From Paraprevotella clara YIT 11840 (GTDB lineage Bacteria; Bacteroidota; Bacteroidia; Bacteroidales; Bacteroidaceae): 64,000 nucleotides of DNA. The position numbers and the translations under genes were made by a program. The stretch lies in assembly GCF_000233955.1 (NCBI RefSeq), contig NZ_JH376593.1:1-64000 (forward strand). The letters run 5' to 3'. Under the pieces are notes generated by a model that was not told where the DNA came from, searched no databases, and saw only the letters and a list, made by a program, of their open reading frames with translations. Of the stretch, positions 1 to 64,000 are shown piece after piece (within the stretch, counting starts at the first letter, position 1; every line of letters begins with the position of its first letter).

Positions 1-31
1 TTGTTTTTATCGAAAAACGTTTAGGACAACA

Positions 32-202
32 TTGGAAAAGAGCAAATATATCCAACCAGAGATTTCAATATGCAATGTGGAAACCGACCAGATGATGGCA
101 ACCAGCACCATCCCTCCTCGCGTAGAAGATCCTGCAGACGGAGACATTGAGGTGTTGACCAACATGGAGAAGTTCACAGACATCTGGGGAAACGAGTTTT
201 AA
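32..202 (+). CDS. Small Bacteroidales-type protein of unknown function (TTG start)
   Basis: A 56-codon frame begins at TTG (32-34), five bases after AGGA (23-26), and ends with TAA at 200-202. The predicted start LEKSKYIQPEIS followed by a Met-Met-Ala-Thr-Ser stretch and an acidic tail resembles the many tiny Bacteroidota proteins that begin MKK-x-Y-x-x-P-E. No signal peptide, membrane segment or cysteine cluster is present. The frame is open back to base 2, so an upstream start outside the window cannot be excluded. Function is unknown. Confidence 0.45.
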   Translation: MEKSKYIQPEISICNVETDQMMATSTIPPRVEDPADGDIEVLTNMEKFTDIWGNEF

Positions 203-250
203 GGTTTCCCATTCGAAGAGGAACGGAACTACAAGACGTTTCCCGATTTT

Positions 251-279
251 GGGGCAGTCCAAGGAAGGGCTGCCCCTTT
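251..279 (+). terminator. Hairpin after the small protein
   Basis: GGGGCAG (251-257) pairs with CTGCCCC (270-276) and is followed by three T. It lies 49 bases after the small-protein stop. The T tract is short, so termination is only probable. Confidence 0.4.
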
Positions 280-359
280 CCATATCCAGACCATTCCGGC
301 AAGGCGGAAAGCATCGGCAACGAAACAAGTCCCAAAGCCACCAAGCCTGTAAAACAAAC

Positions 360-391
360 TGCGCACGTAAAGGTATCCCCCCACGTGCGCA
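360..391 (-). terminator. Probable terminator of the rpoN-cysS run
   Basis: A perfect 9-bp stem, TGCGCACGT (360-368) with ACGTGCGCA (383-391), lies 41 bases past the cysS stop on the minus strand. In that direction it is followed by a T-rich stretch (GTTTGTTTT). The stretch 203-432 holds no gene. Confidence 0.5.
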
Positions 392-432
392 ACTCCTATC
401 CATCCGGCATAACCGGAAAAGAAGCCCCGGAT

Positions 433-1917
433 TTACTTATTCAGTTTCCAGGTAAAACCGTCTTTCGTATCTTTCACCTCAAAGCCCAAAGCGGCCAGGT
501 TATCGCGGATTTTATCACTGGTAGCCCAATCCTTATTGGCTTTGGCTATCATACGCTGTTCCAAAAGCATATCCACCACTTTGCCGAAAGCTTCTTCACG
601 TCCACTTCCGCCTCCCGTTTCTTCTTTCAAACCGAGAATGTCGAAAGCAAAGGTATGGAACACTTCGGTCAAGGCGGCCAATACATCACCGGCCATCGTA
701 GCTTTTTGGTCTACCACCGTGTTGATGACACGGCAGGCATCGAACAAGTGGCTGATGACGATGGGTGAATTCAGGTCGTCGTTCATCGCCTCGTAGCACT
801 TCCGACGAAGTTCGTCCACATACGCCATCTCTACACTGCCACCCGCTGTCGGGGTAATCCGCTTCAGATTGGCTATGCCCTCCATCAGGCGGGCCAATCC
901 TTTCTCACTGGCCTGCAAAGCTTCATTACTGAAATCCACCGTACTGCGATAATGAGCCTGAAGAATGAAGAAACGGATGGTCATCGGACTGTAAGCCTGC
1001 GTCAGGCTTTCGTGCTCACCGCTGAAGAACTGTGCCAAAGTAATGAAATTACCCAGACTCTTGCCCATCTTCTGCCCGTTGATGGTGATCATGTTGTTGT
1101 GCATCCAATAGTTCACCATGTCGCTGCCCTGGCTGGCCACGGCTTGTGCGATTTCACACTCATGGTGCGGGAAAATCAGGTCCATTCCTCCACCATGGAT
1201 GTCGAAATGGTCGCCCAAGTACTTGCGCCCCATGGCCGTACACTCGCAATGCCAACCGGGGAAACCGTTGCTCCACGGACTGGGCCAACGCATGATATGT
1301 TGAGGCTGGGCACACTTCCATAAAGCGAAATCCACTTGGTTATGCTTCTCTCCCACGCCGTCCAAAGCCCGGGAGTTGTTGATGACATCCTCCAGATTGC
1401 GTCCGGAAAGCTTGCCGTAATGATGCGCCTTGTTGTATTTCTCCACATCGAAGTACACGCTGCCCTCACTGACGTAGGCATAACCGTTATCCAGGATTTC
1501 CTTCACCAGTTCTATCTGCTCGATGATATGCCCGGTGGCATGCGGTTCGATGCTGGGCGGCAACACATTCAGAGCCTCCATGGCCGCATGGAAACGGTTC
1601 GTGTAGTATTGTGCCACCTCCATCGGCTCCAATTCCTCCAAACGAGCCTTCTTGGCAATTTTATCTTCGCCTTCGTCGGCATCGTGCTCCAAATGCCCCA
1701 CATCCGTAATATTACGCACATAGCGTACTTTATAACCGATATGCTGCAAGTAACGGAACAGCAGGTCGAACGTAATGGCCGGACGGGCATGTCCCAGATG
1801 AGCATCCCCATATACTGTCGGCCCGCAGACATACATCCCGACACGACCCGGCGTGACGGGTTTGAACTCTTCCTTTTTACGGGAAAGCGTATTATAGATA
1901 AATAATTTTTGTTCCAT
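433..1917 (-). CDS. cysS: Cysteinyl-tRNA synthetase
   Basis: This class I aminoacyl-tRNA synthetase charges tRNA-Cys in the cytoplasm. The 494-residue protein is full length. Visible are the zinc Cys in CGPTVYG (C31), the HIGH-type motif HLGH (40-43), further zinc ligands in WHCEC and in PHHEC, and the KMSKS-type motif KMGKS. The start chosen is the ATG at 1917, which gives the usual N-terminus MEQKLFIYN; an in-frame ATG ten codons upstream would overlap the end of ispG. It follows ispG by 19 bases and is the last gene of the minus-strand run that begins with rpoN. Confidence 0.97.
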
Positions 1918-1936
1918 AATCAATGTATTTGATGGT

Positions 1937-3811
1937 CTATGATGCATATTCCGGGTCGTCTCCGTTTTCCCGGATCAGACGGAGCAGTTTCTCCACAGCT
2001 TCTTCCGCCGGAATGTTCCGCTCCACACATTCTTTTTTCTTATACAAGCTGACTTTACCGCGCGCAGCCCCCACATAACCGTAATCGGCATCCGCCATCT
2101 CGCCGGGACCGTTCACGATACAGCCCATGATGCCAATCTTCAGGCCTTTCAGATGCCCGGTGGCCGCCTTAATACGGGCTATCGTGTCTTGCAGGTCGTA
2201 GAGCGTACGCCCGCAACCGGGACAAGAGATATATTCCGTCTTGGTCGTCCGCAAACGGGCAGCCTGGAGGATACCGAATGCGGTGGCGTCTATGTCGCGA
2301 TGCTCCAACGTACCATTATTATATAGGTACAGGCCGTCGCAAAGCCCATCGAAGAGCAAGGCTCCCATGTCGGCCGCACTTTCTATTTGGAAATCCTCCT
2401 TTTCCTCCTGCCCGTGGGCGTACTGTTGGAAAATGACCACGGGGTTCTGCAAACCTTCGCGCGTCAGTTCGTGCACCAGAGCACGATGCTCGCCCAAACG
2501 GTTCTGATGGTTGCTTTGAGAAATCACCACCACCTCCGGATGATATTTCAGGCAGGCACGCACTTCTTCATTCAAAGCTCCGTATGAAAGGAAAAGAAAC
2601 TTCAAATCGGCTGTACACTGGCTCATGAAAGGCAGCATATTATAAGGAAAAGCCGGATACGTACCGGATTCACCGGTCCAGACATCCGCATCCACGATAT
2701 AATCCCCCTCACGCTCTTCCACGGGAGGCAGATTACGGCCGCAATAAATGTAGTCGGGACGAAAATCGGGATGAGCTTTGAAACCTTTCAATCTGCCGGA
2801 AGCAGCCAAGTCCATACGGTCGGCTATGACAACAGGCACATGGTCTCCTCCGATATTACGCACGGCTCGCGTTTTCCGCCGTACGGGGTTCAAGTAATCG
2901 AAATCCTCCGCTTCGGCTGCCGGTATCATCATGGCACCGTCCCGACGGAGCACATAATCCACCAACTTACGTGCCACCGGAATTTCAGCCTCCGGAGCTT
3001 CGCTCAATGACACACGGACCGTATCACCGATACCGTCTGCCAACAAAGCCCCGATGCCTACGGCACTCTTGATACGTCCGTCCTCACCGTCGCCGGCTTC
3101 GGTCACACCCAAATGCAAAGGAAAACGCATTCCTTCACGCTCCATGGCATCGACCAACAAACGCACACTACGTACCATCACCACCGTGTTGCTGGCTTTG
3201 ATGGACACCACCACGTCCTTGAAATCTTCCTTCACACAAATGCGCAGGAACTCCATGCAACTCTCCACAATACCTTCCGGCGTATCTCCATAGCGGCTCA
3301 TGATGCGGTCGCTCAACGAACCGTGGTTCACACCGATGCGAATGGCCGTATGGTTCTCACGGCAAATGCGTAAGAAAGGAACGAAACGCTCCTCTATCTT
3401 TTTCAACTCCTGCGCATACTCCTCGTCCGTATATTCAAGATGCTTGAACGTACGGGCTGCGTCCACATAGTTTCCGGGATTGATACGTACCTTCTCAGCA
3501 TACAAAGCTGCCACGTCGGCCACTTTCGGATTGAAATGCACGTCGGCCACCAAAGGTACCGCACAGCCTGCCGCACGTACACCGGCGTTGATGTTCCGCA
3601 AGTTCTCGGCCTCACGCACCCCTTGGGTCGTCAGACGTACATAATCTCCTCCGGCTTCGGCAATGCGTAACGTCTGAGCCACACAGGCCTCGGTATCCAT
3701 CGTAGAAGTGTTCGTCATGCTCTGCACCCGAATCGGATGGTTCCCGCCCAACGGCGTACCGCCGATCTGCACTTCACCGGTCTCCCTGCGTCGGTAATCG
3801 AACAAGTTCAT
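1937..3811 (-). CDS. ispG: 4-hydroxy-3-methylbut-2-en-1-yl diphosphate synthase, long form
   Basis: IspG (GcpE) reduces MEcPP to HMBPP in the MEP isoprenoid pathway using a [4Fe-4S] cluster. At 624 residues it is the long three-domain type found in plants and Bacteroidota, in which an extra domain separates the N-terminal TIM barrel from the C-terminal cluster domain. The cluster cysteines are visible near the C-terminus in CPGCG (C530, C533) and [12 protein letters not shown] (C564). It starts 10 bases after purE and ends 19 bases before cysS, so these genes are probably cotranscribed. Confidence 0.97.
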
Positions 3812-3821
3812 CCGTCTGTCT

Positions 3822-4328
3822 TTAATTGCACTTAAACTTATACTTCACATCGGCCAGTTCCGTATTGGCCTTTACAATCTTCTGCTTCAGGTTTTCTTTA
3901 TAACCCGCCAAACGCAAAGCCAGTCCTTCATCAGCCAGCGACAGCATCTGTGCGGCCAGAATGGCGGCATTCTGCGCTCCGTTGACTCCCACCGTAGCCA
4001 CCGGTATGCCGGGAGGCATCTGAATAATGGAAAGCATGGCATCCAAACCGTCCAACATCCCCTTGATAGGAACCCCGATGACGGGCAATGTCGTATTGGC
4101 CGCTATCACACCCGGCAAAGCCGCTGCCATCCCCGCTCCCGCAATAATTACTTTCAGGCCGCGTCCGGCAGCCTCTTTGGCAAAAGCCTCCACCTCGACC
4201 GGTGTCCGATGGGCCGACAAAGCGTTCATCTCGAAAGGGATTTCCATCTCATCGAAGAACTTGGCAGCCTTTTCCATCACCGGAAGGTCGGACGTACTGC
4301 CCATGATAATACTTACAACTGGTTTCAT
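3822..4328 (-). CDS. purE: N5-carboxyaminoimidazole ribonucleotide mutase
   Basis: PurE moves the carboxyl group of N5-CAIR to give CAIR in purine synthesis. The 168-residue protein shows the class I signature: GSTSDLPVMEKA near residue 10, SAHRTP at about 40-45, and the GAGMAAALPGVIA and GVP loops. It lies between a PAP2-like gene (32-base gap) and ispG (10-base gap) in the same direction, so it is part of a housekeeping run rather than a purine cluster; purD is at 45 kb. Confidence 0.96.
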   Translation of the reverse strand: MKPVVSIIMGSTSDLPVMEKAAKFFDEMEIPFEMNALSAHRTPVEVEAFAKEAAGRGLKVIIAGAGMAAALPGVIAANTTLPVIGVPIKGMLDGLDAMLSIIQMPPGIPVATVGVNGAQNAAILAAQMLSLADEGLALRLAGYKENLKQKIVKANTELADVKYKFKCN

Positions 4329-4360
4329 GACTTATCTGAATTTTTAATTGAACTCGTTTT

Positions 4361-4978
4361 CTATAATAAAATTATACCGGCAAAACCGCAAACCACTCCC
4401 ACGAGGGTACCGGCCACCACTTGCGCCAGACTGTGCTGACGGAGCAACATACGTGCTGTCCCCACAGCTCCAGATATCAGTACCGTAACACACAGCCACC
4501 AAACAGGATTGAACATGAACAGTACCGAATAAGCCACTAACGCACCGATCACACCGCCTGCCCCGGCCGAATGCATGCTGATTTTCCACCACACATTCAC
4601 AATGACGCATACCATCTGTATCAGCAAAGCCGACACTAAAATACCGCACATATAACGCGGCATGTGCATACGGAACATCAAATGAAGACAGGCCACGTAA
4701 GACAGGATGAACAATATATAAGGTATGGCACGGTTCTCCCGCAAACGCAGTTGCACCGGCGCCCATCCGTTCAGCTTACGATATACGTAAATACACAAGC
4801 GAGGCAATAATATAGTGAAAACATATACCATCGCCACCACCGTCAATTTGTAAAGCAACGGCAACAGGCTCAGATACGTGAAAGTGAACAAGGCCACAAA
4901 CCCCACAATCGGTATGTAATATGGTCTGAACACTGCCGACAACAGACGAGCCGCTACAATAAGTCCCTTGTGTTTCAT
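4361..4978 (-). CDS. PAP2-like integral membrane protein with altered catalytic motifs
   Basis: A 205-residue protein with about five to six hydrophobic segments. The C-terminal half resembles the PAP2 phosphatase fold: SMHSAGAGG sits where the PSGH motif is expected and ARMLLRQHSLAQVVAG where S-R-x5-H-x3-D is expected. The second His is kept but the following Asp is Gln, so phosphatase activity is uncertain. Its ATG overlaps the rpoN stop (4975-4978), which implies translational coupling with rpoN. Family membership is inferred from spacing of these motifs; substrate is unknown. Confidence 0.7.
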   Translation of the reverse strand: MKHKGLIVAARLLSAVFRPYYIPIVGFVALFTFTYLSLLPLLYKLTVVAMVYVFTILLPRLCIYVYRKLNGWAPVQLRLRENRAIPYILFILSYVACLHLMFRMHMPRYMCGILVSALLIQMVCVIVNVWWKISMHSAGAGGVIGALVAYSVLFMFNPVWWLCVTVLISGAVGTARMLLRQHSLAQVVAGTLVGVVCGFAGIILL

Positions 4979-6495
4979 TTTCTTAACCGTGCTACGGGGA
5001 TTCCCAGTTGTTCCCGGTATTTGGCCACCGTGCGCCGCGCAATGGGAAAGCCTTTTTCATTCAACATCGCCGTCAATGCCTCATCGCTCAGCGGCTTCTT
5101 CTTGTCTTCCGCCTCGACCAAATCCTTCAAAGCGGCCTGAATCTTACGGGTAGCAATCTCCTGCCCATCGTCTGTCACATAACCGTCGCTAAAAAACCAT
5201 TTGAGCGGATAAGTCCCGTAATGGGTCTCCACGTATTTACTGTTGGCAGCACGGGATACGGTAGAGATATCCAATCCCGTACGCTCGGCTACATCCTTCA
5301 ATATCATCGGGCGTAACAAAGTCTCATCTCCTTCCAGAAAGAAAGGACGCTGCAAATCAATAATAGCCTGCATGACAGCGGTCAACGTACGCCGACGCTG
5401 TTTCACAGCCTCGATAAAGCCCTGTGCTTTTTCTATCTTTTGGCGGGTATATTGCAAAGCTTCCCGTTCCGGCCGACTCATCTTGGCACGCCCGGTATCC
5501 ACCTGGTGAAGGATTTCCATGAACGAAGGGCTGATACGCAACTCCGGTACGTCGCCTTTATTGAACGAAAGGGTAATCCCCCCATCGTCATCGGTCTCTA
5601 CGGCAAAGTCCGGCACAATCTGTTGATAATTATGTCCTACCACCTCGCCCATGGCACTTCCCGGACGCGGATTGAGCTTCTTCAAATCTCTCTGTAAACG
5701 TTCGCATTCCGCCTCTGTCAAATGCAGACGGGCGGCAATCCTGTCCCAGCGTTTATGGGTAAATTCATCAAACAGTTTGTCGATAATTTCATACTCCAAC
5801 TGTTTTTGCCGGCTCCCGCGATGTTCGTCCCGGCGGAGTTGCAGCAAAAGACACTCTCTCAAATCGCGTGCTCCGATACCGGGAGGATCGAAAGTCTGCA
5901 AACGGGCCAACACTGTTTCCAGTTCCGCCTCCGTAGTTTGTATTCCTGCATATATCTCCAATTCGTCCGCCAATGTGGAAAGTTTCTTTTTCAACAAGCC
6001 ATCATTTTCCAACGAACCGATAAGATAAGTCATCAGTTCCTGTTCACGCGGTGTCAGGTCACATTCGTTCATCTGCTCCGTCATCTGCTCATAGAAAGAT
6101 GTCGTGTCGCCATAGTCCATCGTTTCCGGACGGTCTTTCCCTCCCCGTTCCTGCAACAGATAATCCGGCACATCGTCCGGAGTCCGATAATCATCCATCG
6201 CCTGCCGCACCTCTGCCGGACGATATTCATCGGAAGGCAGACCACCGTCCAACCCGGAAGTCTCGCTTCCGGCCGACTCTGCATCTGTTCCGTCATAGAC
6301 ATCTTCCGAAGACGTATCGGCATCCTCGGGACTTCCCAGACTTTCTTCCAACGCTCCGTTGTCTATCAATTCGTTTTTCACGCGTTGTTCCAGCTCTGAA
6401 ACGGGCATTTCCAGCAACCGCACCTGCAACACCTGCTGCGGGGACAGTGTCTGAACCTGCTGCATAGATTGAGACTGAACTAATTTCTGTGACAT
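4975..6495 (-). CDS. rpoN: RNA polymerase sigma-54 factor
   Basis: Sigma-54 directs core polymerase to -24/-12 promoters and needs AAA+ activators. The 506-residue protein has the Gln/Leu-rich region I (LVQSQSMQQVQTLSPQQVL), a long acidic region II (about 50-150), the core-binding and helix-turn-helix regions, and an RpoN box at 486-495 (ARRTVAKYRE). It heads a minus-strand run with the PAP2-like gene, purE, ispG and cysS, and has its own promoter at 6527-6558. No sigma-54 activator lies in the window. Confidence 0.97.
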   Translation of the reverse strand: MSQKLVQSQSMQQVQTLSPQQVLQVRLLEMPVSELEQRVKNELIDNGALEESLGSPEDADTSSEDVYDGTDAESAGSETSGLDGGLPSDEYRPAEVRQAMDDYRTPDDVPDYLLQERGGKDRPETMDYGDTTSFYEQMTEQMNECDLTPREQELMTYLIGSLENDGLLKKKLSTLADELEIYAGIQTTEAELETVLARLQTFDPPGIGARDLRECLLLQLRRDEHRGSRQKQLEYEIIDKLFDEFTHKRWDRIAARLHLTEAECERLQRDLKKLNPRPGSAMGEVVGHNYQQIVPDFAVETDDDGGITLSFNKGDVPELRISPSFMEILHQVDTGRAKMSRPEREALQYTRQKIEKAQGFIEAVKQRRRTLTAVMQAIIDLQRPFFLEGDETLLRPMILKDVAERTGLDISTVSRAANSKYVETHYGTYPLKWFFSDGYVTDDGQEIATRKIQAALKDLVEAEDKKKPLSDEALTAMLNEKGFPIARRTVAKYREQLGIPVARLRK

Positions 6496-6526
6496 ATATA
6501 CACGTTTAATGAGACGTTTTCCGTTG

Positions 6527-6558
6527 CAAAGTTAGCGTATGACCCGAAAAATGCCAAA
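6527..6558 (-). promoter_or_regulatory. Bacteroides-type promoter of rpoN
   Basis: Read on the minus strand, TTTG (6555-6558), a 20-base spacer and TAACTTTG (6527-6534) match the Bacteroides -33 and -7 consensus exactly. The -7 box ends 31 bases before the rpoN ATG. Confidence 0.8.
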
Positions 6559-6590
6559 TATATTCAGACAAATGATTGGATTCCGCCCTC

Positions 6591-8816
6591 TCATTCTCTG
6601 ACCAAAGCATAATCCAACTGCTTCTTTTCCAAATTGGCTTTCGCCACTTTTACTTGTACCGTATCCCCCAGAGAATAACGATGATGATACTTACGTCCCC
6701 ACAAGCAGTAGTTACGCTCGTCGAATTCATAATAATCGTCATCCAAATCACGCAAAGGCACCATACCTTCACATTTATTCTCATTGATTTCCACATACAG
6801 GCCGAACTCCGTCACACCGCTTACGGTTCCTTCAAACACTTGCCCCAGTTTGTCGCTCATGAATTCCACCTGCTTATACTTGATACTGGCACGTTCGGCA
6901 CTGGCAGCCAACTGCTCCATCGCACTGCAATGTTCACACAATTCTTCATACTTGTCCTGACTGGCACTGCGTCCTCCGTCGGCATACCGTGTCAGCAACC
7001 GATGCACCATTACGTCTGGATAACGGCGGATAGGGGAGGTGAAATGCGTATAGTAATCGAATGCCAACCCGTAATGTCCGATATTATGCGTACTGTAACG
7101 CGCCTTCATCATGGCCCGCAACGAAACGGTTTCTATCAGATTTTGTTCTTTCTTCCCCTGAATGTCGGTCAATAGCTTATTCAATCCTTTAGCCACCTCT
7201 TCCTTAGCCCCTGTCGGCTTCAGTTTATAGCCGAATTTCACAATAAACTCACTCAGATTAATCAGCTTGTCCTGATCCGGCAAATCATGCACACGATAAG
7301 GCAGCGTCTTGGGCTTTTTATTTTTAGGCTGCTTCCCCACACTCTCAGCTACCGTACGATTAGCCAGCAACATAAACTCTTCCACCAATTTGTTCGCATC
7401 TTTCGCCACCTTGAAATACACTCCTATCGGTTTACCCTTATCGTCTATATCAAAACGAACCTCACTACGGTCGAAATTGATGGAACCATGTTCGAAACGC
7501 CGAGCACGAAGTTGTTTGGCCAAACGATTCAACGTTATCAATTCCGTGGCAAAATGTTCGGCCGGCAATACGTCCGGCCCGTTAAAGTTCGGATCTGCCG
7601 CATGGTCGCCCGGCATCTTATAGTCTTCAGGCGAAGCTTCCTTATGGTCTTCCAACACTTTCTGTACTTCTTCATACGTAAAACGACGGTCACTCTTGAT
7701 GACCGTATGGGCCAGATGCCAGTCTTTGACTACAGCCTTGTCGTCCAACTTGAAAACGGCACTATAAGTCAACTTCTCTTCGTTCGGACGTAAAGAACAG
7801 ATGAAATTACACAAACGTTCAGGCAGCATCGGAATCGTCCGGTCTACCAGATACACGCTGGTGGCACGCTTCACAGCTTCTTTGTCTATGATGCTCCCCT
7901 CTTTTACATAATGCGAGACGTCTGCAATATGTACTCCTACTTCCCACAATCCGTCATCCGTTTTACGAATGGAAATCGCATCATCAAAATCCTTGGCATC
8001 CCTCGGGTCGATGGTAAATGTCGTCACCTCACGCAGGTCCTCACGCTGCCTGATTTCCTCGGCCGTAATACCCGGGTCGATCTTCTCAGCCTCATCTTCT
8101 ACGGACTTGGGATAAGCATAAGGTAAACCGTATTCAGCCAAAATGGCGTGCATTTCCGTGGTATTGTCTCCACTCTGCCCCAATATATCCACGACCTTAC
8201 CAATCGGATTCTTGGCATGTTCGGGCCATTCGGTAATCTTCACCACAGCCTTATCTCCGCTTTTACCACCTTTCAACGCTTTTTTAGGAATAAATATGTC
8301 GTTGGCCAGCGTACGGTCCTCGGTGAGCAGGAAAGCAAAATCCTTACGCACCTCCAATCTTCCGACAAACGACCTGTCACTCCTTTCGAGAATCTCGACC
8401 ACTTGCGCCTCGCGTACATGATGCTTCCTGCGGGCTAACAAAGTCACTTTCACCTTGTCTCCTCCCATGGCATGCAAAGAGTTCCGTTCGGCCACAAGAA
8501 CAGGCTCTCCTCCATCCAACGGGGTCACGGTATTTTTACCGTTCGCTTTGCGATTGAATATGGCTTCAAACACTTGCCCTGTGGTATTCAAACGGAAATG
8601 CAGCTTCTCCGTTTCTTTTATATAATCATCCATCGCCAAATCTTCCAACAAGTCCATACAAAGCAACTTGGCGGGATGAGTGTCCAGTTTCAAGTCTCTG
8701 AATATACGTTTAATGTCGTAAACCTCGGCGGGATTATTTTGAAAAAGTTCCATTAACATTTTCGCCAGTTCTTTTTTCTTCAGGCGCTTGCCGCCTTTCT
8801 TTCCTGTTTTTCCCAT
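6591..8816 (-). CDS. rnr: Ribonuclease R
   Basis: RNase R is a 3'-5' processive exoribonuclease that degrades structured RNA. The 741-residue protein has a Lys-rich N-terminus, a winged-helix and cold-shock region (about 20-230), the RNB catalytic domain with DPRDAKDFDDAIS (about 273-285, the metal-binding aspartates), and a C-terminal S1 domain (from about 655). It lacks the basic C-terminal tail of the E. coli enzyme, ending shortly after S1. The gene is 95 bases upstream of rpoN, which has its own promoter. Confidence 0.96.
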   Translation of the reverse strand: MGKTGKKGGKRLKKKELAKMLMELFQNNPAEVYDIKRIFRDLKLDTHPAKLLCMDLLEDLAMDDYIKETEKLHFRLNTTGQVFEAIFNRKANGKNTVTPLDGGEPVLVAERNSLHAMGGDKVKVTLLARRKHHVREAQVVEILERSDRSFVGRLEVRKDFAFLLTEDRTLANDIFIPKKALKGGKSGDKAVVKITEWPEHAKNPIGKVVDILGQSGDNTTEMHAILAEYGLPYAYPKSVEDEAEKIDPGITAEEIRQREDLREVTTFTIDPRDAKDFDDAISIRKTDDGLWEVGVHIADVSHYVKEGSIIDKEAVKRATSVYLVDRTIPMLPERLCNFICSLRPNEEKLTYSAVFKLDDKAVVKDWHLAHTVIKSDRRFTYEEVQKVLEDHKEASPEDYKMPGDHAADPNFNGPDVLPAEHFATELITLNRLAKQLRARRFEHGSINFDRSEVRFDIDDKGKPIGVYFKVAKDANKLVEEFMLLANRTVAESVGKQPKNKKPKTLPYRVHDLPDQDKLINLSEFIVKFGYKLKPTGAKEEVAKGLNKLLTDIQGKKEQNLIETVSLRAMMKARYSTHNIGHYGLAFDYYTHFTSPIRRYPDVMVHRLLTRYADGGRSASQDKYEELCEHCSAMEQLAASAERASIKYKQVEFMSDKLGQVFEGTVSGVTEFGLYVEINENKCEGMVPLRDLDDDYYEFDERNYCLWGRKYHHRYSLGDTVQVKVAKANLEKKQLDYALVRE

Positions 8817-8918
8817 AAATCTGATATTTTAGAGGTTTGTTATCTATAATCTTTCTGCAAGTTAAGCATATTTATTCATTCCGCTCCTCTTTTATCTCTT
8901 ATTTTTTCTGAAAATGCT

Positions 8919-8926
8919 TATCTTTG
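8919..8926 (+). promoter_or_regulatory. -7 box of the CDF transporter gene
   Basis: TATCTTTG fits TAnnTTTG and lies 29 bases before the ATG at 8956. No TTTG is found at the expected -33 spacing, so the promoter may be weak or activated. Confidence 0.5.
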
Positions 8927-8955
8927 TTCTTTCTTTTTCATAAGCCAACAGACCA

Positions 8956-9873
8956 ATGAAACTAACCGAACGGGAAAAAGCCATCTATCAAGTCACATGG
9001 GCAGGAAGTTTTGTCAACTTTCTGTTAGTCATATTCAAATTCATAGCCGGAATTCTGGGGCATAGCGCAGCCATGATAGCGGATGCCGTACATTCATTAT
9101 CTGATTTTGCAACAGACATCGTCGTACTCATCTTCACACGTATTTCCAATAAACCGCAAGACAAAAATCACGATTACGGCCATGGCAAATACGAAACGCT
9201 GGCCACAGCAATAATAGGTATCGTACTTTTTGCCGTAGGCGCAAGCATCTGTTGGAACGGACTACAAGCTATCCAAACCGTATGGCAAGGAGGTCGTCTT
9301 CCCGCCCCGGGCATGCTTGCTTTTGCCGGAGCCATCATTTCCATCGTTTCCAAAGAACTGATATATCGTTACACCATCCACGTGGGACGCAAAATCAATT
9401 CCAGTGCAGTCATTGCCAATGCCTGGCATCACCGTAGCGATGCCTTCTCCTCCATCGGAACAGCCATAGGTATCGGAGGGGCTATAGTTTTAGGTGAATC
9501 ATGGAGTGTGCTCGACCCTATGGCTGCAGTGGTCGTGAGTTTCTTCATCATGAAGGTAGCCGTCCAACTCTTGAAGCCGTGTGTGGACGAGCTGACTGAG
9601 AAATCATTGCCGGATGAAATAGAAAAAGAAATCTGCCTCATTACGGAGAACACACCGGGAGTGTCGGCCATACACAACTTACGCACACGCCGCATCGGCA
9701 ACCATTATGCCATAGAGATGCACATCCGGATGGACGGGCATTTGACTTTGTATGAAGCACACGCCAAGGCATCGGTCATAGAAAACAAATTGAAAGAAAA
9801 ATACGGAAATGAAACCCATGTGGGCATCCATGTGGAACCCGTGAAGAGTGCCGATGGCACTTACAGGGAATAA
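8956..9873 (+). CDS. Cation diffusion facilitator family metal exporter
   Basis: A 305-residue inner-membrane CDF transporter that should exchange Zn2+, Fe2+, Mn2+ or similar ions for protons. Six hydrophobic segments are followed by a cytoplasmic alpha/beta domain (from about 210). The metal site is visible as DAVHSLSD (D43, H46, D50) in TM2 and HHRSD (H158-D162) in TM5. The metal cannot be named from sequence. It is followed 20 bases later by a reductase gene, with which it may be cotranscribed. Confidence 0.93.
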   Translation: MKLTEREKAIYQVTWAGSFVNFLLVIFKFIAGILGHSAAMIADAVHSLSDFATDIVVLIFTRISNKPQDKNHDYGHGKYETLATAIIGIVLFAVGASICWNGLQAIQTVWQGGRLPAPGMLAFAGAIISIVSKELIYRYTIHVGRKINSSAVIANAWHHRSDAFSSIGTAIGIGGAIVLGESWSVLDPMAAVVVSFFIMKVAVQLLKPCVDELTEKSLPDEIEKEICLITENTPGVSAIHNLRTRRIGNHYAIEMHIRMDGHLTLYEAHAKASVIENKLKEKYGNETHVGIHVEPVKSADGTYRE

Positions 9874-9893
9874 AACCAATAGAACAAACGCGT

Positions 9894-10931
9894 ATGAAAA
9901 TATTAGTAACAGGAGCCAGCGGCTTCATCGGTAGTTTTATCGTTGAAAAGGGGCTGACGGAAGGACACGCGATGTGGGCAGGCATACGTGCCACCAGTAG
10001 CCGGAGCTATCTTCAGGATTCCCGAATCCGTTTCGTTGAATTAGACATGGAACATCCTGAAATCCTACGCTCCCAACTGGCGGCATGCAAGGCCGAGTTC
10101 GGAGGTTGGGATGTCATCGTACATGCAGCCGGAGCCACCAAATGTATCCGACGTGAAGACTTTTTCCGCACCAATACGGAAGGTACACGTCATTTTGTCG
10201 ATACGCTCCGCGAACTGGACATGGTGCCCGGGCGTTTTATTTTCATCAGTTCCCTCAGTGTGTTCGGCGCCATACGCGAACAGGCAGTACGTCACGCCAC
10301 CTCGGACAATCCTTGGATATATGCCCCGATACGGGAAAATGATACGCCACGCCCCAACACGGCATACGGGGAAAGCAAGTTGGAAGCCGAACGTTATCTC
10401 AAGTCTTTGAAAGATTTTCCTTATGTCATTCTCCGTCCCACCGGCGTATACGGGCCACGTGAAAAAGACTATTTCGTCATGGCGCAAAGTATTAAACAAC
10501 ACGTGGACTTCAGCGTAGGTTACCGTCCGCAGGAAATCACATTCATTTACGTGAAAGACCTCGTACAAGCCGTTTTCTCTGCCATGGTAAAAGATATCAT
10601 CGGGCGCGAATTTTTCATCAGCGATGGAAACATATACCACAGTACGGAATTCAGCGACCTGATACGCACGGAGCTCGGACATCCGTTCATGCTCCGCATC
10701 AAAGCCCCGGTATGGTTTCTTCGTGTCGTATGCGCCATAAATGGCAGTTTCAGCACATGGCGAGGCCGCACCACCACCCTTAACCGTGACAAATTTCACA
10801 TTCTATGCCAACGCAACTGGCAATGCGACATCCAACCGGCCGTGAAAGAACTGGACTTCCGTCCCGAATATCCTTTGGCACGAGGAGTCAAAGAAACGAT
10901 AGCCTGGTATAAAAAGGAGGGATGGCTATGA
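9894..10931 (+). CDS. NAD(P)-dependent epimerase/reductase of the extended SDR family
   Basis: The 345-residue protein has the Rossmann motif TGASGFIG (6-13), the VIHAAG region (75-80) and the catalytic Y158-x3-K162 of extended short-chain dehydrogenases. It overlaps the next gene, a PAP2-family transferase, by four bases, so the two products probably serve one pathway. Extended SDR proteins of this kind in Bacteroides include a 3-ketosphinganine reductase, so a sphingolipid role is a reasonable inference, but dihydroflavonol-reductase-like or sugar-epimerase roles remain possible. Confidence 0.85.
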   Translation: MKILVTGASGFIGSFIVEKGLTEGHAMWAGIRATSSRSYLQDSRIRFVELDMEHPEILRSQLAACKAEFGGWDVIVHAAGATKCIRREDFFRTNTEGTRHFVDTLRELDMVPGRFIFISSLSVFGAIREQAVRHATSDNPWIYAPIRENDTPRPNTAYGESKLEAERYLKSLKDFPYVILRPTGVYGPREKDYFVMAQSIKQHVDFSVGYRPQEITFIYVKDLVQAVFSAMVKDIIGREFFISDGNIYHSTEFSDLIRTELGHPFMLRIKAPVWFLRVVCAINGSFSTWRGRTTTLNRDKFHILCQRNWQCDIQPAVKELDFRPEYPLARGVKETIAWYKKEGWL

Positions 10932-11917
10932 AAAAATCCTTCCAATGGCTTACCGGACACGACAATCAATCCAAAGGCTTATGGCCGATTGAATGGCTGG
11001 CTATAATCTACAGTATCCTCACAACCCTGACCATGTTCGTGCTTTGGCCGGACATGAACCATCCTTGGGACATGCTCGCCGACCGCCTGTACATCTTTCT
11101 CGGTACAATCTTATTATGGAGAATCTATCTCCTTTGGCCGCGCAGACTTATGACTTTCATCCGTATCACGGCACAGATGGCTTTGCTCAGCTACTGGTAT
11201 CCGGACACTTACGAGTTCAACCGGACGTTTCCCAATTTGGACCACATATTCGCCCGATGGGATGCAGTGCTGTTCGGTTGCCAGCCTTCATTGGAATTCA
11301 GCCGCCTTTGTCCATGGCCCTGGTTTTCCGAAGCCGTAAATATGGGTTATTTCTCTTATTATCCCATGATCGTGGCCGTCATGGTTTTCTTCTTTCTCTG
11401 TCGCAATGACCGTTACGAGAAAGCCTCATTCACCGTCATGTGTTCCTTTTTCATCTTTTATCTTGTCTATATTTTCCTCCCCGTTGCCGGCCCCCAATTC
11501 TATTTTCAGGCCGTAAGTCCGGAAAGTGTCGAGAACGGGATATTTCCGTCTTTAGGCACCTACTTCAACCATCGTACCGATATGCTACCCTCGCCGGGCT
11601 ATGCCGACGGTTTCTTCTGTCATTTAGTAGAATGGGCTCAGGATTCCGGCGAACGTCCGACAGCCGCTTTTCCTTCCTCGCATATCGGTATTACTTTTAT
11701 CCTGCTTTATCTGATCCGTCCGCAAAGCAAACGTTTCTTCTTCATATTATTGCCTTTCGCCTTCCTTTTGACACTGGCCACAGTCTATATTCAGGCACAT
11801 TACTTAGTGGATGCCATTGCCGGGATATTAGCCTCCTATCCGGTTTTCTGCCTGAGCAAATGGATATATTCCCTTTCGACCGGAGCCCCAAAGAATCCCC
11901 TGTCTTCAGCAACATGA
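10928..11917 (+). CDS. PAP2-family membrane lipid transferase/phosphatase (Aur1-like motifs)
   Basis: A 329-residue protein with about six to seven membrane segments. The C-terminal half has AAFPSSHIG (PSSH at 249-252) and VYIQAHYLVDAIAG (HYLVD at 291-295), the two PAP2 motifs in the form found in fungal inositol-phosphorylceramide synthases. The start chosen is the second ATG (10928): it gives an ATGA overlap with the upstream reductase and a 7-base gap to a strong AAGGAGG (10914-10920); the ATG at 10922 is too close to it. Likely reaction: transfer or removal of a phospho-headgroup on a membrane lipid; the substrate is inferred only. Confidence 0.85.
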   Translation: MKKSFQWLTGHDNQSKGLWPIEWLAIIYSILTTLTMFVLWPDMNHPWDMLADRLYIFLGTILLWRIYLLWPRRLMTFIRITAQMALLSYWYPDTYEFNRTFPNLDHIFARWDAVLFGCQPSLEFSRLCPWPWFSEAVNMGYFSYYPMIVAVMVFFFLCRNDRYEKASFTVMCSFFIFYLVYIFLPVAGPQFYFQAVSPESVENGIFPSLGTYFNHRTDMLPSPGYADGFFCHLVEWAQDSGERPTAAFPSSHIGITFILLYLIRPQSKRFFFILLPFAFLLTLATVYIQAHYLVDAIAGILASYPVFCLSKWIYSLSTGAPKNPLSSAT

Positions 11918-11941
11918 ATGTCCGCCGAGAGACTGCGGAAA

Positions 11942-13603
11942 TCAATAATGAAAAGAACTCCCCCCCACAAACTCACGTAACAGGGAAGTCGGTGGAATTT
12001 CATCATCTGCCATAGGTACGAAATAGCGCAGGAACTTACGCAAACGATAAGCCTCGGAATACTCCGGTACATTTTCAGGTACCCTCTCCAATATCGGCAG
12101 AGCCTGATTGCGAATGACTGCCAGTTCGAACAACAAAGCACTGTTGAACATGGCATCGGCCTCCTCCTGATAAGGGAAAATCCATTTGTCTTCTCCCTCG
12201 CGTACACTGGGCCAGCGGCGGATGGTATCCAAGGCCGAATAACCCCGATATTTGTAATCGCGAATGATACGCCGCAACAAACGGTTGTCCGTAGTCGGAA
12301 TATAATTATGCGCATCCAACAAGATGGTCGTCATGGCCGAGACATAAATACGATATTTGTATTGTTCCTCAATCTGGGCTGTCAGCTCAGGATTCAAACC
12401 GTGAATACCCTCCAGAATCAGAATCATGTGGTCTTCCAACCGAAGTTTCTTCCCACTCTTCTCACGTACCCCTGTCTGAAAATTAAAATGGGGTAGTTCT
12501 ACTTCCTCGCCTGCCAACAAAGCCTGCAGTTGACTGTTGAAAAACGGAAGATCCAAAGCATAGAGCGACTCGAAATCATATTCTCCATGCTCGTCCCGTG
12601 GCGTGTGCTCCCGATCCAAAAAGTAATCATCCAACGATATGGGATAAGGTTTTATCCCGTTAGCCATCAACTGAATGGACAAGCGTTTGCTGAATGTCGT
12701 CTTCCCACTCGACGACGGACCGGCTATCAATATCAGTTTCAGATTCCGCCTCGACTGTATTTCATCGGCAATACGTACGATCTTCTTTTCCTGTAATGCC
12801 TCGGCTACGTTGATCAATTCCGTAGTCCGCCCCTCTTGACAAGCTTTGTTAAAGTCACCTACAGTACCCAGTCCAACGATTTCCTGCCAACGATGATGTT
12901 CCCGAAAGATTTCAAGCATCTTCTCCTGATGTACCATCTCCTCCAGTTTTTCAGGATTCTTCCTGGACGGAATACGCAACAACAGGCCATCATAATATTT
13001 CATTACGTCAAACACCTTCAATCCTCCCGTCGACGTCAGCAATGAACCGTAAAAATAATCCACCGTCTGATCCAACTGGTAATAATGTGTGTAGATAGCA
13101 CCGTAACTCTCCAACAACCTCACCTTACTCGTCATTCCCTGACGACGGAACATTTCTATCGCATCCTCCGTAGGACTTTGTATACGGTGAAAAGGTATAT
13201 CGGCATCTACAATTTCACGCATCCGACGCCAAATGGCTGTCACGTCATCCTCTTCTATCGGCCGCCCTATACGCAAGTCGCAATAGTACCCTCTCGATAC
13301 CGGCGTCTCGATGCGCAACACACACTCGGGAAATAAATCTTTCACAGCTTTTACCAACACGAAAAAAAGCGAGCGGGTATAAGTACGCATCCCTGAAGAT
13401 GAAGTGACATCAAGGAACTCCACATCCTTGTCATTATAAAAACGATAATGAAGTCCTTCCACCTTATTATTGACCTTCGCACTGACCGGTCCGTAAGGCA
13501 TTTGCAGATTTAACGCATGATAAGCATCCCAAAGTGTACTTCCGATAGGGAGTTGAAGAGTTTTTTTATTATTTTTGCAACGTATTTTGATTTCTTGTAC
13601 CAT
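11942..13603 (-). CDS. TGS-domain uridine-kinase-like nucleoside kinase
   Basis: A 553-residue protein in three parts: an N-terminal TGS/ubiquitin-like segment (about 1-65), a middle region like the threonyl-tRNA synthetase second additional domain (about 70-200), and a uridine-kinase/phosphoribulokinase-type P-loop domain with GPSSSGKT (295-302). Bacteroidota carry this fusion as a putative nucleoside kinase. The ATG at 13603 (MVQEIKIRC) is preferred because the upstream 24 residues do not look like protein. It converges with the PAP2 gene, with only 24 bases between them. The substrate is not shown by the sequence. Confidence 0.85.
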   Translation of the reverse strand: MVQEIKIRCKNNKKTLQLPIGSTLWDAYHALNLQMPYGPVSAKVNNKVEGLHYRFYNDKDVEFLDVTSSSGMRTYTRSLFFVLVKAVKDLFPECVLRIETPVSRGYYCDLRIGRPIEEDDVTAIWRRMREIVDADIPFHRIQSPTEDAIEMFRRQGMTSKVRLLESYGAIYTHYYQLDQTVDYFYGSLLTSTGGLKVFDVMKYYDGLLLRIPSRKNPEKLEEMVHQEKMLEIFREHHRWQEIVGLGTVGDFNKACQEGRTTELINVAEALQEKKIVRIADEIQSRRNLKLILIAGPSSSGKTTFSKRLSIQLMANGIKPYPISLDDYFLDREHTPRDEHGEYDFESLYALDLPFFNSQLQALLAGEEVELPHFNFQTGVREKSGKKLRLEDHMILILEGIHGLNPELTAQIEEQYKYRIYVSAMTTILLDAHNYIPTTDNRLLRRIIRDYKYRGYSALDTIRRWPSVREGEDKWIFPYQEEADAMFNSALLFELAVIRNQALPILERVPENVPEYSEAYRLRKFLRYFVPMADDEIPPTSLLREFVGGSSFHY

Positions 13604-13692
13604 AAAGCTTTTCGAGGATTTGAATAAACACCTTAAAAATAGGCAATGGGACGGAGAAAACATACTATCGTTCACTTATATTTCGACTGTTT

Positions 13693-15378
13693 ATGGTGGT
13701 TTTAGCATTTTTAAAGCTTTTAGGTTGCCTTGGCCTGCTGATGTACGGTACAAGACTCATGGGAGAGAGTCTGCAGCAACTGGCCGGAGACCGGCTCAGA
13801 CATATTCTCGATTCACTGACCACCAACCGCTTCACGTCATTACTCACCGGTGCATTGGTCACAGCCATGATACAGTCTTCCACCGCAGCTTCTCTGATGA
13901 CCGTCAGTTTCGTACATGCCGGCATGCTCACACTCGTCCAAGCCCTGCCTATCCTCATGGGAGCATCAGTAGGCAATACATTCATCGCCTGGATTATGGC
14001 CGCCGAATTCAATTTCAGCATCAGTAACTACATTTACCCCTTGATATTAGTGGCGTTTATAATGACCTACTACCGCAAATGGAATGCGCTGGGAAACTCG
14101 ATCTTCGGCCTATGCTTCATCCTGCTGAGCCTTGGCCTGCTCTGCCACATGGCCGACGACATGACGCTGACCGGTCCTGACGGTATAGCCCGCTACTTGG
14201 CCGTCTCCCATGAGAATTACGGTTCATACGCCATATTGTTATTCATTGGTGCCGCCGTCACTTTCGGCGTACAGTCCTCAGCCGTCCTCATGGCCACTTC
14301 AATGGCTCTGTGTTCCACCGGCGTATGGTCCATCTATTCCGGCGTGGCTTTTGTGTTGGGTGAGAATATCGGCCGCGCCATCGTCACTTGCCGTGCGGCA
14401 TCTTCTGCCGGAACACCTGCCCGCCGTACTGCTCTCGGGCAACTGGTTTTCAATCTGAGTGGCGTAACCTGGATGTTTTTGGCCTTTCCTTATTTCGTCA
14501 ATTTGCTATGTGACTTTATCCATTTCGACCCGACGCAAAAACTCATGACGGCCGACAAAAATCTGGCTTACGTTTTGGCAGCCTTTCATACCGGTTTCAA
14601 TCTTTGCAACGCCGCCCTGTTTATCGGTTTGGTCAACCCTCTCGAACAACTGGCTACCCGCTGGGTGGCCAAACCACGACACAACGACGAAGAGGAAAGC
14701 CAGTTGCGTTTCATTACCAAAGGGATACTCGACACTCCGGAACAATCCATCATGGAAGCCCGTAAGGAAATCATCAACTATGCCGACACCGTCACAAAAA
14801 TGTTCACACAAACCCGTTTCCTATTCTCCGTATCCAATGAAACGGAATTTAAAAATATTTTCACCTTGGTGGAACACTATGAAGACATTTGCGATGAAAT
14901 GGAAGTGGACATAGCCAACTACCTGAACAAAGTCTGTGCCGAAGAGCCATCGGCCGACCTTAAACGTGCAATCTGCGGCATGCTACGCGAAGTAGCTGAA
15001 ATAGAAAGCATCGGAGACAGTTGCCATCATATCGCCCATACTGCCCGGAGGAACTATCGAAGCACCCAACAACTCACGGAAAAACAGTTGGAACACATTC
15101 ACCAAATGTTTCAACTGGCAGAACAAGCACTGGAACAAATGCGAACCATCTTATCCATCCGGAAAGCCCCGAGAGAGGCTTCCACAGCTTACTATATAGA
15201 AAGAGAAATCAATAAATTCCGCAATCAACTACGTAATCTGAATTTTACAGACGTAAACAACGGCGTGTATAATTACCAGACCGGGGCAATGTATATGGAC
15301 GTCATCAACGAATGCGAACAACTCTCCGACTGCATCCTCAATGTAACGGAAGCACGGTTGGAAGCCAAAGAATCCTAA
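13693..15378 (+). CDS. Na+/phosphate cotransporter with C-terminal PhoU-like domain
   Basis: A 561-residue NptA/PNaS-family protein that couples sodium to phosphate uptake at the inner membrane. The membrane half has the two inverted QSS repeats typical of the family (MIQSSTAASL at about 58 and VQSSAVLMAT at about 195). The soluble C-terminal region (from about 345) is helical and PhoU-like, with repeated acidic helices. It is divergent from the nucleoside kinase gene and converges with the ketosynthase gene. Confidence 0.93.
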   Translation: MVVLAFLKLLGCLGLLMYGTRLMGESLQQLAGDRLRHILDSLTTNRFTSLLTGALVTAMIQSSTAASLMTVSFVHAGMLTLVQALPILMGASVGNTFIAWIMAAEFNFSISNYIYPLILVAFIMTYYRKWNALGNSIFGLCFILLSLGLLCHMADDMTLTGPDGIARYLAVSHENYGSYAILLFIGAAVTFGVQSSAVLMATSMALCSTGVWSIYSGVAFVLGENIGRAIVTCRAASSAGTPARRTALGQLVFNLSGVTWMFLAFPYFVNLLCDFIHFDPTQKLMTADKNLAYVLAAFHTGFNLCNAALFIGLVNPLEQLATRWVAKPRHNDEEESQLRFITKGILDTPEQSIMEARKEIINYADTVTKMFTQTRFLFSVSNETEFKNIFTLVEHYEDICDEMEVDIANYLNKVCAEEPSADLKRAICGMLREVAEIESIGDSCHHIAHTARRNYRSTQQLTEKQLEHIHQMFQLAEQALEQMRTILSIRKAPREASTAYYIEREINKFRNQLRNLNFTDVNNGVYNYQTGAMYMDVINECEQLSDCILNVTEARLEAKES

Positions 15379-15434
15379 AAGCTCATGGCTTTAATCCTTT
15401 TATCCCCACTTATCAACTTTATACATTGATAATA

Positions 15435-16556
15435 TCAGACAACGGTCAGCAATGCTGCACCATAGCTAAACCTCGCACTCTCCGGAACCAACAGCAATAT
15501 TTTCTCACCTTTTTGTGCACGCGTAGCCATGTATTCATCCAAAGCAACAAAGATAGATGCAGACCCGATATTACCGACTTCAGAGAGGTTCGTAAACCAG
15601 TTATCCCATAATTCTACATTACGGCTTTGCATTTCCTTTTTCAGTTCATCTCCTATAAAAGCCGAAGAGATGTGAGGAATAACCGTTTTTATCTCATGTA
15701 CATCCATAGCATATTCCTGTATACACTCTTCTATAAAATCCACCCAATACTTCATTCCGTTCATTAAAATCTTGAAATCCTGGCAGAGAAGGAAATTACC
15801 GATATTTAAACGGTCGCCGAACTCTTTCCAACCTTTCAATTCTCCATTCGGAAGCAACTCACCTCCCATACGCATACACGTAGAAGTCTCATTGGCATAA
15901 GATTTTGTCTTCACCCATTCTATTTTCAAAGAAAGACCAGCTTCATTCGGCCGATCCGACAAAAGCAAGGCTGCCGCACCGTCGCTCAACATAAACCTCA
16001 AGAAATCACGTTCAAACTCCATATATTGAGTATTGGACAACTCATCGCATACGGCTTCGGGCACCTCATAATTAACAGCCCTGAATGTAGGAGAAATCAA
16101 CTCAGATGCCGTACAAATACCTTTATGACTTTCATTCAACCGAATAGCGTTGAACAAAGTCTTTAGAGCCTGCAAAGAAGTCAGACAAACACCGGAAAAA
16201 GAGAAAATTTCTACCGGATGACATTTCAATTGCCCATGAACCATAGAAGCATGCGACGGTACCAACTGATCCGGTGTCGTTGTCGCACAACACAAAGTAT
16301 CGATATCCTCTATACATCCCCCGAGTGAAGATAATTTTTTGATAGCCTCTACCACCATTCCGGAATTCCGATGGGTCACCGCTCCTTCCTCATTCAGTGC
16401 ATAATAACGATGCTTAATGCCATTACGCTTTAATACAATAGACTTAATACGTGATTTCTTTCCTTCGATGTAACCCAAGAAATCTTCTATATGTTCGTTG
16501 TCTACAGACTCATTCGGCAAAAACGAACTTAAACAATTTATATAAACTTTATTCAT
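15435..16556 (-). CDS. DarB-like 3-oxoacyl-ACP synthase III family protein
   Basis: A 373-residue thiolase-fold condensing enzyme with an intact Cys-His-Asn triad: C124 (SGVCLTS), H295 (IPHISS) and N329 (GNIGSAS). The N-terminus (FLPNESVDNEHIEDFLG, then IKHRYYAL) is close in pattern to DarB-type ketosynthases that build dialkylresorcinol and flexirubin precursors, more than to housekeeping FabH; this resemblance is from memory of the family. It overlaps the upstream tetR gene by four bases (ATGA). No DarA, ACP or other pigment genes are nearby. The gene is visibly AT-richer than its neighbours. Confidence 0.8.
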   Translation of the reverse strand: MNKVYINCLSSFLPNESVDNEHIEDFLGYIEGKKSRIKSIVLKRNGIKHRYYALNEEGAVTHRNSGMVVEAIKKLSSLGGCIEDIDTLCCATTTPDQLVPSHASMVHGQLKCHPVEIFSFSGVCLTSLQALKTLFNAIRLNESHKGICTASELISPTFRAVNYEVPEAVCDELSNTQYMEFERDFLRFMLSDGAAALLLSDRPNEAGLSLKIEWVKTKSYANETSTCMRMGGELLPNGELKGWKEFGDRLNIGNFLLCQDFKILMNGMKYWVDFIEECIQEYAMDVHEIKTVIPHISSAFIGDELKKEMQSRNVELWDNWFTNLSEVGNIGSASIFVALDEYMATRAQKGEKILLLVPESARFSYGAALLTVV

Positions 16557-17161
16557 CGCTTTATAATATTATAATAAAACATTAAGTGCTTCTGTACCTC
16601 TTCTACCGTAAGCCCATTATTAAAAGACTCTTCAAAAGCACAACCAATAAAAATATACCTCAAGTGATGCGCTACCTCCTCGGCATCTAAATCTCTTATT
16701 TCCTTCGTTTTAATGGCATTTTTTACTACAGCCTTTATAAAAGAATACTCATGAAAAAACAGGTTGTAAATTTTACTATCAAATCCTTCATAGTTCTTAT
16801 GTGCCTGATATAAAAGGCTGAAGTAACCTCCAAAGCCATTGTTCCCCTCCCAAACAAAAGGCTTCATCGATTCAATCGTATTCTTCGCCCCGTTTATATA
16901 TACCTCAAGATATTCTTTCAAGGAAATCCACTTGGCAGCCTCCTCCTTAAAACCGGTCTTCTGCAATACATTCTGCTTGTTCAAGACAAAGCGATCTATG
17001 ACGGCTTTAAAAAGTTCTTCCTTAGACTTATAAGAATAATATATGGCTCCCCTGGTCAGCCCTATTTCCGCTTCTAAATCGGACGTAGAGGCGCCTTCAT
17101 AATCAGCATTTAAGAAAAGACGAAACGCCCCTTCCAAAATTTTCTTATCACTCTTAGTCAT
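16553..17161 (-). CDS. TetR family transcriptional regulator
   Basis: A 202-residue repressor-type regulator. The N-terminal helix-turn-helix region is clear: GASTSDLEAEIGLTRGAIYY then YSYKSKEELF (about 25-55). The C-terminal ligand domain is not recognised. The ATG at 17161 is used because it begins the normal TetR N-terminus (MTKSDKKILEGAF) and lies 21 bases after a good -7 box. It is cotranscribed and translationally coupled with the DarB-like ketosynthase, which it probably regulates together with itself. Base composition is AT-rich. Confidence 0.9.
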   Translation of the reverse strand: MTKSDKKILEGAFRLFLNADYEGASTSDLEAEIGLTRGAIYYSYKSKEELFKAVIDRFVLNKQNVLQKTGFKEEAAKWISLKEYLEVYINGAKNTIESMKPFVWEGNNGFGGYFSLLYQAHKNYEGFDSKIYNLFFHEYSFIKAVVKNAIKTKEIRDLDAEEVAHHLRYIFIGCAFEESFNNGLTVEEVQKHLMFYYNIIKR

Positions 17162-17182
17162 ACGTATTTTTATAATGTGCCA

Positions 17183-17214
17183 CAAAAATACCATAATAAA
17201 AAGAGAATAGCAAA
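17183..17214 (-). promoter_or_regulatory. Promoter of the tetR-ketosynthase operon
   Basis: On the minus strand TTTG (17211-17214), 20 bases, then TATTTTTG (17183-17190) fit the Bacteroides consensus. The -7 box ends 21 bases before the tetR ATG, so the leader is very short and a TetR operator would be expected to overlap this site. Confidence 0.75.
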
Positions 17215-17386
17215 TAAAGTCAATAAAATAAAAACAAGTATTATATTAAATCTATATTTCATATCGCAAAAAACAGCCACAATAGTTAATTTTACACAAT
17301 TATTTTCAAATATATAATGCCAATTATAATAATCTGCTTACCTTTGAAGAGTGAGACCTATATCTTATTTCGATATAAACACAATA

Positions 17387-17757
17387 ATGATAACTGGAAA
17401 AGCCGGATTCATAGATTCCTATCTTTTTGAATACCTGCTACATAAAGGTGATAGGAGCTTCTGTTCGGATAACAGCCGGACAAGATATCCGAAAGGCGTG
17501 TCCACCTTAACAAAATCCATACTTCAATAAGCAGAACACGCCATCACCATGCCCTATGTGATTAATGGTATTGATAAATCTACAATCTGACTTTTCCGGT
17601 TTTTCTATATATCTATATATCAAAACCACCTTATAACAAAAAAGCATTAACATACACTATAGAACAAACTGTACGTCCGAGTTTCAATATGGACGAAACC
17701 ATTAAAAACGCTTTGGAACAATGGGAGGTCTTAAAAACAAAATTGCTTCCGGCCTGA
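17387..17757 (+). pseudogene. Decayed NAD-dependent sugar epimerase (N- and C-terminal remnants)
   Basis: A 47-codon frame from ATG 17387 to TAA 17530 begins MITGKAGFIDSYLFEYLLHK, which reads as the Rossmann start of a nucleotide-sugar epimerase (TGxAGFIxSxLxEYLLxKG), then loses similarity. A second frame, in another phase and ending with TGA at 17755-17757, reads VRPSFNMDETIKNALEQW, like an epimerase C-terminus. The roughly 250-residue catalytic middle, including the YxxxK motif, is missing. The spacer between (17531-17640) shows no coding signal. The N-terminal remnant is well supported; the C-terminal one is tentative. Confidence 0.45.
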
Positions 17758-17777
17758 ATTCAGGCCGGAAGCAATTT
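17740..17777 (-). terminator. Terminator of the rubredoxin gene (perfect palindrome)
   Basis: A 38-base perfect palindrome with central GAATTC; arms carry TTGCTTCCGGCCTG. On the minus strand it lies 22 bases past the rubredoxin stop and runs into TTTTGTTTTT, as in a strong factor-independent terminator. It also overlaps the end of the epimerase remnant. Confidence 0.85.
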
Positions 17778-17799
17778 CGCTTTTGTCCTTTTTTAAATC

Positions 17800-17964
17800 T
17801 TATTCCTCGTAAGGCTCGAAATCATCCTTGCCCACACCGCAAACCGGGCAAACCCAGTCTTCGGGAATATCTTCAAAAGCCGTACCCGGCTCAATACCTG
17901 ATTCAGGGTCTCCTACCTCGGGGTCGTAAACCCACTGGCATACTGTACAAATATACTTTTTCAT
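17800..17964 (-). CDS. Rubredoxin
   Basis: A 54-residue one-iron electron carrier. The four iron-binding cysteines are in [12 protein letters not shown] (C6, C9) and [13 protein letters not shown] (C39, C42), with the usual acidic middle and C-terminus. Length and spacing are standard. In anaerobes rubredoxin passes electrons to peroxide- or superoxide-reducing enzymes; no such partner is adjacent. It is a single-gene unit ended by the palindrome at 17740-17777. Confidence 0.97.
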
Positions 17965-18109
17965 CGTTTTAATTGGTTTAAATTCATTTTTATATCAATA
18001 ACTTGTGCAAGTATACTACTTTTTAGGTAGAAAACAGCGGAAACTCCTGTTTGCTTTTGTTTTTTTAACACATATACCTGACTATAACTTCGCCCTCTTC
18101 TTTGTTCCA

Positions 18110-18970
18110 TTATTCTTTCTTGTGCGTGAATGTTCCGCTTTCACCCTCGGTGCTGCCCCAAGGAGGGGTGACCTCATTCTTCCAGTGACAAAGATGGTAA
18201 GCATCTTGGTCTATTGCCCCGCCTTCCGTATAAATATCAGCCGAACAATGCCACCCAAAAGCAGAAGACTGCTTGGCACGCATTTGGACAGACTTCAAAA
18301 TTCCGTCTTCGCCAAAGGAAGAGCGGCAATACATGCTATATGAATAAAGTTCCATCCCCAACAAGTTCCTCAACGTGCAGGACCTCTCGAATACTTTTTC
18401 TCTTTCCGATTCCGCGCTGTCCCTGTCGCATTGCTCCATACTTTCCATGTCTGCAATAAGGCAACCTATATTTTCAAAAACAATACGTCCCCCTTTTTCC
18501 GCTACTGCCCACGAACGGTAGGTATTGCCATTCCTGCACCATTCCAGTTCAATGGTTTCCATGCCCGCATGCATCCCCTTTTCACAATCGCCGCGAATGA
18601 CGTCAATCATAACGGGCCGCCCCATCACGCCCGACAAGCACCTCATCAGCCCCACGCTCACCACGTCGTAGGCATCATGAGTTTTGTCATAATAGCACAC
18701 TGTGTTGGCCACGTCCGAAAACAAGCGTGATTTCACCTCCTCCAGTTCTCTTTCCGAATCAATCGTTCCCCGGTAAGTATATCCTTTCAGATAGAGACCC
18801 GCTTCATTTCCATCCCGTCTTTTCACAGCCTCTTCCCCGTGGTGCTTCAGGGTGTACTCCAACTGTTCTTTCCACGTTTCCGGTCGTACACTGGTTGCCA
18901 CTTGTGCTGTCATCGGCATATTCCACATCAAGAATACCACATAGCTTACCCTATATAAAATACCCTTCAT
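18110..18970 (-). CDS. Secreted protein of unknown function
   Basis: A 286-residue protein with a hydrophobic N-terminal signal (about 1-22, ending TAQ) and no later membrane segment, so probably periplasmic or surface-exposed. It contains several cysteines, including CRS and WHC, which could form disulfides. No family is recognised. It lies alone on the minus strand between rubredoxin and another unknown gene, in the AT-richer patch. Confidence 0.65.
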   Translation of the reverse strand: MKGILYRVSYVVFLMWNMPMTAQVATSVRPETWKEQLEYTLKHHGEEAVKRRDGNEAGLYLKGYTYRGTIDSERELEEVKSRLFSDVANTVCYYDKTHDAYDVVSVGLMRCLSGVMGRPVMIDVIRGDCEKGMHAGMETIELEWCRNGNTYRSWAVAEKGGRIVFENIGCLIADMESMEQCDRDSAESEREKVFERSCTLRNLLGMELYSYSMYCRSSFGEDGILKSVQMRAKQSSAFGWHCSADIYTEGGAIDQDAYHLCHWKNEVTPPWGSTEGESGTFTHKKE

Positions 18971-19019
18971 TTATTTAGAATTTATATTCGACAATACATC
19001 AAACAACCGTCATCTACAC

Positions 19020-19274
19020 TCAGTCCTCGCCCACAGTCCAGAAACCTCCGGAACAGGATACATACACACAAAATATGAGCAGCCCCATCATGATGATACA
19101 ATACCCCATCCTCGCCCACCACAACTTGGTTCTAAACATCGGCGCACCAACAGCAAGGCAAACGACAGCCCAACTGTTCCTTTCAGTCAAAAAATAAAGC
19201 CCTAAAGCCAGCATGCTTATTCCCCATGTCCAAGAAAAGGCTTCCACTATACCGTTCTTATATTTATGCTTCAT
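19020..19274 (-). CDS. Small membrane protein of unknown function
   Basis: From the ATG at 19274 the protein has 84 residues: a short basic N-terminus (MKHKYKNG) and two to three hydrophobic segments. In-frame ATGs at 19304 and 19439 would add 10 or 55 residues, but the added sequence is not protein-like in composition, so the shorter form is preferred. No family is recognised. It lies 50 bases upstream of the secreted unknown protein, in the same direction, and may be cotranscribed. Confidence 0.45.
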   Translation of the reverse strand: MKHKYKNGIVEAFSWTWGISMLALGLYFLTERNSWAVVCLAVGAPMFRTKLWWARMGYCIIMMGLLIFCVYVSCSGGFWTVGED

Positions 19275-19439
19275 ATTCGAGTAACGTAAAACTATACCTT
19301 TCATCCGCTTAACTATATGTATATACGTTAGACAGCGGGAAACTACCTGTTGGAATGCAATGGTATTAGTCTTCTTTAACAAAGAACCATAAAAGGACAT
19401 CCCCTTCCCCCCCAGAGTTTTTCCAAAAACATGTTTCAT

Positions 19440-19842
19440 CTTTCAGGATGATACATAAAGCTCTGGCACAAAACGCATTAATACCCTGAAGGATGGTTCG
19501 GCCATCTTTCAGCCTCCCGTCATGCAGAGAGGTGAAAATCAATCTCAGCCAAACGAAAAATCATTCGGCTGAGATTGATTTTTCGTTTGGCTGAGAAAAA
19601 AAGTGGCCCGTGTGCCAAACGATTTCCGGTTCTCTACAAGGCGCGACTGAAACAGGGCTGAAAGATGACTGAATCATCCTTCAGTTCATAACTCATTAGA
19701 TACAAAACCATTACGGTGAAACCTGAAAGATGAAACATTTTTTCCCAAAATCCCTGGAGGGGGGGAAAGATGTACCTTTACCCCTTCTCCTCCCTTTCAC
19801 AAAAACGGAAGCAAGACGGGCGAAACAGAGAGGCACGGCAAA
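19440..19842. other. 403-base spacer without a gene, containing a hairpin repeat
   Basis: No plausible coding frame is seen. The only structure is the inverted repeat at 19537-19596. A C-rich/G-rich pair of runs flanks the spacer near 19405 and 19758. Confidence 0.5.
19537..19596. repeat. CTCAGCC-family hairpin repeat, copy 1
   Basis: Two overlapping inverted repeats exclude each other: a 14-bp pair (19537-19550 with 19567-19580, arm AATCAATCTCAGCC) and a perfect 20-bp pair (19544-19563 with 19577-19596, arm starting CTCAGCCAAACG). Related copies lie at 37691-37756 and, in shorter form, at 55173-55204. Confidence 0.85.
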
Positions 19843-20544
19843 CTATTTCTCCAAACAAGCCATAAGCTCTTCCACCCCTTCGGAAGCTCCTTTCATCAAA
19901 TGATGCACACGTCCCCCGCCATGGATTCCTGCCACGGGCTTGGGGTCTATCACATAAATGGGAGCATGGGACGGGACATAATTCAGCAGCCCTGCCGCCG
20001 GATAAACATTCAGGGAAGTGCCGATAACTACAAAAATATCGGCCGTCGAGGTGACGTCGATAGCTGTCTCTATCATCGGTACCGCCTCGCCGAACCAAAC
20101 GATAAAAGGCCGCAACTGGCTGCCGTCTGCCGCACGGTCGCCTATTTTCACTTCCCACTCTTCAGGGCGAAGCTCACGGATGTACTTAGGGTTGTCCGGT
20201 TCCAGACTCGACGTGACTTTCGTCAGCTCGCCGTGCAAGTGAATCACTTTCGTACTGCCGGCACGCTCATGCAGGTTGTCTACGTTCTGCGTGATGACCG
20301 TCACATCGTAATCTTGCTCCATGGCCGCCAGCAACACATGTCCCCGGCATGGCTCTACCTCCTGCAACTGACGGCGGCGTTCATTATAAAAACGGGTGAC
20401 CAACTCCGGATTGCGGGCATATCCTTCGGGAGTGGCCACATCCTCCACCGGATAGCGATCCCACAGCCCTCCTGAATCCCGGAACGTACTCAAACCGCTT
20501 TCGGCCGACATGCCGGCCCCTGTCAAAACAACAACTTTTTTCAT
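19843..20544 (-). CDS. NAD-dependent protein deacylase (sirtuin, class III-like)
   Basis: A 233-residue Sir2-family enzyme that removes acyl groups from lysines using NAD+. Visible are GAGMSAESG (9-17), the FRDSGG loop (21-26), QNVDN (86-90), and the catalytic His in HLHGEL (H104). Y53 and R56 (FYNERRR) form the class III pair that favours succinyl/malonyl substrates. The four zinc-binding cysteines that normally follow HLHG are absent, a feature also known from other bacterial sirtuins. Upstream, a -7-like TATTTTTG lies at 20565-20572 on the minus strand. Confidence 0.92.
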   Translation of the reverse strand: MKKVVVLTGAGMSAESGLSTFRDSGGLWDRYPVEDVATPEGYARNPELVTRFYNERRRQLQEVEPCRGHVLLAAMEQDYDVTVITQNVDNLHERAGSTKVIHLHGELTKVTSSLEPDNPKYIRELRPEEWEVKIGDRAADGSQLRPFIVWFGEAVPMIETAIDVTSTADIFVVIGTSLNVYPAAGLLNYVPSHAPIYVIDPKPVAGIHGGGRVHHLMKGASEGVEELMACLEK

Positions 20545-20616
20545 CTATTTTAGTTTTTTACCTACAAAAATAGGAAAAAATACAAGCAAATCACCCTAAA
20601 GGTCAAATAATTCAAT

Positions 20617-20624
20617 TAACTTTG
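20617..20624 (+). promoter_or_regulatory. -7 box of the FKBP gene cluster
   Basis: TAACTTTG matches TAnnTTTG and lies 37 bases before the first FKBP gene. No TTTG occurs at the proper -33 distance. Confidence 0.5.
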
Positions 20625-20661
20625 CGGCTTTAGTAAGAACATTTTAATAAAAACACCGCAA

Positions 20662-21267
20662 ATGGATAAAGTAAGTTACGCATTGGGCTTGGGTATCGGG
20701 CAACAACTCAAAAGCATGGGAGCGCAAGACCTTTGCATCAATGATTTTGCACAAGCCATCAAAGACGTACTCGAAAACAAAGAACTGGCCGTATCGCACC
20801 ACGAGGCACAAAGTATCGTGACCCAATATTTTCAGGAAAAAGAAGCAGCCATGAACAAGGAAAAGGAGGCCAAAGGCAAACAAGCGAAAGCTGACGGCGA
20901 GAAATTCCTTAAGGAAAACGCGCAGAAAGAGGGCGTAGTCACGACTGCTTCCGGACTGCAATACATGATATTGCAAGAAGGCGACGGTAAAAGCCCGAAA
21001 GCGACAGACAAGGTGCGTTGCCATTATGAAGGGATGCTCATCGACGGAACGCTCTTCGACAGCAGCCTGCAACGCGGCGAACCGGCCGATTTTCCGCTCA
21101 ACGGGGTAATCGCCGGATGGACCGAAGGCCTCCAACTGATGAAAGAAGGTGCAAAATACCGTTTCTTTATCCCTTACTTACTGGGCTACGGTGCAGGCGG
21201 CGCAGGAAATTCCATCCCGCCTTACAGCACATTGATTTTCGATGTGGAACTCATTAAAGTACTTTAA
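20662..21267 (+). CDS. FKBP-type peptidyl-prolyl isomerase (first of three)
   Basis: A 201-residue protein: an N-terminal helical dimerisation segment of the FkpA/Mip type (about 1-85, Lys/Glu/Ala-rich) and a C-terminal FKBP domain (about 95-200). FKBP site residues are visible in HYEGM, LFDSS, VIAGW, YLLGYG and IPPYSTLIFDVEL. No signal peptide is seen, so unlike the next two it may act in the cytoplasm. It is 27 bases upstream of the second copy in one probable operon. Confidence 0.93.
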   Translation: MDKVSYALGLGIGQQLKSMGAQDLCINDFAQAIKDVLENKELAVSHHEAQSIVTQYFQEKEAAMNKEKEAKGKQAKADGEKFLKENAQKEGVVTTASGLQYMILQEGDGKSPKATDKVRCHYEGMLIDGTLFDSSLQRGEPADFPLNGVIAGWTEGLQLMKEGAKYRFFIPYLLGYGAGGAGNSIPPYSTLIFDVELIKVL

Positions 21268-21294
21268 AATTTTATTTAATTCATAGTAACAACA

Positions 21295-22164
21295 ATGAAA
21301 AAAACAGGTATTATCGCGGCTGCCGGTTTGGCAGCACTCATTTCTTCTTGTTCTTCTTCGGCTCCGAAGGCAGACATGAAAACGGACGTAGACTCTTTGA
21401 GTTATTCCATCGGTATGGCGCAGACCCAAGGACTGAAGCCTTATCTGGTAAACCGCCTCGGCGTGGACACCACTTATCTGGCTGAATTCGTAAAAGGTCT
21501 GAACGAAGGCGCCAACGCAGGCGACGACAAGAAGAAAACGGCTTACTATGCCGGTATCCAAATCGGTCAGCAAGTGAGCCAGCAAATGATCAAGGGTATC
21601 AACTACGAAGTGTTCGGCAACGACTCTACCCAGACCATCAGTTTGCAGAATTTCCTGGCAGGCTTCATTGCCGGTGTGATGGAAAAAGGCGGCCAAATGA
21701 CCCTCGAACAGGCTCAGGAACTGGCCCAGGCCAAAATGAAGGAAGTGAAAGCCAAGAGCCTTGAAAAGACTTACGGCGACAACAAAAAAGCCGGAGAAGA
21801 GTTCATGGCGAACATCGCCAAGAAGGCCGGCATCAAGAAACTGGCCAACGGCGTATATTACGAAGTCATCAAAGAAGGTAACGGTGAAATTCCGGCAGAC
21901 ACCAGCCGTGTAGAAGTAAACTACGAAGGCAAGCTTATCAATGACACGGTGTTCGACAGCTCATACGAACGCAAGAGCCCGGCCACATTCCGTTGCAATC
22001 AGGTAATTCCGGGCTGGACCGAAGCTTTGACCCACATGCCCGTCGGTTCGACATGGATGGTATATATCCCGCAGGATCAGGCATACGCTGAAAGAGAAGC
22101 CGGCCAAATCAAACCGTTCTCTGCCTTGAAATTCAAAATCGAATTGCTGAGCATCAAAAAATAA
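21295..22164 (+). CDS. FKBP-type peptidyl-prolyl isomerase lipoprotein (second of three)
   Basis: A 289-residue isomerase with a lipoprotein signal (lipobox ISSC, Cys at about 19), an FKBP-N helical domain and a C-terminal FKBP domain. The binding pocket is mostly kept (NYEG, VFDSSYER, VIPGW, FSALKFKIEL), but the usual LGYG is QAYA, so isomerase activity could be reduced. It should fold proteins at the periplasmic face or outer membrane. It is 9 bases from the third copy. Confidence 0.93.
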   Translation: MKKTGIIAAAGLAALISSCSSSAPKADMKTDVDSLSYSIGMAQTQGLKPYLVNRLGVDTTYLAEFVKGLNEGANAGDDKKKTAYYAGIQIGQQVSQQMIKGINYEVFGNDSTQTISLQNFLAGFIAGVMEKGGQMTLEQAQELAQAKMKEVKAKSLEKTYGDNKKAGEEFMANIAKKAGIKKLANGVYYEVIKEGNGEIPADTSRVEVNYEGKLINDTVFDSSYERKSPATFRCNQVIPGWTEALTHMPVGSTWMVYIPQDQAYAEREAGQIKPFSALKFKIELLSIKK

Positions 22165-22173
22165 GACCGGAAG

Positions 22174-23070
22174 ATGAACGGATTAAAATATGCGGTCCTT
22201 TCCTTGGCTGTCCTCGCCTGCTTCGACGGTAGCGCAAAGAGAAAAAACAAAAAAGCCAAGAAAGCGGAAACAGTCCGGGTGGATACATGTTCCGTAGACA
22301 CGTTCAGTTATGCCATGGGTATGGCTAACACGCAGGGACTGAAAAACTACGTCACCAGCCGTATGAACGTGGACACCGCCTATATGGCAAACTTCATCGA
22401 AGGTTTTAACGCTTCGCTCTCGGAAGCCGAACGCAAAAAGTTGCAGGCATACAGTGCCGGATTGCAGATTCGTCAGCAAGTAGAGGAACAAGTCATCCCG
22501 GGCATAGACAAACAGATAGCAGGGAACGACTCCGTGAAGACCCTCAACCGCAACCTCTTTTTGGAGGGATTCGGCAAGATGCTGGCAGGCCAACCTACGG
22601 ATATGAGCTTGCAAAAAGCGGAGGAAGTGGCCCAAAAGCAAATGAAGTATTACCATGACGCAAACATGGAACGCAAGTATGGCGACAACCGCCGTGCCGG
22701 TGAAGCTTTCCTGAAAGCCAATGCTAAAAAGGACAGCGTACGGACCTTACCCTCGGGAGTGCAATACAAGGTATTGACCCAAGGCAACGGGGAGGTTCCT
22801 ACCGCCACCTCCAAAGTAAAAGTGAACTACGAAGGACGTTTGGTAGACGGTACGGTTTTTGACAGTTCATACGAACGTAAGCAACCGGCCACTTTTGGCT
22901 GCAACCAAGTCATCAAAGGTTGGACGGAAGCACTTACACAGATGCCGGTAGGTTCCAAATGGGAAATCTACATTCCACAGGAACTGGGTTACGGCTCACG
23001 CGAAGCCGGCAAAATTCCACCCTTCTCCGCATTGATTTTTACGGTTGAACTGTTGGAAATTGAAAAATAA
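22174..23070 (+). CDS. FKBP-type peptidyl-prolyl isomerase, exported (third of three)
   Basis: A 298-residue paralogue of the preceding gene with the same two-domain plan. The N-terminus has a hydrophobic stretch ending VLAC, a probable lipobox, followed by a very basic run (AKRKNKKAKK). The FKBP domain keeps NYEG, VFDSSYER, VIKGW, LGYG and IPPFSALIFTVEL. It ends the cluster, with a strong terminator at 23092. Confidence 0.92.
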   Translation: MNGLKYAVLSLAVLACFDGSAKRKNKKAKKAETVRVDTCSVDTFSYAMGMANTQGLKNYVTSRMNVDTAYMANFIEGFNASLSEAERKKLQAYSAGLQIRQQVEEQVIPGIDKQIAGNDSVKTLNRNLFLEGFGKMLAGQPTDMSLQKAEEVAQKQMKYYHDANMERKYGDNRRAGEAFLKANAKKDSVRTLPSGVQYKVLTQGNGEVPTATSKVKVNYEGRLVDGTVFDSSYERKQPATFGCNQVIKGWTEALTQMPVGSKWEIYIPQELGYGSREAGKIPPFSALIFTVELLEIEK

Positions 23071-23091
23071 GTGAACTATTCTCTATAAAAG

Positions 23092-23124
23092 GACGCCAAA
23101 AACACGTTTTGGCGTCTTTTTTTG
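23092..23124 (+). terminator. Terminator of the FKBP cluster
   Basis: A 10-bp perfect stem, GACGCCAAAA (23092-23101) with TTTTGGCGTC (23107-23116), followed by a run of seven T. Confidence 0.9.
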
Positions 23125-23199
23125 TTAAAACCGCATGCAGTTTGCAGAAAAACGGCTATATTTGCTTACAAAATGTTCAATCAATACAAAAACAGACCC

Positions 23200-23667
23200 A
23201 TGGAGAAGATAGACAATTTAGATAAGAAAATCTTGGAAATCATTACGGGAAATGCACGTATTCCATTTAAAGATGTGGCTGCGGAATGCGGCGTATCACG
23301 CGCGGCCATCCACCAAAGGGTACAGCGCCTCATCGACCTCGGTGTCATAGTAGGTTCGGGATACCACGTAGATCCCAAGACATTGGGTTACAGCACCTGT
23401 ACCTACGTAGGTGTCATTCTCGAACGCGGTTCGATGTACAAACGCGTAGTAGAGGAACTGAACCACATTCCGGAAGTCGTGGAATGCCATTTCACCACCG
23501 GACCTTACACAATGCTCATCAAGCTGTATGCTTGCGACAATGCCCATCTGATGGAACTGTTGAACAACAAGCTGCAAGAAATTCCGGGAGTAATCTCCAC
23601 CGAAACCTTAATTTCACTGGAACAGAGCATCAATAAAGAAATTCCTATCGTTTTAAATAAAAAATAA
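23200..23667 (+). CDS. Lrp/AsnC family transcriptional regulator
   Basis: A 155-residue feast/famine regulator. The N-terminal helix-turn-helix (LDKKILEIITGNARIPFKDV then SRAAIHQRVQRL) and the C-terminal RAM ligand domain (about 70-145) are both clear. The ATG at 23200 (MEKIDNLDKK) is the normal family start; the 26 upstream codons include the promoter region. It is followed five bases after its stop by the amidotransferase-dipeptidase fusion gene, so it may sense an amino acid or peptide linked to that enzyme. Confidence 0.95.
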   Translation: MEKIDNLDKKILEIITGNARIPFKDVAAECGVSRAAIHQRVQRLIDLGVIVGSGYHVDPKTLGYSTCTYVGVILERGSMYKRVVEELNHIPEVVECHFTTGPYTMLIKLYACDNAHLMELLNNKLQEIPGVISTETLISLEQSINKEIPIVLNKK

Positions 23668-23672
23668 CTCTC

Positions 23673-25442
23673 ATGAGTTCCGGTTACTTCGACTGGGAAA
23701 CCGCTTACGGCCAATACCACAACCGCTTCCCGGGATATAAAAAACAACCTGTAATCGGCATTACGGGCAATTTCGGAGAAAAGGGGTGCGAACTGGCCGA
23801 AGGTTATTTTGAATCCATACTGAAAGCGGGAGCCACTCCGGTCATCATCCCTCCTTTTGAGGACCGGGATGCGTTGGCCAATGTGCTGGAGCATGTAGAC
23901 GGCCTTTTGCTTTCGGGCGGAGGCGACCTGAACCCGCTGTTTACCGGCGAAGAACCGATTCCGCAACTGCACAGCGTCAACTACAAACGTGATTTGGCCG
24001 AACTGCTGCTTATCCGTCTGGCTTACGACCGGCAGATTCCGATGTTGGGTATCTGTCGGGGTATACAAATGCTCACCGTGGCATTGGGCGGTTCTGTCTA
24101 TCAGGACATCTACAGCCAACAGGCGGACCGGCAACTGCTCGGACACGACCAACAACTGGATCGAAGGTATGCGTCGCATACCATACAGCCTACCGCCGAC
24201 AGCTTGGTTTTACGCCGCTTGCTTGGCGAGGCACCGGTCGCAGTCAATTCTTTCCACCATCAGGCCGTCAAGGAGACAGGTCCTCTCCTGCGGGTTTGCG
24301 CCACGTCGCCGGACGGTCTTATCGAAGCAGTGGAGTCGGCGGAATATAAATCGGTATTGGGTGTACAATGGCATCCCGAATGTTTCATCCTGCGGCAAGA
24401 CGAGAGCATGATGCCTTTGTTCCGGTGGCTATGTGAAGAAGCCGGTTCTTTCCGCGAAGCCAAAGCCCTTCACCGGAAGATGCTGACGTTGGACAGCCAT
24501 TGCGATACCCCCATGTTTTTCCACAAAGGCATTCATTTTGACCAACGGGACCCGAACATCCTCGTCGACCTCCACAAAATGACGGAAGGCCGGTTGGATG
24601 CCACGATTATGGTGGCCTATCTGGCACAAGGCGAACGGACGGACGAGGCTTTACAGGCCGCCACTGCGAAAGCCGACCGCATACTGACACAAATAGAAGA
24701 AATGGCGGCAGCCCATTGTACGGGAGTAGACCTCGCTTACACTCCATCCGATTTGCTACGTTTGAAAAATGCCGGCAAGAAAGCCATCATGTTGGGCATC
24801 GAAAACGGATACGCCATCGGGAAAGACCTCTCCCGCCTGCGTCACTTCCGTGACCGGGGTATCGTGTACATGACTTTATGCCACAACGGCGACAACGATA
24901 TTTGCGACTCGGCGCGAGGGAAAGGAGAGCACGGCGGACTCAGCGCATTCGGTCGTGAGGTCGTGCAGGAAATGAACCGCTTAGGATTGATGGTGGATCT
25001 CTCCCACGGAGCGGAAAGCAGCTTTTACGATGCGCTGGAACTTAGTTCCACTCCCATCGTCTGCTCCCATTCGTCTTGCCGTGCCTTGTGCAACGTACCG
25101 CGCAACTTGACCGACGAACAGATGAAGGCACTCGCCCGAAAAGGCGGAGTGGCCCAAGTCACTCTCTATAAAGGCTTCTTGCGCGAAGACGGTGAGGCTT
25201 CCATCCTCGATGCCATAGAACACCTGAACCACATGGTAAACATCATGGGCGTAGAGCATGTAGGCATCGGAACGGACTTCGACGGTGACGGAGGAATACC
25301 GGGATGCGCATCGGCAGCGGAAGTCATCAACTTCACCCGCCGCCTGTTAGCCGAACGGTACAATGACACGGACATAGCCGGCATCTGGGGAAGAAATTTC
25401 CTAAGGGTCATGCAACTCGTGCAAGACAGCAGGACTTGCTGA
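23673..25442 (+). CDS. Fusion of a class I glutamine-amidotransferase-like hydrolase and an M19 dipeptidase
   Basis: A 589-residue two-domain protein. Residues about 25-255 are a peptidase C26 / gamma-glutamyl-GABA hydrolase domain with the nucleophile in GICRGIQML (C128) and the catalytic His in VQWHPE. Residues about 265-585 are a renal-dipeptidase (M19) domain with the zinc motif DSHCDTP, GIENG, DLSHG and GIGTDFDGDG. Such a pairing suggests stepwise breakdown of gamma-glutamyl or muropeptide-type peptides. There is no signal peptide. It is coupled to the upstream Lrp gene and is followed by an exported M28 peptidase. Confidence 0.93.
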   Translation: MSSGYFDWETAYGQYHNRFPGYKKQPVIGITGNFGEKGCELAEGYFESILKAGATPVIIPPFEDRDALANVLEHVDGLLLSGGGDLNPLFTGEEPIPQLHSVNYKRDLAELLLIRLAYDRQIPMLGICRGIQMLTVALGGSVYQDIYSQQADRQLLGHDQQLDRRYASHTIQPTADSLVLRRLLGEAPVAVNSFHHQAVKETGPLLRVCATSPDGLIEAVESAEYKSVLGVQWHPECFILRQDESMMPLFRWLCEEAGSFREAKALHRKMLTLDSHCDTPMFFHKGIHFDQRDPNILVDLHKMTEGRLDATIMVAYLAQGERTDEALQAATAKADRILTQIEEMAAAHCTGVDLAYTPSDLLRLKNAGKKAIMLGIENGYAIGKDLSRLRHFRDRGIVYMTLCHNGDNDICDSARGKGEHGGLSAFGREVVQEMNRLGLMVDLSHGAESSFYDALELSSTPIVCSHSSCRALCNVPRNLTDEQMKALARKGGVAQVTLYKGFLREDGEASILDAIEHLNHMVNIMGVEHVGIGTDFDGDGGIPGCASAAEVINFTRRLLAERYNDTDIAGIWGRNFLRVMQLVQDSRTC

Positions 25443-25471
25443 CCGGAAAACAGAATAAGCAAAACAGATTC

Positions 25472-26482
25472 ATGAAAAGAACGATTTTAAACTTGCAATG
25501 GAGCACAGTCCTCGGTGTTTTTCTATCCGTTTGTACGGCTTGCGGACATAAAACCGGAAACGGGACAGGCACAACCGACAGCATTCCCATGGCTGCCGCA
25601 CCGGAATTCAATGCAGACAGTGCTTTCGCCTATACGGCTGCACAATGCGCGTTCGGGCCTCGCGTACCGAACACGGAAGCCCACCGTCTTTGCGGCACGT
25701 ACATTGCCGAGAAATTCAAAAGTTTCGGCGCGACCGTCACCGACCAATATGCAGACGTGAAGGCATACGACGGTACGGTCCTGAAAGCCCGTAACATCAT
25801 CGCATCTTATAACCCCGATGCAAAAGCACGCATACTGGTTTGCGGGCATTGGGACAGCCGTCCGTGGGCCGACAACGACCCGGACTCTGCCAACTGGCAC
25901 AAACCGGTGTTGGCAGCCAACGATGCAGCCAGCGATGTGGCCGTCATGTTGGAAATGGCACGGCTCATCCAACTCCATCCCCTTGAAATAGGAATAGACT
26001 TTATCTGTTTCGATGCGGAAGACTACGGCGTGCCGCAATGGTCCGACCAGGCCGGAGATGCTTCGTCATGGTGCCTCGGCTCGCAATATTGGGCGGCCAA
26101 CCCGCATGTATACGGTTATCAGGCGCGCTTCGGCATCTTGATGGATATGGTAGGCGGGCGAGGCAGTACTTTCTCCAAAGAAGGATATTCCCAAAGATAC
26201 GCCTCACAAGTCGTCGATTTGGTTTGGAACACGGCTGCCCAATTAGGATACGGGCAATTCTTCCCGATGCGTGACGGGGGTTATATCACCGACGACCACG
26301 TACCGGTCAACGAGATAGCCGGTATCCCGTGCATCGATATTATCCCTTACTTTACCGATGCCCCGTCCGGATTCGGCCCCACGTGGCACACGGTAAACGA
26401 CAATATGGAGCACATAGACCGACAGGTACTGAAAGCTGTGGGACAGACGGTAACCCAAGTGATTTATAACGAAAACCAATAA
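25472..26482 (+). CDS. M28-family metallopeptidase / glutaminyl-cyclase-like lipoprotein
   Basis: A 336-residue exported protein with a lipoprotein signal (lipobox VCTAC). Zinc-site motifs of the M28/glutaminyl-peptide cyclotransferase family are visible: CGHWDSRPWAD, NDAASDVAVMLE, CFDAEDYG and WHTVNDNMEHID. The start at 25472 (MKRTILNL) gives the signal peptide; the upstream ATG overlaps the previous gene. Either aminopeptidase or glutaminyl cyclase activity is possible. It sits 29 bases after the dipeptidase fusion and one base before sufE. Confidence 0.92.
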   Translation: MKRTILNLQWSTVLGVFLSVCTACGHKTGNGTGTTDSIPMAAAPEFNADSAFAYTAAQCAFGPRVPNTEAHRLCGTYIAEKFKSFGATVTDQYADVKAYDGTVLKARNIIASYNPDAKARILVCGHWDSRPWADNDPDSANWHKPVLAANDAASDVAVMLEMARLIQLHPLEIGIDFICFDAEDYGVPQWSDQAGDASSWCLGSQYWAANPHVYGYQARFGILMDMVGGRGSTFSKEGYSQRYASQVVDLVWNTAAQLGYGQFFPMRDGGYITDDHVPVNEIAGIPCIDIIPYFTDAPSGFGPTWHTVNDNMEHIDRQVLKAVGQTVTQVIYNENQ

Positions 26483-26483
26483 A

Positions 26484-26915
26484 ATGGAAACGATTAACGA
26501 AGTACAAGACGAAATCATCGAAGAGTTCAGCGGCTTCGATGACTGGATGGACAAATACCAATTGCTCATCGACATGGGCAGCGGGCAGGAACCACTCCCC
26601 GAAGAGTACAAGACCGAACAGAACCTGATAGACGGTTGCCAAAGCCGGGTGTGGCTGCAAGCCGACTACCGGGAGGGACGGGTCGTGTTCCGCGCCGAAA
26701 GCGACGCGCTGATTGTAAAAGGCATTGTGGACTTGTTGGTGCGGGTGTTGAGCGGACATACCCCGCAAGAGATTCTCGATGCCGACCTTTACTTCATCGA
26801 CCGTATCGGACTGAAAGAGCATCTTTCGCCCACCCGAAGCAACGGTCTGGTAGCCATGCTCAAACAAATGAAAATGTACGCTTTGGCTTTCAAGGCCAAA
26901 GAGGAAACGACATAA
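26484..26915 (+). CDS. sufE: SufE family sulfur acceptor
   Basis: SufE takes sulfur from the cysteine desulfurase SufS and passes it on for Fe-S cluster assembly. The 143-residue protein has the family length and the sulfur-accepting Cys in the loop IDGCQSRVW. The C-terminal region (IGLKEHLSPTRSNGL) is also typical. It starts one base after the M28 gene and ends the run; no other suf gene is near. Confidence 0.94.
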   Translation: METINEVQDEIIEEFSGFDDWMDKYQLLIDMGSGQEPLPEEYKTEQNLIDGCQSRVWLQADYREGRVVFRAESDALIVKGIVDLLVRVLSGHTPQEILDADLYFIDRIGLKEHLSPTRSNGLVAMLKQMKMYALAFKAKEETT

Positions 26916-26943
26916 ACACGCCTTCCTTAGACGAGTAACTGAA

Positions 26944-26976
26944 ACTCAGGTGTAGGAAGAAATCCCGCACCTGAGT
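26944..26976. terminator. Bidirectional terminator between sufE and ahpC
   Basis: ACTCAGGTG (26944-26952) pairs with CACCTGAGT (26968-26976), with further GGA/TCC pairing inside. It lies between convergent genes. Confidence 0.75.
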
Positions 26977-26999
26977 AAATACATTTTAATCCGATGTGA

Positions 27000-27566
27000 C
27001 TAAATTTTGCCGACCAAATCAATACTCGGCTTCAACGTGGCGGCCCCTTTCTTCCATTTAGCCGGACAAACTTCCCCATCGTGTGTAGCCACAAATTGCG
27101 CAGCTTCCACCTTACGCAACAATTCGTCTGCATTGCGCCCGATGTTGTTATCTTGTATCTCGGCCAATTTGATTCTACCTTCAGGATTTACCAAAAAAGT
27201 ACCGCGATAGGCCATACCGTCTTCTTCTATCATCACGCCAAACGCACGGCACAAAGCCCCTGTCGGGTCGGCTAACATCGAAAACCGGATTTTCCGAATA
27301 CTCTCCGAAGCATCATGCCATGCCTTGTGTACGAAATGCGAATCGGTGCTTACGGAATAGACCTCCACGCCCATGGCCTGAAATTGGTCATAATTCTCAG
27401 CCATGTCCACCAATTCCGTCGGGCATACAAAAGTAAAATCGGCCGGATAGAAAAAGAAAACAGCCCATTTGCCTTTTACATCTTCGTTTGTCACTGTCTT
27501 GAAAGTTCCATTCTGAAACGCCTGAACTTTGAATTCAGGAAGTTGTGAATTGATAATCGGTTCCAT
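27000..27566 (-). CDS. ahpC: Alkyl hydroperoxide reductase subunit C (peroxiredoxin)
   Basis: A 188-residue 2-Cys peroxiredoxin that reduces hydrogen peroxide and organic peroxides. The peroxidatic Cys is in DFTFVCPTE and the resolving Cys in GEVCPAKW near the C-terminus. Length is standard. The reductase gene ahpF is not in the window; upstream is oxyR, with an OxyR-like site at 27654 and a -7 box at 27592, so peroxide induction is expected. Confidence 0.97.
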   Translation of the reverse strand: MEPIINSQLPEFKVQAFQNGTFKTVTNEDVKGKWAVFFFYPADFTFVCPTELVDMAENYDQFQAMGVEVYSVSTDSHFVHKAWHDASESIRKIRFSMLADPTGALCRAFGVMIEEDGMAYRGTFLVNPEGRIKLAEIQDNNIGRNADELLRKVEAAQFVATHDGEVCPAKWKKGAATLKPSIDLVGKI

Positions 27567-27591
27567 AATCTTTTAAAGTTTTAGTTCGTTA

Positions 27592-27599
27592 CAAAAATA
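27592..27599 (-). promoter_or_regulatory. -7 box of ahpC
   Basis: TATTTTTG on the minus strand, 25 bases before the ahpC ATG. The -33 position has no TTTG, which fits an activator-dependent promoter. Confidence 0.55.
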
Positions 27600-27653
27600 A
27601 ACCATTTCCTCCGTATCCAATCTACAATTCCGATTGAAAATATAAATGAACCG

Positions 27654-27668
27654 ATAGATACAATCTAT
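27654..27668 (-). promoter_or_regulatory. Probable OxyR site upstream of ahpC
   Basis: ATAG-N7-CTAT, identical in form to the half of the OxyR consensus. It lies about 55 bases upstream of the ahpC -7 box and overlaps the last codon of oxyR. The second half-site is poorly conserved. Confidence 0.55.
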
Positions 27669-28591
27669 ACCAATACCTGGGTAGACTGTAGTTCCTGCAT
27701 TTCTGAAGGAACAGCCCTACGGATTTCCCGAACAAGCGTTTCTTTCAATGTTTGCCGTACAAAATCTTTATGCGTCAACAGAATGAGTTGACGGGTCGGA
27801 CAAGGAATAGCAAAGGCATGTACCAACTCTTTTTGTGCCTCACTGAGCTGCAACACGGCCAGTCCCGGAATAAAGGTAATCCCTCTTCCCCCCTCTACCA
27901 TACGCATAAATGTCTCCATACTTCCCAAATGGTAAGCCATCTGACTGGCCTTCGCCGCTTTAAGCTGACAAAAACGTACCAACTGGTCGCGGAAACAATG
28001 CCCTTCGTCCAACAGCCATAGTTGTGCACCCGACAAATCCGAAGTACGTATCACTTCACGCCCGAATAATTCACTTTCGCGCGAAACATATACATGAAAA
28101 GGTTCATAAAACAAGGGTACACGGTCAAACTCATCCATATCAGACAGACCGGCCACGATGCCGGCATCTATCTCTCCGGTACGTAAGGCAGACTTGATGA
28201 CATCGGTTTTCATTTCCACTACTCTGATATCCAGTTGCGGATATTTCTTCATCAACTGCGGAAAAAAACGAGGCAATAAATAAGGGGCTATCGTGGGCAA
28301 TACTCCTAAATTAAACGTTCCGGACATAGAATGTTTTTCCTCTTCTATTATATCTCTTATACGTCCTGCCTGGAACAGCACGTTACGAGCCTGGGATATA
28401 ACCAAGACTCCGGCAGGCGTCGGACAAACCGGTTGTTGTCCCCGGTCGAATATTTTCGTTCCCAACTCCTCCTCCAGTTTCTGTATCATGGCACTCAGAG
28501 TAGGCTGTGTCACCCGGCAATGTTCCGCCGCTTTGGCAAAATGGCGAAAACGGTCTACAGCCAAGACATATTCCATTTGTTGTAAAGTCAT
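27665..28591 (-). CDS. oxyR: LysR-type peroxide sensor OxyR
   Basis: A 308-residue LysR-family activator. The N-terminal helix-turn-helix (FRHFAKAAEHCRVTQPTLSAMIQ) is intact, and the effector domain has the two redox cysteines in the OxyR context (about C199 in DEGHCFRD and C208 in RFCQLK). Start is the ATG at 28591 (MTLQQMEYV); a TTG three codons upstream is less likely. It is flanked by ahpC and the divergent dps, both with OxyR-type sites, the arrangement known from Bacteroides peroxide regulons. Confidence 0.95.
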   Translation of the reverse strand: MTLQQMEYVLAVDRFRHFAKAAEHCRVTQPTLSAMIQKLEEELGTKIFDRGQQPVCPTPAGVLVISQARNVLFQAGRIRDIIEEEKHSMSGTFNLGVLPTIAPYLLPRFFPQLMKKYPQLDIRVVEMKTDVIKSALRTGEIDAGIVAGLSDMDEFDRVPLFYEPFHVYVSRESELFGREVIRTSDLSGAQLWLLDEGHCFRDQLVRFCQLKAAKASQMAYHLGSMETFMRMVEGGRGITFIPGLAVLQLSEAQKELVHAFAIPCPTRQLILLTHKDFVRQTLKETLVREIRRAVPSEMQELQSTQVLV

Positions 28592-28616
28592 AGCAAACAA
28601 GGATTTAAAAAGTGAT

Positions 28617-28652
28617 ATAGAATCAATCTATGCAAAGATAGAAATTATCTGT
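28617..28652. promoter_or_regulatory. Tandem OxyR site between oxyR and dps
   Basis: ATAG-N7-CTAT (28617-28631) is followed after six bases by ATAG-N7-CTGT (28638-28652). Four elements at 11, 10 and 11-base steps are the pattern contacted by an OxyR tetramer. The site ends on the dps -33 box, suited to direct activation, and also covers the probable oxyR promoter (CAAAGATA, 28633-28640, a minus-strand -7 box). Confidence 0.75.
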
Positions 28653-28683
28653 TTGACAAGCGTATGTTTATAGCCTATCTTTG
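28652..28683 (+). promoter_or_regulatory. Promoter of dps
   Basis: TTTG (28652-28655), 20 bases, then TATCTTTG (28676-28683): exact Bacteroides consensus, 50 bases before the dps ATG. Confidence 0.8.
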
Positions 28684-28733
28684 TCACATCAAACAAAATA
28701 AACAGAATATTAAATCTCAAAAACAGAAACATT

Positions 28734-29222
28734 ATGAATACTTTAAATTATTTGCATTTGGACGAGAAAAGAGTAGCGGACGTCGTTACGGCATTACATC
28801 TTTTATTGGCAGACTTCCAGATTCATTACACCAACCTCCGTGGCTTTCACTGGGATATCAAAGGACATGGATTCTTCGTTCTTCACAGTAAATTTGAGGA
28901 CTTGTACAACGATACAGCCGAGAAAATCGATGAGATCGCAGAACGTATCTTAACGTTGGGCAGCGTCCCCTCAAACAAATTCAGTGATTATTTGAAGGTG
29001 GCAAGAATCAAGGAAATTTCAGGCGTAACCTGTGGCAGTGAAGCCGTAGAACATATCCTTTCTACTTACGGTCATCTTATCGGAGAAGAAAGAAAGGTTC
29101 TTGATCTGGCAGCAGAAGCCGGAGACGAAGTAACGGTATCGCTGATGAGCGACTACCTGAAAGAACAGGAAAAGATGGTTTGGATGCTAACGGCATTCAG
29201 CAGCAAGACTTGCGGCAAATAG
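28734..29222 (+). CDS. dps: Dps ferritin-like DNA-protection protein
   Basis: Dps assembles into a 12-subunit shell, binds DNA and oxidises iron with peroxide. The 162-residue protein has the inter-subunit ferroxidase motifs: HYTNLRGFHWDIKG (His) and FEDLYNDTAEKIDEIAERI (Asp, Glu). It is divergent from oxyR and has a strong promoter abutting a tandem OxyR site; a terminator follows at 29247. Confidence 0.96.
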   Translation: MNTLNYLHLDEKRVADVVTALHLLLADFQIHYTNLRGFHWDIKGHGFFVLHSKFEDLYNDTAEKIDEIAERILTLGSVPSNKFSDYLKVARIKEISGVTCGSEAVEHILSTYGHLIGEERKVLDLAAEAGDEVTVSLMSDYLKEQEKMVWMLTAFSSKTCGK

Positions 29223-29246
29223 ACTGTCGGAAAATCCGATACGGAT

Positions 29247-29320
29247 AACATTCCCCCCAATAGAGAATTTCTTTCCATACAAACGTTAAGAACATTCTCT
29301 TTGGGGGAATGTTATTTTTT
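29247..29320 (+). terminator. Terminator of dps
   Basis: An imperfect long stem: AACATTCCCCCCAATAGAGA (from 29247) with its complement ending GGGGGAATGTT (to 29313), then TATTTTTTA. The rest of the spacer to 29532 shows no gene. Confidence 0.75.
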
Positions 29321-29532
29321 ATTTATACGTTTTACCTAAAAAGGCTACATGAAAAGGTGGTCTTAGAAAGCACCAAAAAGAAATAGAATGAGAACAGCAA
29401 AAGCATTTTAGGAAGTACGTAAATGGTGAAAAGCAGGCATATTGCAAAAATAATATACTTCAGCATACTTCCATTTGAGAAAAATCGCTACCTTTACAGC
29501 GTGTTTGGGAATCAATTCTTCCACATTTACTG

Positions 29533-30426
29533 ATGAAACTTATGAAAAAGACAATTGTGGCTTTCGTATCATTGGTGTGGCTTTTTATCGTTACCTTCGG
29601 AAGCCATGCACAAACTACCGTAAAACTGCCCGCCAAGGCGTATCCCGTGAAAGTACCTCACAAGACCGATGCCGGAGTGGACCGCTATTGGCATGTCACG
29701 CAAATCCTCTGTCTCGGTCCGTCGTCAGGCGGCTACAAGTTCCGCATCTACGGCAAGGCGGCCAAGTCATCTTCTTCCCATACCATCAATATGATGTACC
29801 TGCTTCCCAACAACCGGGTACAGATAGCCGGGGCTTACATCTTCCCTGCCATCACGGAAGGCAAATCGTTCAAGTTCGACATCGTGTCGGCTTTCAAAGG
29901 CTATGCACCATCCTCGTTCAACGGTTTCTTTATCCATGACGAGGCACTGGCACGGATTTTGGAAAACGAAAGGCGCGAAGCCGCCCAAAAAGCCGAAACG
30001 GTATCTCCTCCACCCGCACTACCAGAAATCCAGAACATCGTGGAGGACGCCATTGCGGATACGGAAATCCCCAGTACGGAACAGCAGCCCTCGGAAACAG
30101 AGAAAGACGAGAACATCTATGACACAGTGGAACAAATGCCGGAGTTTCCGGGAGGATTGTCTGCTTGTATGTCCTACATCGCCCGTAATGTGAAGTATCC
30201 CACAATAGCTTTGGAAAACGGAATACAAGGTAGAGTCGTCGTACAATTCTGCGTGGAGAAAGACGGAAGTATCAGCAACACCATAGTGACCAAAAGCGTG
30301 AATCCCTATCTCGACAAAGAAGCTCTCAGGGTGGTATCCTCCATGCCCAAGTGGACACCCGGCAAGCAGAAAGGCAAACCGGTTAGGGTGAAATACACCC
30401 TCCCCGTCCACTTCCGATTGAAATAA
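29533..30426 (+). CDS. Exported protein with TonB C-terminal domain
   Basis: A 297-residue protein: a signal sequence or N-terminal anchor (about 1-28, ending SHAQ), a unique beta-rich domain (about 30-150), a Pro/Glu-rich linker, and a TonB C-terminal domain (about 200-297; MPEFPGG, YP, GRVVVQFCVEKDGS, P-V-H-F). TonB domains of this type couple inner-membrane energy to outer-membrane receptors, but no ExbB/ExbD or TonB-dependent receptor is near, so a different role is possible. A start at the second ATG (29542) would also work. Confidence 0.85.
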   Translation: MKLMKKTIVAFVSLVWLFIVTFGSHAQTTVKLPAKAYPVKVPHKTDAGVDRYWHVTQILCLGPSSGGYKFRIYGKAAKSSSSHTINMMYLLPNNRVQIAGAYIFPAITEGKSFKFDIVSAFKGYAPSSFNGFFIHDEALARILENERREAAQKAETVSPPPALPEIQNIVEDAIADTEIPSTEQQPSETEKDENIYDTVEQMPEFPGGLSACMSYIARNVKYPTIALENGIQGRVVVQFCVEKDGSISNTIVTKSVNPYLDKEALRVVSSMPKWTPGKQKGKPVRVKYTLPVHFRLK

Positions 30427-30461
30427 CTTTCCTTTTTATACCTTATTAATACCTTATCCGT

Positions 30462-32363
30462 ATGTACAACAACGAAATTTGGACCAAACATATCCGCCTC
30501 ATCCTGACGGGAGTTATCATCGTAGCCATAGCCGGTTGGGTGACCGGTATCCTACAAACGGCTTCCATTGCCATAGACACTGCCAACGACTTGCTGAAAG
30601 CGGCTGGCGAAGAAGAATTGCCTTTAAAACCGTTCACTCTCAGCGCACAAACTCTGACTATCATAGGCTACATCTTGTACCTCGTCGGACTGAATGGCTT
30701 TAAGTCGATACAAAAGAATTACGAGGCGTCAGCCATGGTGGGACGCATCTCCACTGCTTGCGGTTTCGAAATCGCAGCCACCCTATTGCTCTTCCCGGCC
30801 TCTTTCCTACCTGTCATTTTCGGTTGGTTATTTCGGTTCGGCGCTTTCGTATGCACGATAATCTCGCTAATCCTCCTCAAATCGGCTTTTGAAGAACTCC
30901 GTGAAGAAGCGACATGGAGCAAACCGGCTCTCAAAGGTGCCGAGCAGCTACGCAAATCCGCCGTATACAACATCAACTTGATTTGGATGCCGTTCGTAGC
31001 TGCCGCCGTCATTGTGGTCAGCATTCTTCTCTTTACGAAAGGTATAGATTTCAACAACCTTATGTACACGGGCTTCGATGAAATCTCCCGTCAAATCAAG
31101 GGTACCGTTTTTGCCGTAGGGCTTGAGATACTGGCCTTCGGCCTCATCATGCTCTATTGGTCTGTCATGCAGTTCGTGCTGCGTATCCTCGGATGGATCA
31201 ACATCCATGCGGGGCGCCTCGTAGAGGAAACCAATGTACAAGATGAGAACTCAACTGCAACCGCTCCCCTTATCCCCGAAGTTCAAACGGACACCGCCCT
31301 GTACACACCCCATACAAACACTCCGGATACCGAAAACAGCGTTCCCCAATCCCACCCTTTGCAAAGGAACAAGATCCTCCTTTACGGTGGTATCGCTTTG
31401 GCCATCCTCGTTACAGCAATTTGCATGGCTTTCTGTGGTTCTTCCGCTAAGGACAAATTCTCGGGTACATGGCGATTCGACAACGAATCCGAAGCCGCCG
31501 AACTCATCCTCGACCTCAAAAGCGATTCCACAAAAGGCACATTCTATTTCGGCAGCAAAGAAGAGATGGGGTTCTTCTCTATCAGTTTCAACGTGGCTTC
31601 TGTCCAGGTGGAGGGCAATACGGCCAAGCTCGAACTGACATGGTGGGACGAATTGGAAAACAAAGATATCATCGTGCCGGCCACACTTTCCCTCCGGACG
31701 GACAGTGCAAAAATAGACATCACCGTAGGTAACGAGGATACGCCTGAATTGGAATGCGGAGGATACGGTTATATCTTCCCCGTGACATTCACACTCGACC
31801 GTATCTCGGACCGGACAACACCTGAAAACGGAGATGAATCCGGTAATGAACCCGAAACCGCTAACGAGCCCACAGCCGAAATAGTCGAAACCGACGCTCC
31901 TACTGAAAAGACGACGGATGTCACAGAAAAAGACTACTCGCAACCTTTCCGCGGCACTTGGAGTTGGACCGATGAAATGATCCACAACGACTACTATGAT
32001 GATGACATACCAGCCGCCGTCGTCACTCTCAAGCTTGATTTCTACAACGCCAACTCCGTGAAAGGAGATGGCGGAACAGCCGACGGATGGATGAACCTTG
32101 CCACTACTTCACCACAGCGAGTATCCGAAAACAAGATAACTCTCAACGAAGTCATCGGCAACAAGGCATTCATCACTGTGTTAGACGGCTATAGCGAAAT
32201 GGCTGAGTACCAAGCTACGATCACTTTCAATCCCGAAAACAAGACTTTGGAGTTCGAATTGGGCGACCTCATCGGTGAACTGGACGAAAACCAAGCGTTT
32301 ATAGCGGGACAAAGCCCCACAGGAAACTACAGCCGCGTGATACTGAAACGGAAATCCGAATAA
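30462..32363 (+). CDS. Membrane protein with two C-terminal lipocalin-like repeats, function unknown
   Basis: A 633-residue protein. The N-terminal 260 residues contain about five to six membrane segments; a single further membrane helix (about 305-325) follows a Thr/Pro-rich linker. The rest is two beta-rich modules that begin alike (KFSGTWRFDN at about 333 and PFRGTWSWTD at about 492), separated by an acidic Thr/Glu/Pro linker. GTW starts of this kind are typical of lipocalin-like domains. No known function is recognised. It lies between the TonB-domain gene and two TlpA-like genes in the same direction. Confidence 0.7.
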   Translation: MYNNEIWTKHIRLILTGVIIVAIAGWVTGILQTASIAIDTANDLLKAAGEEELPLKPFTLSAQTLTIIGYILYLVGLNGFKSIQKNYEASAMVGRISTACGFEIAATLLLFPASFLPVIFGWLFRFGAFVCTIISLILLKSAFEELREEATWSKPALKGAEQLRKSAVYNINLIWMPFVAAAVIVVSILLFTKGIDFNNLMYTGFDEISRQIKGTVFAVGLEILAFGLIMLYWSVMQFVLRILGWINIHAGRLVEETNVQDENSTATAPLIPEVQTDTALYTPHTNTPDTENSVPQSHPLQRNKILLYGGIALAILVTAICMAFCGSSAKDKFSGTWRFDNESEAAELILDLKSDSTKGTFYFGSKEEMGFFSISFNVASVQVEGNTAKLELTWWDELENKDIIVPATLSLRTDSAKIDITVGNEDTPELECGGYGYIFPVTFTLDRISDRTTPENGDESGNEPETANEPTAEIVETDAPTEKTTDVTEKDYSQPFRGTWSWTDEMIHNDYYDDDIPAAVVTLKLDFYNANSVKGDGGTADGWMNLATTSPQRVSENKITLNEVIGNKAFITVLDGYSEMAEYQATITFNPENKTLEFELGDLIGELDENQAFIAGQSPTGNYSRVILKRKSE

Positions 32364-32426
32364 CCGTAACGCCACTGTTCTTCCTTTTAGTAGCATTGGA
32401 AACACAACTCAATCGATAAATACACC

Positions 32427-34394
32427 ATGAAAAAAGCTGTTTTATCCCTTTTCTTGTTCTACGCCGCCGTAGGCATACAGGCACAAACCGACCGCGATGC
32501 CTGCTGGCTTAACGCCGCGACCGGCGCGTGGGAATGGGGCTTCTTCAAGGACTTTGCCGTACACGACGCACGGCAATGGCAATATGCCTCCGTCAAGGAA
32601 GGCAGAAAGAAAACCACCGTCACCTTACGAAGCGGCAAAGAAACCTTGCAGTTGGAAATCCGTTACCGAAACGACTCCGTTTGTACCATCGCCGTCAACG
32701 ACGGAAAAGCACAGACCTACCGGCTGTGGGACAGCGCGAAAGGTATCCTTTCCTACCTGCCGGCTGACGACACGCCGCCGCAACCATGCAGTTACCGGGA
32801 AGACAGCGTCACATTGTGCGGTTATCTGCCCGGCATGGAGCATGCCACTTTTACCTGTTCCATGCCCCAACTCACCGAATATCCCAAATTCCAGACACAA
32901 ACCGACTCGCTCGGACGTTTCCGGTTGCGTTTCCCGGCCTTCGGACCGGCACAAGCCCTTTGCCGCATCGCGGGACGCACGTTCACGCTGCTGTTCAGTC
33001 CGGAACAAGACTACTACCTATATATGAACGGACGTACTCCCATCCTGATGGGGGAAGACGCACGGACGAGCAACGAACTGTTGGCTATCGGAATGAATTT
33101 AGACGTATTCTCTCCGACCGAAAGGGACATCCACTCGGTAGACAACCGTACCTGCCTCGACGAGGTACGGCACGAACTGACGCGCCGTGAACGGCAATTA
33201 GACAGCCTCATCGGCAAACACCCCAATCTGTCCCGGCGTTACCGTACCCTGAAAGAAGAAGAAATCCGTTACAGTGCCCTCCACCGTCTCGCCTACCAAC
33301 ACCACAACCTGTCGGATTTCGGTGAAAAGCGTCTCTCTCCGGAAATTATACAAGCCATTGATTCCTTATGCCATGCCATACCGCCCGTACCCTACACCAT
33401 CTTCCCCGACTACCACGGTTTCCTGCAACAATCCGTCTACTACCAGTACCAACAATTCCTCGGCCGTTTTGCCGTCATGATAGACTTGGAAAAGTTGCAG
33501 CAAGTGTTGCCCTGGCAAGAAGACTTGCACCTCCCCAACACGCTTTTGCAACTCATCGACCGGACGGTGGACATGGGACGAAAGTTCTCCCGCGACAATC
33601 CGTCTGACAGCACGGCCATGCAGGCTTATGATGAAAACCATTTCAAGATTGCGAGAGAAATACACCAGTTTCCGGAATTTCGGGAACGGGTACCCCAAAT
33701 CATCGGAAACGCGGAATTGTTAAGATACCAGGAACTCCTTGCGTCTTCCACATGGACCCGCTTCCAGAAAGACCTGGCCGGAACCTTGATGGCATGGGAG
33801 GCATTGGAACGTGACCATACCCCCTTTCCGGAACCGTTGATGCGCGAAACCATGGCGCATATCCAAACTCCCGTGTTGCGCGAGGCCGTCGCCCGGCGGC
33901 AAGACTTCTACACCCGCCAACTGCAAACGCCCTTCGACTACCAAGGTTCGCTGAAAAGCAACGACATTGTGACCGGACTGACCGACGGGAACGAAATCCT
34001 GCAACGCATCCTCGCCCCCTATCGCGGCAAGGTGGTTTATGCCGACATCTGGGGTGGATGGTGCGGCCCGTGCAAGGGGTACATGCGTGATTTCGTCCCG
34101 GCCATCAAAGAAGCCATGAAAGGGCGCGACGTCGTATTCCTTTATTTGGCCAACCGTACACCGGACGACGCATGGCGACAAATCATCAAGGAATACGGCT
34201 CAGTAGGTGCACAAACCGTACACTACAACCTGCCCGGCACACAACAGGAAGCCGTAGAAAACATACTCTTGAACGGCGGTTATCCCTCTTACGCCATCTT
34301 CGACAAGGAGGGGCGGCTCGTCACCAAGAATGCTCCTCGCCCCAACGAAAAGGACAAACTGATACGGACACTGGAAGAACAACTCAACAAATAG
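32427..34394 (+). CDS. TlpA-like thioredoxin-domain protein, paralogue A
   Basis: A 655-residue exported protein (signal about 1-20, ending QAQ). A unique N-terminal domain (about 22-115), a long helical middle and a C-terminal thioredoxin fold with the redox motif WCGPC (about residue 548-552) preceded by VVYADIWGG. Such proteins usually keep periplasmic disulfides reduced or help in cytochrome maturation. The gene is followed eight bases later by a close paralogue. First and last thirds of the two are very similar while the middles differ. Confidence 0.85.
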   Translation: MKKAVLSLFLFYAAVGIQAQTDRDACWLNAATGAWEWGFFKDFAVHDARQWQYASVKEGRKKTTVTLRSGKETLQLEIRYRNDSVCTIAVNDGKAQTYRLWDSAKGILSYLPADDTPPQPCSYREDSVTLCGYLPGMEHATFTCSMPQLTEYPKFQTQTDSLGRFRLRFPAFGPAQALCRIAGRTFTLLFSPEQDYYLYMNGRTPILMGEDARTSNELLAIGMNLDVFSPTERDIHSVDNRTCLDEVRHELTRRERQLDSLIGKHPNLSRRYRTLKEEEIRYSALHRLAYQHHNLSDFGEKRLSPEIIQAIDSLCHAIPPVPYTIFPDYHGFLQQSVYYQYQQFLGRFAVMIDLEKLQQVLPWQEDLHLPNTLLQLIDRTVDMGRKFSRDNPSDSTAMQAYDENHFKIAREIHQFPEFRERVPQIIGNAELLRYQELLASSTWTRFQKDLAGTLMAWEALERDHTPFPEPLMRETMAHIQTPVLREAVARRQDFYTRQLQTPFDYQGSLKSNDIVTGLTDGNEILQRILAPYRGKVVYADIWGGWCGPCKGYMRDFVPAIKEAMKGRDVVFLYLANRTPDDAWRQIIKEYGSVGAQTVHYNLPGTQQEAVENILLNGGYPSYAIFDKEGRLVTKNAPRPNEKDKLIRTLEEQLNK

Positions 34395-34402
34395 AAAACA
34401 CC

Positions 34403-36379
34403 ATGAGAAAAGCTATCTTATCCATCCTCCTGCTTTGCACTGCCATAAGCCTGCAAGCACAAACCGTCGGCCGCGACGCCTGTTGGCTTAACGCCGCGAC
34501 CGGTGCATGGGAATGGGGCTTCTTCAAGGACTTTGCCGTACACGACGCACGTCAATGGCAATATGCCGCCGTCAAGGAAGGCAGAAAGAAAACCGCCGTC
34601 ACCTTACGAAGCGGCAAAGAAACCTTGCAATTGGAAATCCGCTACCAAAACGACTCCGTTTGTACCATCGCCGTCGACGACGGAAAGGCACAGACCTACC
34701 GGTTGTGGAACAGCGCGAAAAGCATCCTTTCCTACCTGCCGGCTGACACAGCCGCGTCCCGACCGTGCCAATTCCACGAAAACAGCGTCATGTTAAGAGG
34801 ATACCTGCCGGACTTTCCCAACCAAAACTTGGAATATATCTACTATGAAAGATTTCAGGACACGCAAAAGATAGCCAATGTCCCAACCGATTCCATCGGA
34901 CGGTTCGAGTTAAGCATCCCCGTTTTAGGGCGGACAGAAGTGCTTTTTCGCATCCAGTCTCATATGTTTTCCCTTCTGCTTAGTCCTCAGTCAGAATGTT
35001 TCCTGTGGATAAAAGGAAATTCGTTTTTAATGATGGGCGAGAATGGAAGAATCAACCATGAGTTGTCGGACATACAGGAAAGTTTTTTCGTCCAACCGAA
35101 AACTCTCCGGTATCCCAATGTGGTAAGCGACAGCGTCTGCCTGAGCGAAATCCGGAAAGGGTTGGCTGAAAAGGAACACGCGTTAGACGCTCTTCTCAAG
35201 AAGCATCCGAACCTTTCGGAAGACTTCCGGACCTTGGCAAAAGAAGACCTGTATTACAGTAGTCTCGGAAGGCTAATCACACAATCCTACGACAGCCATG
35301 CACAAGGAAACGACCACCTGCTTCCCGGCATCTTGGACATGATAGATTCATTGATGAAAGAGATGCCTCCCGTGCCGACCACCGTAAACTCCCGCTATTC
35401 CAACTTCATCTCGAACTACATCAACTATCATAACTACCAAGCCCACAAACACGGCAATATCGCATACGACCTGAGACGGCTGAAACAAGCCATGCAAGAA
35501 CACCGGGACTTGCAAGTCCCGGACAGCCTCATGCAGCTCATCGACCATACATTGGCCATGGAAGCACGTATAAAATCGAAAGAAGGAAAAGATACAGCCC
35601 TTGTCCGTACCTACCATCAAAACCACGAGGACATCGTAAAAGGACTTGAAGCTTCCGTCCAGAAAAACTCGTTCATGGACCTTTTCAAAATCGTGAATCT
35701 GAGGGAAGAGTGGGACATCATCGACCGCCTTGCCCTATCCGGTTTCCAAAAGGATTTCGCCTCAACCCTTTCCACACTCTATGCACTGGAACAAAGCCAT
35801 ATCCCATTGACGGACAAGATATTACAGGAAGCCATAAGCCGTATCCACACTCCGGGATTGCGCGAGGCCGTCGTCCGGCAGCAAAACTTCTACGTCTGCG
35901 AACAGCAAAGACCGTTCGACTTCCAAGGTTCACTCAAAAGCAACGACATCGTAACCGGACTGACCGACGGAAACGAGATTCTGAAACGCATCCTCGCCCC
36001 CTATCGTGGCAAAGTGGTCTACACCGACATCTGGGGCGGATGGTGCAGTCCGTGTAAACACGCGATAAAAAACGACGTTCCTACCGTGAAGGAAGCCATG
36101 AAGGGACGGGATGTCATATTTTTATACTTCGCCAACAACACCTCGGACACTTCTTGGAAACAAATCATCAAGGAGTATAAGTGCGTGGGGCCGCAAACCG
36201 TACATTACAATTTGCCACATGAACAGCAAAAGGCCGTGGAGGCCGTTCTTCGCCAAGGCGGCTACCCCTCCTATGGCCTGTTCGACAAGGAAGGGCGGCT
36301 CGTCACCAAAGAAGCCCCCGACCCTGTCTTCAAGGACAAACTGATACAGACATTGGAAGAACAGCTTTCAAAGAAATAA
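34403..36379 (+). CDS. TlpA-like thioredoxin-domain protein, paralogue B
   Basis: A 658-residue exported paralogue of the preceding gene, starting at the ATG 34403 (MRKAILSILLL). The N-terminal domain (about 24-115) differs from paralogue A at only about seven positions in its first 90 residues, and the C-terminal domain is also close, but the middle (about 120-480) is strongly diverged. The redox motif is WCSPC rather than WCGPC, which should shift its reduction potential. The unequal identity suggests duplication with later gene conversion at the ends, or domain replacement in the middle. Confidence 0.85.
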   Translation: MRKAILSILLLCTAISLQAQTVGRDACWLNAATGAWEWGFFKDFAVHDARQWQYAAVKEGRKKTAVTLRSGKETLQLEIRYQNDSVCTIAVDDGKAQTYRLWNSAKSILSYLPADTAASRPCQFHENSVMLRGYLPDFPNQNLEYIYYERFQDTQKIANVPTDSIGRFELSIPVLGRTEVLFRIQSHMFSLLLSPQSECFLWIKGNSFLMMGENGRINHELSDIQESFFVQPKTLRYPNVVSDSVCLSEIRKGLAEKEHALDALLKKHPNLSEDFRTLAKEDLYYSSLGRLITQSYDSHAQGNDHLLPGILDMIDSLMKEMPPVPTTVNSRYSNFISNYINYHNYQAHKHGNIAYDLRRLKQAMQEHRDLQVPDSLMQLIDHTLAMEARIKSKEGKDTALVRTYHQNHEDIVKGLEASVQKNSFMDLFKIVNLREEWDIIDRLALSGFQKDFASTLSTLYALEQSHIPLTDKILQEAISRIHTPGLREAVVRQQNFYVCEQQRPFDFQGSLKSNDIVTGLTDGNEILKRILAPYRGKVVYTDIWGGWCSPCKHAIKNDVPTVKEAMKGRDVIFLYFANNTSDTSWKQIIKEYKCVGPQTVHYNLPHEQQKAVEAVLRQGGYPSYGLFDKEGRLVTKEAPDPVFKDKLIQTLEEQLSKK

Positions 36380-36391
36380 GACCGACACCGT

Positions 36392-37042
36392 ATGATACAC
36401 GCACGCATAAAACACAAATCAGGGGCGGAAGATGAGCGGACTGCCTTAATCTTTGGGCCTTTACTCTATTTGCCCGCAAATACACTATGGCAAATCCTGC
36501 GATCCTCTTGCTTCGACAACGAGTCCATGCCTCAAAAAGGCGGGGAATTGCTTCATTATGAATTTTGGCCCAATTATAACAAAACGGAACATACATCCAA
36601 CGAAAGCTATGTAGAGCCCGACCTTCTCTTGGAATTTGAATACTTCAACCTGCTTGTCGAAATAAAACGCAAGGACGTACAATCCTACCGGCAATACGAA
36701 GGGCAGTGGAAAAATGAGATACAGGCCTTCGTCAACGGACAAACGCACGGGGAAAACAAGCCTCTCCTATTAATCGCATTGGGCGGCAACACTTCGCCCG
36801 AAGCCTTCCACACGCCGTTGGGACGGATTTACAAATCTTCTTGGAACAGCCTCCTAAATCAGATTTGCATACGACAAGAGCAAGAAAAGCCCTACACTCC
36901 GGCCTACCGCATCCTTCATGATTTAGAATCGGCTTTCGGATTATATCATGAATTCCGGATTCGCAAATGGTTGGGACAGATAAGTCCTTACGGAATAACA
37001 AACAACACCTCAGACACCATCCGAACGATATGGAAAAGATGA
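36392..37042 (+). CDS. PD-(D/E)XK nuclease-like protein of unknown function
   Basis: A 216-residue soluble protein. EPDLLLEF (P76-D77) followed by VEIKRKD (E90-x-K92) gives the Asp...Glu-x-Lys spacing of the PD-(D/E)XK nuclease core, and an acidic N-terminal helix (EDER, 13-16) is placed where these folds often have an extra Glu. No DNA-binding or known restriction domain is attached. Its stop codon overlaps the next gene's ATG, so the pair is translationally coupled. A defence-type nuclease is possible, but catalysis is inferred from motif spacing only. Confidence 0.6.
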   Translation: MIHARIKHKSGAEDERTALIFGPLLYLPANTLWQILRSSCFDNESMPQKGGELLHYEFWPNYNKTEHTSNESYVEPDLLLEFEYFNLLVEIKRKDVQSYRQYEGQWKNEIQAFVNGQTHGENKPLLLIALGGNTSPEAFHTPLGRIYKSSWNSLLNQICIRQEQEKPYTPAYRILHDLESAFGLYHEFRIRKWLGQISPYGITNNTSDTIRTIWKR

Positions 37043-37638
37043 CAGACTCACGACAAGAATTGCTCCGGGAATTCCGTAGCGCACACAGGCTTATCAACGA
37101 ATGCCAGACCGCCATTTTTGAAGTCATATTCAAAAAGGTCATGCCGACGTTCGGGCTGTTACCCGGCAAGTTAGAGTGCCGCCGCCTTTTCTGTAGCCCG
37201 CTCAGAGCCATCAAATCCCCCGACAAAGCTCTTTCCGGCTCTTGTTTCGGGTTCTCCCCCGATAATTGGGCGTGGGATTTGATTTATACTCATGTACTGG
37301 AGTTCTACTTGGGAAGCGTCAAAGGGAAAAGCTTTTCTGTCATTCAAGTAAGCGATACGGGCAGTTACCGAACCACGGTTGAAAGTTACAAGAAGAAAGA
37401 CTCTTCCGCTTTCCCCCCGGCAGACGAATGCGGGTCATTGCTTATCTTTAAAATGAAACCCGCAGGCAATGCCATGCACACCAGTGAAGCCACCATCCGC
37501 GAACTTATCCATATGCCCGAAAACATTTACCACTCCAAATCCGGCAGTGTCTATGCCCGATATGACATGTTGGATTTCATGGACGAGGATTCTACGGACA
37601 AGGTCATGGACAGGCTAAAAGAAGCTTTTCGGTTATAG
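37030..37638 (+). CDS. Partner of the nuclease-like protein, unknown function
   Basis: A 202-residue soluble protein with no recognised domain. It has a charged helical N-terminus, several aromatic-rich segments (NWAWDLIYTHVLEFYLG) and an acidic C-terminus. Starts at 37030 and 37039 are both possible; the latter forms an ATGA overlap with the stop of the nuclease-like gene. The tight coupling implies that the two proteins work together. A convergent hairpin repeat lies after its stop. Confidence 0.55.
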   Translation: MEKMTDSRQELLREFRSAHRLINECQTAIFEVIFKKVMPTFGLLPGKLECRRLFCSPLRAIKSPDKALSGSCFGFSPDNWAWDLIYTHVLEFYLGSVKGKSFSVIQVSDTGSYRTTVESYKKKDSSAFPPADECGSLLIFKMKPAGNAMHTSEATIRELIHMPENIYHSKSGSVYARYDMLDFMDEDSTDKVMDRLKEAFRL

Positions 37639-37690
37639 ACTGTTAAGCATACAGATATACAAAGGATTACGACAATCCTCCAAGGGCAGA

Positions 37691-37756
37691 AATCAATCTC
37701 AGCCGAATGATTTTCCAATCTCAGCCAAACGATTTTTCGTTCGGCTGAGATTGATT
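37691..37756. repeat. CTCAGCC-family hairpin repeat, copy 2
   Basis: Perfect 17-bp arms (37691-37707 and 37740-37756; AATCAATCTCAGCCGAA and its complement) surround a further AATCTCAGCC copy at 37718-37727. It lies between convergent genes and could serve as a terminator. Confidence 0.85.
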
Positions 37757-37794
37757 TTCCGATTGGCGCAAGGTGATTTTCCCGCCTCCCGGTT

Positions 37795-38820
37795 TCAATC
37801 CGTAACCTGCCTCACCGCCTCGCGGGCACGTTCCAAGATGGCGAAAAGTTCGTCCACCGTTTCGGCACGCAACATGGCGATACGTGTTTCACGGAAATTG
37901 GGGATTCCCTTGAACACGGGCGACGCAGCCAGATGGCGGCGGCTGTGCAGGATGCCCCGGTATTCGTCGATGCGGCGCACGCTGGTGAGCACCTGCTCCT
38001 TGAGCACGTCTATCTTCCAGTCCGCACTCATCACCGGATAGCCGCTCTTCACGGCTTCGTGCGCAACCGACACGCTCTCCGGGTTCAGGACATCCATGAT
38101 TTCCTTGAAAATCCATGGGCGGCCGAAAGTGGCACGCCCCACCATGACGGCATCCACCCCGTAGCAGTCGAAACACTCACGGGCACGTTCGGGTGAAGTG
38201 ATGTCGCCGTTTCCGATGATGGGAATCGTCATGCGCGGATTGTTTTTCACCTCGCCGATGAGCGTCCAGTCCGCTTCGCCGGTGTACATCTGCGCCCGAG
38301 TACGGCCGTGTATGGTCAACGCCCGGATGCCGCAATCTTGAAGACGTTCGGCCAAATCCACAATCACCTTGCTGCTTTCATCCCATCCCAGACGGGTTTT
38401 CACCGTGACGGGAATGTCCACGGCATCCACCACGGCCCGCGTGATTTCCAACATCTTGGGAATGTTCTGCAACATGCCGGCCCCGGCTCCCTTGCCCGCC
38501 ACGCGCTTCACGGGGCAACCGAAATTCAAGTCGAGCATGTCGGGACGGGCACGTTCCACCACGATACGGGCCGCATCGGCCACCGGACCCGGTTCCTTGC
38601 CGTAAATCTGGATGGCCACGGGACGCTCGTCGTCGCACACCGCCAGTTTCTCCAAACTGCGGTTCACCATGCGCACCAAGGCATCTGCCGCCACAAACTC
38701 GGAATATACCATCGCCGCGCCGAAACGCTTGCATAAGAGACGGAAACCGATGTCCGTCACATCTTCCATCGGGGCCAGAAACACGGGATAAGGCCCGAAC
38801 TCCACATTTCCTATTTTCAT
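37795..38820 (-). CDS. tRNA-dihydrouridine synthase
   Basis: A 341-residue FMN-dependent enzyme that reduces uridines in the tRNA D-loop. The TIM-barrel motifs are clear: FLAPMEDVTD, DLNFGCPVKRV (with the active-site Cys), KTRLGWD, HGRTRAQMY and NGDI. The ATG at 38820 is the family start; an upstream frame extension of 12 codons looks non-coding. It resembles the DusB group, but which uridine is modified cannot be told. Confidence 0.95.
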   Translation of the reverse strand: MKIGNVEFGPYPVFLAPMEDVTDIGFRLLCKRFGAAMVYSEFVAADALVRMVNRSLEKLAVCDDERPVAIQIYGKEPGPVADAARIVVERARPDMLDLNFGCPVKRVAGKGAGAGMLQNIPKMLEITRAVVDAVDIPVTVKTRLGWDESSKVIVDLAERLQDCGIRALTIHGRTRAQMYTGEADWTLIGEVKNNPRMTIPIIGNGDITSPERARECFDCYGVDAVMVGRATFGRPWIFKEIMDVLNPESVSVAHEAVKSGYPVMSADWKIDVLKEQVLTSVRRIDEYRGILHSRRHLAASPVFKGIPNFRETRIAMLRAETVDELFAILERAREAVRQVTD

Positions 38821-39015
38821 GGGTGCAAAGGTAGTGAAAGGTGAGAGCAGAGACAAATGAAAACGAAGTTTTCTTATTTGGCTCTGCTGGGCCGAAGCCT
38901 ACCTTCGCGGGAAGCAAGGTCAGCAACCTCTTCAATGAAACGGCAAAGAAAGCCCAAAGAGAGCGTAAAAAAGCAAAAAAAACTACCGCGTCTCCGGTAT
39001 GTCGGGAAAAGGGCG

Positions 39016-39023
39016 TATCTTTG
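39016..39023 (+). promoter_or_regulatory. -7 box of the U32 gene
   Basis: TATCTTTG, 18 bases before the ATG at 39042. It supports that start over the in-frame upstream ATG at 38841. No -33 TTTG is found. Confidence 0.55.
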
Positions 39024-39041
39024 CAAACAAAACCCCACACC

Positions 39042-40292
39042 ATGACGAGAAAAGATTTTGAAATCATGGCACCGGTAGGCTCGCGCGAATCATTGGCCGC
39101 AGCCATCAAAGCCGGAGCCGACTCCATATACTTCGGCATCGAAAACCTGAACATGCGGGCGCATTCGGCCAGTACGTTCACCATCGACGACCTGAAGGAA
39201 ATGGCACAAACTTGTGCCGCACACGGCATCAAGAGCTATCTGACGGTAAACACCATCATCTACGGCGAGGATCTTCCGCTGATGCGTACCATCATAGATG
39301 CAGCCAAGGAAGCCGACATCTCCGCTGTCATAGCTTCGGACGTAGCCGTCATGATGTACTGCCGACAGATAGGGCAGGAGGTACACCTGTCCACCCAACT
39401 GAACATCAGCAACATCGAAGCGTTGAAATTCTATGCCCAATTTGCCGATGTCGTGGTGTTGGCCCGCGAACTGAATATGACGCAGGTGGCCGACATACAC
39501 CGGCAAATAGAGGAACAACGCATTTGCGGTCCGGGCGGAGAGCTGATACGTATCGAGATGTTCTGTCACGGAGCACTCTGCATGGCCGTCAGCGGGAAAT
39601 GTTACCTCAGTCTGGACAACACAGGACGGTCGGCCAACCGGGGGGCCTGCATGCAAATCTGCCGCCGGGGCTACATCGTGAAAGACCGCGAAACGGGCAC
39701 GGAACTGGAAATCGACAACAAATACATCATGAGCCCGAAAGACCTGAAGACCGTACGCTTCATCGACCGGATGATGGAGGCGGGCGTACGCGTGTTCAAA
39801 ATCGAGGGACGTGCCCGGGGACCGGAATATGTGGCCACCGTCGTGGGCTGCTATCAGGAAGCCATACAAAGCGTGTTGGACGGGACGTTCACCGAAGAGA
39901 AAAAAGACGGATGGGACGCGCGGTTGGCCCGCGTGTTCAACCGTGGTTTCTGGGACGGGTACTACCAGGGACAGACTTTAGGCGAATGGACGACGAACTA
40001 CGGCTCGGCCGCCACGGAAAAAAAGGTCTACGTGGGCAAGGCCATCAAATACTTTTCCAAACTTGGCGTGGGAGAGTTCCAAATTGAAGCGGCGGACATG
40101 AGTGTAGGCGACCGTCTGCTCGTCACCGGTCCTACGACAGGGGCATTGTTCATGGATTTGGAAGAAGTGCGTTACGACCTGAAACCGGTGGAAACCGTAG
40201 GAAAAGGCATGCGCGTGTCGTTTAAAGTGCCGGAGAAAATAAGGCCGAACGACAAGTTGTATAAGTTGGTGAAAAGCGCGAAAGAAGCATGA
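39042..40292 (+). CDS. Peptidase U32 family protein (RNA-hydroxylation type)
   Basis: A 416-residue protein with the U32 signature EMFCHGALCMAVSGKCYLS (about 168-186), followed by RGACMQICRRGY. These cysteines are thought to hold an Fe-S cluster. Although named peptidases, several family members (TrhP, RlhA) work in tRNA or rRNA uridine/cytidine hydroxylation, so an RNA-modification role is more likely than proteolysis. It is divergent from the dihydrouridine synthase gene and ends at a terminator (40334). Confidence 0.92.
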   Translation: MTRKDFEIMAPVGSRESLAAAIKAGADSIYFGIENLNMRAHSASTFTIDDLKEMAQTCAAHGIKSYLTVNTIIYGEDLPLMRTIIDAAKEADISAVIASDVAVMMYCRQIGQEVHLSTQLNISNIEALKFYAQFADVVVLARELNMTQVADIHRQIEEQRICGPGGELIRIEMFCHGALCMAVSGKCYLSLDNTGRSANRGACMQICRRGYIVKDRETGTELEIDNKYIMSPKDLKTVRFIDRMMEAGVRVFKIEGRARGPEYVATVVGCYQEAIQSVLDGTFTEEKKDGWDARLARVFNRGFWDGYYQGQTLGEWTTNYGSAATEKKVYVGKAIKYFSKLGVGEFQIEAADMSVGDRLLVTGPTTGALFMDLEEVRYDLKPVETVGKGMRVSFKVPEKIRPNDKLYKLVKSAKEA

Positions 40293-40333
40293 CGCGTCGT
40301 AATATCGGGGCAAAGCGTAGGCCCGTAACAAAT

Positions 40334-40370
40334 AATCAGGCTTTTTTTTGGGAAGGAAGCCTGATTTTTT
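40334..40370 (+). terminator. Terminator of the U32 gene, overlapping the cysE promoter
   Basis: AATCAGGCTT (40334-40343) and AAGCCTGATT (40357-40366), followed by a T run. The loop contains the cysE -33 element. Confidence 0.85.
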
Positions 40371-40378
40371 TATCTTTG
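40347..40378 (+). promoter_or_regulatory. Promoter of cysE
   Basis: TTTG (40347-40350), 20 bases, TATCTTTG (40371-40378), 30 bases before the ATG. It shares its sequence with the preceding terminator. Confidence 0.8.
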
Positions 40379-40408
40379 CACGGAGAATATCACACATTTT
40401 AAAGTTTA

Positions 40409-41305
40409 ATGAGTTTGTTGAATTTCACTCACCTTTTGGCACAAACCGTCACGGAATTATCCGAAGACTCGTCTCTGAAAGGTTTGTTTCATGAACATCA
40501 AGACGGAGACCCCCTCCCTTCGGGAAAAGTCCTGCACGAAATTATCGAATTGTGCCGTGCCATCCTTTTCCCGGGATTTTACGGGAAATCCACGGTCAAC
40601 CATCATACCATCACTTATCATATCGGTGTCAACATCGAACGGTTGTACAATCTGCTGACCGAACAGATACATGCCGGACTATGCTTCGATGCCAAGGAAA
40701 CAGGCGACTGTGCATGCGACACCAAACGCGAAAAGGCCATCGACTTGGCCGGACAGTTCATCAGCCGCCTGCCAGCCCTGCGCGAAGTGCTGGCCACCGA
40801 TGTGGAAGCGGCTTACAACGGCGACCCGGCTGCCGAGTCTTACGGCGAAATCATCAGTTGTTACCCTATCATCAAGGCGTTGAGCAATTACCGCATCGCC
40901 CATGAACTGCTTTTATTGGACGTGCCTTTGATTCCGCGCATCATCACGGAAATGGCGCATTCCGAGACCGGCATCGACATCCATCCCGCCGCCCGAATCG
41001 GCCACCACTTCACTATCGACCACGGCACGGGTGTCGTGATAGGGGCCACTTGCATCATCGGCAACCACGTAAAGCTCTATCAGGGAGTCACGCTCGGAGC
41101 CAAAAGCTTCCCGCTCGACGACGACGGACACCCCATCAAAGGCATTCCGCGCCACCCGATTCTGGAAGACGACGTGATTGTCTACTCCAACGCCACCATT
41201 CTGGGGCGCATCACGGTAGGCCGTGGTGCGACGGTAGGCGGTAACATCTGGGTGACGGAGGACGTATCTGCCGGTGCCCGACTCGTACAAAAGAAATATA
41301 AATAA
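40409..41305 (+). CDS. cysE: Serine O-acetyltransferase
   Basis: CysE makes O-acetylserine from serine and acetyl-CoA, the first step of cysteine synthesis. The 298-residue protein has an N-terminal helical domain (about 1-190) and a C-terminal left-handed beta-helix with hexapeptide repeats (from IDIHPAARIGHHFTIDHGTG). The catalytic His-Asp region is intact. It is of the longer Bacteroides type. A hairpin repeat begins 25 bases after its stop. Confidence 0.95.
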   Translation: MSLLNFTHLLAQTVTELSEDSSLKGLFHEHQDGDPLPSGKVLHEIIELCRAILFPGFYGKSTVNHHTITYHIGVNIERLYNLLTEQIHAGLCFDAKETGDCACDTKREKAIDLAGQFISRLPALREVLATDVEAAYNGDPAAESYGEIISCYPIIKALSNYRIAHELLLLDVPLIPRIITEMAHSETGIDIHPAARIGHHFTIDHGTGVVIGATCIIGNHVKLYQGVTLGAKSFPLDDDGHPIKGIPRHPILEDDVIVYSNATILGRITVGRGATVGGNIWVTEDVSAGARLVQKKYK

Positions 41306-41330
41306 ACCAATAGCAAACAAGCATCCATCG

Positions 41331-41395
41331 AAAATCGCGAGTAAGCGAGCGCAGACCGAGCCTGCTCGAGTCTGCCGAGCATGAGCGATTTATCC
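41331..41395 (+). repeat. Gene-end hairpin repeat, copy A
   Basis: A 65-base imperfect hairpin with outer arms AAATCGC/GCGATTT and inner arms GCAGACCGAGC / GCTCGAGTCTGC. It begins 25 bases after cysE and ends 15 bases before the methyltransferase ATG, in the direction of both genes. Related copies: 48711, 53582 and 56286. Confidence 0.85.
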
Positions 41396-41410
41396 AACAA
41401 AACTTACACA

Positions 41411-42937
41411 ATGGAAACTGAATTTGAACTCATCGCCAAAACCTTCCAGGGATTAGAGAATGTTTTGGCCAAAGAGCTGACCGACTTAGGAGCAAACAAC
41501 ATCCAGACCGGACGCCGAATGGTGTCTTTCACCGGCGACAAGGAACTCATGTATCGGGCCAACTTTGCCCTGCGTACGGCCATCCGCATCCTTAAACCTA
41601 TCAAGCATTTCAAGGCGGAATCTGCCGATCAGGTTTATGATGCCGTCAAGGCCATCGACTGGAATCAGTATCTGAACAATGAAACCAGCTTTGCCGTAGA
41701 CTCTGTGGTCTTTTCCCAAGAGTTCCGTCACAGTAAGTTTGTGGCCTATAAGGTAAAGGATGCCATTGTGGATTACTTCCGCGAGAAAACCGGTTCGCGC
41801 CCCAACATCAGCGTGACTCATCCGGACTTGCAACTGAATATCCATATTGCAGAAAACGACTGTACGCTGTCGTTAGACAGTTCCGGTGAATCGTTGCACC
41901 GGCGCGGCTACAGGCAGGAAGCCGTGGAAGCCCCGTTGAACGAGGTATTGGCCGCCGGCATGATCCTGATGACGGGCTGGGACGGCGAATGCGACCTGAT
42001 AGACCCGATGTGCGGTTCGGGAACGATAGCCATCGAAGCGGCACTTATCGCCCGCGGCATCGCACCGGGCGTATTCCGCAAGGAATATGCTTTCGAGAAA
42101 TGGCCTGACTTCGACAAGGAGATGTTTGACCGGATTTACAACGACGAGTCGCAAGAACGTGAATTCACACATAAGATCTATGGTTACGACATTAACCGCA
42201 ACGCCGTAGACATCGCCACACGGAATGTCAAAGCTGCCGGACTGAGCAAAGAGATCGAAATAGCCCAGCAAGATTTCCACAAGTTTACGCAACCGGCCGA
42301 GAAAAGCATCATCATCACCAATCCGCCGTATGGCGAACGTATCTCCACGCCCGACTTGTTGGGGCTGTACCGGACCATCGGCGAACGGCTGAAACACCAG
42401 TTCCTGGACAACGATGCCTGGATTCTGAGTTACCGCGAAGAATGTTTCGACCAGATAGGCTTGAAACCTTCCATCAAAATACCTTTGTACAACGGTTCGT
42501 TGGAATGCGAGTTCCGCAAATACCAAATATTCAGTGGAAAATACAAGGAACTACGCGCTGAAGGCAAGGAAATCAAAACCGACGAAGAGCGTCGGCAAAT
42601 GGCGGAAAAACGACGTTTCAAGATGCACCGCGAGTTTAAAAGGGCCATTGATGACGATGAAGAAGACTTCACCCCCAGAAGAAGGGATTACGACGACCGC
42701 AACGGCCGGCCGCGCGGAGGTCATTCTTTCGACCGCCGTCCACGGGAAGACCGTGAGGACAGAGGAGGGTCATACGAAAAACGACCGTTTAAACGCGAAG
42801 GAAAACCTTTCGAACGCAGAGAACGCTCGTTCGAACGCAAAAACAAGCCGTTCGAACGCGAGCGGAAACCTTTTGACCGCGAACGGAAACCATTCGGAAA
42901 AAACCGTAAATTCGACCGCTATGACGAAGAGGATTAA
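41411..42937 (+). CDS. THUMP-domain class I RNA methyltransferase (RlmL N-half type)
   Basis: A 508-residue SAM-dependent methyltransferase. The N-terminal THUMP domain (about 45-155) binds RNA; the catalytic part shows DPMCGSGTIAIEAALIARG (SAM loop) and NPPYGERI (target-base motif), as in the guanine-N2 half of RlmL. The last 80 residues are Arg/Lys-rich with repeated FERERKPF-type units, probably an RNA-binding tail. The ATG at 41411 (METEFELIAK) is the family start; ten upstream codons come from the hairpin repeat. Its end overlaps the next gene by 17 bases. Confidence 0.93.
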   Translation: METEFELIAKTFQGLENVLAKELTDLGANNIQTGRRMVSFTGDKELMYRANFALRTAIRILKPIKHFKAESADQVYDAVKAIDWNQYLNNETSFAVDSVVFSQEFRHSKFVAYKVKDAIVDYFREKTGSRPNISVTHPDLQLNIHIAENDCTLSLDSSGESLHRRGYRQEAVEAPLNEVLAAGMILMTGWDGECDLIDPMCGSGTIAIEAALIARGIAPGVFRKEYAFEKWPDFDKEMFDRIYNDESQEREFTHKIYGYDINRNAVDIATRNVKAAGLSKEIEIAQQDFHKFTQPAEKSIIITNPPYGERISTPDLLGLYRTIGERLKHQFLDNDAWILSYREECFDQIGLKPSIKIPLYNGSLECEFRKYQIFSGKYKELRAEGKEIKTDEERRQMAEKRRFKMHREFKRAIDDDEEDFTPRRRDYDDRNGRPRGGHSFDRRPREDREDRGGSYEKRPFKREGKPFERRERSFERKNKPFERERKPFDRERKPFGKNRKFDRYDEED

Positions 42938-45161
42938 TCTTTTCATAATGGTTTCACTTCTGTCCGTCCTCGCCATGGCACAAGGAAAAAAGAGCTTTAC
43001 GTTGGATGATTTGCTTCCGGGAGGAAGTACGTACCATCAATTACAGCCCCAGAACCTGTACACGGCTTGGTGGGGTAACCGGTTGGTAGAAACGGACTTG
43101 GACGGCTGCAATGAGATAAACCCCAAGAACGGAAGCAAGAAGGTGCTGTTCACCTTACAGCAACTGAACCAATGGCTGGGAGCCGGGGAAGACTCATCGG
43201 TCGTGCGGAGCTGCTACAATGTGGAGTTCCCCGATGGCGGACAACCATGGGTAGCCACCGTCGTTTCCGGGAAAGGAAAAAACGGAGGTAAACCGACCTC
43301 CATATACACTGTAGTAGACTTCAAATCGGGAAAGAAGGTATGGGAACAGGAATATCCGGCGGATGCCACGGCATTGGACCGCTCCCCGTCTTCCAATAGC
43401 CTGGCTTTCGTGCGGCAACACAACCTATATGTCACGACGAAAGAGGGGCAAACGATGGCCGTGTCTTCCGATGGCAGCAACGACTTGGTGTATGGAGAAA
43501 CCGTACATCGTAACGAGTTCGGCATTACCAAAGGAACATTTTGGAGTCCGGACGGGAAACAACTCGCTTTCTATCGGATGGACCAAAGCATGGTGCCCGA
43601 CTATCCGCAAGTAGATATCACGACACGCATAGCCACCACTTATCCTTGCAAATATCCGATGGCAGGAGAAAAAATGCACAAAGTGACGGTGGGTGTCTTT
43701 ACGCCGGCCACAGGCCGGACGGTATGGTTGCAAGCAGGAGATCCCACCGACCGTTATTTCACGAACATTTCCTGGAGCCCGGATAACCGGAAAATATACA
43801 TGATTGAACTGAACCGCGACCAAAACCGTGCGGAACTGGTTCGTTACGATGCGGCTACGGGCAAAAAGGAGGGTGTGATATACGAAGAGGAGCATCCCAA
43901 ATACGTGGAACCGATGCACGGCCTGCTGTTCCTGCCATGGGACAGTTCTAAGTTTATTTATCAAAGTCAACGGGACGGTTACAACCATCTCTATTTGTTC
44001 GACCTGTCCAAACCGCAGGCTCCACAACGACATAAGACATTTCAGGGCGGCGCGTGCGAAGAGCATGTCGAAGTCACCCCGTTGACCTCCGGCGAATGGG
44101 TGGTGAAAGAAGTTTTGGGCTTTGACCTGAAAGAAAAAAGCCTGCTTTTTTGCAGCAACGAAATCCATCCGTTGCAGTCCAATATATATAAGGTACGCGT
44201 AAAGGACGGCAAACGTACCCTTTTGGACAACGGCGAAGGCGTACATTACGGTAGCGTGAATGCAGACGGCACTTACGTAGAAGACCGTTACTCTTCCCCC
44301 ACCGTGGCGCGCAGCATCAGCCTGACAGACACCCGGAACGGGAAAGGCTGTAACTTGTTGACTGCCGAAGACCCATGGAAAGACTATAACGTGCCGGAAA
44401 TCACATGCGGTAGCATCAAAGCCGCCGACGGCACCACCGACCTCTATTACCGGATGGTGAAACCCGTGGATTTCGACCCGAATAAGAAATATCCTACCGT
44501 AATCTACGTGTACGGCGGGCCGCACGCTCACAACGTAGAGGCGAGCCGGAATTATCTGGCACGCGGTTGGGAAATCTATATGGCACAGAAAGGTTACCTG
44601 CTGTTCATCCTCGACAACCGAGGTTCGGAACATCGGGGACTGGCTTTCGAGAACGTTACCTTCCGGCATCTGGGCATAGAAGAAATGAAAGACCAGATGG
44701 AAGGCGTAAAGTTCCTGAAATCATTGCCCTACGTCGATGTCGACCGGATGGGTGTGCACGGATGGTCGTTCGGCGGTTTCATGACCACCAACCTCATGCT
44801 GACTTATCCCGACGTATTCAAGGCCGGTGTGGCCGGAGGTCCTGTCGTCGATTGGCAATACTACGAAGTGATGTACGGCGAGCGTTATATGGACCGTCCG
44901 CAAGACAATCCCGAAGGCTACAAAGGCAGTAACCTGAGACTCAAAGCCGGTAACCTGAAAGGCAAACTCCAAGTCATCATCGGTTACAACGACCCGGTGT
45001 GCGTCCCGCAACACTCCCTGTCGTTCCTGCGTGCCTGCATCGACGCGGGTACCCAACCGGATTTCTTCACTTATCCGGGCGATGAACATAACATGATGGG
45101 AAAGGACCGCGTACACCTGCACGAACGCATCACGCAATATTTTGAAGACTATTTGAAATAA
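42921..45161 (+). CDS. Dipeptidyl peptidase IV (S9B family), exported
   Basis: A 746-residue serine peptidase that removes X-Pro/X-Ala dipeptides. It has a signal peptide (about 1-20), a beta-propeller (about 60-480) and an alpha/beta-hydrolase domain with the triad S616 (GWSFGG), D691 (YNDPV) and H723 (DEHNM). The start at 42921 gives a basic N-terminus plus signal; it overlaps the methyltransferase stop. The longer open frame upstream is out of frame with the methyltransferase tail and not coding. It is followed 12 bases later by purD. Confidence 0.95.
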   Translation: MTKRINLFIMVSLLSVLAMAQGKKSFTLDDLLPGGSTYHQLQPQNLYTAWWGNRLVETDLDGCNEINPKNGSKKVLFTLQQLNQWLGAGEDSSVVRSCYNVEFPDGGQPWVATVVSGKGKNGGKPTSIYTVVDFKSGKKVWEQEYPADATALDRSPSSNSLAFVRQHNLYVTTKEGQTMAVSSDGSNDLVYGETVHRNEFGITKGTFWSPDGKQLAFYRMDQSMVPDYPQVDITTRIATTYPCKYPMAGEKMHKVTVGVFTPATGRTVWLQAGDPTDRYFTNISWSPDNRKIYMIELNRDQNRAELVRYDAATGKKEGVIYEEEHPKYVEPMHGLLFLPWDSSKFIYQSQRDGYNHLYLFDLSKPQAPQRHKTFQGGACEEHVEVTPLTSGEWVVKEVLGFDLKEKSLLFCSNEIHPLQSNIYKVRVKDGKRTLLDNGEGVHYGSVNADGTYVEDRYSSPTVARSISLTDTRNGKGCNLLTAEDPWKDYNVPEITCGSIKAADGTTDLYYRMVKPVDFDPNKKYPTVIYVYGGPHAHNVEASRNYLARGWEIYMAQKGYLLFILDNRGSEHRGLAFENVTFRHLGIEEMKDQMEGVKFLKSLPYVDVDRMGVHGWSFGGFMTTNLMLTYPDVFKAGVAGGPVVDWQYYEVMYGERYMDRPQDNPEGYKGSNLRLKAGNLKGKLQVIIGYNDPVCVPQHSLSFLRACIDAGTQPDFFTYPGDEHNMMGKDRVHLHERITQYFEDYLK

Positions 45162-45173
45162 AAACAATCGGAT

Positions 45174-46442
45174 ATGAAGATATTACTGTTAGGCAGCGGA
45201 GGGCGCGAACACGCTCTGGCCTGGAAAATCGCCCAAAGCAAGAAAGTAGACCAACTGTACATCGCACCCGGAAATGCGGGTACGGGCAGTGTGGGGGAAA
45301 ACGTACCGCTCAAAGCCGATGATTTTGAAGGCATCAGGCAATTTGTCCTCAGCAAAGGCGTGGACATGGTGGTAGTCGGCCCGGAAGATCCCTTGGTCAA
45401 AGGAGTGTATGATTTCTTCAAGAACGACAACCAACTGAAAGACATCCCTGTCATCGGTCCGTCCAAACAGGGAGCCGTACTGGAGGGAAGTAAAGATTTC
45501 GCCAAGGCATTCATGCAACGCCATGGCATACCGACAGCCGCCTACCGTACGTTCACGGGGGAGACGTTGGAAGAAGGCCTGAAATTTTTGGAAACCCTGA
45601 AAGCTCCTTACGTACTGAAAGCCGACGGACTTTGCGCAGGCAAAGGCGTGCTCATCCTGCCGACATTGGAAGAAGCCCGCAAGGAACTGAAAGAAATGCT
45701 GGGCGGCATGTTCGGCACGGCCTCCTCGTCGGTGGTCATCGAGGAATTCCTCAGCGGAATCGAATGTTCCGTATTCGTGCTGACAGACGGACGGAACTAC
45801 AAAATCCTGCCGGAGGCTAAAGATTACAAACGTATCGGAGAACATGACACCGGTCTGAACACCGGCGGCATGGGGAGTGTGTCTCCCGTCCCGTTCGCTA
45901 CCCCGGAATGGATGCGGAAAGTCGAAGACCGCATCATCCGCCCCACGGTGGAGGGACTGGCCGAAGAGGGCATCGACTACAAGGGCTTTATCTTCTTCGG
46001 ACTAATCAACGTGGAAGGCGAACCGATGGTCATTGAATACAATGTACGCATGGGCGACCCAGAAACCGAAAGTGTCATGCTTCGTGTGAAGAGCGATCTG
46101 GTAGAGCTTTTGGAAGGCGTGGCACAGGGCGACCTCGACCGACGGACACTGGAAATCGACGAACGCAGTGCCGTATGTGTCATGCTGGTATCCGGCGGGT
46201 ACCCCGAAGCATACGAAAAAGGATTCCCCATCACGGGTATCGAAGACGTACAGGACAGCATCGTCTTCCATGCCGGCACGGCTTTGAAGGACGGACAGGT
46301 GGTTACAGCCGGTGGACGGGTCATCGCAGTCAGCTCTTACGGACAGGATAAGGAAGAAGCCTTGAAGCAATCTTTCAGCCAGGCGCAGAAAATCCGGTTC
46401 GAGAAGAAATATTTCCGTTCCGACATCGGTCAAGACTTATAA
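45174..46442 (+). CDS. purD: Phosphoribosylamine-glycine ligase
   Basis: PurD joins glycine to phosphoribosylamine in purine synthesis. The 422-residue ATP-grasp enzyme has the N-terminal [15 protein letters not shown], the [11 protein letters not shown] loop, and [10 protein letters not shown] and [10 protein letters not shown] metal-site motifs. Length is standard. It is in the middle of a dense operon between DPP4 and a membrane protein (4-base gap). Confidence 0.97.
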
Positions 46443-46446
46443 GGAA

Positions 46447-47394
46447 ATGAGACGGAACAGATTCCAGAACAAGGTGGCTACGAGTAATTTCACACTGCCC
46501 GTAGCCGCTTTTCTCACCACACTGCTGTGGTGTGCGGAAGGAATCTATACGCCCGACCGCATACTGGGTTGGGCCGTTTGCGGCCTGACGGCCTATTTTT
46601 GGGTAGAGACCAACAATGCCCATTCGCTCATCCGCATCCGCAGCCGGTTGACACCGGCCATTTACCTGTGGATGACGGGATGTATATTCAGCCTGCATCC
46701 TTTGCAAGACGGCTTAATCGTATCTTGCCTCATGCTGGCGTCCTATTATCTGTTGTTCAAATCCTATCAGCGCACGGAAGCCGTAAGCCCTATCTTTCAC
46801 TCGTTTCTCTGTCTCGGCATCGGCAGTCTGTTTTTCCCGCAACTGCTTTTTTTCGCCCCATTTTATCTTTGGTATGCCACAGTCTACCTCCGTTCGCTGA
46901 CATGGCGTACGTTCTGGGCGGCCATGACGGGCTTGATTCTCCCTTACTGGTTCATGGCCGGATATTTCCTTTATACGGAAGACTTCAGCCGGTTCATCGG
47001 ACATTTCCGGGAACTCATCCTCTTCCAACCGATACATTATGAGAATTACCGGAATCTCGATTTTTTGCAAATCAGTACCATAGGACTGGTGGCGGTATTT
47101 ACCTTTATAGCCGCACAGCATTGCATACGCACCAGTTTCAACGACAAGATACGCACACGGATGTTCCTGTATCTCATTCTCACCCAAGAGTTACTTATCG
47201 CACTGTTCATGGCCCTGCAACCCGTACATTTCCAAGTACTGCTCGGTCTGTTGGTCATGAACTCCGCTCCCATCCTATCCCATTACTTTGCTCTGACAGG
47301 CAGCCGGTTTACTCGTGCGGTGTTCGTGCTGTTCCTGTTCATGTTTGCAGCCTTATCTTTTCTGAACGTATGGACGCAGTGGTTGACTTTCTGA
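46447..47394 (+). CDS. Multi-pass membrane protein of unknown function
   Basis: A 315-residue protein with about eight to nine hydrophobic segments, typical of a family conserved in Bacteroidota whose function is not established. No catalytic motif is visible. Its 3' end overlaps the next gene by 25 bases, so the two are translationally linked. Confidence 0.75.
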   Translation: MRRNRFQNKVATSNFTLPVAAFLTTLLWCAEGIYTPDRILGWAVCGLTAYFWVETNNAHSLIRIRSRLTPAIYLWMTGCIFSLHPLQDGLIVSCLMLASYYLLFKSYQRTEAVSPIFHSFLCLGIGSLFFPQLLFFAPFYLWYATVYLRSLTWRTFWAAMTGLILPYWFMAGYFLYTEDFSRFIGHFRELILFQPIHYENYRNLDFLQISTIGLVAVFTFIAAQHCIRTSFNDKIRTRMFLYLILTQELLIALFMALQPVHFQVLLGLLVMNSAPILSHYFALTGSRFTRAVFVLFLFMFAALSFLNVWTQWLTF

Positions 47395-47822
47395 TACAGT
47401 ACGGCTATTGGGGCATGTTTCTGGCTGCTTTTCTGGCTGCCAGCATATTCCCGTTCAGCTCCGAGGCCGTCATGGTCGGCCTGCAACTGGCCGGTCTGGA
47501 TCCGGTCATGCTATTGGTGTGGGGCACCGTAGGCAACGTGGGCGGCAGCATGTTCAATTACTGTTTAGGGCGGCTCGGCCGCATGGAATGGATAGAAAAA
47601 TACTTGCACGTGAAGCGGGAAAGCGTGGAGAAAGCGCAACATTGGATGGAACGTAAAGGCGCTTGGGTGGGCGGTGTCCTATGTGTGGTCCCCGTCATCG
47701 GCGATGCCATTTCCGTGGCATTGGGTTTCATGCGTGCCAACTGGCTGATATGCCTGATTTCCATTACGATCGGGAAACTGGTACGTTATGCCATTTTAGT
47801 CTATACCGTCACTTTATTTTAA
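47370..47822 (+). CDS. YqaA/DedA-like (SNARE-associated) membrane protein
   Basis: A 150-residue inner-membrane protein with four hydrophobic segments. The glycine-rich motifs (GNVGGSMFNYCLGRLG and the later VVPVIGDAISVALGF) are typical of the short YqaA branch of the DedA/VTT superfamily, whose members scramble or flip lipids. The ATG at 47370 lies inside the previous gene. The stop overlaps the next start as TAATG. Confidence 0.88.
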   Translation: MDAVVDFLIQYGYWGMFLAAFLAASIFPFSSEAVMVGLQLAGLDPVMLLVWGTVGNVGGSMFNYCLGRLGRMEWIEKYLHVKRESVEKAQHWMERKGAWVGGVLCVVPVIGDAISVALGFMRANWLICLISITIGKLVRYAILVYTVTLF

Positions 47823-48709
47823 TGAAAATGAAATTACGACCCTTCCTGTTTTACCTATGGGCATGTCTTTGCCTTCTCGCCGGATGCAAGCCGTCCGGCC
47901 GTACAGACAACAAAGACACGCAGCGACCGATGATCACTGTATCTATCGAACCGCTGCGCTACATTACGGAACGCATTGCAGGCGATGGGTTCCGCATAGA
48001 AACCTTCGTACCGAAAGGCAGCAGCCCCGAGACCTACGAGCCTACTCCCGAACAGATGATGAAACTCGGGCAAAGTCTGGTCTACTTCACGGTCGGCGAT
48101 TTAGGTTTTGAACGTACTTGGACAGACCGGCTCCGGCAAATGTCCCCCGAAGTCCCGTTCGTCCGGACTTCGGAAGGCATCAAGCTCATAGAGGGACATC
48201 ATCACGGCTCATCCGACACACCGGAAAACGAAACCGACCCGCACGTATGGACTTCACCGGTCCACATGAAGACCATCGCACAAAACATCTGTGCCTCGCT
48301 CTGCAAGCTCGACACGGCACACGCCCGGCAATTCCGCCGGAACCTGCAACAGACACTGGCCGACCTGCAAGCTACGGAAGACAGCATCCACACGCTCGTA
48401 GACAGCCTACCCTCCAAAGCTTTCCTCATCTACCACCCCACGCTCACCTACTTCGCACAGGATTACGGCCTCACGCAAATCGCCATAGAAACCGACGGTA
48501 AAGAACCTTCCCCGGCACAACTCGTCCGGCTCATCCGGCTTTGCAAAGAAAAACAGGTCCGTACCATTTTCGTCCAACAGGAATTCGACCGGAGAAATGC
48601 GGAACTCATTGCCAAAGAAACCGGCACGCACCTCGTAGACATCAACCCCCTGTCATACGAGTGGAAAGAAGAAATGCTGAAAATAGCCCGTACACTACAC
48701 GCACAATGA
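47822..48709 (+). CDS. znuA: Zinc/metal ABC transporter substrate-binding lipoprotein
   Basis: A 295-residue solute-binding protein of the cluster-9 metal family, anchored by a lipobox (LLAGC). Metal ligands fit the His-rich loop EGHHHGSS, DPHVWTSP and IYHPTLTYFAQDYG. The likely metal is zinc, with manganese possible. It overlaps the upstream gene by one base and the ATPase gene by four. No permease gene is between or beside them. Confidence 0.9.
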   Translation: MKMKLRPFLFYLWACLCLLAGCKPSGRTDNKDTQRPMITVSIEPLRYITERIAGDGFRIETFVPKGSSPETYEPTPEQMMKLGQSLVYFTVGDLGFERTWTDRLRQMSPEVPFVRTSEGIKLIEGHHHGSSDTPENETDPHVWTSPVHMKTIAQNICASLCKLDTAHARQFRRNLQQTLADLQATEDSIHTLVDSLPSKAFLIYHPTLTYFAQDYGLTQIAIETDGKEPSPAQLVRLIRLCKEKQVRTIFVQQEFDRRNAELIAKETGTHLVDINPLSYEWKEEMLKIARTLHAQ

Positions 48710-49530
48710 AAATCGAAATGAAGAGAGAGCAGACCGAGTCTTGTTCGAGTCTGCCGAGCGGGGGCGATTTATCCAAAGAGCCCCTTATACAATTAAACCG
48801 GATCCAGGTAGGATATGACGGAAAACAAGTCCTGCGAGACATCGACCTGACGGTGTACACCCATGACTTTTTGGGTGTCATCGGCCCGAACGGCGGGGGA
48901 AAGACCACTTTAATCAAAACGATTCTCGGATTGAAAAAACCGATGTCCGGGACAGTCACCTTCTTCCGTGAAGGCCGCCCCGTCCCCTCCGTCCGCATGG
49001 GCTATCTGCCCCAATACAACAAAATAGACAAGAACTTCCCCATCTCGGTCTACGAAGTCGTGCTGTCGGGACTGCGGAAAAGCTTTTGGAAGCGTTATTC
49101 CAAGGCACAGCACCAAGCCACGCGGAACATGCTCTGCCGTATGGGGCTGGACACATTGGCCGACCGTCCGATAGGTAGTCTCAGCGGCGGCCAATTGCAA
49201 CGTGCCCTGCTCGGCCGGGCCATCATATCGCAACCGGATGTGGTCATACTGGATGAACCCAATACTTATATAGACAAGCGGTTCGAAACGCAACTCTATC
49301 AACAATTAGAAGAAATCAACCGCGAAAGTGCCATCATCCTGGTCAGCCACGACTTGGGTTCGGTACTCCAGAATGTACGTACCATCGCCTGTGTCAACGA
49401 GACCCTCGACTACCATCCGGACACGGAACTGCCGGAAGGCTGGCTCGAAGACAAGTTCAACTGCCCCATCGATTTGGTAGGACACGGCAACTATCCTCAC
49501 CGTGTATTAAAATGTCACAAACATAGTTAA
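48706..49530 (+). CDS. znuC: Zinc ABC transporter ATPase with repeat-derived N-terminus
   Basis: A 274-residue ABC ATPase with Walker A GPNGGGKTT (60-68), signature LSGGQLQRAL, Walker B VVILDEP and the switch His (SHDLG). It pairs with the overlapping binding-protein gene. Residues about 3-24 (REQTESCSSLPSGGDLSKE) are translated from a copy of the gene-end hairpin repeat (48711-48775); the ABC fold itself begins near residue 27. The coupled ATG at 48706 requires reading through the repeat unless an internal start is used, and none is obvious. Confidence 0.9.
   Translation: MKIEMKREQTESCSSLPSGGDLSKEPLIQLNRIQVGYDGKQVLRDIDLTVYTHDFLGVIGPNGGGKTTLIKTILGLKKPMSGTVTFFREGRPVPSVRMGYLPQYNKIDKNFPISVYEVVLSGLRKSFWKRYSKAQHQATRNMLCRMGLDTLADRPIGSLSGGQLQRALLGRAIISQPDVVILDEPNTYIDKRFETQLYQQLEEINRESAIILVSHDLGSVLQNVRTIACVNETLDYHPDTELPEGWLEDKFNCPIDLVGHGNYPHRVLKCHKHS
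48711..48775 (+). repeat. Gene-end hairpin repeat, copy B (translated)
   Basis: Same family as copy A: GCAGACCGAGTC ... TTCGAGTCTGCCGAGC ... GCGATTTATCC. It starts just after the znuA stop and is in frame within the start of znuC. Confidence 0.85.
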
Positions 49531-49588
49531 AACGGCCGACAAACCTTTTAAAGTTCGGAAAAGAGCCGTACAGAAAGGAAAAAGTTAC

Positions 49589-49596
49589 TAATTTTG
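49589..49596 (+). promoter_or_regulatory. -7 box of the GT117 gene
   Basis: TAATTTTG, 41 bases before the ATG. No TTTG at the -33 position. Confidence 0.45.
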
Positions 49597-49637
49597 CAAC
49601 TCAACCGATAAGAACAAAATCAAATAACAGCAAAACA

Positions 49638-52600
49638 ATGAAACAGTTCAAACTTGTAAACACTCTTTTGGGATGGATTACATTTGCTATTGCCGCGTGG
49701 GTTTACTGTTCCACCATTGAACCGACCGCAAGTTTCTGGGACTGTCCGGAGTTTATCACTACCGGCTATAAACTGGAAGTAGGACACCCGCCCGGTGCAC
49801 CTTTCTTCATGCTTACGGCTAACTTATTCTCGCAATTTACCAGCGACCCTTCGCAAGTGGCCCTGATGGTCAACACGATGTCGGCGTTGATGAGTGCCGG
49901 TTGTATCCTGTTCCTTTTCTGGAGCATCACGCACCTGACGCGCAAACTGGTATGTAGCGACTACGACCAGATGACAACTGCCAAGTTGATTACCATCGAA
50001 GGAAGCGGTTTGGTGGGCGCGTTGGTCTATACTTTTAGCGACACATTCTGGTTCAGTGCCGTAGAAGGTGAGGTTTACGCTTATTCATCCTTATTTACGG
50101 CATTGGTGTTCTGGCTCATTCTGAAATGGGAAGAACATGCCGACGAGCCTCACAGCGACCGTTGGCTCGTGCTGATTGCCTACCTGACGGGGCTTTCCAT
50201 CGGCGTGCATTTGCTGAACTTATTGTGCTTGCCGGCCATCGTACTCATTTGGTATTACAAGAAAAATCCCAATGCCAACCTGAAAGGTTCACTTTGGGCT
50301 TTGGTGGCTTCCTTTATTCTGGTAGCCGCCGTACTGTACGGCATCGTACCGGGCATCGTGAAAGTAGGAGGATGGTTCGAGCTGTTCTTCGTCAACACTT
50401 TGGGACTTCCGTTTAACACCGGCCTCATTTTCTACATTTTCTGCCTGATAGCCACCGTACTTTGGGCTATCCGCGAAACGCTTATCCAGAAAAGCCGTCG
50501 CCGCATGAATATCGCTTATCTGGTATCCGTAGGCATGTTGGGTATTCCCTTCTACGGATACGGATGGAGCAGTTTCATCATCGGAGTCATCGTCTTAGGC
50601 ATTTTAGCTTTCGTCCTCAGCCGAAAGGTACAGGGAAAACCGCTCATCAGCCCCCGCGTCATGAACACCTCATTGCTTTGCATGCTGATGATCATGATCG
50701 GATATTCCACATACGCCGTCATCGTCATCCGTTCCACGGCAAATCCACCGATGGATCAAAATTCACCGGAGGACATCTTCACGTTGGGACAATACCTGAA
50801 CCGTGAACAATACGGTAGCCGTCCGTTGTTCTACGGGCAGGCCTACACTTCGAAAGTTCAGTTAGAGACCAAAGACGGCTACTGCATGCCGGAATATAAA
50901 GAAGGGGCACCGATTTACCAACGCGTAGAAAAACATAGTGCCGACGAGAAGGACGCTTATCGCATAGTGTATTACGACAAAGAACCTATCTATGCACAAA
51001 ACATGGTGTTCCCGCGTATGTATTCCGACCGCCCCGAGCACGTCAGGGCTTACGAAGACTGGATGGGCGGCGTGGAAGGCAAGCAAGTACCTTACGACCA
51101 ATGCGGACAAATGGTAATGGTAAAGGTACCGACGCAAGCCGAAAACCTGCGCTTCTTCTTCAGTTACCAGATAAACTTCATGTACTGGCGGTATTTCATG
51201 TGGAATTTTGCCGGCCGCCAGAACGACATACAGGGTAATGGCGAATTGGAACACGGTAACTGGCTGACCGGAATTCCGTTCATCGACAATGCCCGTCTGG
51301 GCGACCAAAGCAAACTGCCCACTGAACTGAAAGAGAACAAGGGACATAATGTATTCTACTGCCTACCCCTGTTGTTGGGTCTCATCGGACTCTTCTGGCA
51401 GGCTTATAAGAACCAAGAAGGCGTACGCCAGTTCTGGGTCGTCTTCTTCCTGTTCTTCATGACCGGTCTGGCCATTGTGGTCTACCTCAACCAGACACCA
51501 TTGCAGCCGCGTGAACGTGATTATGCTTACGCCGGTTCGTTCTATGCCTTCGCCATTTGGGTAGGTATGGGCGTAGCCGCCATCGTAGACGGACTGAAAC
51601 GTCTCAAAGTGCCGGAAACCGCAGCCTCCTTAGTCAGTCTGCTCGCCTTGCTTGTCCCCATACAAATGGCCGGACAGACGTGGGACGACCACGACCGCAG
51701 CGGACGCTACACCTGCCGCGACTTCGGACAGAACTACCTGAACTCCATGGACGCCAAGGGCAATCCGGTGATCTTCACCAACGGTGACAACGACACCTTC
51801 CCGTTGTGGTATAACCAGGAAACGGAAGGCGTGCGTACCGATGCCCGTGTCTGCAACTTGAGTTACCTGCAAACCGACTGGTATATCGACCAGATGCGCC
51901 GTCCGGCCTACGACTCGCCGTCGTTGCCCATCAGTTGGACCCGTCTGCAATACGTCACCGGCACGCGCGAAGGCATCCCCGTGCAGCCCGATGCCCTCCA
52001 GCAAGTCATCGACTATTACAAAGACAGTCCGGAAGACCTGAAACAGATGTTGGGCGACAACCCGTACGAGTTGAAGAACATCATCCGGCACTGGGTCTTG
52101 AACGACAACCCGGACTTGCAAATCTTCCCGACCGACAGTATCGTAGTGACAGTGGACAAGGAAGCCGTGAAACGCTCCGGCATGATGATTGCCGCTGATT
52201 CCATTCCCGATGTGATGCACATCTCACTCAAAGGCAAACGCGCCGTCTACAAGAGTGAAATGATGATGCTGGAAATGATTTCGCAGGCCAACTGGGAACG
52301 CCCGCTCTACATGTCTACGACAGTAGGTCCCGACAATTACGGACATCTGGGCGACAACTTCGTACAGGAAGGCCTTGCCTGCCGCATCACGCCGTTCGAC
52401 ACCAAACAGAGCGGCCGCACCATCGACAGCGAAAGAATGTACAACAACATGATGAACAAGTTCAAATACGGCGGATTGAAAGAGAATCCGGACATTTACC
52501 TCGACGAGACCGTGATACGCATGTGCTACACACACCGTCGCCTCTTCAACCAACTGGCCCAACAGTTGTTAAAAGAAGGACAGAAAGATAAGGCATTGAA

Positions 52601-52949
52601 AGTGTTGCAACGGGCCGAAGAAGAAATCCCGGGCAGCATCGTCCCGCACGAAGCCTTTTACGGCCATTCGCTCGAACTGGCTGACGCCTGGCTGGCATTA
52701 GGCCATAAGGCCGAAGCCGAGAAACTGCTTAACGCTGTAGGACAGAATGCAAGGGAATATATAGAATGGTATTTAAGCCTGAATACCCAGCGCCTGTTGC
52801 AATCATCGAGAGAGTGTCTGATGCAGATATACATACTGAACGATATCGCCAAGACATGGGAACCTATAGACAAGAAAAAAGCGGAGACCTATCGCATGGA
52901 AGTGAACAACTATGCTTCACGTTGCCACCAGAGAGGCATGAGCTTGTAA
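49638..52949 (+). CDS. GT117 / DUF2723 membrane glycosyltransferase
   Basis: A 1103-residue protein: about twelve membrane segments in the N-terminal 700 residues, with an early acidic loop (SFWDCPEFITTGYKLEVGHPPG) typical of DUF2723, then a soluble C-terminal region that ends in TPR-like helices (about 960-1090). The family is related to GT-C mannosyltransferases such as TMEM260 and is near universal in Bacteroidota, where a role in O-glycosylation of exported proteins is suspected. The donor and acceptor are not known from sequence. A deacetylase follows 25 bases later. Confidence 0.9.
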   Translation: MKQFKLVNTLLGWITFAIAAWVYCSTIEPTASFWDCPEFITTGYKLEVGHPPGAPFFMLTANLFSQFTSDPSQVALMVNTMSALMSAGCILFLFWSITHLTRKLVCSDYDQMTTAKLITIEGSGLVGALVYTFSDTFWFSAVEGEVYAYSSLFTALVFWLILKWEEHADEPHSDRWLVLIAYLTGLSIGVHLLNLLCLPAIVLIWYYKKNPNANLKGSLWALVASFILVAAVLYGIVPGIVKVGGWFELFFVNTLGLPFNTGLIFYIFCLIATVLWAIRETLIQKSRRRMNIAYLVSVGMLGIPFYGYGWSSFIIGVIVLGILAFVLSRKVQGKPLISPRVMNTSLLCMLMIMIGYSTYAVIVIRSTANPPMDQNSPEDIFTLGQYLNREQYGSRPLFYGQAYTSKVQLETKDGYCMPEYKEGAPIYQRVEKHSADEKDAYRIVYYDKEPIYAQNMVFPRMYSDRPEHVRAYEDWMGGVEGKQVPYDQCGQMVMVKVPTQAENLRFFFSYQINFMYWRYFMWNFAGRQNDIQGNGELEHGNWLTGIPFIDNARLGDQSKLPTELKENKGHNVFYCLPLLLGLIGLFWQAYKNQEGVRQFWVVFFLFFMTGLAIVVYLNQTPLQPRERDYAYAGSFYAFAIWVGMGVAAIVDGLKRLKVPETAASLVSLLALLVPIQMAGQTWDDHDRSGRYTCRDFGQNYLNSMDAKGNPVIFTNGDNDTFPLWYNQETEGVRTDARVCNLSYLQTDWYIDQMRRPAYDSPSLPISWTRLQYVTGTREGIPVQPDALQQVIDYYKDSPEDLKQMLGDNPYELKNIIRHWVLNDNPDLQIFPTDSIVVTVDKEAVKRSGMMIAADSIPDVMHISLKGKRAVYKSEMMMLEMISQANWERPLYMSTTVGPDNYGHLGDNFVQEGLACRITPFDTKQSGRTIDSERMYNNMMNKFKYGGLKENPDIYLDETVIRMCYTHRRLFNQLAQQLLKEGQKDKALKVLQRAEEEIPGSIVPHEAFYGHSLELADAWLALGHKAEAEKLLNAVGQNAREYIEWYLSLNTQRLLQSSRECLMQIYILNDIAKTWEPIDKKKAETYRMEVNNYASRCHQRGMSL

Positions 52950-52974
52950 TCCTGTCTGAAACCCGAAGAGACCC

Positions 52975-53595
52975 ATGTTCATAGAACAACCCGCAGTCTT
53001 TCTCCGATGGCTCTATCCGACCGCGATATGGCGGATGAGCCGCAAGAAGAAAGTAGTCTATCTGACATTCGATGACGGACCGATACCCGAAGCCACCCCG
53101 TTTGTGCTGGACATATTGGACAGGTTCGGTGTCAAGGCCACTTTCTTCATGGTGGGAGACAACGTGCGCAAGTATCCCGACATCTACCGTATGGTCGTCG
53201 AACGCGGGCACTGCGTCGGCAACCATACGTTCAACCACATCGGCGGCTTCCGCCATTCGAGCGAAGAATATCTGGAGAATGCCGACAAGGCTAACCGCCT
53301 GCTGCATACCAACCTCTTCCGCCCGCCTCACGGTTGGATGCGATTGCTGCAATTCAAACTGCTGCGCAAGCACTACCGCATCATCATGTGGGATTTGGTC
53401 ACGCGCGACTACAGTAAAAGGGTGACGGCGGAGGACGTGGTAAACAACGTGAAACGCTATGCGCGCAACGGTTCCATCATCACGTTCCACGACTCGCTGA
53501 AAAGCATCGACAAGCTGCAAACAGCTTTGCCCGAAGCCCTGCAATGGCTGAAAGACCAGGGATATGCTTTCAAGGTGATAGAAAATCGCGAGTAA
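52975..53595 (+). CDS. Polysaccharide deacetylase (NodB/CE4 family)
   Basis: A 206-residue metal-dependent deacetylase with the first motif TFDDGP (31-36), the zinc motif HTFNH (H84, H88) and the R-P-P-H-G substrate motif. No signal peptide is seen, only a short hydrophobic start, so its site of action is unclear. Its last four residues and stop codon (ENRE, stop) are supplied by the beginning of hairpin repeat copy C. Confidence 0.92.
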   Translation: MFIEQPAVFLRWLYPTAIWRMSRKKKVVYLTFDDGPIPEATPFVLDILDRFGVKATFFMVGDNVRKYPDIYRMVVERGHCVGNHTFNHIGGFRHSSEEYLENADKANRLLHTNLFRPPHGWMRLLQFKLLRKHYRIIMWDLVTRDYSKRVTAEDVVNNVKRYARNGSIITFHDSLKSIDKLQTALPEALQWLKDQGYAFKVIENRE

Positions 53596-53675
53596 GTATA
53601 TCTAATGGCAAAAACGCGAGTAAGTGAGCGCAGGCCGAACTTGTTCAGTGTCTGCCGAGCGTGAGCGATTTATGC
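53582..53675 (+). repeat. Gene-end hairpin repeat, copy C (partly duplicated)
   Basis: A first partial unit (AAAATCGCGAGTAAG, from 53582) contains the stop codon of the deacetylase gene; a second, full unit (about 53610-53675) carries GAGCGCAGGCCGAAC ... GTCTGCCGAGCG ... GAGCGATTTAT. Same orientation as the upstream gene. Confidence 0.85.
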
Positions 53676-53684
53676 AAATAACGG

Positions 53685-54641
53685 ATGGTAAAAACAGAAA
53701 ACATACTTTCTGCCACTCAAATAAAAGCCGAGGCCGCACGCCTCGGCTTTTCTGCTTGCGGACTGGCCCCGGCCGAACCGGTCGCCCCTCTGCACGCCGC
53801 TTTCTTCAAACGCTGGCTCGGCGAAGGACGGCAGGCCGGTATGGCTTACATGGAAGGGCATGAAGCCAAACGGCTCGACCCTCGCCTCCTCGTGGAAGGA
53901 TGCCGGACAGTGGTCAGCGTAGCCCTGAACTACCGCCCGTCCACGCCCATCCCGGACCATAAACTGCAAATCGCCTGGTATGCTTACGGACAAGACTACC
54001 ACGACATCATGCGGCAGAAGCTGAACAGCCTGCTCGAAGCCCTGCGGCACAGTACGCCGGAAGGCACCTTACAAGGCCGCGCCTTCTGCGACACAGCACC
54101 GGTACTGGAACGTTATTGGGCCTGGCGGTGCGGCTTGGGGTGGATAGGCCGTCACACCCAACTCGTCATCCCCCGGGCGGGCAGTGCATTCTTCCTCGGC
54201 GAACTGATGCTCAACCTGCCTGCGGATGCCTACGATGCGCCTTTCCCCACCGACCGTTGCGGCACTTGCCGCCGTTGTATCGAAGCCTGCCCCACACAGG
54301 CCTTGGAAGAAGGACGCGGACTGGATGCCCGCCGCTGCCTGAGCTACCTGACCATCGAGAACCGGGGCGGGATTCCCGAAGAGGCGGCTGCCCGGATGTA
54401 TCCTTATTTCTACGGTTGCGACCGTTGCCTGCGTGCCTGTCCTCACTTGCGTTCCGCGCCTCCCGCCACGGAACCGGCCTTCACTCCCCGTCCCGAACTG
54501 CGGCAAATGGAGGAGGAGGACTGGATGGGATTGGACGTGGAGCGTTATCGGATGCTCTTCAAAGGCTCTGCCGTGAAACGGGCGAAATACGAGGGCCTCA
54601 TCCGCAACCTGAAAGCACTGCGCGGCAACGGGGATAGATAA
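53685..54641 (+). CDS. queG: Epoxyqueuosine reductase
   Basis: QueG makes the last step of tRNA queuosine synthesis, reducing epoxyqueuosine with cobalamin and two [4Fe-4S] clusters. The 318-residue protein has both cluster motifs (CGTCRRCIEACPT at about 186-198 and CDRCLRACPH at about 247-256), the latter preceded by YPYFYG. It starts ten bases after repeat copy C and is the last gene before a long spacer. Confidence 0.96.
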   Translation: MVKTENILSATQIKAEAARLGFSACGLAPAEPVAPLHAAFFKRWLGEGRQAGMAYMEGHEAKRLDPRLLVEGCRTVVSVALNYRPSTPIPDHKLQIAWYAYGQDYHDIMRQKLNSLLEALRHSTPEGTLQGRAFCDTAPVLERYWAWRCGLGWIGRHTQLVIPRAGSAFFLGELMLNLPADAYDAPFPTDRCGTCRRCIEACPTQALEEGRGLDARRCLSYLTIENRGGIPEEAAARMYPYFYGCDRCLRACPHLRSAPPATEPAFTPRPELRQMEEEDWMGLDVERYRMLFKGSAVKRAKYEGLIRNLKALRGNGDR

Positions 54642-54658
54642 AAATATATTCCGGGTTC

Positions 54659-54796
54659 GACAAAAGAACAAAGGAATACAAGTATTAATGGCGTGAGCGG
54701 AGGAAAATCTGGTTTTTGAATTGGACAGAAGAACAAAAGAACAGAAGTTTTAATGGCGGGCAGAATTGAAAAAATTTGTTCTTTTGTTCTTCTGTC
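54659..54796. repeat. Inverted repeat with 20-bp perfect arms and a related upstream direct copy
   Basis: Arms at 54724-54743 (begins GACAGAAGAACAAAAG) and 54777-54796 are perfect complements with a 33-base loop. A degenerate direct copy of the left arm plus about 20 bases (GACAAAAGAACAAAGG ... TTAATGGCG) begins at 54659. No transposase is present. Confidence 0.8.
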
Positions 54797-55172
54797 TAAA
54801 AAACAAATCTGCAAACGCCATTCTGACAATCTGTCAATCCAACACCCTTAGGATTCCATTTTTGGATACAGCGATACACACGGACGAAAAAACACGATTC
54901 TCGCATGCCTTGCAAAATCCTTTATGTCGCTCGTTTCCCTCCTTACGCTTACTTCCTGCATACAAAGCCATTATCCCGGGCGCAAGCCGTTACACACCAC
55001 GTAAGCCCGGAGCCTTTCCGGCCAATCATCTTGTCACACGGATTGGAATAGGAACAGGCTTCCATCTAAAGAAAAAACAAGCCCTCGGAGCACACCTACG
55101 TACCGCCCGAAGCCGATTTTTCCAACGACATGCGGACAAACACAAAAAGTTCTGCGCAGAAAAAAAGTGTTT

Positions 55173-55204
55173 TTTCAGCCGAACGGAAAATCTTTCGGCT
55201 GAAA
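55173..55204. repeat. Short CTCAGCC-type hairpin, copy 3
   Basis: TTTCAGCCGAA (55173-55183) and TTCGGCTGAAA (55194-55204) with a loop like those of copies 1 and 2, then CTGATT. It lies between convergent genes. Confidence 0.65.
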
Positions 55205-55458
55205 CTGATTCCTAAAAATGCTTTAAGTATATAAAAAACGAGGCTGAAATGTGAATATATGTATTCAAAATAGCCTAAAAAACACACGGAACGTACTTTT
55301 TAGGCGACTTTTATCTCTCCAAAAATCGTCAAATCGCTTACATTCTGTCGGCATAAAGAGAGATTCCGACATCAAATGTCCAAAATCGGAAAAGACGCAC
55401 CAATCCTAAATGCTTCCCAATCATCCCCCAACGTTAGGACGACATGTTCCCCAAAATC

Positions 55459-56070
55459 TTAAAGACAAAACAAATAACCCACAGTCACCATGAGCGAACG
55501 GTTCGTGAAGTCATCCACTTTCTTATAGCAAGAATTCAGTCCCAACATATAACGCAAGCCGACGTTCACCCCACTGCGGGATTCCCATCCTCCCCCGAAC
55601 ACAAGCCCGACATCTACCGGCTGCCTCTCGCCTAAAAGGGAAGAAGGTTGACGGCTGTTACCGTACTTCAACGTCCGCCCCACCAAAAAACCGACTTGCA
55701 TGCCTGCATCCAAATGCACACCAAGGCCGGGATAAAACTTGGCCACCACAGGGATGTCGATATACTTGCTCTCCACTGCCACATCTTCCACCCTGTCCTT
55801 TATGATTTCATCACCGGGAATTATGACTCCATCGGATACGTTGTATCCCCTTGTCGTGTACATCAGATTGGCCTGCAAGCCCCACCGCTCACTCCAACGG
55901 TACATCCCCACCGCACCGATATTAAAACCGGTCATACGCTTGCCGCCCATCTCATACGAAGGAAACTTTACCGTGGACCAGTTTGCCCCCACTTCACAAC
56001 CCACATGCCATTGGGCAGAAACCATTCCGCTCAAACATAAACATATTCCTATTATAAAAAGTCGTTTCAT
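55459..56070 (-). CDS. Outer-membrane beta-barrel protein (PorT-like)
   Basis: A 203-residue exported protein: a signal peptide (about 1-20, ending VSAQ) and alternating amphipathic strands with aromatic turns, ending in VTVGYLFCL, as in small eight-stranded barrels. The ATG at 56070 (MKRLFIIGI) gives the signal peptide. No binding function can be assigned. It lies downstream of the large glycosidase gene, but separated from it by a terminator. Confidence 0.82.
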   Translation of the reverse strand: MKRLFIIGICLCLSGMVSAQWHVGCEVGANWSTVKFPSYEMGGKRMTGFNIGAVGMYRWSERWGLQANLMYTTRGYNVSDGVIIPGDEIIKDRVEDVAVESKYIDIPVVAKFYPGLGVHLDAGMQVGFLVGRTLKYGNSRQPSSLLGERQPVDVGLVFGGGWESRSGVNVGLRYMLGLNSCYKKVDDFTNRSLMVTVGYLFCL

Positions 56071-56154
56071 TCCATACTTTTTGATATAAAACAAACGATA
56101 ATTGTACGCAAATATTGTAAAGAAACAGCCAATCATCTCCAAGCTATAAAACCT

Positions 56155-56198
56155 AACAGGCTTCTAAAAGTTTTATCCCCAACTTTTAGAAGCCTGTT
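56155..56198 (-). terminator. Terminator of the GH51-GH43 gene
   Basis: Perfect 18-bp arms (56155-56172 and 56181-56198; AACAGGCTTCTAAAAGTT) with an eight-base loop, and a T-containing tail on the minus strand. Confidence 0.8.
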
Positions 56199-56285
56199 CG
56201 ATTTCATTTGGTTCCGGCCTTTATCTCCAGTCCGGCCATACCTTTTTTCTAAAAAGCAGAAGTCAATCCACCACGACTTTACATA

Positions 56286-56345
56286 ATTTGCTCACGCTCG
56301 GCAGACTTCGAGCAAGCTCGGTCTGCGCTCACTTAATCGCAAATT
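56286..56345 (-). repeat. Gene-end hairpin repeat, copy D
   Basis: On the minus strand: ...GCGATTAAGTGAGCGCAGACC, then GAGCTTGCTCGAAGTCTGCC and GAGCGTGAGC. The TGA stop of the glycosidase gene lies inside the repeat. Orientation matches the upstream gene, as in copies A-C. Confidence 0.85.
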
Positions 56346-59300
56346 TGCGCGTGCCCACGATATAAATCCCGTGCGGAAGTCCGTTCACGGCTTCATGCGG
56401 CATGACCGCACTGCGCACTTTCACGCCGCTCACGGTGTACACATCTACCGGAACCTCAGCCGAATCCGTCACTTCGCGAATGGCAGTCGGTTTGGCGACA
56501 TACAACAACTTGAAGTTGTCGAAACAGTTCCAGTCGTGGTACCTATACTCGGTCTTGTCCAGACCGACCCGCAAATCCCCTTTCGCCAATAACTCGTATT
56601 CCACTTCGTTGGCGCGGTATTCCCCGTCGCGGTTGAAGGCATCGTTGGCTGTCCATACATCATCGGGATAGGTATAGGGATTGTAAGTGTAGGGAGCGGA
56701 ACCGTCGAACAAAGACATGAACGTCTGGCGGCTGCTATTGAGATACAGTCCGGCCAAAAGCTGTTCCGAACCGTCCCGATGCGCGTCATAGGCTTCCGCC
56801 TTGTCTCCATAGCGATAAAAGCCTTGGGCGCGAAGGAGGTATGTACCGGCCGGCATACGTTCCAACACCTGATAAGTGTCGTAAGTCTTGTCGTAAAACT
56901 CAGCCACACCGGAAGAAGCCGCCGTAAAAGACGTGCCTTCCCATCCCTTGCTGCCTTCCGAAAAATCGGGATTGACTAAAAGCCAGGTAAGGTCTACTTC
57001 CTCTCCGGGTGTCCAACCGGCGCACAAGTCCTCCGTATAGGTTTCCACCGCCGCTTTCAGGGCCTCGTAGGCCGCAGGCAAAGCCATTGACAGTTCGGAC
57101 ACGGAGGTCAGGTCCAACGCTTCTTCGGCTTGCCGGATGGCGGCATCGAACACTTGGCTACCGCTCTCCTCCTTCAGATCCTCCACACGTGGCAGATACA
57201 AACGCACATCGCTCCATGCCTGCAACAGGCGGTACTCTTCTTCCGTCACCGTCATGACGGAACCGTGCTGGAACGCTCCGGTCCCTTCCACATTGGAGGA
57301 ATGCGTCACGTTCAATCCCAGATGGTCTGTCTCGCAATACTTGTAGGCACTGCCGCCGGAGTAGCGCATATAATACAGGTTGTACACGTCCTCATTGATG
57401 CGGCGCACCGTACTCGAACCTTCCACCTGTTCCGAACCTTCGTTCGTCACGTGCATCACTTCCGTCCAGGTACCTCCCACCAACGTCTTGCTCGTGGCCT
57501 CATAAATGCCCCGTTCCGTGCCCGAAGCCCCTTCACGTTTGTAATACATATGGTAGAGGCTGTCGTAAGGATTATACACGATGTCCGCGTCGATTACCGA
57601 GATTCCGGGGTCGAAAAAGACACGGGGTTGGGTCAGCGTCTTGAACTCCCGGTCGGCATAGGAATAAAAAATACGGTCGTGGTTGTCGCCTTCGTTGGTG
57701 GACAGTATAGAATAGTACACCAGATAGGCACCTTCTCCCCCGTTATAGTCCTTGTCCCAGATGAACTGCGGTGCCCATACACGGTTGATGCGGGCATATT
57801 CCTCGTCGGTGTCATATACGCCCGTCGTGACATCGGGGTCGGAGAAGATGGATTTTCCCCGGTTGAAGTCGAACGTCGTACCCTCCCAATGTATCAAATC
57901 CCGGGAACGTACCAAGTTGATGCCGTGGTTGTTCCACACGCCGGAAGCATGCTGTTTCATGTCGGTGGTTGTGATGAAATAGCCGTCCGGCGCTTCACCG
58001 CGCCCGATATAGGCATCACGCGTACCGTGTTCTATCTCCGCAATCTTCTCCGTGTCGAAGACTTCTCCCCCGTCCAGCAAAACGTTGAACACACGACCTT
58101 GGTCTTCTTTCGCGCCGAGTGCGAAGTTGGTGATTTCCTTTCCGGAATTCATGAAGCAGTACAAGTAACCGTAGCGGTTGTCATCGGGCGCCAATATCAC
58201 CGGATACTCCACTTCCACCGTATCGGCTTCGCAGCTCAGCTTGGCAGACAACACCCCGGCACGGACCGCCTCATCCCCTTGCGGCAAGCGGTGTACCACC
58301 AGTTTCTCGTTTTCTAAGGCGATGGCATCCTCATAACCCTGATTCACAGAAAAGAACCATCTTACGCCCACCCTATCGGAAATATTTTCGGGCAAATCCG
58401 TCGTGGCATGCAAGCAGTTGAACTTCTTCATAAACCGTGCCAGTTCTTCACGTGCGGCACTCATGTCCACTTCCCGCGACTCCGCCGCACGGCCTTGCAC
58501 CTGGGCGTAGAGTTCCTTCATCTGCCCTCCGTCCAAGGCCACGTCGTATATCTGGAAGTCGTCGAAGAACGCCTCCGTCATCAAGGCATCGGCGGCAAAA
58601 GGCGAACGCCCGATAAAAGCCTCCGTCAACTCCTGCGCCATGTCGGCCGGCCTTTGGGTCACTTGCTGCTCACTGGCCATGCGCCCGTCCACGTAGAGCC
58701 GCCCCATGTTCCCTTCTTGCACGTATGCAATGTGGTGCCACTCGCCGTAAGACAATCCCCCATGCGACGGGGCATCCGCGCTCTCCCCATCCTTGATGGT
58801 GTAATACCAGCCCGTGTTGTCCGGACTGTTGACCAAGCCGACGTACTGCTCCGTCCCGTTAGAAAACCCATACGCCCAGCAATATTGGTCCAAGGCACCT
58901 ACGCCGGGCAATGCGATGGCCACCGACATGGTATAGTCGCCCTCCAGCCCGGAAAAAGTTTGGCGTGCCATGTCCACGCCTAAATCAAAAAAACCTTGCT
59001 CTCCGTTACTGCCGGTATAAAGTGCCTTGTTTCCGTCGTCCATCGCCACGATGGCTGCCCCGCCGTGCAACTTTCCCGGGAATTTTCCCTTGTCGTCAGC
59101 CTCCTGCCCTCCGTCGAAAGAATACTGTATGAGCGGCTCCGGAAGCTCTGCCTTTTCCTCTACCACGATTTCCACGTCCCGCACATCCAGACGGAGAATA
59201 TTCAACGAATAGGCGGGCAGTTCGTAGGTGAACTGTTGTCCCTTCACATCCAACGCACGCTCCTTCGGCGACACGCGGTCGGGGTTCTCCAGATTGTTTT

Positions 59301-61620
59301 CATCCGTGCCGTCAGCCGAAGTCAGTACGACCACGGAACCTCCCGTCACTGTCGCGTGAGCCAGGTTGACGGTTGCGGTCTGTGCCGAAGCTCCGGGATT
59401 CACTAACTTCACGTACAGAACGCCTGCCTCATCGTCGATATTGGAAGAGACGTATATTTTACGGCTCACCGGCAAAGTGAAATCATGCAGGAGCGCACCG
59501 TCCAGATAGCACTTCACGTGCGTGCCGTTCACTTCGACTTTGATACGGTAGGCATGTCCTGTTTCCAAAGACCCTTTCACGGAAGCCGCCGTAGTCTTCG
59601 ACCCATTGGTGCAAACCTCCACGCCGTGTTGCGTATTGCCCCATCCGCCGAGGTTCCACCAACAATAATTGTCTCCGTCTCCGCAATTAAAGGCAATGAG
59701 GAAACCCTCCGCCCCACCGGTCTTCGTGGCTTCCACTTCATACGTATAGTTCTGCCCCGGCTGCACATCGCAGACATAGAGTTTGCCTTGCATGCCCTTA
59801 TCCGTCTGTTTCAGCACGCCGCCCGAAGTGGTCCACGTGCCTCCGTCGGCCTTCCATTCAGGTTTTACGGACGAGAAATCGTCGTGGAAGACCACCGTCC
59901 CGTCGCCTGCCGTGACTTTCACATTGTCGAAAGTGGCACTCGTGCTCCACGTGCTCAGGCCGATGGCCCCGGAGCGCAGCAGTTGGTTGTTTTCTTCCGT
60001 CCACTTCACATTCTGTTTTCCTACATTGTTCGGGAAAAGCTGCTGCACGTAGTACGAAGGCGTACCGTAACTGGTATAACTGTTGAAACGGATCATATCC
60101 GGACGCCAGTTGTAATTGTTTTCATTGACAAATATCGGGGCATAGCTGTTCATGATGCAGACATCGGAGTTGTTTTCCATCCCTTGCATGAAAACGGCCT
60201 CTCCCAACGCCGCATTCAAATGGCCGTTGATGCCATAGTCCTGCGTCACGGCATACTCTCCTACGTAGATTTTGTGGCTTGCCCGGCTGTACGTGTCATA
60301 TTTATTGTATTGGCTGACGAACCATGAAGGATTCCGGTAATAATGCTCGTCCACTGCATCTACCGGATACGGGTTCCGCCAACTGGGATTGTCCGTGCCC
60401 CATGATTCCACATTGCCAATCAGCGTCACTTCGGGATACTTGGCCTTAATGGCCTTGCGGAACTGTTCGTAACGCTCGGCATAGTGGTCGCTTTGGTCGT
60501 TATTGTTTTCCGAACTGAAGTTATAGTTCTCGTTCCCGATTTCCAATAAACGGAGATTGAAAGGTTCGGGATGGCCGTTCTTGGCCCGCAACGCGCCCCA
60601 TTTCGTAGTTTTGGCATCGCCGTTGCAATACTCTATCGCATCGAGAGCCTCTTGGATGTATTCGTCTATCCGGGTATAGTCCTCCACCCAAGCATGCCCC
60701 ATACCCATGTTCACCACGAACAGCGGTTCGGCTCCCAAATCCTCGGTGAGCTGCAACATTTCATGGAACCCGAAACCGTCCGACACCCTATATCCCCAAT
60801 TCTGGTTCATGTGTCCGGGACGTTCCTCGATAGGACCGATGGTGTTTTTCCACTCGAAACGATTGGTTTTTCCATTGGCATAATGCCCTTCCACGTAGCA
60901 ACCGCCGGGGAAACGTACGAACGACGGTTTCATGGCTTCCAGTTTTTCCGCCAAGTCGATGCGGCAACCGTTGTCGCGGCCTTTGTAAGTGGGCGGAAAA
61001 AGACTTACCATGTCCAACACGACCGTGCCGGGCACGGAGCCTTTCAGGGCGAACCAACCGTCGCGGGCCTCTCCCGTAGCCGTGATTTCCGCCGTCAGTT
61101 TCGTCCACTCCGAACCGACATCCACCGCGAGCTCGCGGCTACCCAGACTCTGACCGCCTTCAGTCTGCAACTCGGCTGTAAGGACACCCTTGTAAGCCGG
61201 ACTTCCTTTTATCCAGAAAGACAACTTGTAAGTCTGCCCGTTCACCACATGAATGCCCCAGAAACCCTCGTTGCGCACACCGTCGCCCGCGCCTTTGAAT
61301 TCCAATTCGAGCGCATGCTCCTGCGCCTCGTTCAGTATCCCGTCGGTAACCACGGCCATACGGGCGTTCCCCACGGCCCACCATTTGTCCGGGTTCGACG
61401 CATTGTCCTCGAAAGAACGGTTGTGAATCAGCTCGGCGTAAAGCCCACCGTCGCCGGCATGGTTGATTTCCTCAAAGAAAATACCATAATGGCGACCGCC
61501 GATGGAAGCTCCCCGCTGTCCGGCATCGATATTCAATGTAACTTGTGCCATGGAAGAGGCCATACACATTCCGCAAAATGCCACGGAAACAAGCCTCTTG
61601 AAAAAAGTTCTGTCCTTCAT
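56329..61620 (-). CDS. Multimodular secreted glycosidase: GH51 arabinofuranosidase - LamG - GH43-like
   Basis: A 1763-residue exported enzyme. In order: signal peptide (1-25); carbohydrate-binding region (about 70-210); GH51 catalytic domain with acid/base E364 (GNEN) and nucleophile E455 (VGEYA); an embedded concanavalin-like module (about 570-730); a LamG module (about 835-1065); a GH43-type five-bladed propeller (about 1110-1450); a C-terminal beta module (about 1520-1690); and a tail like a type IX secretion signal (PHGIYIVGTRKFAIK). It should attack arabinose-containing polysaccharides at the cell surface. No SusC/SusD pair or regulator is nearby. The last codons come from a hairpin repeat. 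Confidence 0.9.
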   Translation of the reverse strand: MKDRTFFKRLVSVAFCGMCMASSMAQVTLNIDAGQRGASIGGRHYGIFFEEINHAGDGGLYAELIHNRSFEDNASNPDKWWAVGNARMAVVTDGILNEAQEHALELEFKGAGDGVRNEGFWGIHVVNGQTYKLSFWIKGSPAYKGVLTAELQTEGGQSLGSRELAVDVGSEWTKLTAEITATGEARDGWFALKGSVPGTVVLDMVSLFPPTYKGRDNGCRIDLAEKLEAMKPSFVRFPGGCYVEGHYANGKTNRFEWKNTIGPIEERPGHMNQNWGYRVSDGFGFHEMLQLTEDLGAEPLFVVNMGMGHAWVEDYTRIDEYIQEALDAIEYCNGDAKTTKWGALRAKNGHPEPFNLRLLEIGNENYNFSSENNNDQSDHYAERYEQFRKAIKAKYPEVTLIGNVESWGTDNPSWRNPYPVDAVDEHYYRNPSWFVSQYNKYDTYSRASHKIYVGEYAVTQDYGINGHLNAALGEAVFMQGMENNSDVCIMNSYAPIFVNENNYNWRPDMIRFNSYTSYGTPSYYVQQLFPNNVGKQNVKWTEENNQLLRSGAIGLSTWSTSATFDNVKVTAGDGTVVFHDDFSSVKPEWKADGGTWTTSGGVLKQTDKGMQGKLYVCDVQPGQNYTYEVEATKTGGAEGFLIAFNCGDGDNYCWWNLGGWGNTQHGVEVCTNGSKTTAASVKGSLETGHAYRIKVEVNGTHVKCYLDGALLHDFTLPVSRKIYVSSNIDDEAGVLYVKLVNPGASAQTATVNLAHATVTGGSVVVLTSADGTDENNLENPDRVSPKERALDVKGQQFTYELPAYSLNILRLDVRDVEIVVEEKAELPEPLIQYSFDGGQEADDKGKFPGKLHGGAAIVAMDDGNKALYTGSNGEQGFFDLGVDMARQTFSGLEGDYTMSVAIALPGVGALDQYCWAYGFSNGTEQYVGLVNSPDNTGWYYTIKDGESADAPSHGGLSYGEWHHIAYVQEGNMGRLYVDGRMASEQQVTQRPADMAQELTEAFIGRSPFAADALMTEAFFDDFQIYDVALDGGQMKELYAQVQGRAAESREVDMSAAREELARFMKKFNCLHATTDLPENISDRVGVRWFFSVNQGYEDAIALENEKLVVHRLPQGDEAVRAGVLSAKLSCEADTVEVEYPVILAPDDNRYGYLYCFMNSGKEITNFALGAKEDQGRVFNVLLDGGEVFDTEKIAEIEHGTRDAYIGRGEAPDGYFITTTDMKQHASGVWNNHGINLVRSRDLIHWEGTTFDFNRGKSIFSDPDVTTGVYDTDEEYARINRVWAPQFIWDKDYNGGEGAYLVYYSILSTNEGDNHDRIFYSYADREFKTLTQPRVFFDPGISVIDADIVYNPYDSLYHMYYKREGASGTERGIYEATSKTLVGGTWTEVMHVTNEGSEQVEGSSTVRRINEDVYNLYYMRYSGGSAYKYCETDHLGLNVTHSSNVEGTGAFQHGSVMTVTEEEYRLLQAWSDVRLYLPRVEDLKEESGSQVFDAAIRQAEEALDLTSVSELSMALPAAYEALKAAVETYTEDLCAGWTPGEEVDLTWLLVNPDFSEGSKGWEGTSFTAASSGVAEFYDKTYDTYQVLERMPAGTYLLRAQGFYRYGDKAEAYDAHRDGSEQLLAGLYLNSSRQTFMSLFDGSAPYTYNPYTYPDDVWTANDAFNRDGEYRANEVEYELLAKGDLRVGLDKTEYRYHDWNCFDNFKLLYVAKPTAIREVTDSAEVPVDVYTVSGVKVRSAVMPHEAVNGLPHGIYIVGTRKFAIK

Positions 61621-61760
61621 TTCATGAAAAATATAGAGGTTAATGTTTTTAATTTACAAGACGTTGACATCTTTGCCCAAAAGTAATTAAATCCACGCTT
61701 CAAACCTAATAAAAATCTAAATAAATGTGGAAGACACACCATTTTCTCCTTTTTTCTCCT

Positions 61761-61768
61761 TAACTTTG
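61761..61768 (+). promoter_or_regulatory. -7 box of metK
   Basis: TAACTTTG. Transcription would start near 61775, just before the riboswitch, giving a leader of about 135 bases. No -33 TTTG. Confidence 0.6.
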
Positions 61769-61783
61769 CAGTCGTAAATACAA

Positions 61784-61832
61784 ATGTGGATAGATTTGGG
61801 CGGCTTGCAACCACGGTAAAAAATGCTAAATA
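61784..61832 (+). promoter_or_regulatory. SAM-II-like riboswitch in the metK leader
   Basis: A stem GTGG (61786-61789) / CCAC (61811-61814) encloses GATTT ... TTGCA, and is followed by GGTAAAAA and GCTAAA (61825-61830). This order (GAUUU, UUGCA, stem, GAUAAA-like, GCUAAA) matches the SAM-II aptamer. SAM binding would shut down its own synthesis. A small hairpin, CAGTT/AACTG (61833-61846), follows directly. Confidence 0.7.
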
Positions 61833-61909
61833 CAGTTTTGGAACTGCACGCATACCTTCCCAATGAAACCCCATTCTTATTATTAATTTTTTAATTTAAC
61901 TACGTAGAA

Positions 61910-63193
61910 ATGGGTTACTTATTTACTTCCGAATCGGTGTCTGAAGGACACCCGGACAAAGTGGCGGACCAGATTTCCGACGCTGTATTGGACGAATTAT
62001 TGGCTTTCGACCCTAACTCGAAAGTCGCATGTGAAACATTGGTGACAACGGGTCAGGTTGTCGTGGCCGGAGAGGTAAAATCAGAAGCTTACGTCGACCT
62101 GCAAGAAATAGCCCGCCGTACGATCCGCCGTATCGGCTATACCAAAGCGGAATACAAGTTCGAGGCAGAAAGTTGCGGCGTATTCTCTGCCATCCATGAA
62201 CAAAGCGCCGACATCAACCGCGGCGTGGAACGCCAAGACCCGATGGAACAAGGGGCAGGCGACCAAGGTATGATGTTCGGTTATGCCACCAATGAAACGG
62301 AAAACTATATGCCGCTATCCCTCGACCTCAGCCACAAAATCCTGCGTGTATTGGCCGAAATACGGCGCGAAGGCAAAGAAATGACTTATTTGCGTCCCGA
62401 CGCCAAAAGCCAAGTGACGATTGAATATGACGACAACGGGAAACCGGTCCGCGTGGACACGATTGTGGTTTCCACACAACATGACGAATTTATCCAACCG
62501 ACCGACGGCAAGCAGGAAGAGGCCGACCGGAAGATGTTGGACAAGATACGCCAGGATGTCATTACGATTCTGATGCCGCGTGTCATTGCCGAGATTCACG
62601 ATCCGGCCATACTCCGGCTGTTTGACGAACATATCACTTACCACGTGAACCCCACCGGCAAATTCGTGATAGGCGGTCCTCATGGCGATACCGGACTGAC
62701 CGGCCGTAAAATCATCGTAGACACTTACGGAGGCAAAGGTGCCCACGGAGGAGGCGCCTTCTCCGGGAAAGACCCTTCCAAAGTAGACCGTTCGGCCGCA
62801 TACGCCGCACGCCACATCGCCAAGAACATGGTGGCAGCCGGGGTGGCCGACGAAATGTTGGTGCAAATCAGCTATGCCATCGGTGTGGCACGGCCGGTGA
62901 ACATCTACGTCAATACTTACGGACGCAGCCATGTCAGCCTGAGCGACGGAGAGATTGCGCAAAAGATAGACGCGTTGTTCGACCTGCGGCCGAAAGCCAT
63001 CGAAGACCGCCTGAAACTCCGTAATCCCATTTATGAAGAGACTGCCGCTTACGGCCACATGGGACGCCAGCCGCAGACCGTGACCAAGGAGTTCCACAGC
63101 CGCTATATGCCTACCAAGACCCTCGAAGTGGAACTCTTCACGTGGGAGAAGTTGGATTATGTAGCTCAAATCAAAGAAGCATTCGGACTATAA
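61910..63193 (+). CDS. metK: S-adenosylmethionine synthetase
   Basis: MetK makes SAM from methionine and ATP. The 427-residue protein has the signatures [16 protein letters not shown] (N-terminal ATP loop), [12 protein letters not shown] and [16 protein letters not shown]. Length is standard for the Bacteroidota form. Expression is probably controlled by the SAM-II-like leader. A LOG-family gene follows one base after its stop. Confidence 0.97.
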
Positions 63194-63194
63194 G

Positions 63195-63782
63195 ATGAAC
63201 ACGATTCAATCAGTGTGTGTATACTCGGCCTCCAGTACGAAAATAGCCGATTGCTATTTCCGTGCAGCACGGGAGTTGGGTGAACTCTTGGCCCATCATG
63301 GTATCCGTCTGGTGAACGGTGCCGGAAACCTCGGGCTGATGAGAGCCTGTGCCGATGCCTGTCTGGAAGCCGGAGGGCAAGTGACCGGCGTGATTCCCCA
63401 TTTCATGGTGGAACAAGGCTGGCAACACCCCGGACTTACGGAACTGATTGAAACGGAAGACATGCACACCCGCAAGCAGACAATGGCCCGCCTGTCGGAC
63501 GGTGTCATTGCCTTGCCGGGCGGATGCGGTACGTTGGAAGAATTGCTCGAAATCATTACGTGGAAACAACTCGGGTTATACCTCAATCCCATTGTGGTGT
63601 TGAACACGGAAGGATTCTATAATCCGTTACTGAAAATGCTCGAACATGCCGCCGAAGAACATTTCATGCGCCCGGCCCATCTGGGTATCTGGAAAGTGGC
63701 TTCCAGCCCAGCCGAAGCCCTCGACTTGTTGTACTCTACTCCACTTTGGGACAAAGAAGTCCGTAAATTTGCAGCCATTTGA
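63195..63782 (+). CDS. LOG family (TIGR00730) Rossmann-fold protein
   Basis: A 195-residue protein with the family motif PGGCGTLEE (about 107-115) and an earlier GAGNLGLM nucleotide loop. LOG proteins are cytokinin-riboside-monophosphate phosphoribohydrolases that release the base from nucleoside monophosphates; bacterial members may act on purine or pyrimidine monophosphates. It overlaps the metK transcript and is followed three bases later by the next ORF. Confidence 0.93.
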   Translation: MNTIQSVCVYSASSTKIADCYFRAARELGELLAHHGIRLVNGAGNLGLMRACADACLEAGGQVTGVIPHFMVEQGWQHPGLTELIETEDMHTRKQTMARLSDGVIALPGGCGTLEELLEIITWKQLGLYLNPIVVLNTEGFYNPLLKMLEHAAEEHFMRPAHLGIWKVASSPAEALDLLYSTPLWDKEVRKFAAI

Positions 63783-63784
63783 AC

Positions 63785-64000
63785 ATGAAAGACTCACTTC
63801 AAACGGCTCTTCCGGCGCACGAGAAGGCTTCGTATCCCATCCGACAGAAATTCAATCCGAAAAAAATTATTGAAAGTCTGCCCGCCGATGCCACACCGGC
63901 CCAACAGGATTCCGCCATTCAGGCGATGCTGCCTCCACGCCCGACCGTGCGCTCGGCACGTCCCGACACCCTGAACCTTCCGGGATGGCAGATACCGTCG
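63785..64000 (+). CDS. Unknown protein, truncated by the window end
   Basis: A frame from ATG 63785 runs open to the window end (72 codons). The start (MKDSLQTALPAHEK) is hydrophilic, with no signal peptide, and Pro-rich later. Spacing of two bases from the LOG gene suggests cotranscription. No family is recognised. Confidence 0.6.
   Translation, partial: MKDSLQTALPAHEKASYPIRQKFNPKKIIESLPADATPAQQDSAIQAMLPPRPTVRSARPDTLNLPGWQIPS

Follow-up and report, generated by a model that had tools for sequence, protein, structure and literature searches.

The window, which is the whole 64,000-nucleotide stretch of Paraprevotella clara YIT 11840 DNA analysed here (contig NZ_JH376593.1), contains four copies of a hairpin-forming repeat within 15 kb, all close to the stop codons of genes. 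What is this repeat, and why is it found there? A sequence-only reading had tied it to gene 3' ends, and had proposed either a role at the transcript level (termination or RNA 3'-end stability) or a mobile element that targets the ends of genes. The relatedness of the four copies was confirmed by a blastn search of the whole genome with copy A, which returned E-values of 5e-29 (self), 6.5e-15 (copy C), 4.2e-14 (copy D) and 3.3e-12 (copy B), thereby excluding chance similarity. The features are as follows:

Copy A: 41331-41397, + strand; full element, intergenic, beginning 26 nt past the stop of ORF 40409-41305; the site is also occupied in the sister species (G025).
Copy B: 48709-48776, + strand; full element forming codons 2-23 of an ABC ATPase gene and overlapping the stop of the upstream gene; the site is empty in G025.
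ABC-transporter ATPase gene: 48706-49530, + strand; ATG at 48706, with copy B in the N-terminus; Pfam ABC_tran at residues 43-185, beyond the insert.
Copy C, partial: 53582-53596, + strand; first 15 nt of the element, providing the TAA stop of ORF 52975-53595.
Copy C, full: 53610-53677, + strand; intergenic element located 3' of the 15-nt partial copy; the region is empty in G025.
Copy D: about 56275-56348, - strand; full element that includes the stop of ORF 56329-61620(-); the G025 site holds a tandem pair.

The association with stop codons was thus borne out for copies A, D and the partial copy C. Copy B, described earlier as beginning after a stop, does overlap the upstream gene's stop codon. 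That description was nevertheless incomplete, since the 22 codons of the copy also belong to the next coding sequence. The sister species has the same ABC ATPase gene without the insert, and in the copy C region its upstream gene terminates in TGA.

The core of the element is ≈66 bp long and consists of a 5' outer arm, a conserved GAnTAAGCGAGn, a variable inner hairpin, a conserved CCGAGCGnGA and a 3' outer arm. It forms a stable hairpin, an imperfect palindrome with conserved unpaired letters. The terminal arms are free to vary in sequence yet remain complementary, while the fixed letters are internal. For the order-wide comparison, the pattern loci were pruned of exact duplicates and of copies no more than 60 bases away from an end of their locus, leaving 134, and alignment A2 comprises the 64 of these that have distinct arms. 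The stems covary strongly. Among the stem changes, G·U was no more frequent than A·C, which makes the pairing look like a constraint on DNA rather than RNA, and points to hairpins that act as DNA. In the outer stem alone, the G·U share was slightly above expectation (0.26 vs. 0.21), which goes against the DNA reading.

In the host genome (G000), a covariance model found 31 core copies and one diverged copy at E<1e-5. The model gave 33 matches altogether, two of which were left out of the 31-copy set: L071 (E=5.6e-6), a diverged element whose site is also occupied in the sister species, and L072 (E=0.32), which is of a long-loop type. Genome-wide, the proposed tie to gene 3' ends did not hold: of the 31 core copies, we assign 11 to gene 3' ends, 9 to 5' ends, 8 to gene interiors and the remaining 3 to other intergenic positions. 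The orientation, on the other hand, is not random, as we class 24 of the 25 gene-associated copies as sense. The same classification, which was assigned by us and not taken from a gene caller, has 19 of the 31 copies in sense frames that read through them and 1 in antisense; 5 provide a stop codon and 6 are outside genes.

The copies outside the shared sites allowed the insertions themselves to be examined. The tests covered copies other than L043, L046, L050 and L070b; L038 was included, and had a rearranged flank. Fifteen of 16 tested unshared sites were empty in G025, and six of these (six of the six shown) were also empty in the outgroups, which are more distant species of the genus. Since the orthologous sites are unoccupied, the host copies are insertions, and the sequence comparisons establish that they are recent. 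The mobility proposed in the earlier reading is supported by these empty sites, while the targeting of gene ends gives way to insertion at AAA or A-rich sites. Of 13 insertions measured, 9 had a net size of 66 bp. The insert is flanked by AAA on both sides with no clear long duplication, a footprint that fits either a 3-bp target duplication or insertion adjoining AAA by an element that itself ends in AAA. Tandem copies of the element also occur.

When read in sense, the element offers an open, hydrophilic frame, KIASKRAQTELARSLPSGSDLS, and its 66 nt correspond to 22 codons. All 15 of the plain read-through copies use frame 1, compared to 67% expected from simulation, and the plain read-through copies are sense by 15 to 1, compared to 53% expected. 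The frame-3 stop has been lost in all four copies that are read through in that frame, and is kept in 26 of the 27 others (p=1.6e-4, or p=0.001 when two tandem copies within a single gene are treated as one). This loss is only an indirect sign that the peptide may be translated and tolerated. Against the in-frame reading, a cruder count of ORFs in the host genome gave no enrichment of the copies in open frames, and five copies had an antisense ORF only. The 19 sense read-through copies fall in varied Pfam families. Of the 13 read-through proteins that have a Pfam match, 11 carry the insert beyond the limits of the best Pfam stretch reported for them. Most of the surviving copies are found near the ends of proteins, in linkers or between domains.

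We consider it probable that the repeat is a non-autonomous mobile DNA palindrome, with AAA or A-rich stretches as its insertion sites, that is often read in frame as 22 residues. The ≈66-bp core would insert at such a site with AAA remaining on both sides. Because the insert amounts to 22 codons and has one open, hydrophilic sense frame, a gene that receives it could still yield a working protein carrying 22 extra residues. Purifying selection would then keep copies at termini, in linkers and between domains, and survival at such places can mimic a tie to the ends of genes. Presumably, a trans-acting enzyme recognizes the stems in their folded, single-stranded DNA form, and 22-residue peptides would be made from the in-frame copies.

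Several other explanations were weighed against this reading. A terminator or mRNA 3'-end stabilizer that has been spread by selection would account for the stable hairpin, the sense orientation of the gene-associated copies and the 11 copies at gene 3' ends. However, none of the terminator-like sites found in a scan of 40500-57500 coincided with the four window copies, which have no T-run terminator, and no Rfam family was matched, either by the window at the gathering threshold or by copy A at E up to 1. Moreover, 19 copies lie within read-through frames and 9 at gene 5' ends, and the stems show no preference for G·U over A·C. On these grounds the transcript-level role was rejected, and we regard it as highly improbable. 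The small palindromic form, the clean insertion and the AAA on either side would also suit a MITE derived from a conventional DDE-type insertion sequence, the AAA then being a target-site duplication of 3 bp. This is unlikely, since a transposase reading terminal repeats should keep the ends of the element, whereas here the arms vary freely and the fixed letters are internal; nor was a parent element noticed in passing. Porphyromonas gingivalis is a member of the Bacteroidales, and BrickBuilt and its other MITEs are likewise small mobile elements in this order. BrickBuilt, in contrast, is reported to be strictly intergenic (PMC10969869).

In a further explanation, the repeat would be of the REP type, and a RAYT (a Y1, IS200/IS605-like transposase) would recognize the hairpin as single-stranded DNA and insert it beside a short target. 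Several observations fit: the palindrome is imperfect and has conserved letters that are unpaired, it inserts beside AAA with no clear long duplication, tandem copies occur, and the covariation is of the DNA type, consistent with recognition at the DNA level. However, the Y1_Tnp domain is absent from the host genome, in a search whose control was positive in 5 of 14 named genomes. Only 2 of the 13 element-bearing genomes have a Y1 gene, leaving 11 with none, and no element core lies in the 3-kb locus surrounding either Y1 gene. REPs are defined by GTAG or CGTC end tags (PMC3733652); none were noticed in passing at the hairpin foot in alignments A1 or A2. The presence of many copies within genes is a further difference from REPs. 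The Y1 results make a RAYT-driven REP quite unlikely.

The mobile palindrome that we favor is closest in kind to the coding palindromes of Rickettsia (RPEs), Wolbachia (WPEs) and Methanocaldococcus jannaschii. These are reported to occur in frame in unrelated genes, including conserved ones, without breaking them, and the encoded peptide to sit in exposed or unstructured segments (PMC2996958, PMC3767692, PMC10969869). The Bacteroidales palindrome is also found in frame within unrelated genes, and orthologues elsewhere lack the insert, as expected of an RPE-like element (15 of 16 sites in G025, six of them also in outgroups). By analogy, it appears to work like the Rickettsia elements. The likeness is of kind: the Bacteroidales element is ≈66 bp long, compared to 100-150 bp for RPEs, has a presumably different sequence, and belongs to another phylum with free-living or gut-type hosts. 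It also differs in that its insertions are recent, with the corresponding sites empty in a sister species, and in that its structural core is shared across the order. Inverted repeats embedded in coding genes are also reported from Nematomorpha, where they are perfect repeats of up to 284 bp in the mitochondrial genes of animals (PMC6649704). The contribution of coding palindromes is termed unexplored in a review (PMC10969869).

Relatives of the element occur across the Bacteroidales. A model built from other genera only recovered 26 copies in the host genome and matched 54 of 295 Bacteroidales genomes; no further genome was matched in a 198-genome sample of the phylum. Some results go against our reading. 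Blastn detected no copy in any of 20 relatives, a set that includes 12 members of the genus, although the covariance model picked up the element in 7 further genomes of the genus, with 17 copies in G025 and from 1 to 4 in every other one. Order-wide, the copies avoid ORFs, as 86 of 134 lie in none where 25 would be expected, and there is little bias between strands (17 copies sense-only and 13 antisense-only). A literature search, which reached a minority of the subscription papers, found no described Bacteroidales element of this kind. The balance is even as to whether these copies represent an order-wide family of structure-recognized mobile DNA hairpins, moved by a non-Y1 enzyme and inserted at AAA, which in some lineages may spread largely through coding genes and furnish conserved proteins with a uniform hydrophilic segment of 22 residues. 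Such a family would constitute a second, independent RPE-like system of protein diversification, and one in bacteria amenable to culture and engineering.

The Bacteroidales are an order with laboratory genetics. Together with the recent insertions, the empty sister sites and the presence of the family in many members of the order, this makes the mobilizing enzyme and the effect on the protein directly testable, and the family would thus provide a test system for how RPE-type coding palindromes move and how proteins survive them. For annotation, a displaced gene end or an internal “indel” in a Bacteroidales gene may be an insertion of the element, and labeling the hairpin as a terminator should be avoided.

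Named plasmids and phages gave no blastn match with copy A, but the element core was present in 18 stretches of a viral-contig collection. Two inverted copies ≈2 kb apart in another genome (G486) were considered as a candidate parent transposon; this was rejected, as they belong to an inverted gene pair that bears the element at the N-termini, and which we take to resemble type I restriction hsdS.

The four sites in the window that the sequence-only reading had grouped as a hairpin repeat proved, upon sequence inspection, to be copies of one element of about 66 bp:

Copy A, 41331–41397 (+), element copy
Copy B, 48709–48776 (+), element copy
Copy C, 53610–53677 (+), element copy
Copy D, about 56275–56348 (−), element copy

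The host genome (G000) is a 4.23-Mb draft in 165 contigs, and the window has a GC content of 50%. With copy A as the query, blastn found 27 places in G000, four of them partial matches. A covariance model (R1), built from an alignment of 25 of its copies (A1), gave 33 matches, 32 of them at E < 1e-5, with 150 of 1089 candidates scored. Thirty-one core copies made up the working set, from which a diverged copy (L071) and a long-loop relative (L072) were excluded. The long-loop type is also present at other places in G000 and in other genera; in L072 (2001–2089), the apical part is ≈50 nt and the ends are of the CAAAGATAG...CTATCTT type. Two copies (L057 and L070b) resemble hybrids between the element and the long-loop type.

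Sequence comparison indicates that the element moves, and gives its size and target. A covariance model search found 17 copies in the sister species (G025). At twelve G000 sites, those of copies A and D among them, G025 also carries the element; with a tandem pair at the copy D site, these account for 13 of its 17 copies. Another 20 core copies had no partner in G025; 16 were tested, and 15 of these corresponded to a contiguous empty site, while at the remaining one (L038) the flank was rearranged. At six sites (L028, L030, L035, L037, L045 and L052), every more distant congeneric species shown (one to four per site) was also empty, and the change is therefore a gain rather than a loss. The net insert at 13 measured sites was 66 bp in nine, 63 bp in two, and 65 and 69 bp in one each. 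The target at empty sites is AAA or A-rich: a lysyl-tRNA-synthetase-like gene reads GATTGCT-AAA-ATATAA in G025 and GATTGCC-AAA-ATCGCG...TTATCC-AAA-ATATAA in G000. This fits either a 3-bp duplication or insertion beside AAA by an element that itself ends in AAA.

The core pattern was found in at least 118 stretches of an 84,980-species genome collection. Among the matches listed, 118 of 118 record titles name members of the Bacteroidales, and the genera and families (Prevotella, Alistipes, Tidjanibacter, Rikenellaceae, Muribaculaceae, Paludibacteraceae, Coprobacter, Bacteroides and others) are ones that we take to belong to that order. A viral-contig collection added another 18 stretches, and 134 distinct copies were drawn from the listed matches of both collections. 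A model (R2) built solely from other-genera copies (alignment A2, 64 copies with distinct arms) found at least 26 copies in G000 and none elsewhere in a phylum-wide sample (197 further genomes), which is not broken down by order. Across the order of G000, which the named records suggest is the Bacteroidales, it matched 54 of 295 genomes and 39 of 184 genera. Only 26 (phylum sample) and 17 (order) candidates per genome were scored, and the R2 copy counts are therefore lower bounds. At other-genera loci L096–L212, a second short hairpin, e.g., GACC-GnA-GGTC, often lies on the 3′ side of the element, where hairpin stems exceed shuffled controls; 7-base direct repeats, AATGGTC for example, surround some of these copies.

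A typical copy reads AAAATCGCGAGTAAGCGAGCGCAGACCGAGCTTGCTCGAAGTCTGCCGAGCGGGAGCGATTTATCCAAA. The outer stem (AAATCGC/GCGATTT, or the TTTGC/GCAAA form in five A1 copies) closes an internal loop with the conserved letters GAnTAAGCGAGn on one side and CCGAGCGnGA opposite, above which is an inner hairpin whose sequence falls into two main types. Stem covariation, which the sequence-only reading had named as a check, is present in both alignments when compared to shuffles. In A1, five of 13 pairs had changes on both sides, a number reached in 12 of 500 shuffles, with 19 double-changed cells versus 5.2 ± 1.7. In A2, 12 of 17 pairs did so, with 233 double-changed cells; shuffles gave 65 ± 10, and slid controls never exceeded 61. 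The outer stem of the 134 copies was 90% Watson–Crick, in many pair types, compared to 43% (maximum 51%) after partner shuffling, counting five pairs, of which the search pattern fixed only the 3′ base of the last.

Pairing kept for RNA should tolerate G·U but not A·C. In A2, G·U made up 21% of the non-Watson–Crick cells, versus an expectation of 24% from shuffles (26% versus 21% in the outer stem, 13% versus 28% in the apical stem), and G·T/T·G (14 cells) and A·C/C·A (15 cells) were about equal. As read from these alignments, the pairing constraint is strand-symmetrical, as expected of DNA hairpins or cruciforms. No terminator-like site in the scan coincided with a window copy, and Rfam gave no family match. 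Immediately past copy D (56155–56198), a strong 18-bp stem flanked on each side by a T-rich tail is likely a bidirectional terminator, separate from the element. On the best reading, drawn by analogy from the REP/RAYT and IS200/IS605 systems, the element would be a non-autonomous hairpin of DNA that is mobilised in trans and probably recognised by its conserved unpaired letters. We infer a single-strand route and a mobilising enzyme. The Y1 transposase domain was absent from 11 of 13 element-bearing genomes, G000 among them.

We classified the 31 copies ourselves from reading frames, orthologues and Pfam matches. Eleven lie at gene 3′ ends, nine at 5′ ends, eight inside genes and three elsewhere between genes. 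Frame 1 is read through (K-I-A-S-K-R-A-Q...) in 15 copies, frame 3 in four and the antisense strand in one (L055, the N-terminus of a lipoprotein-like gene); five copies supply a stop codon, and six are outside genes. The sense orientation was found in 24 of 25 gene-associated copies (p = 1.5e-6 against an even split). A stop is normally present in frame 3. None of the four copies with read-through in frame 3 still has it (three carry TTA instead, one CAA), whereas 26 of the 27 others retain one (Fisher p = 1.6e-4, or 0.001 when a tandem pair in one gene, making up two of the four, is counted once). At the level of sequence, this loss is evidence of translational selection. When insertion was simulated at every AAA or TTT of 44 window ORFs, 53% of the insertions staying open were expected to be sense and 67% in frame 1; the observed read-through was 15 sense versus one antisense (p = 7e-4), and all 15 used frame 1 (p = 0.002). 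Crude ORF counts at the G000 loci (sense-only 11, both 9, antisense-only 5, none 6), compared to random places (9.6, 15.8, 2.1 and 3.6), show no enrichment in open frames, and count against the copies being read as protein. Elsewhere in the order, most copies lie clear of open frames (86 of 134 in none, versus 25 expected). We infer that the element-encoded segment is expressed as protein.

Pfam matches were found in 13 read-through proteins:

Host proteins read through with the insert, by Pfam match
ABC-2 permease
DEAD-box helicase
Bacterial topoisomerase
Outer-membrane efflux protein
Class II (D/K/N) tRNA synthetase
UvrD helicase
Radical-SAM proteins (n = 2)
ABC ATPase
AAA-type helicase (three insertions)
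YceG-like protein
Lysylphosphatidylglycerol-synthase-like protein
Transglycosylase

For 11 of the 13, the best Pfam stretches reported do not include the inserts; those of L056 and L038 fall within the AAA_12 stretch of the AAA-type helicase and the DUF3362 stretch of a radical-SAM protein, respectively. At 1e-5, the proteins of three further read-through copies (L045, L046 and L048) had no Pfam match, and the L043 protein lay outside the scan. The element also forms the end of a SusD protein and of a glycosyltransferase-28 protein, which we read as MurG. A helicase-like gene (L070, G000 contig 21, 3095–6709) has three in-frame copies, two in tandem. Fourteen closely inspected other-genera copies lie in frame within ORFs of 120 or more codons and start K-R-(E or G)-Q-. 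Seven of ten such proteins scanned had Pfam matches. These include CTP synthase, whose GATase stretch contains the insert, an M28 peptidase, a WecG-type glycosyltransferase, a relaxase and, from a viral contig, a MutS-domain protein. In another genome (G486, L270), two inverted copies (1531–1595 and 3549–3613) lie at the N-termini of two genes, presumably expressed and silent type I restriction specificity genes, beside what we take to be an integrase-like gene, as in phase-variable loci.

The closest known elements are the coding palindromes of Rickettsia, Wolbachia and Methanocaldococcus, which work alike (PMC2996958, PMC3767692, PMC10969869). The present element differs in size and host phylum and, unlike these palindromes, shows demonstrable recent insertion. 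The literature searches turned up no account of such an element in the Bacteroidales; one paper places Bacteroidetes among the phyla with CGTC-tagged repeats (PMC3733652), a tag that was not noticed in the present element.

The window has three other features:

61780–61839 (+), SAM-II riboswitch, full length, 54 bits
19540–19591, 37694–37767 and 55170–55221, both strands, separate dispersed hairpin repeat CAATCTCAGCC...GGCTGAGATTG
42780–42901, within an ORF, a 21-bp-spaced repeat in five overlapping copies that encode a basic repetitive stretch
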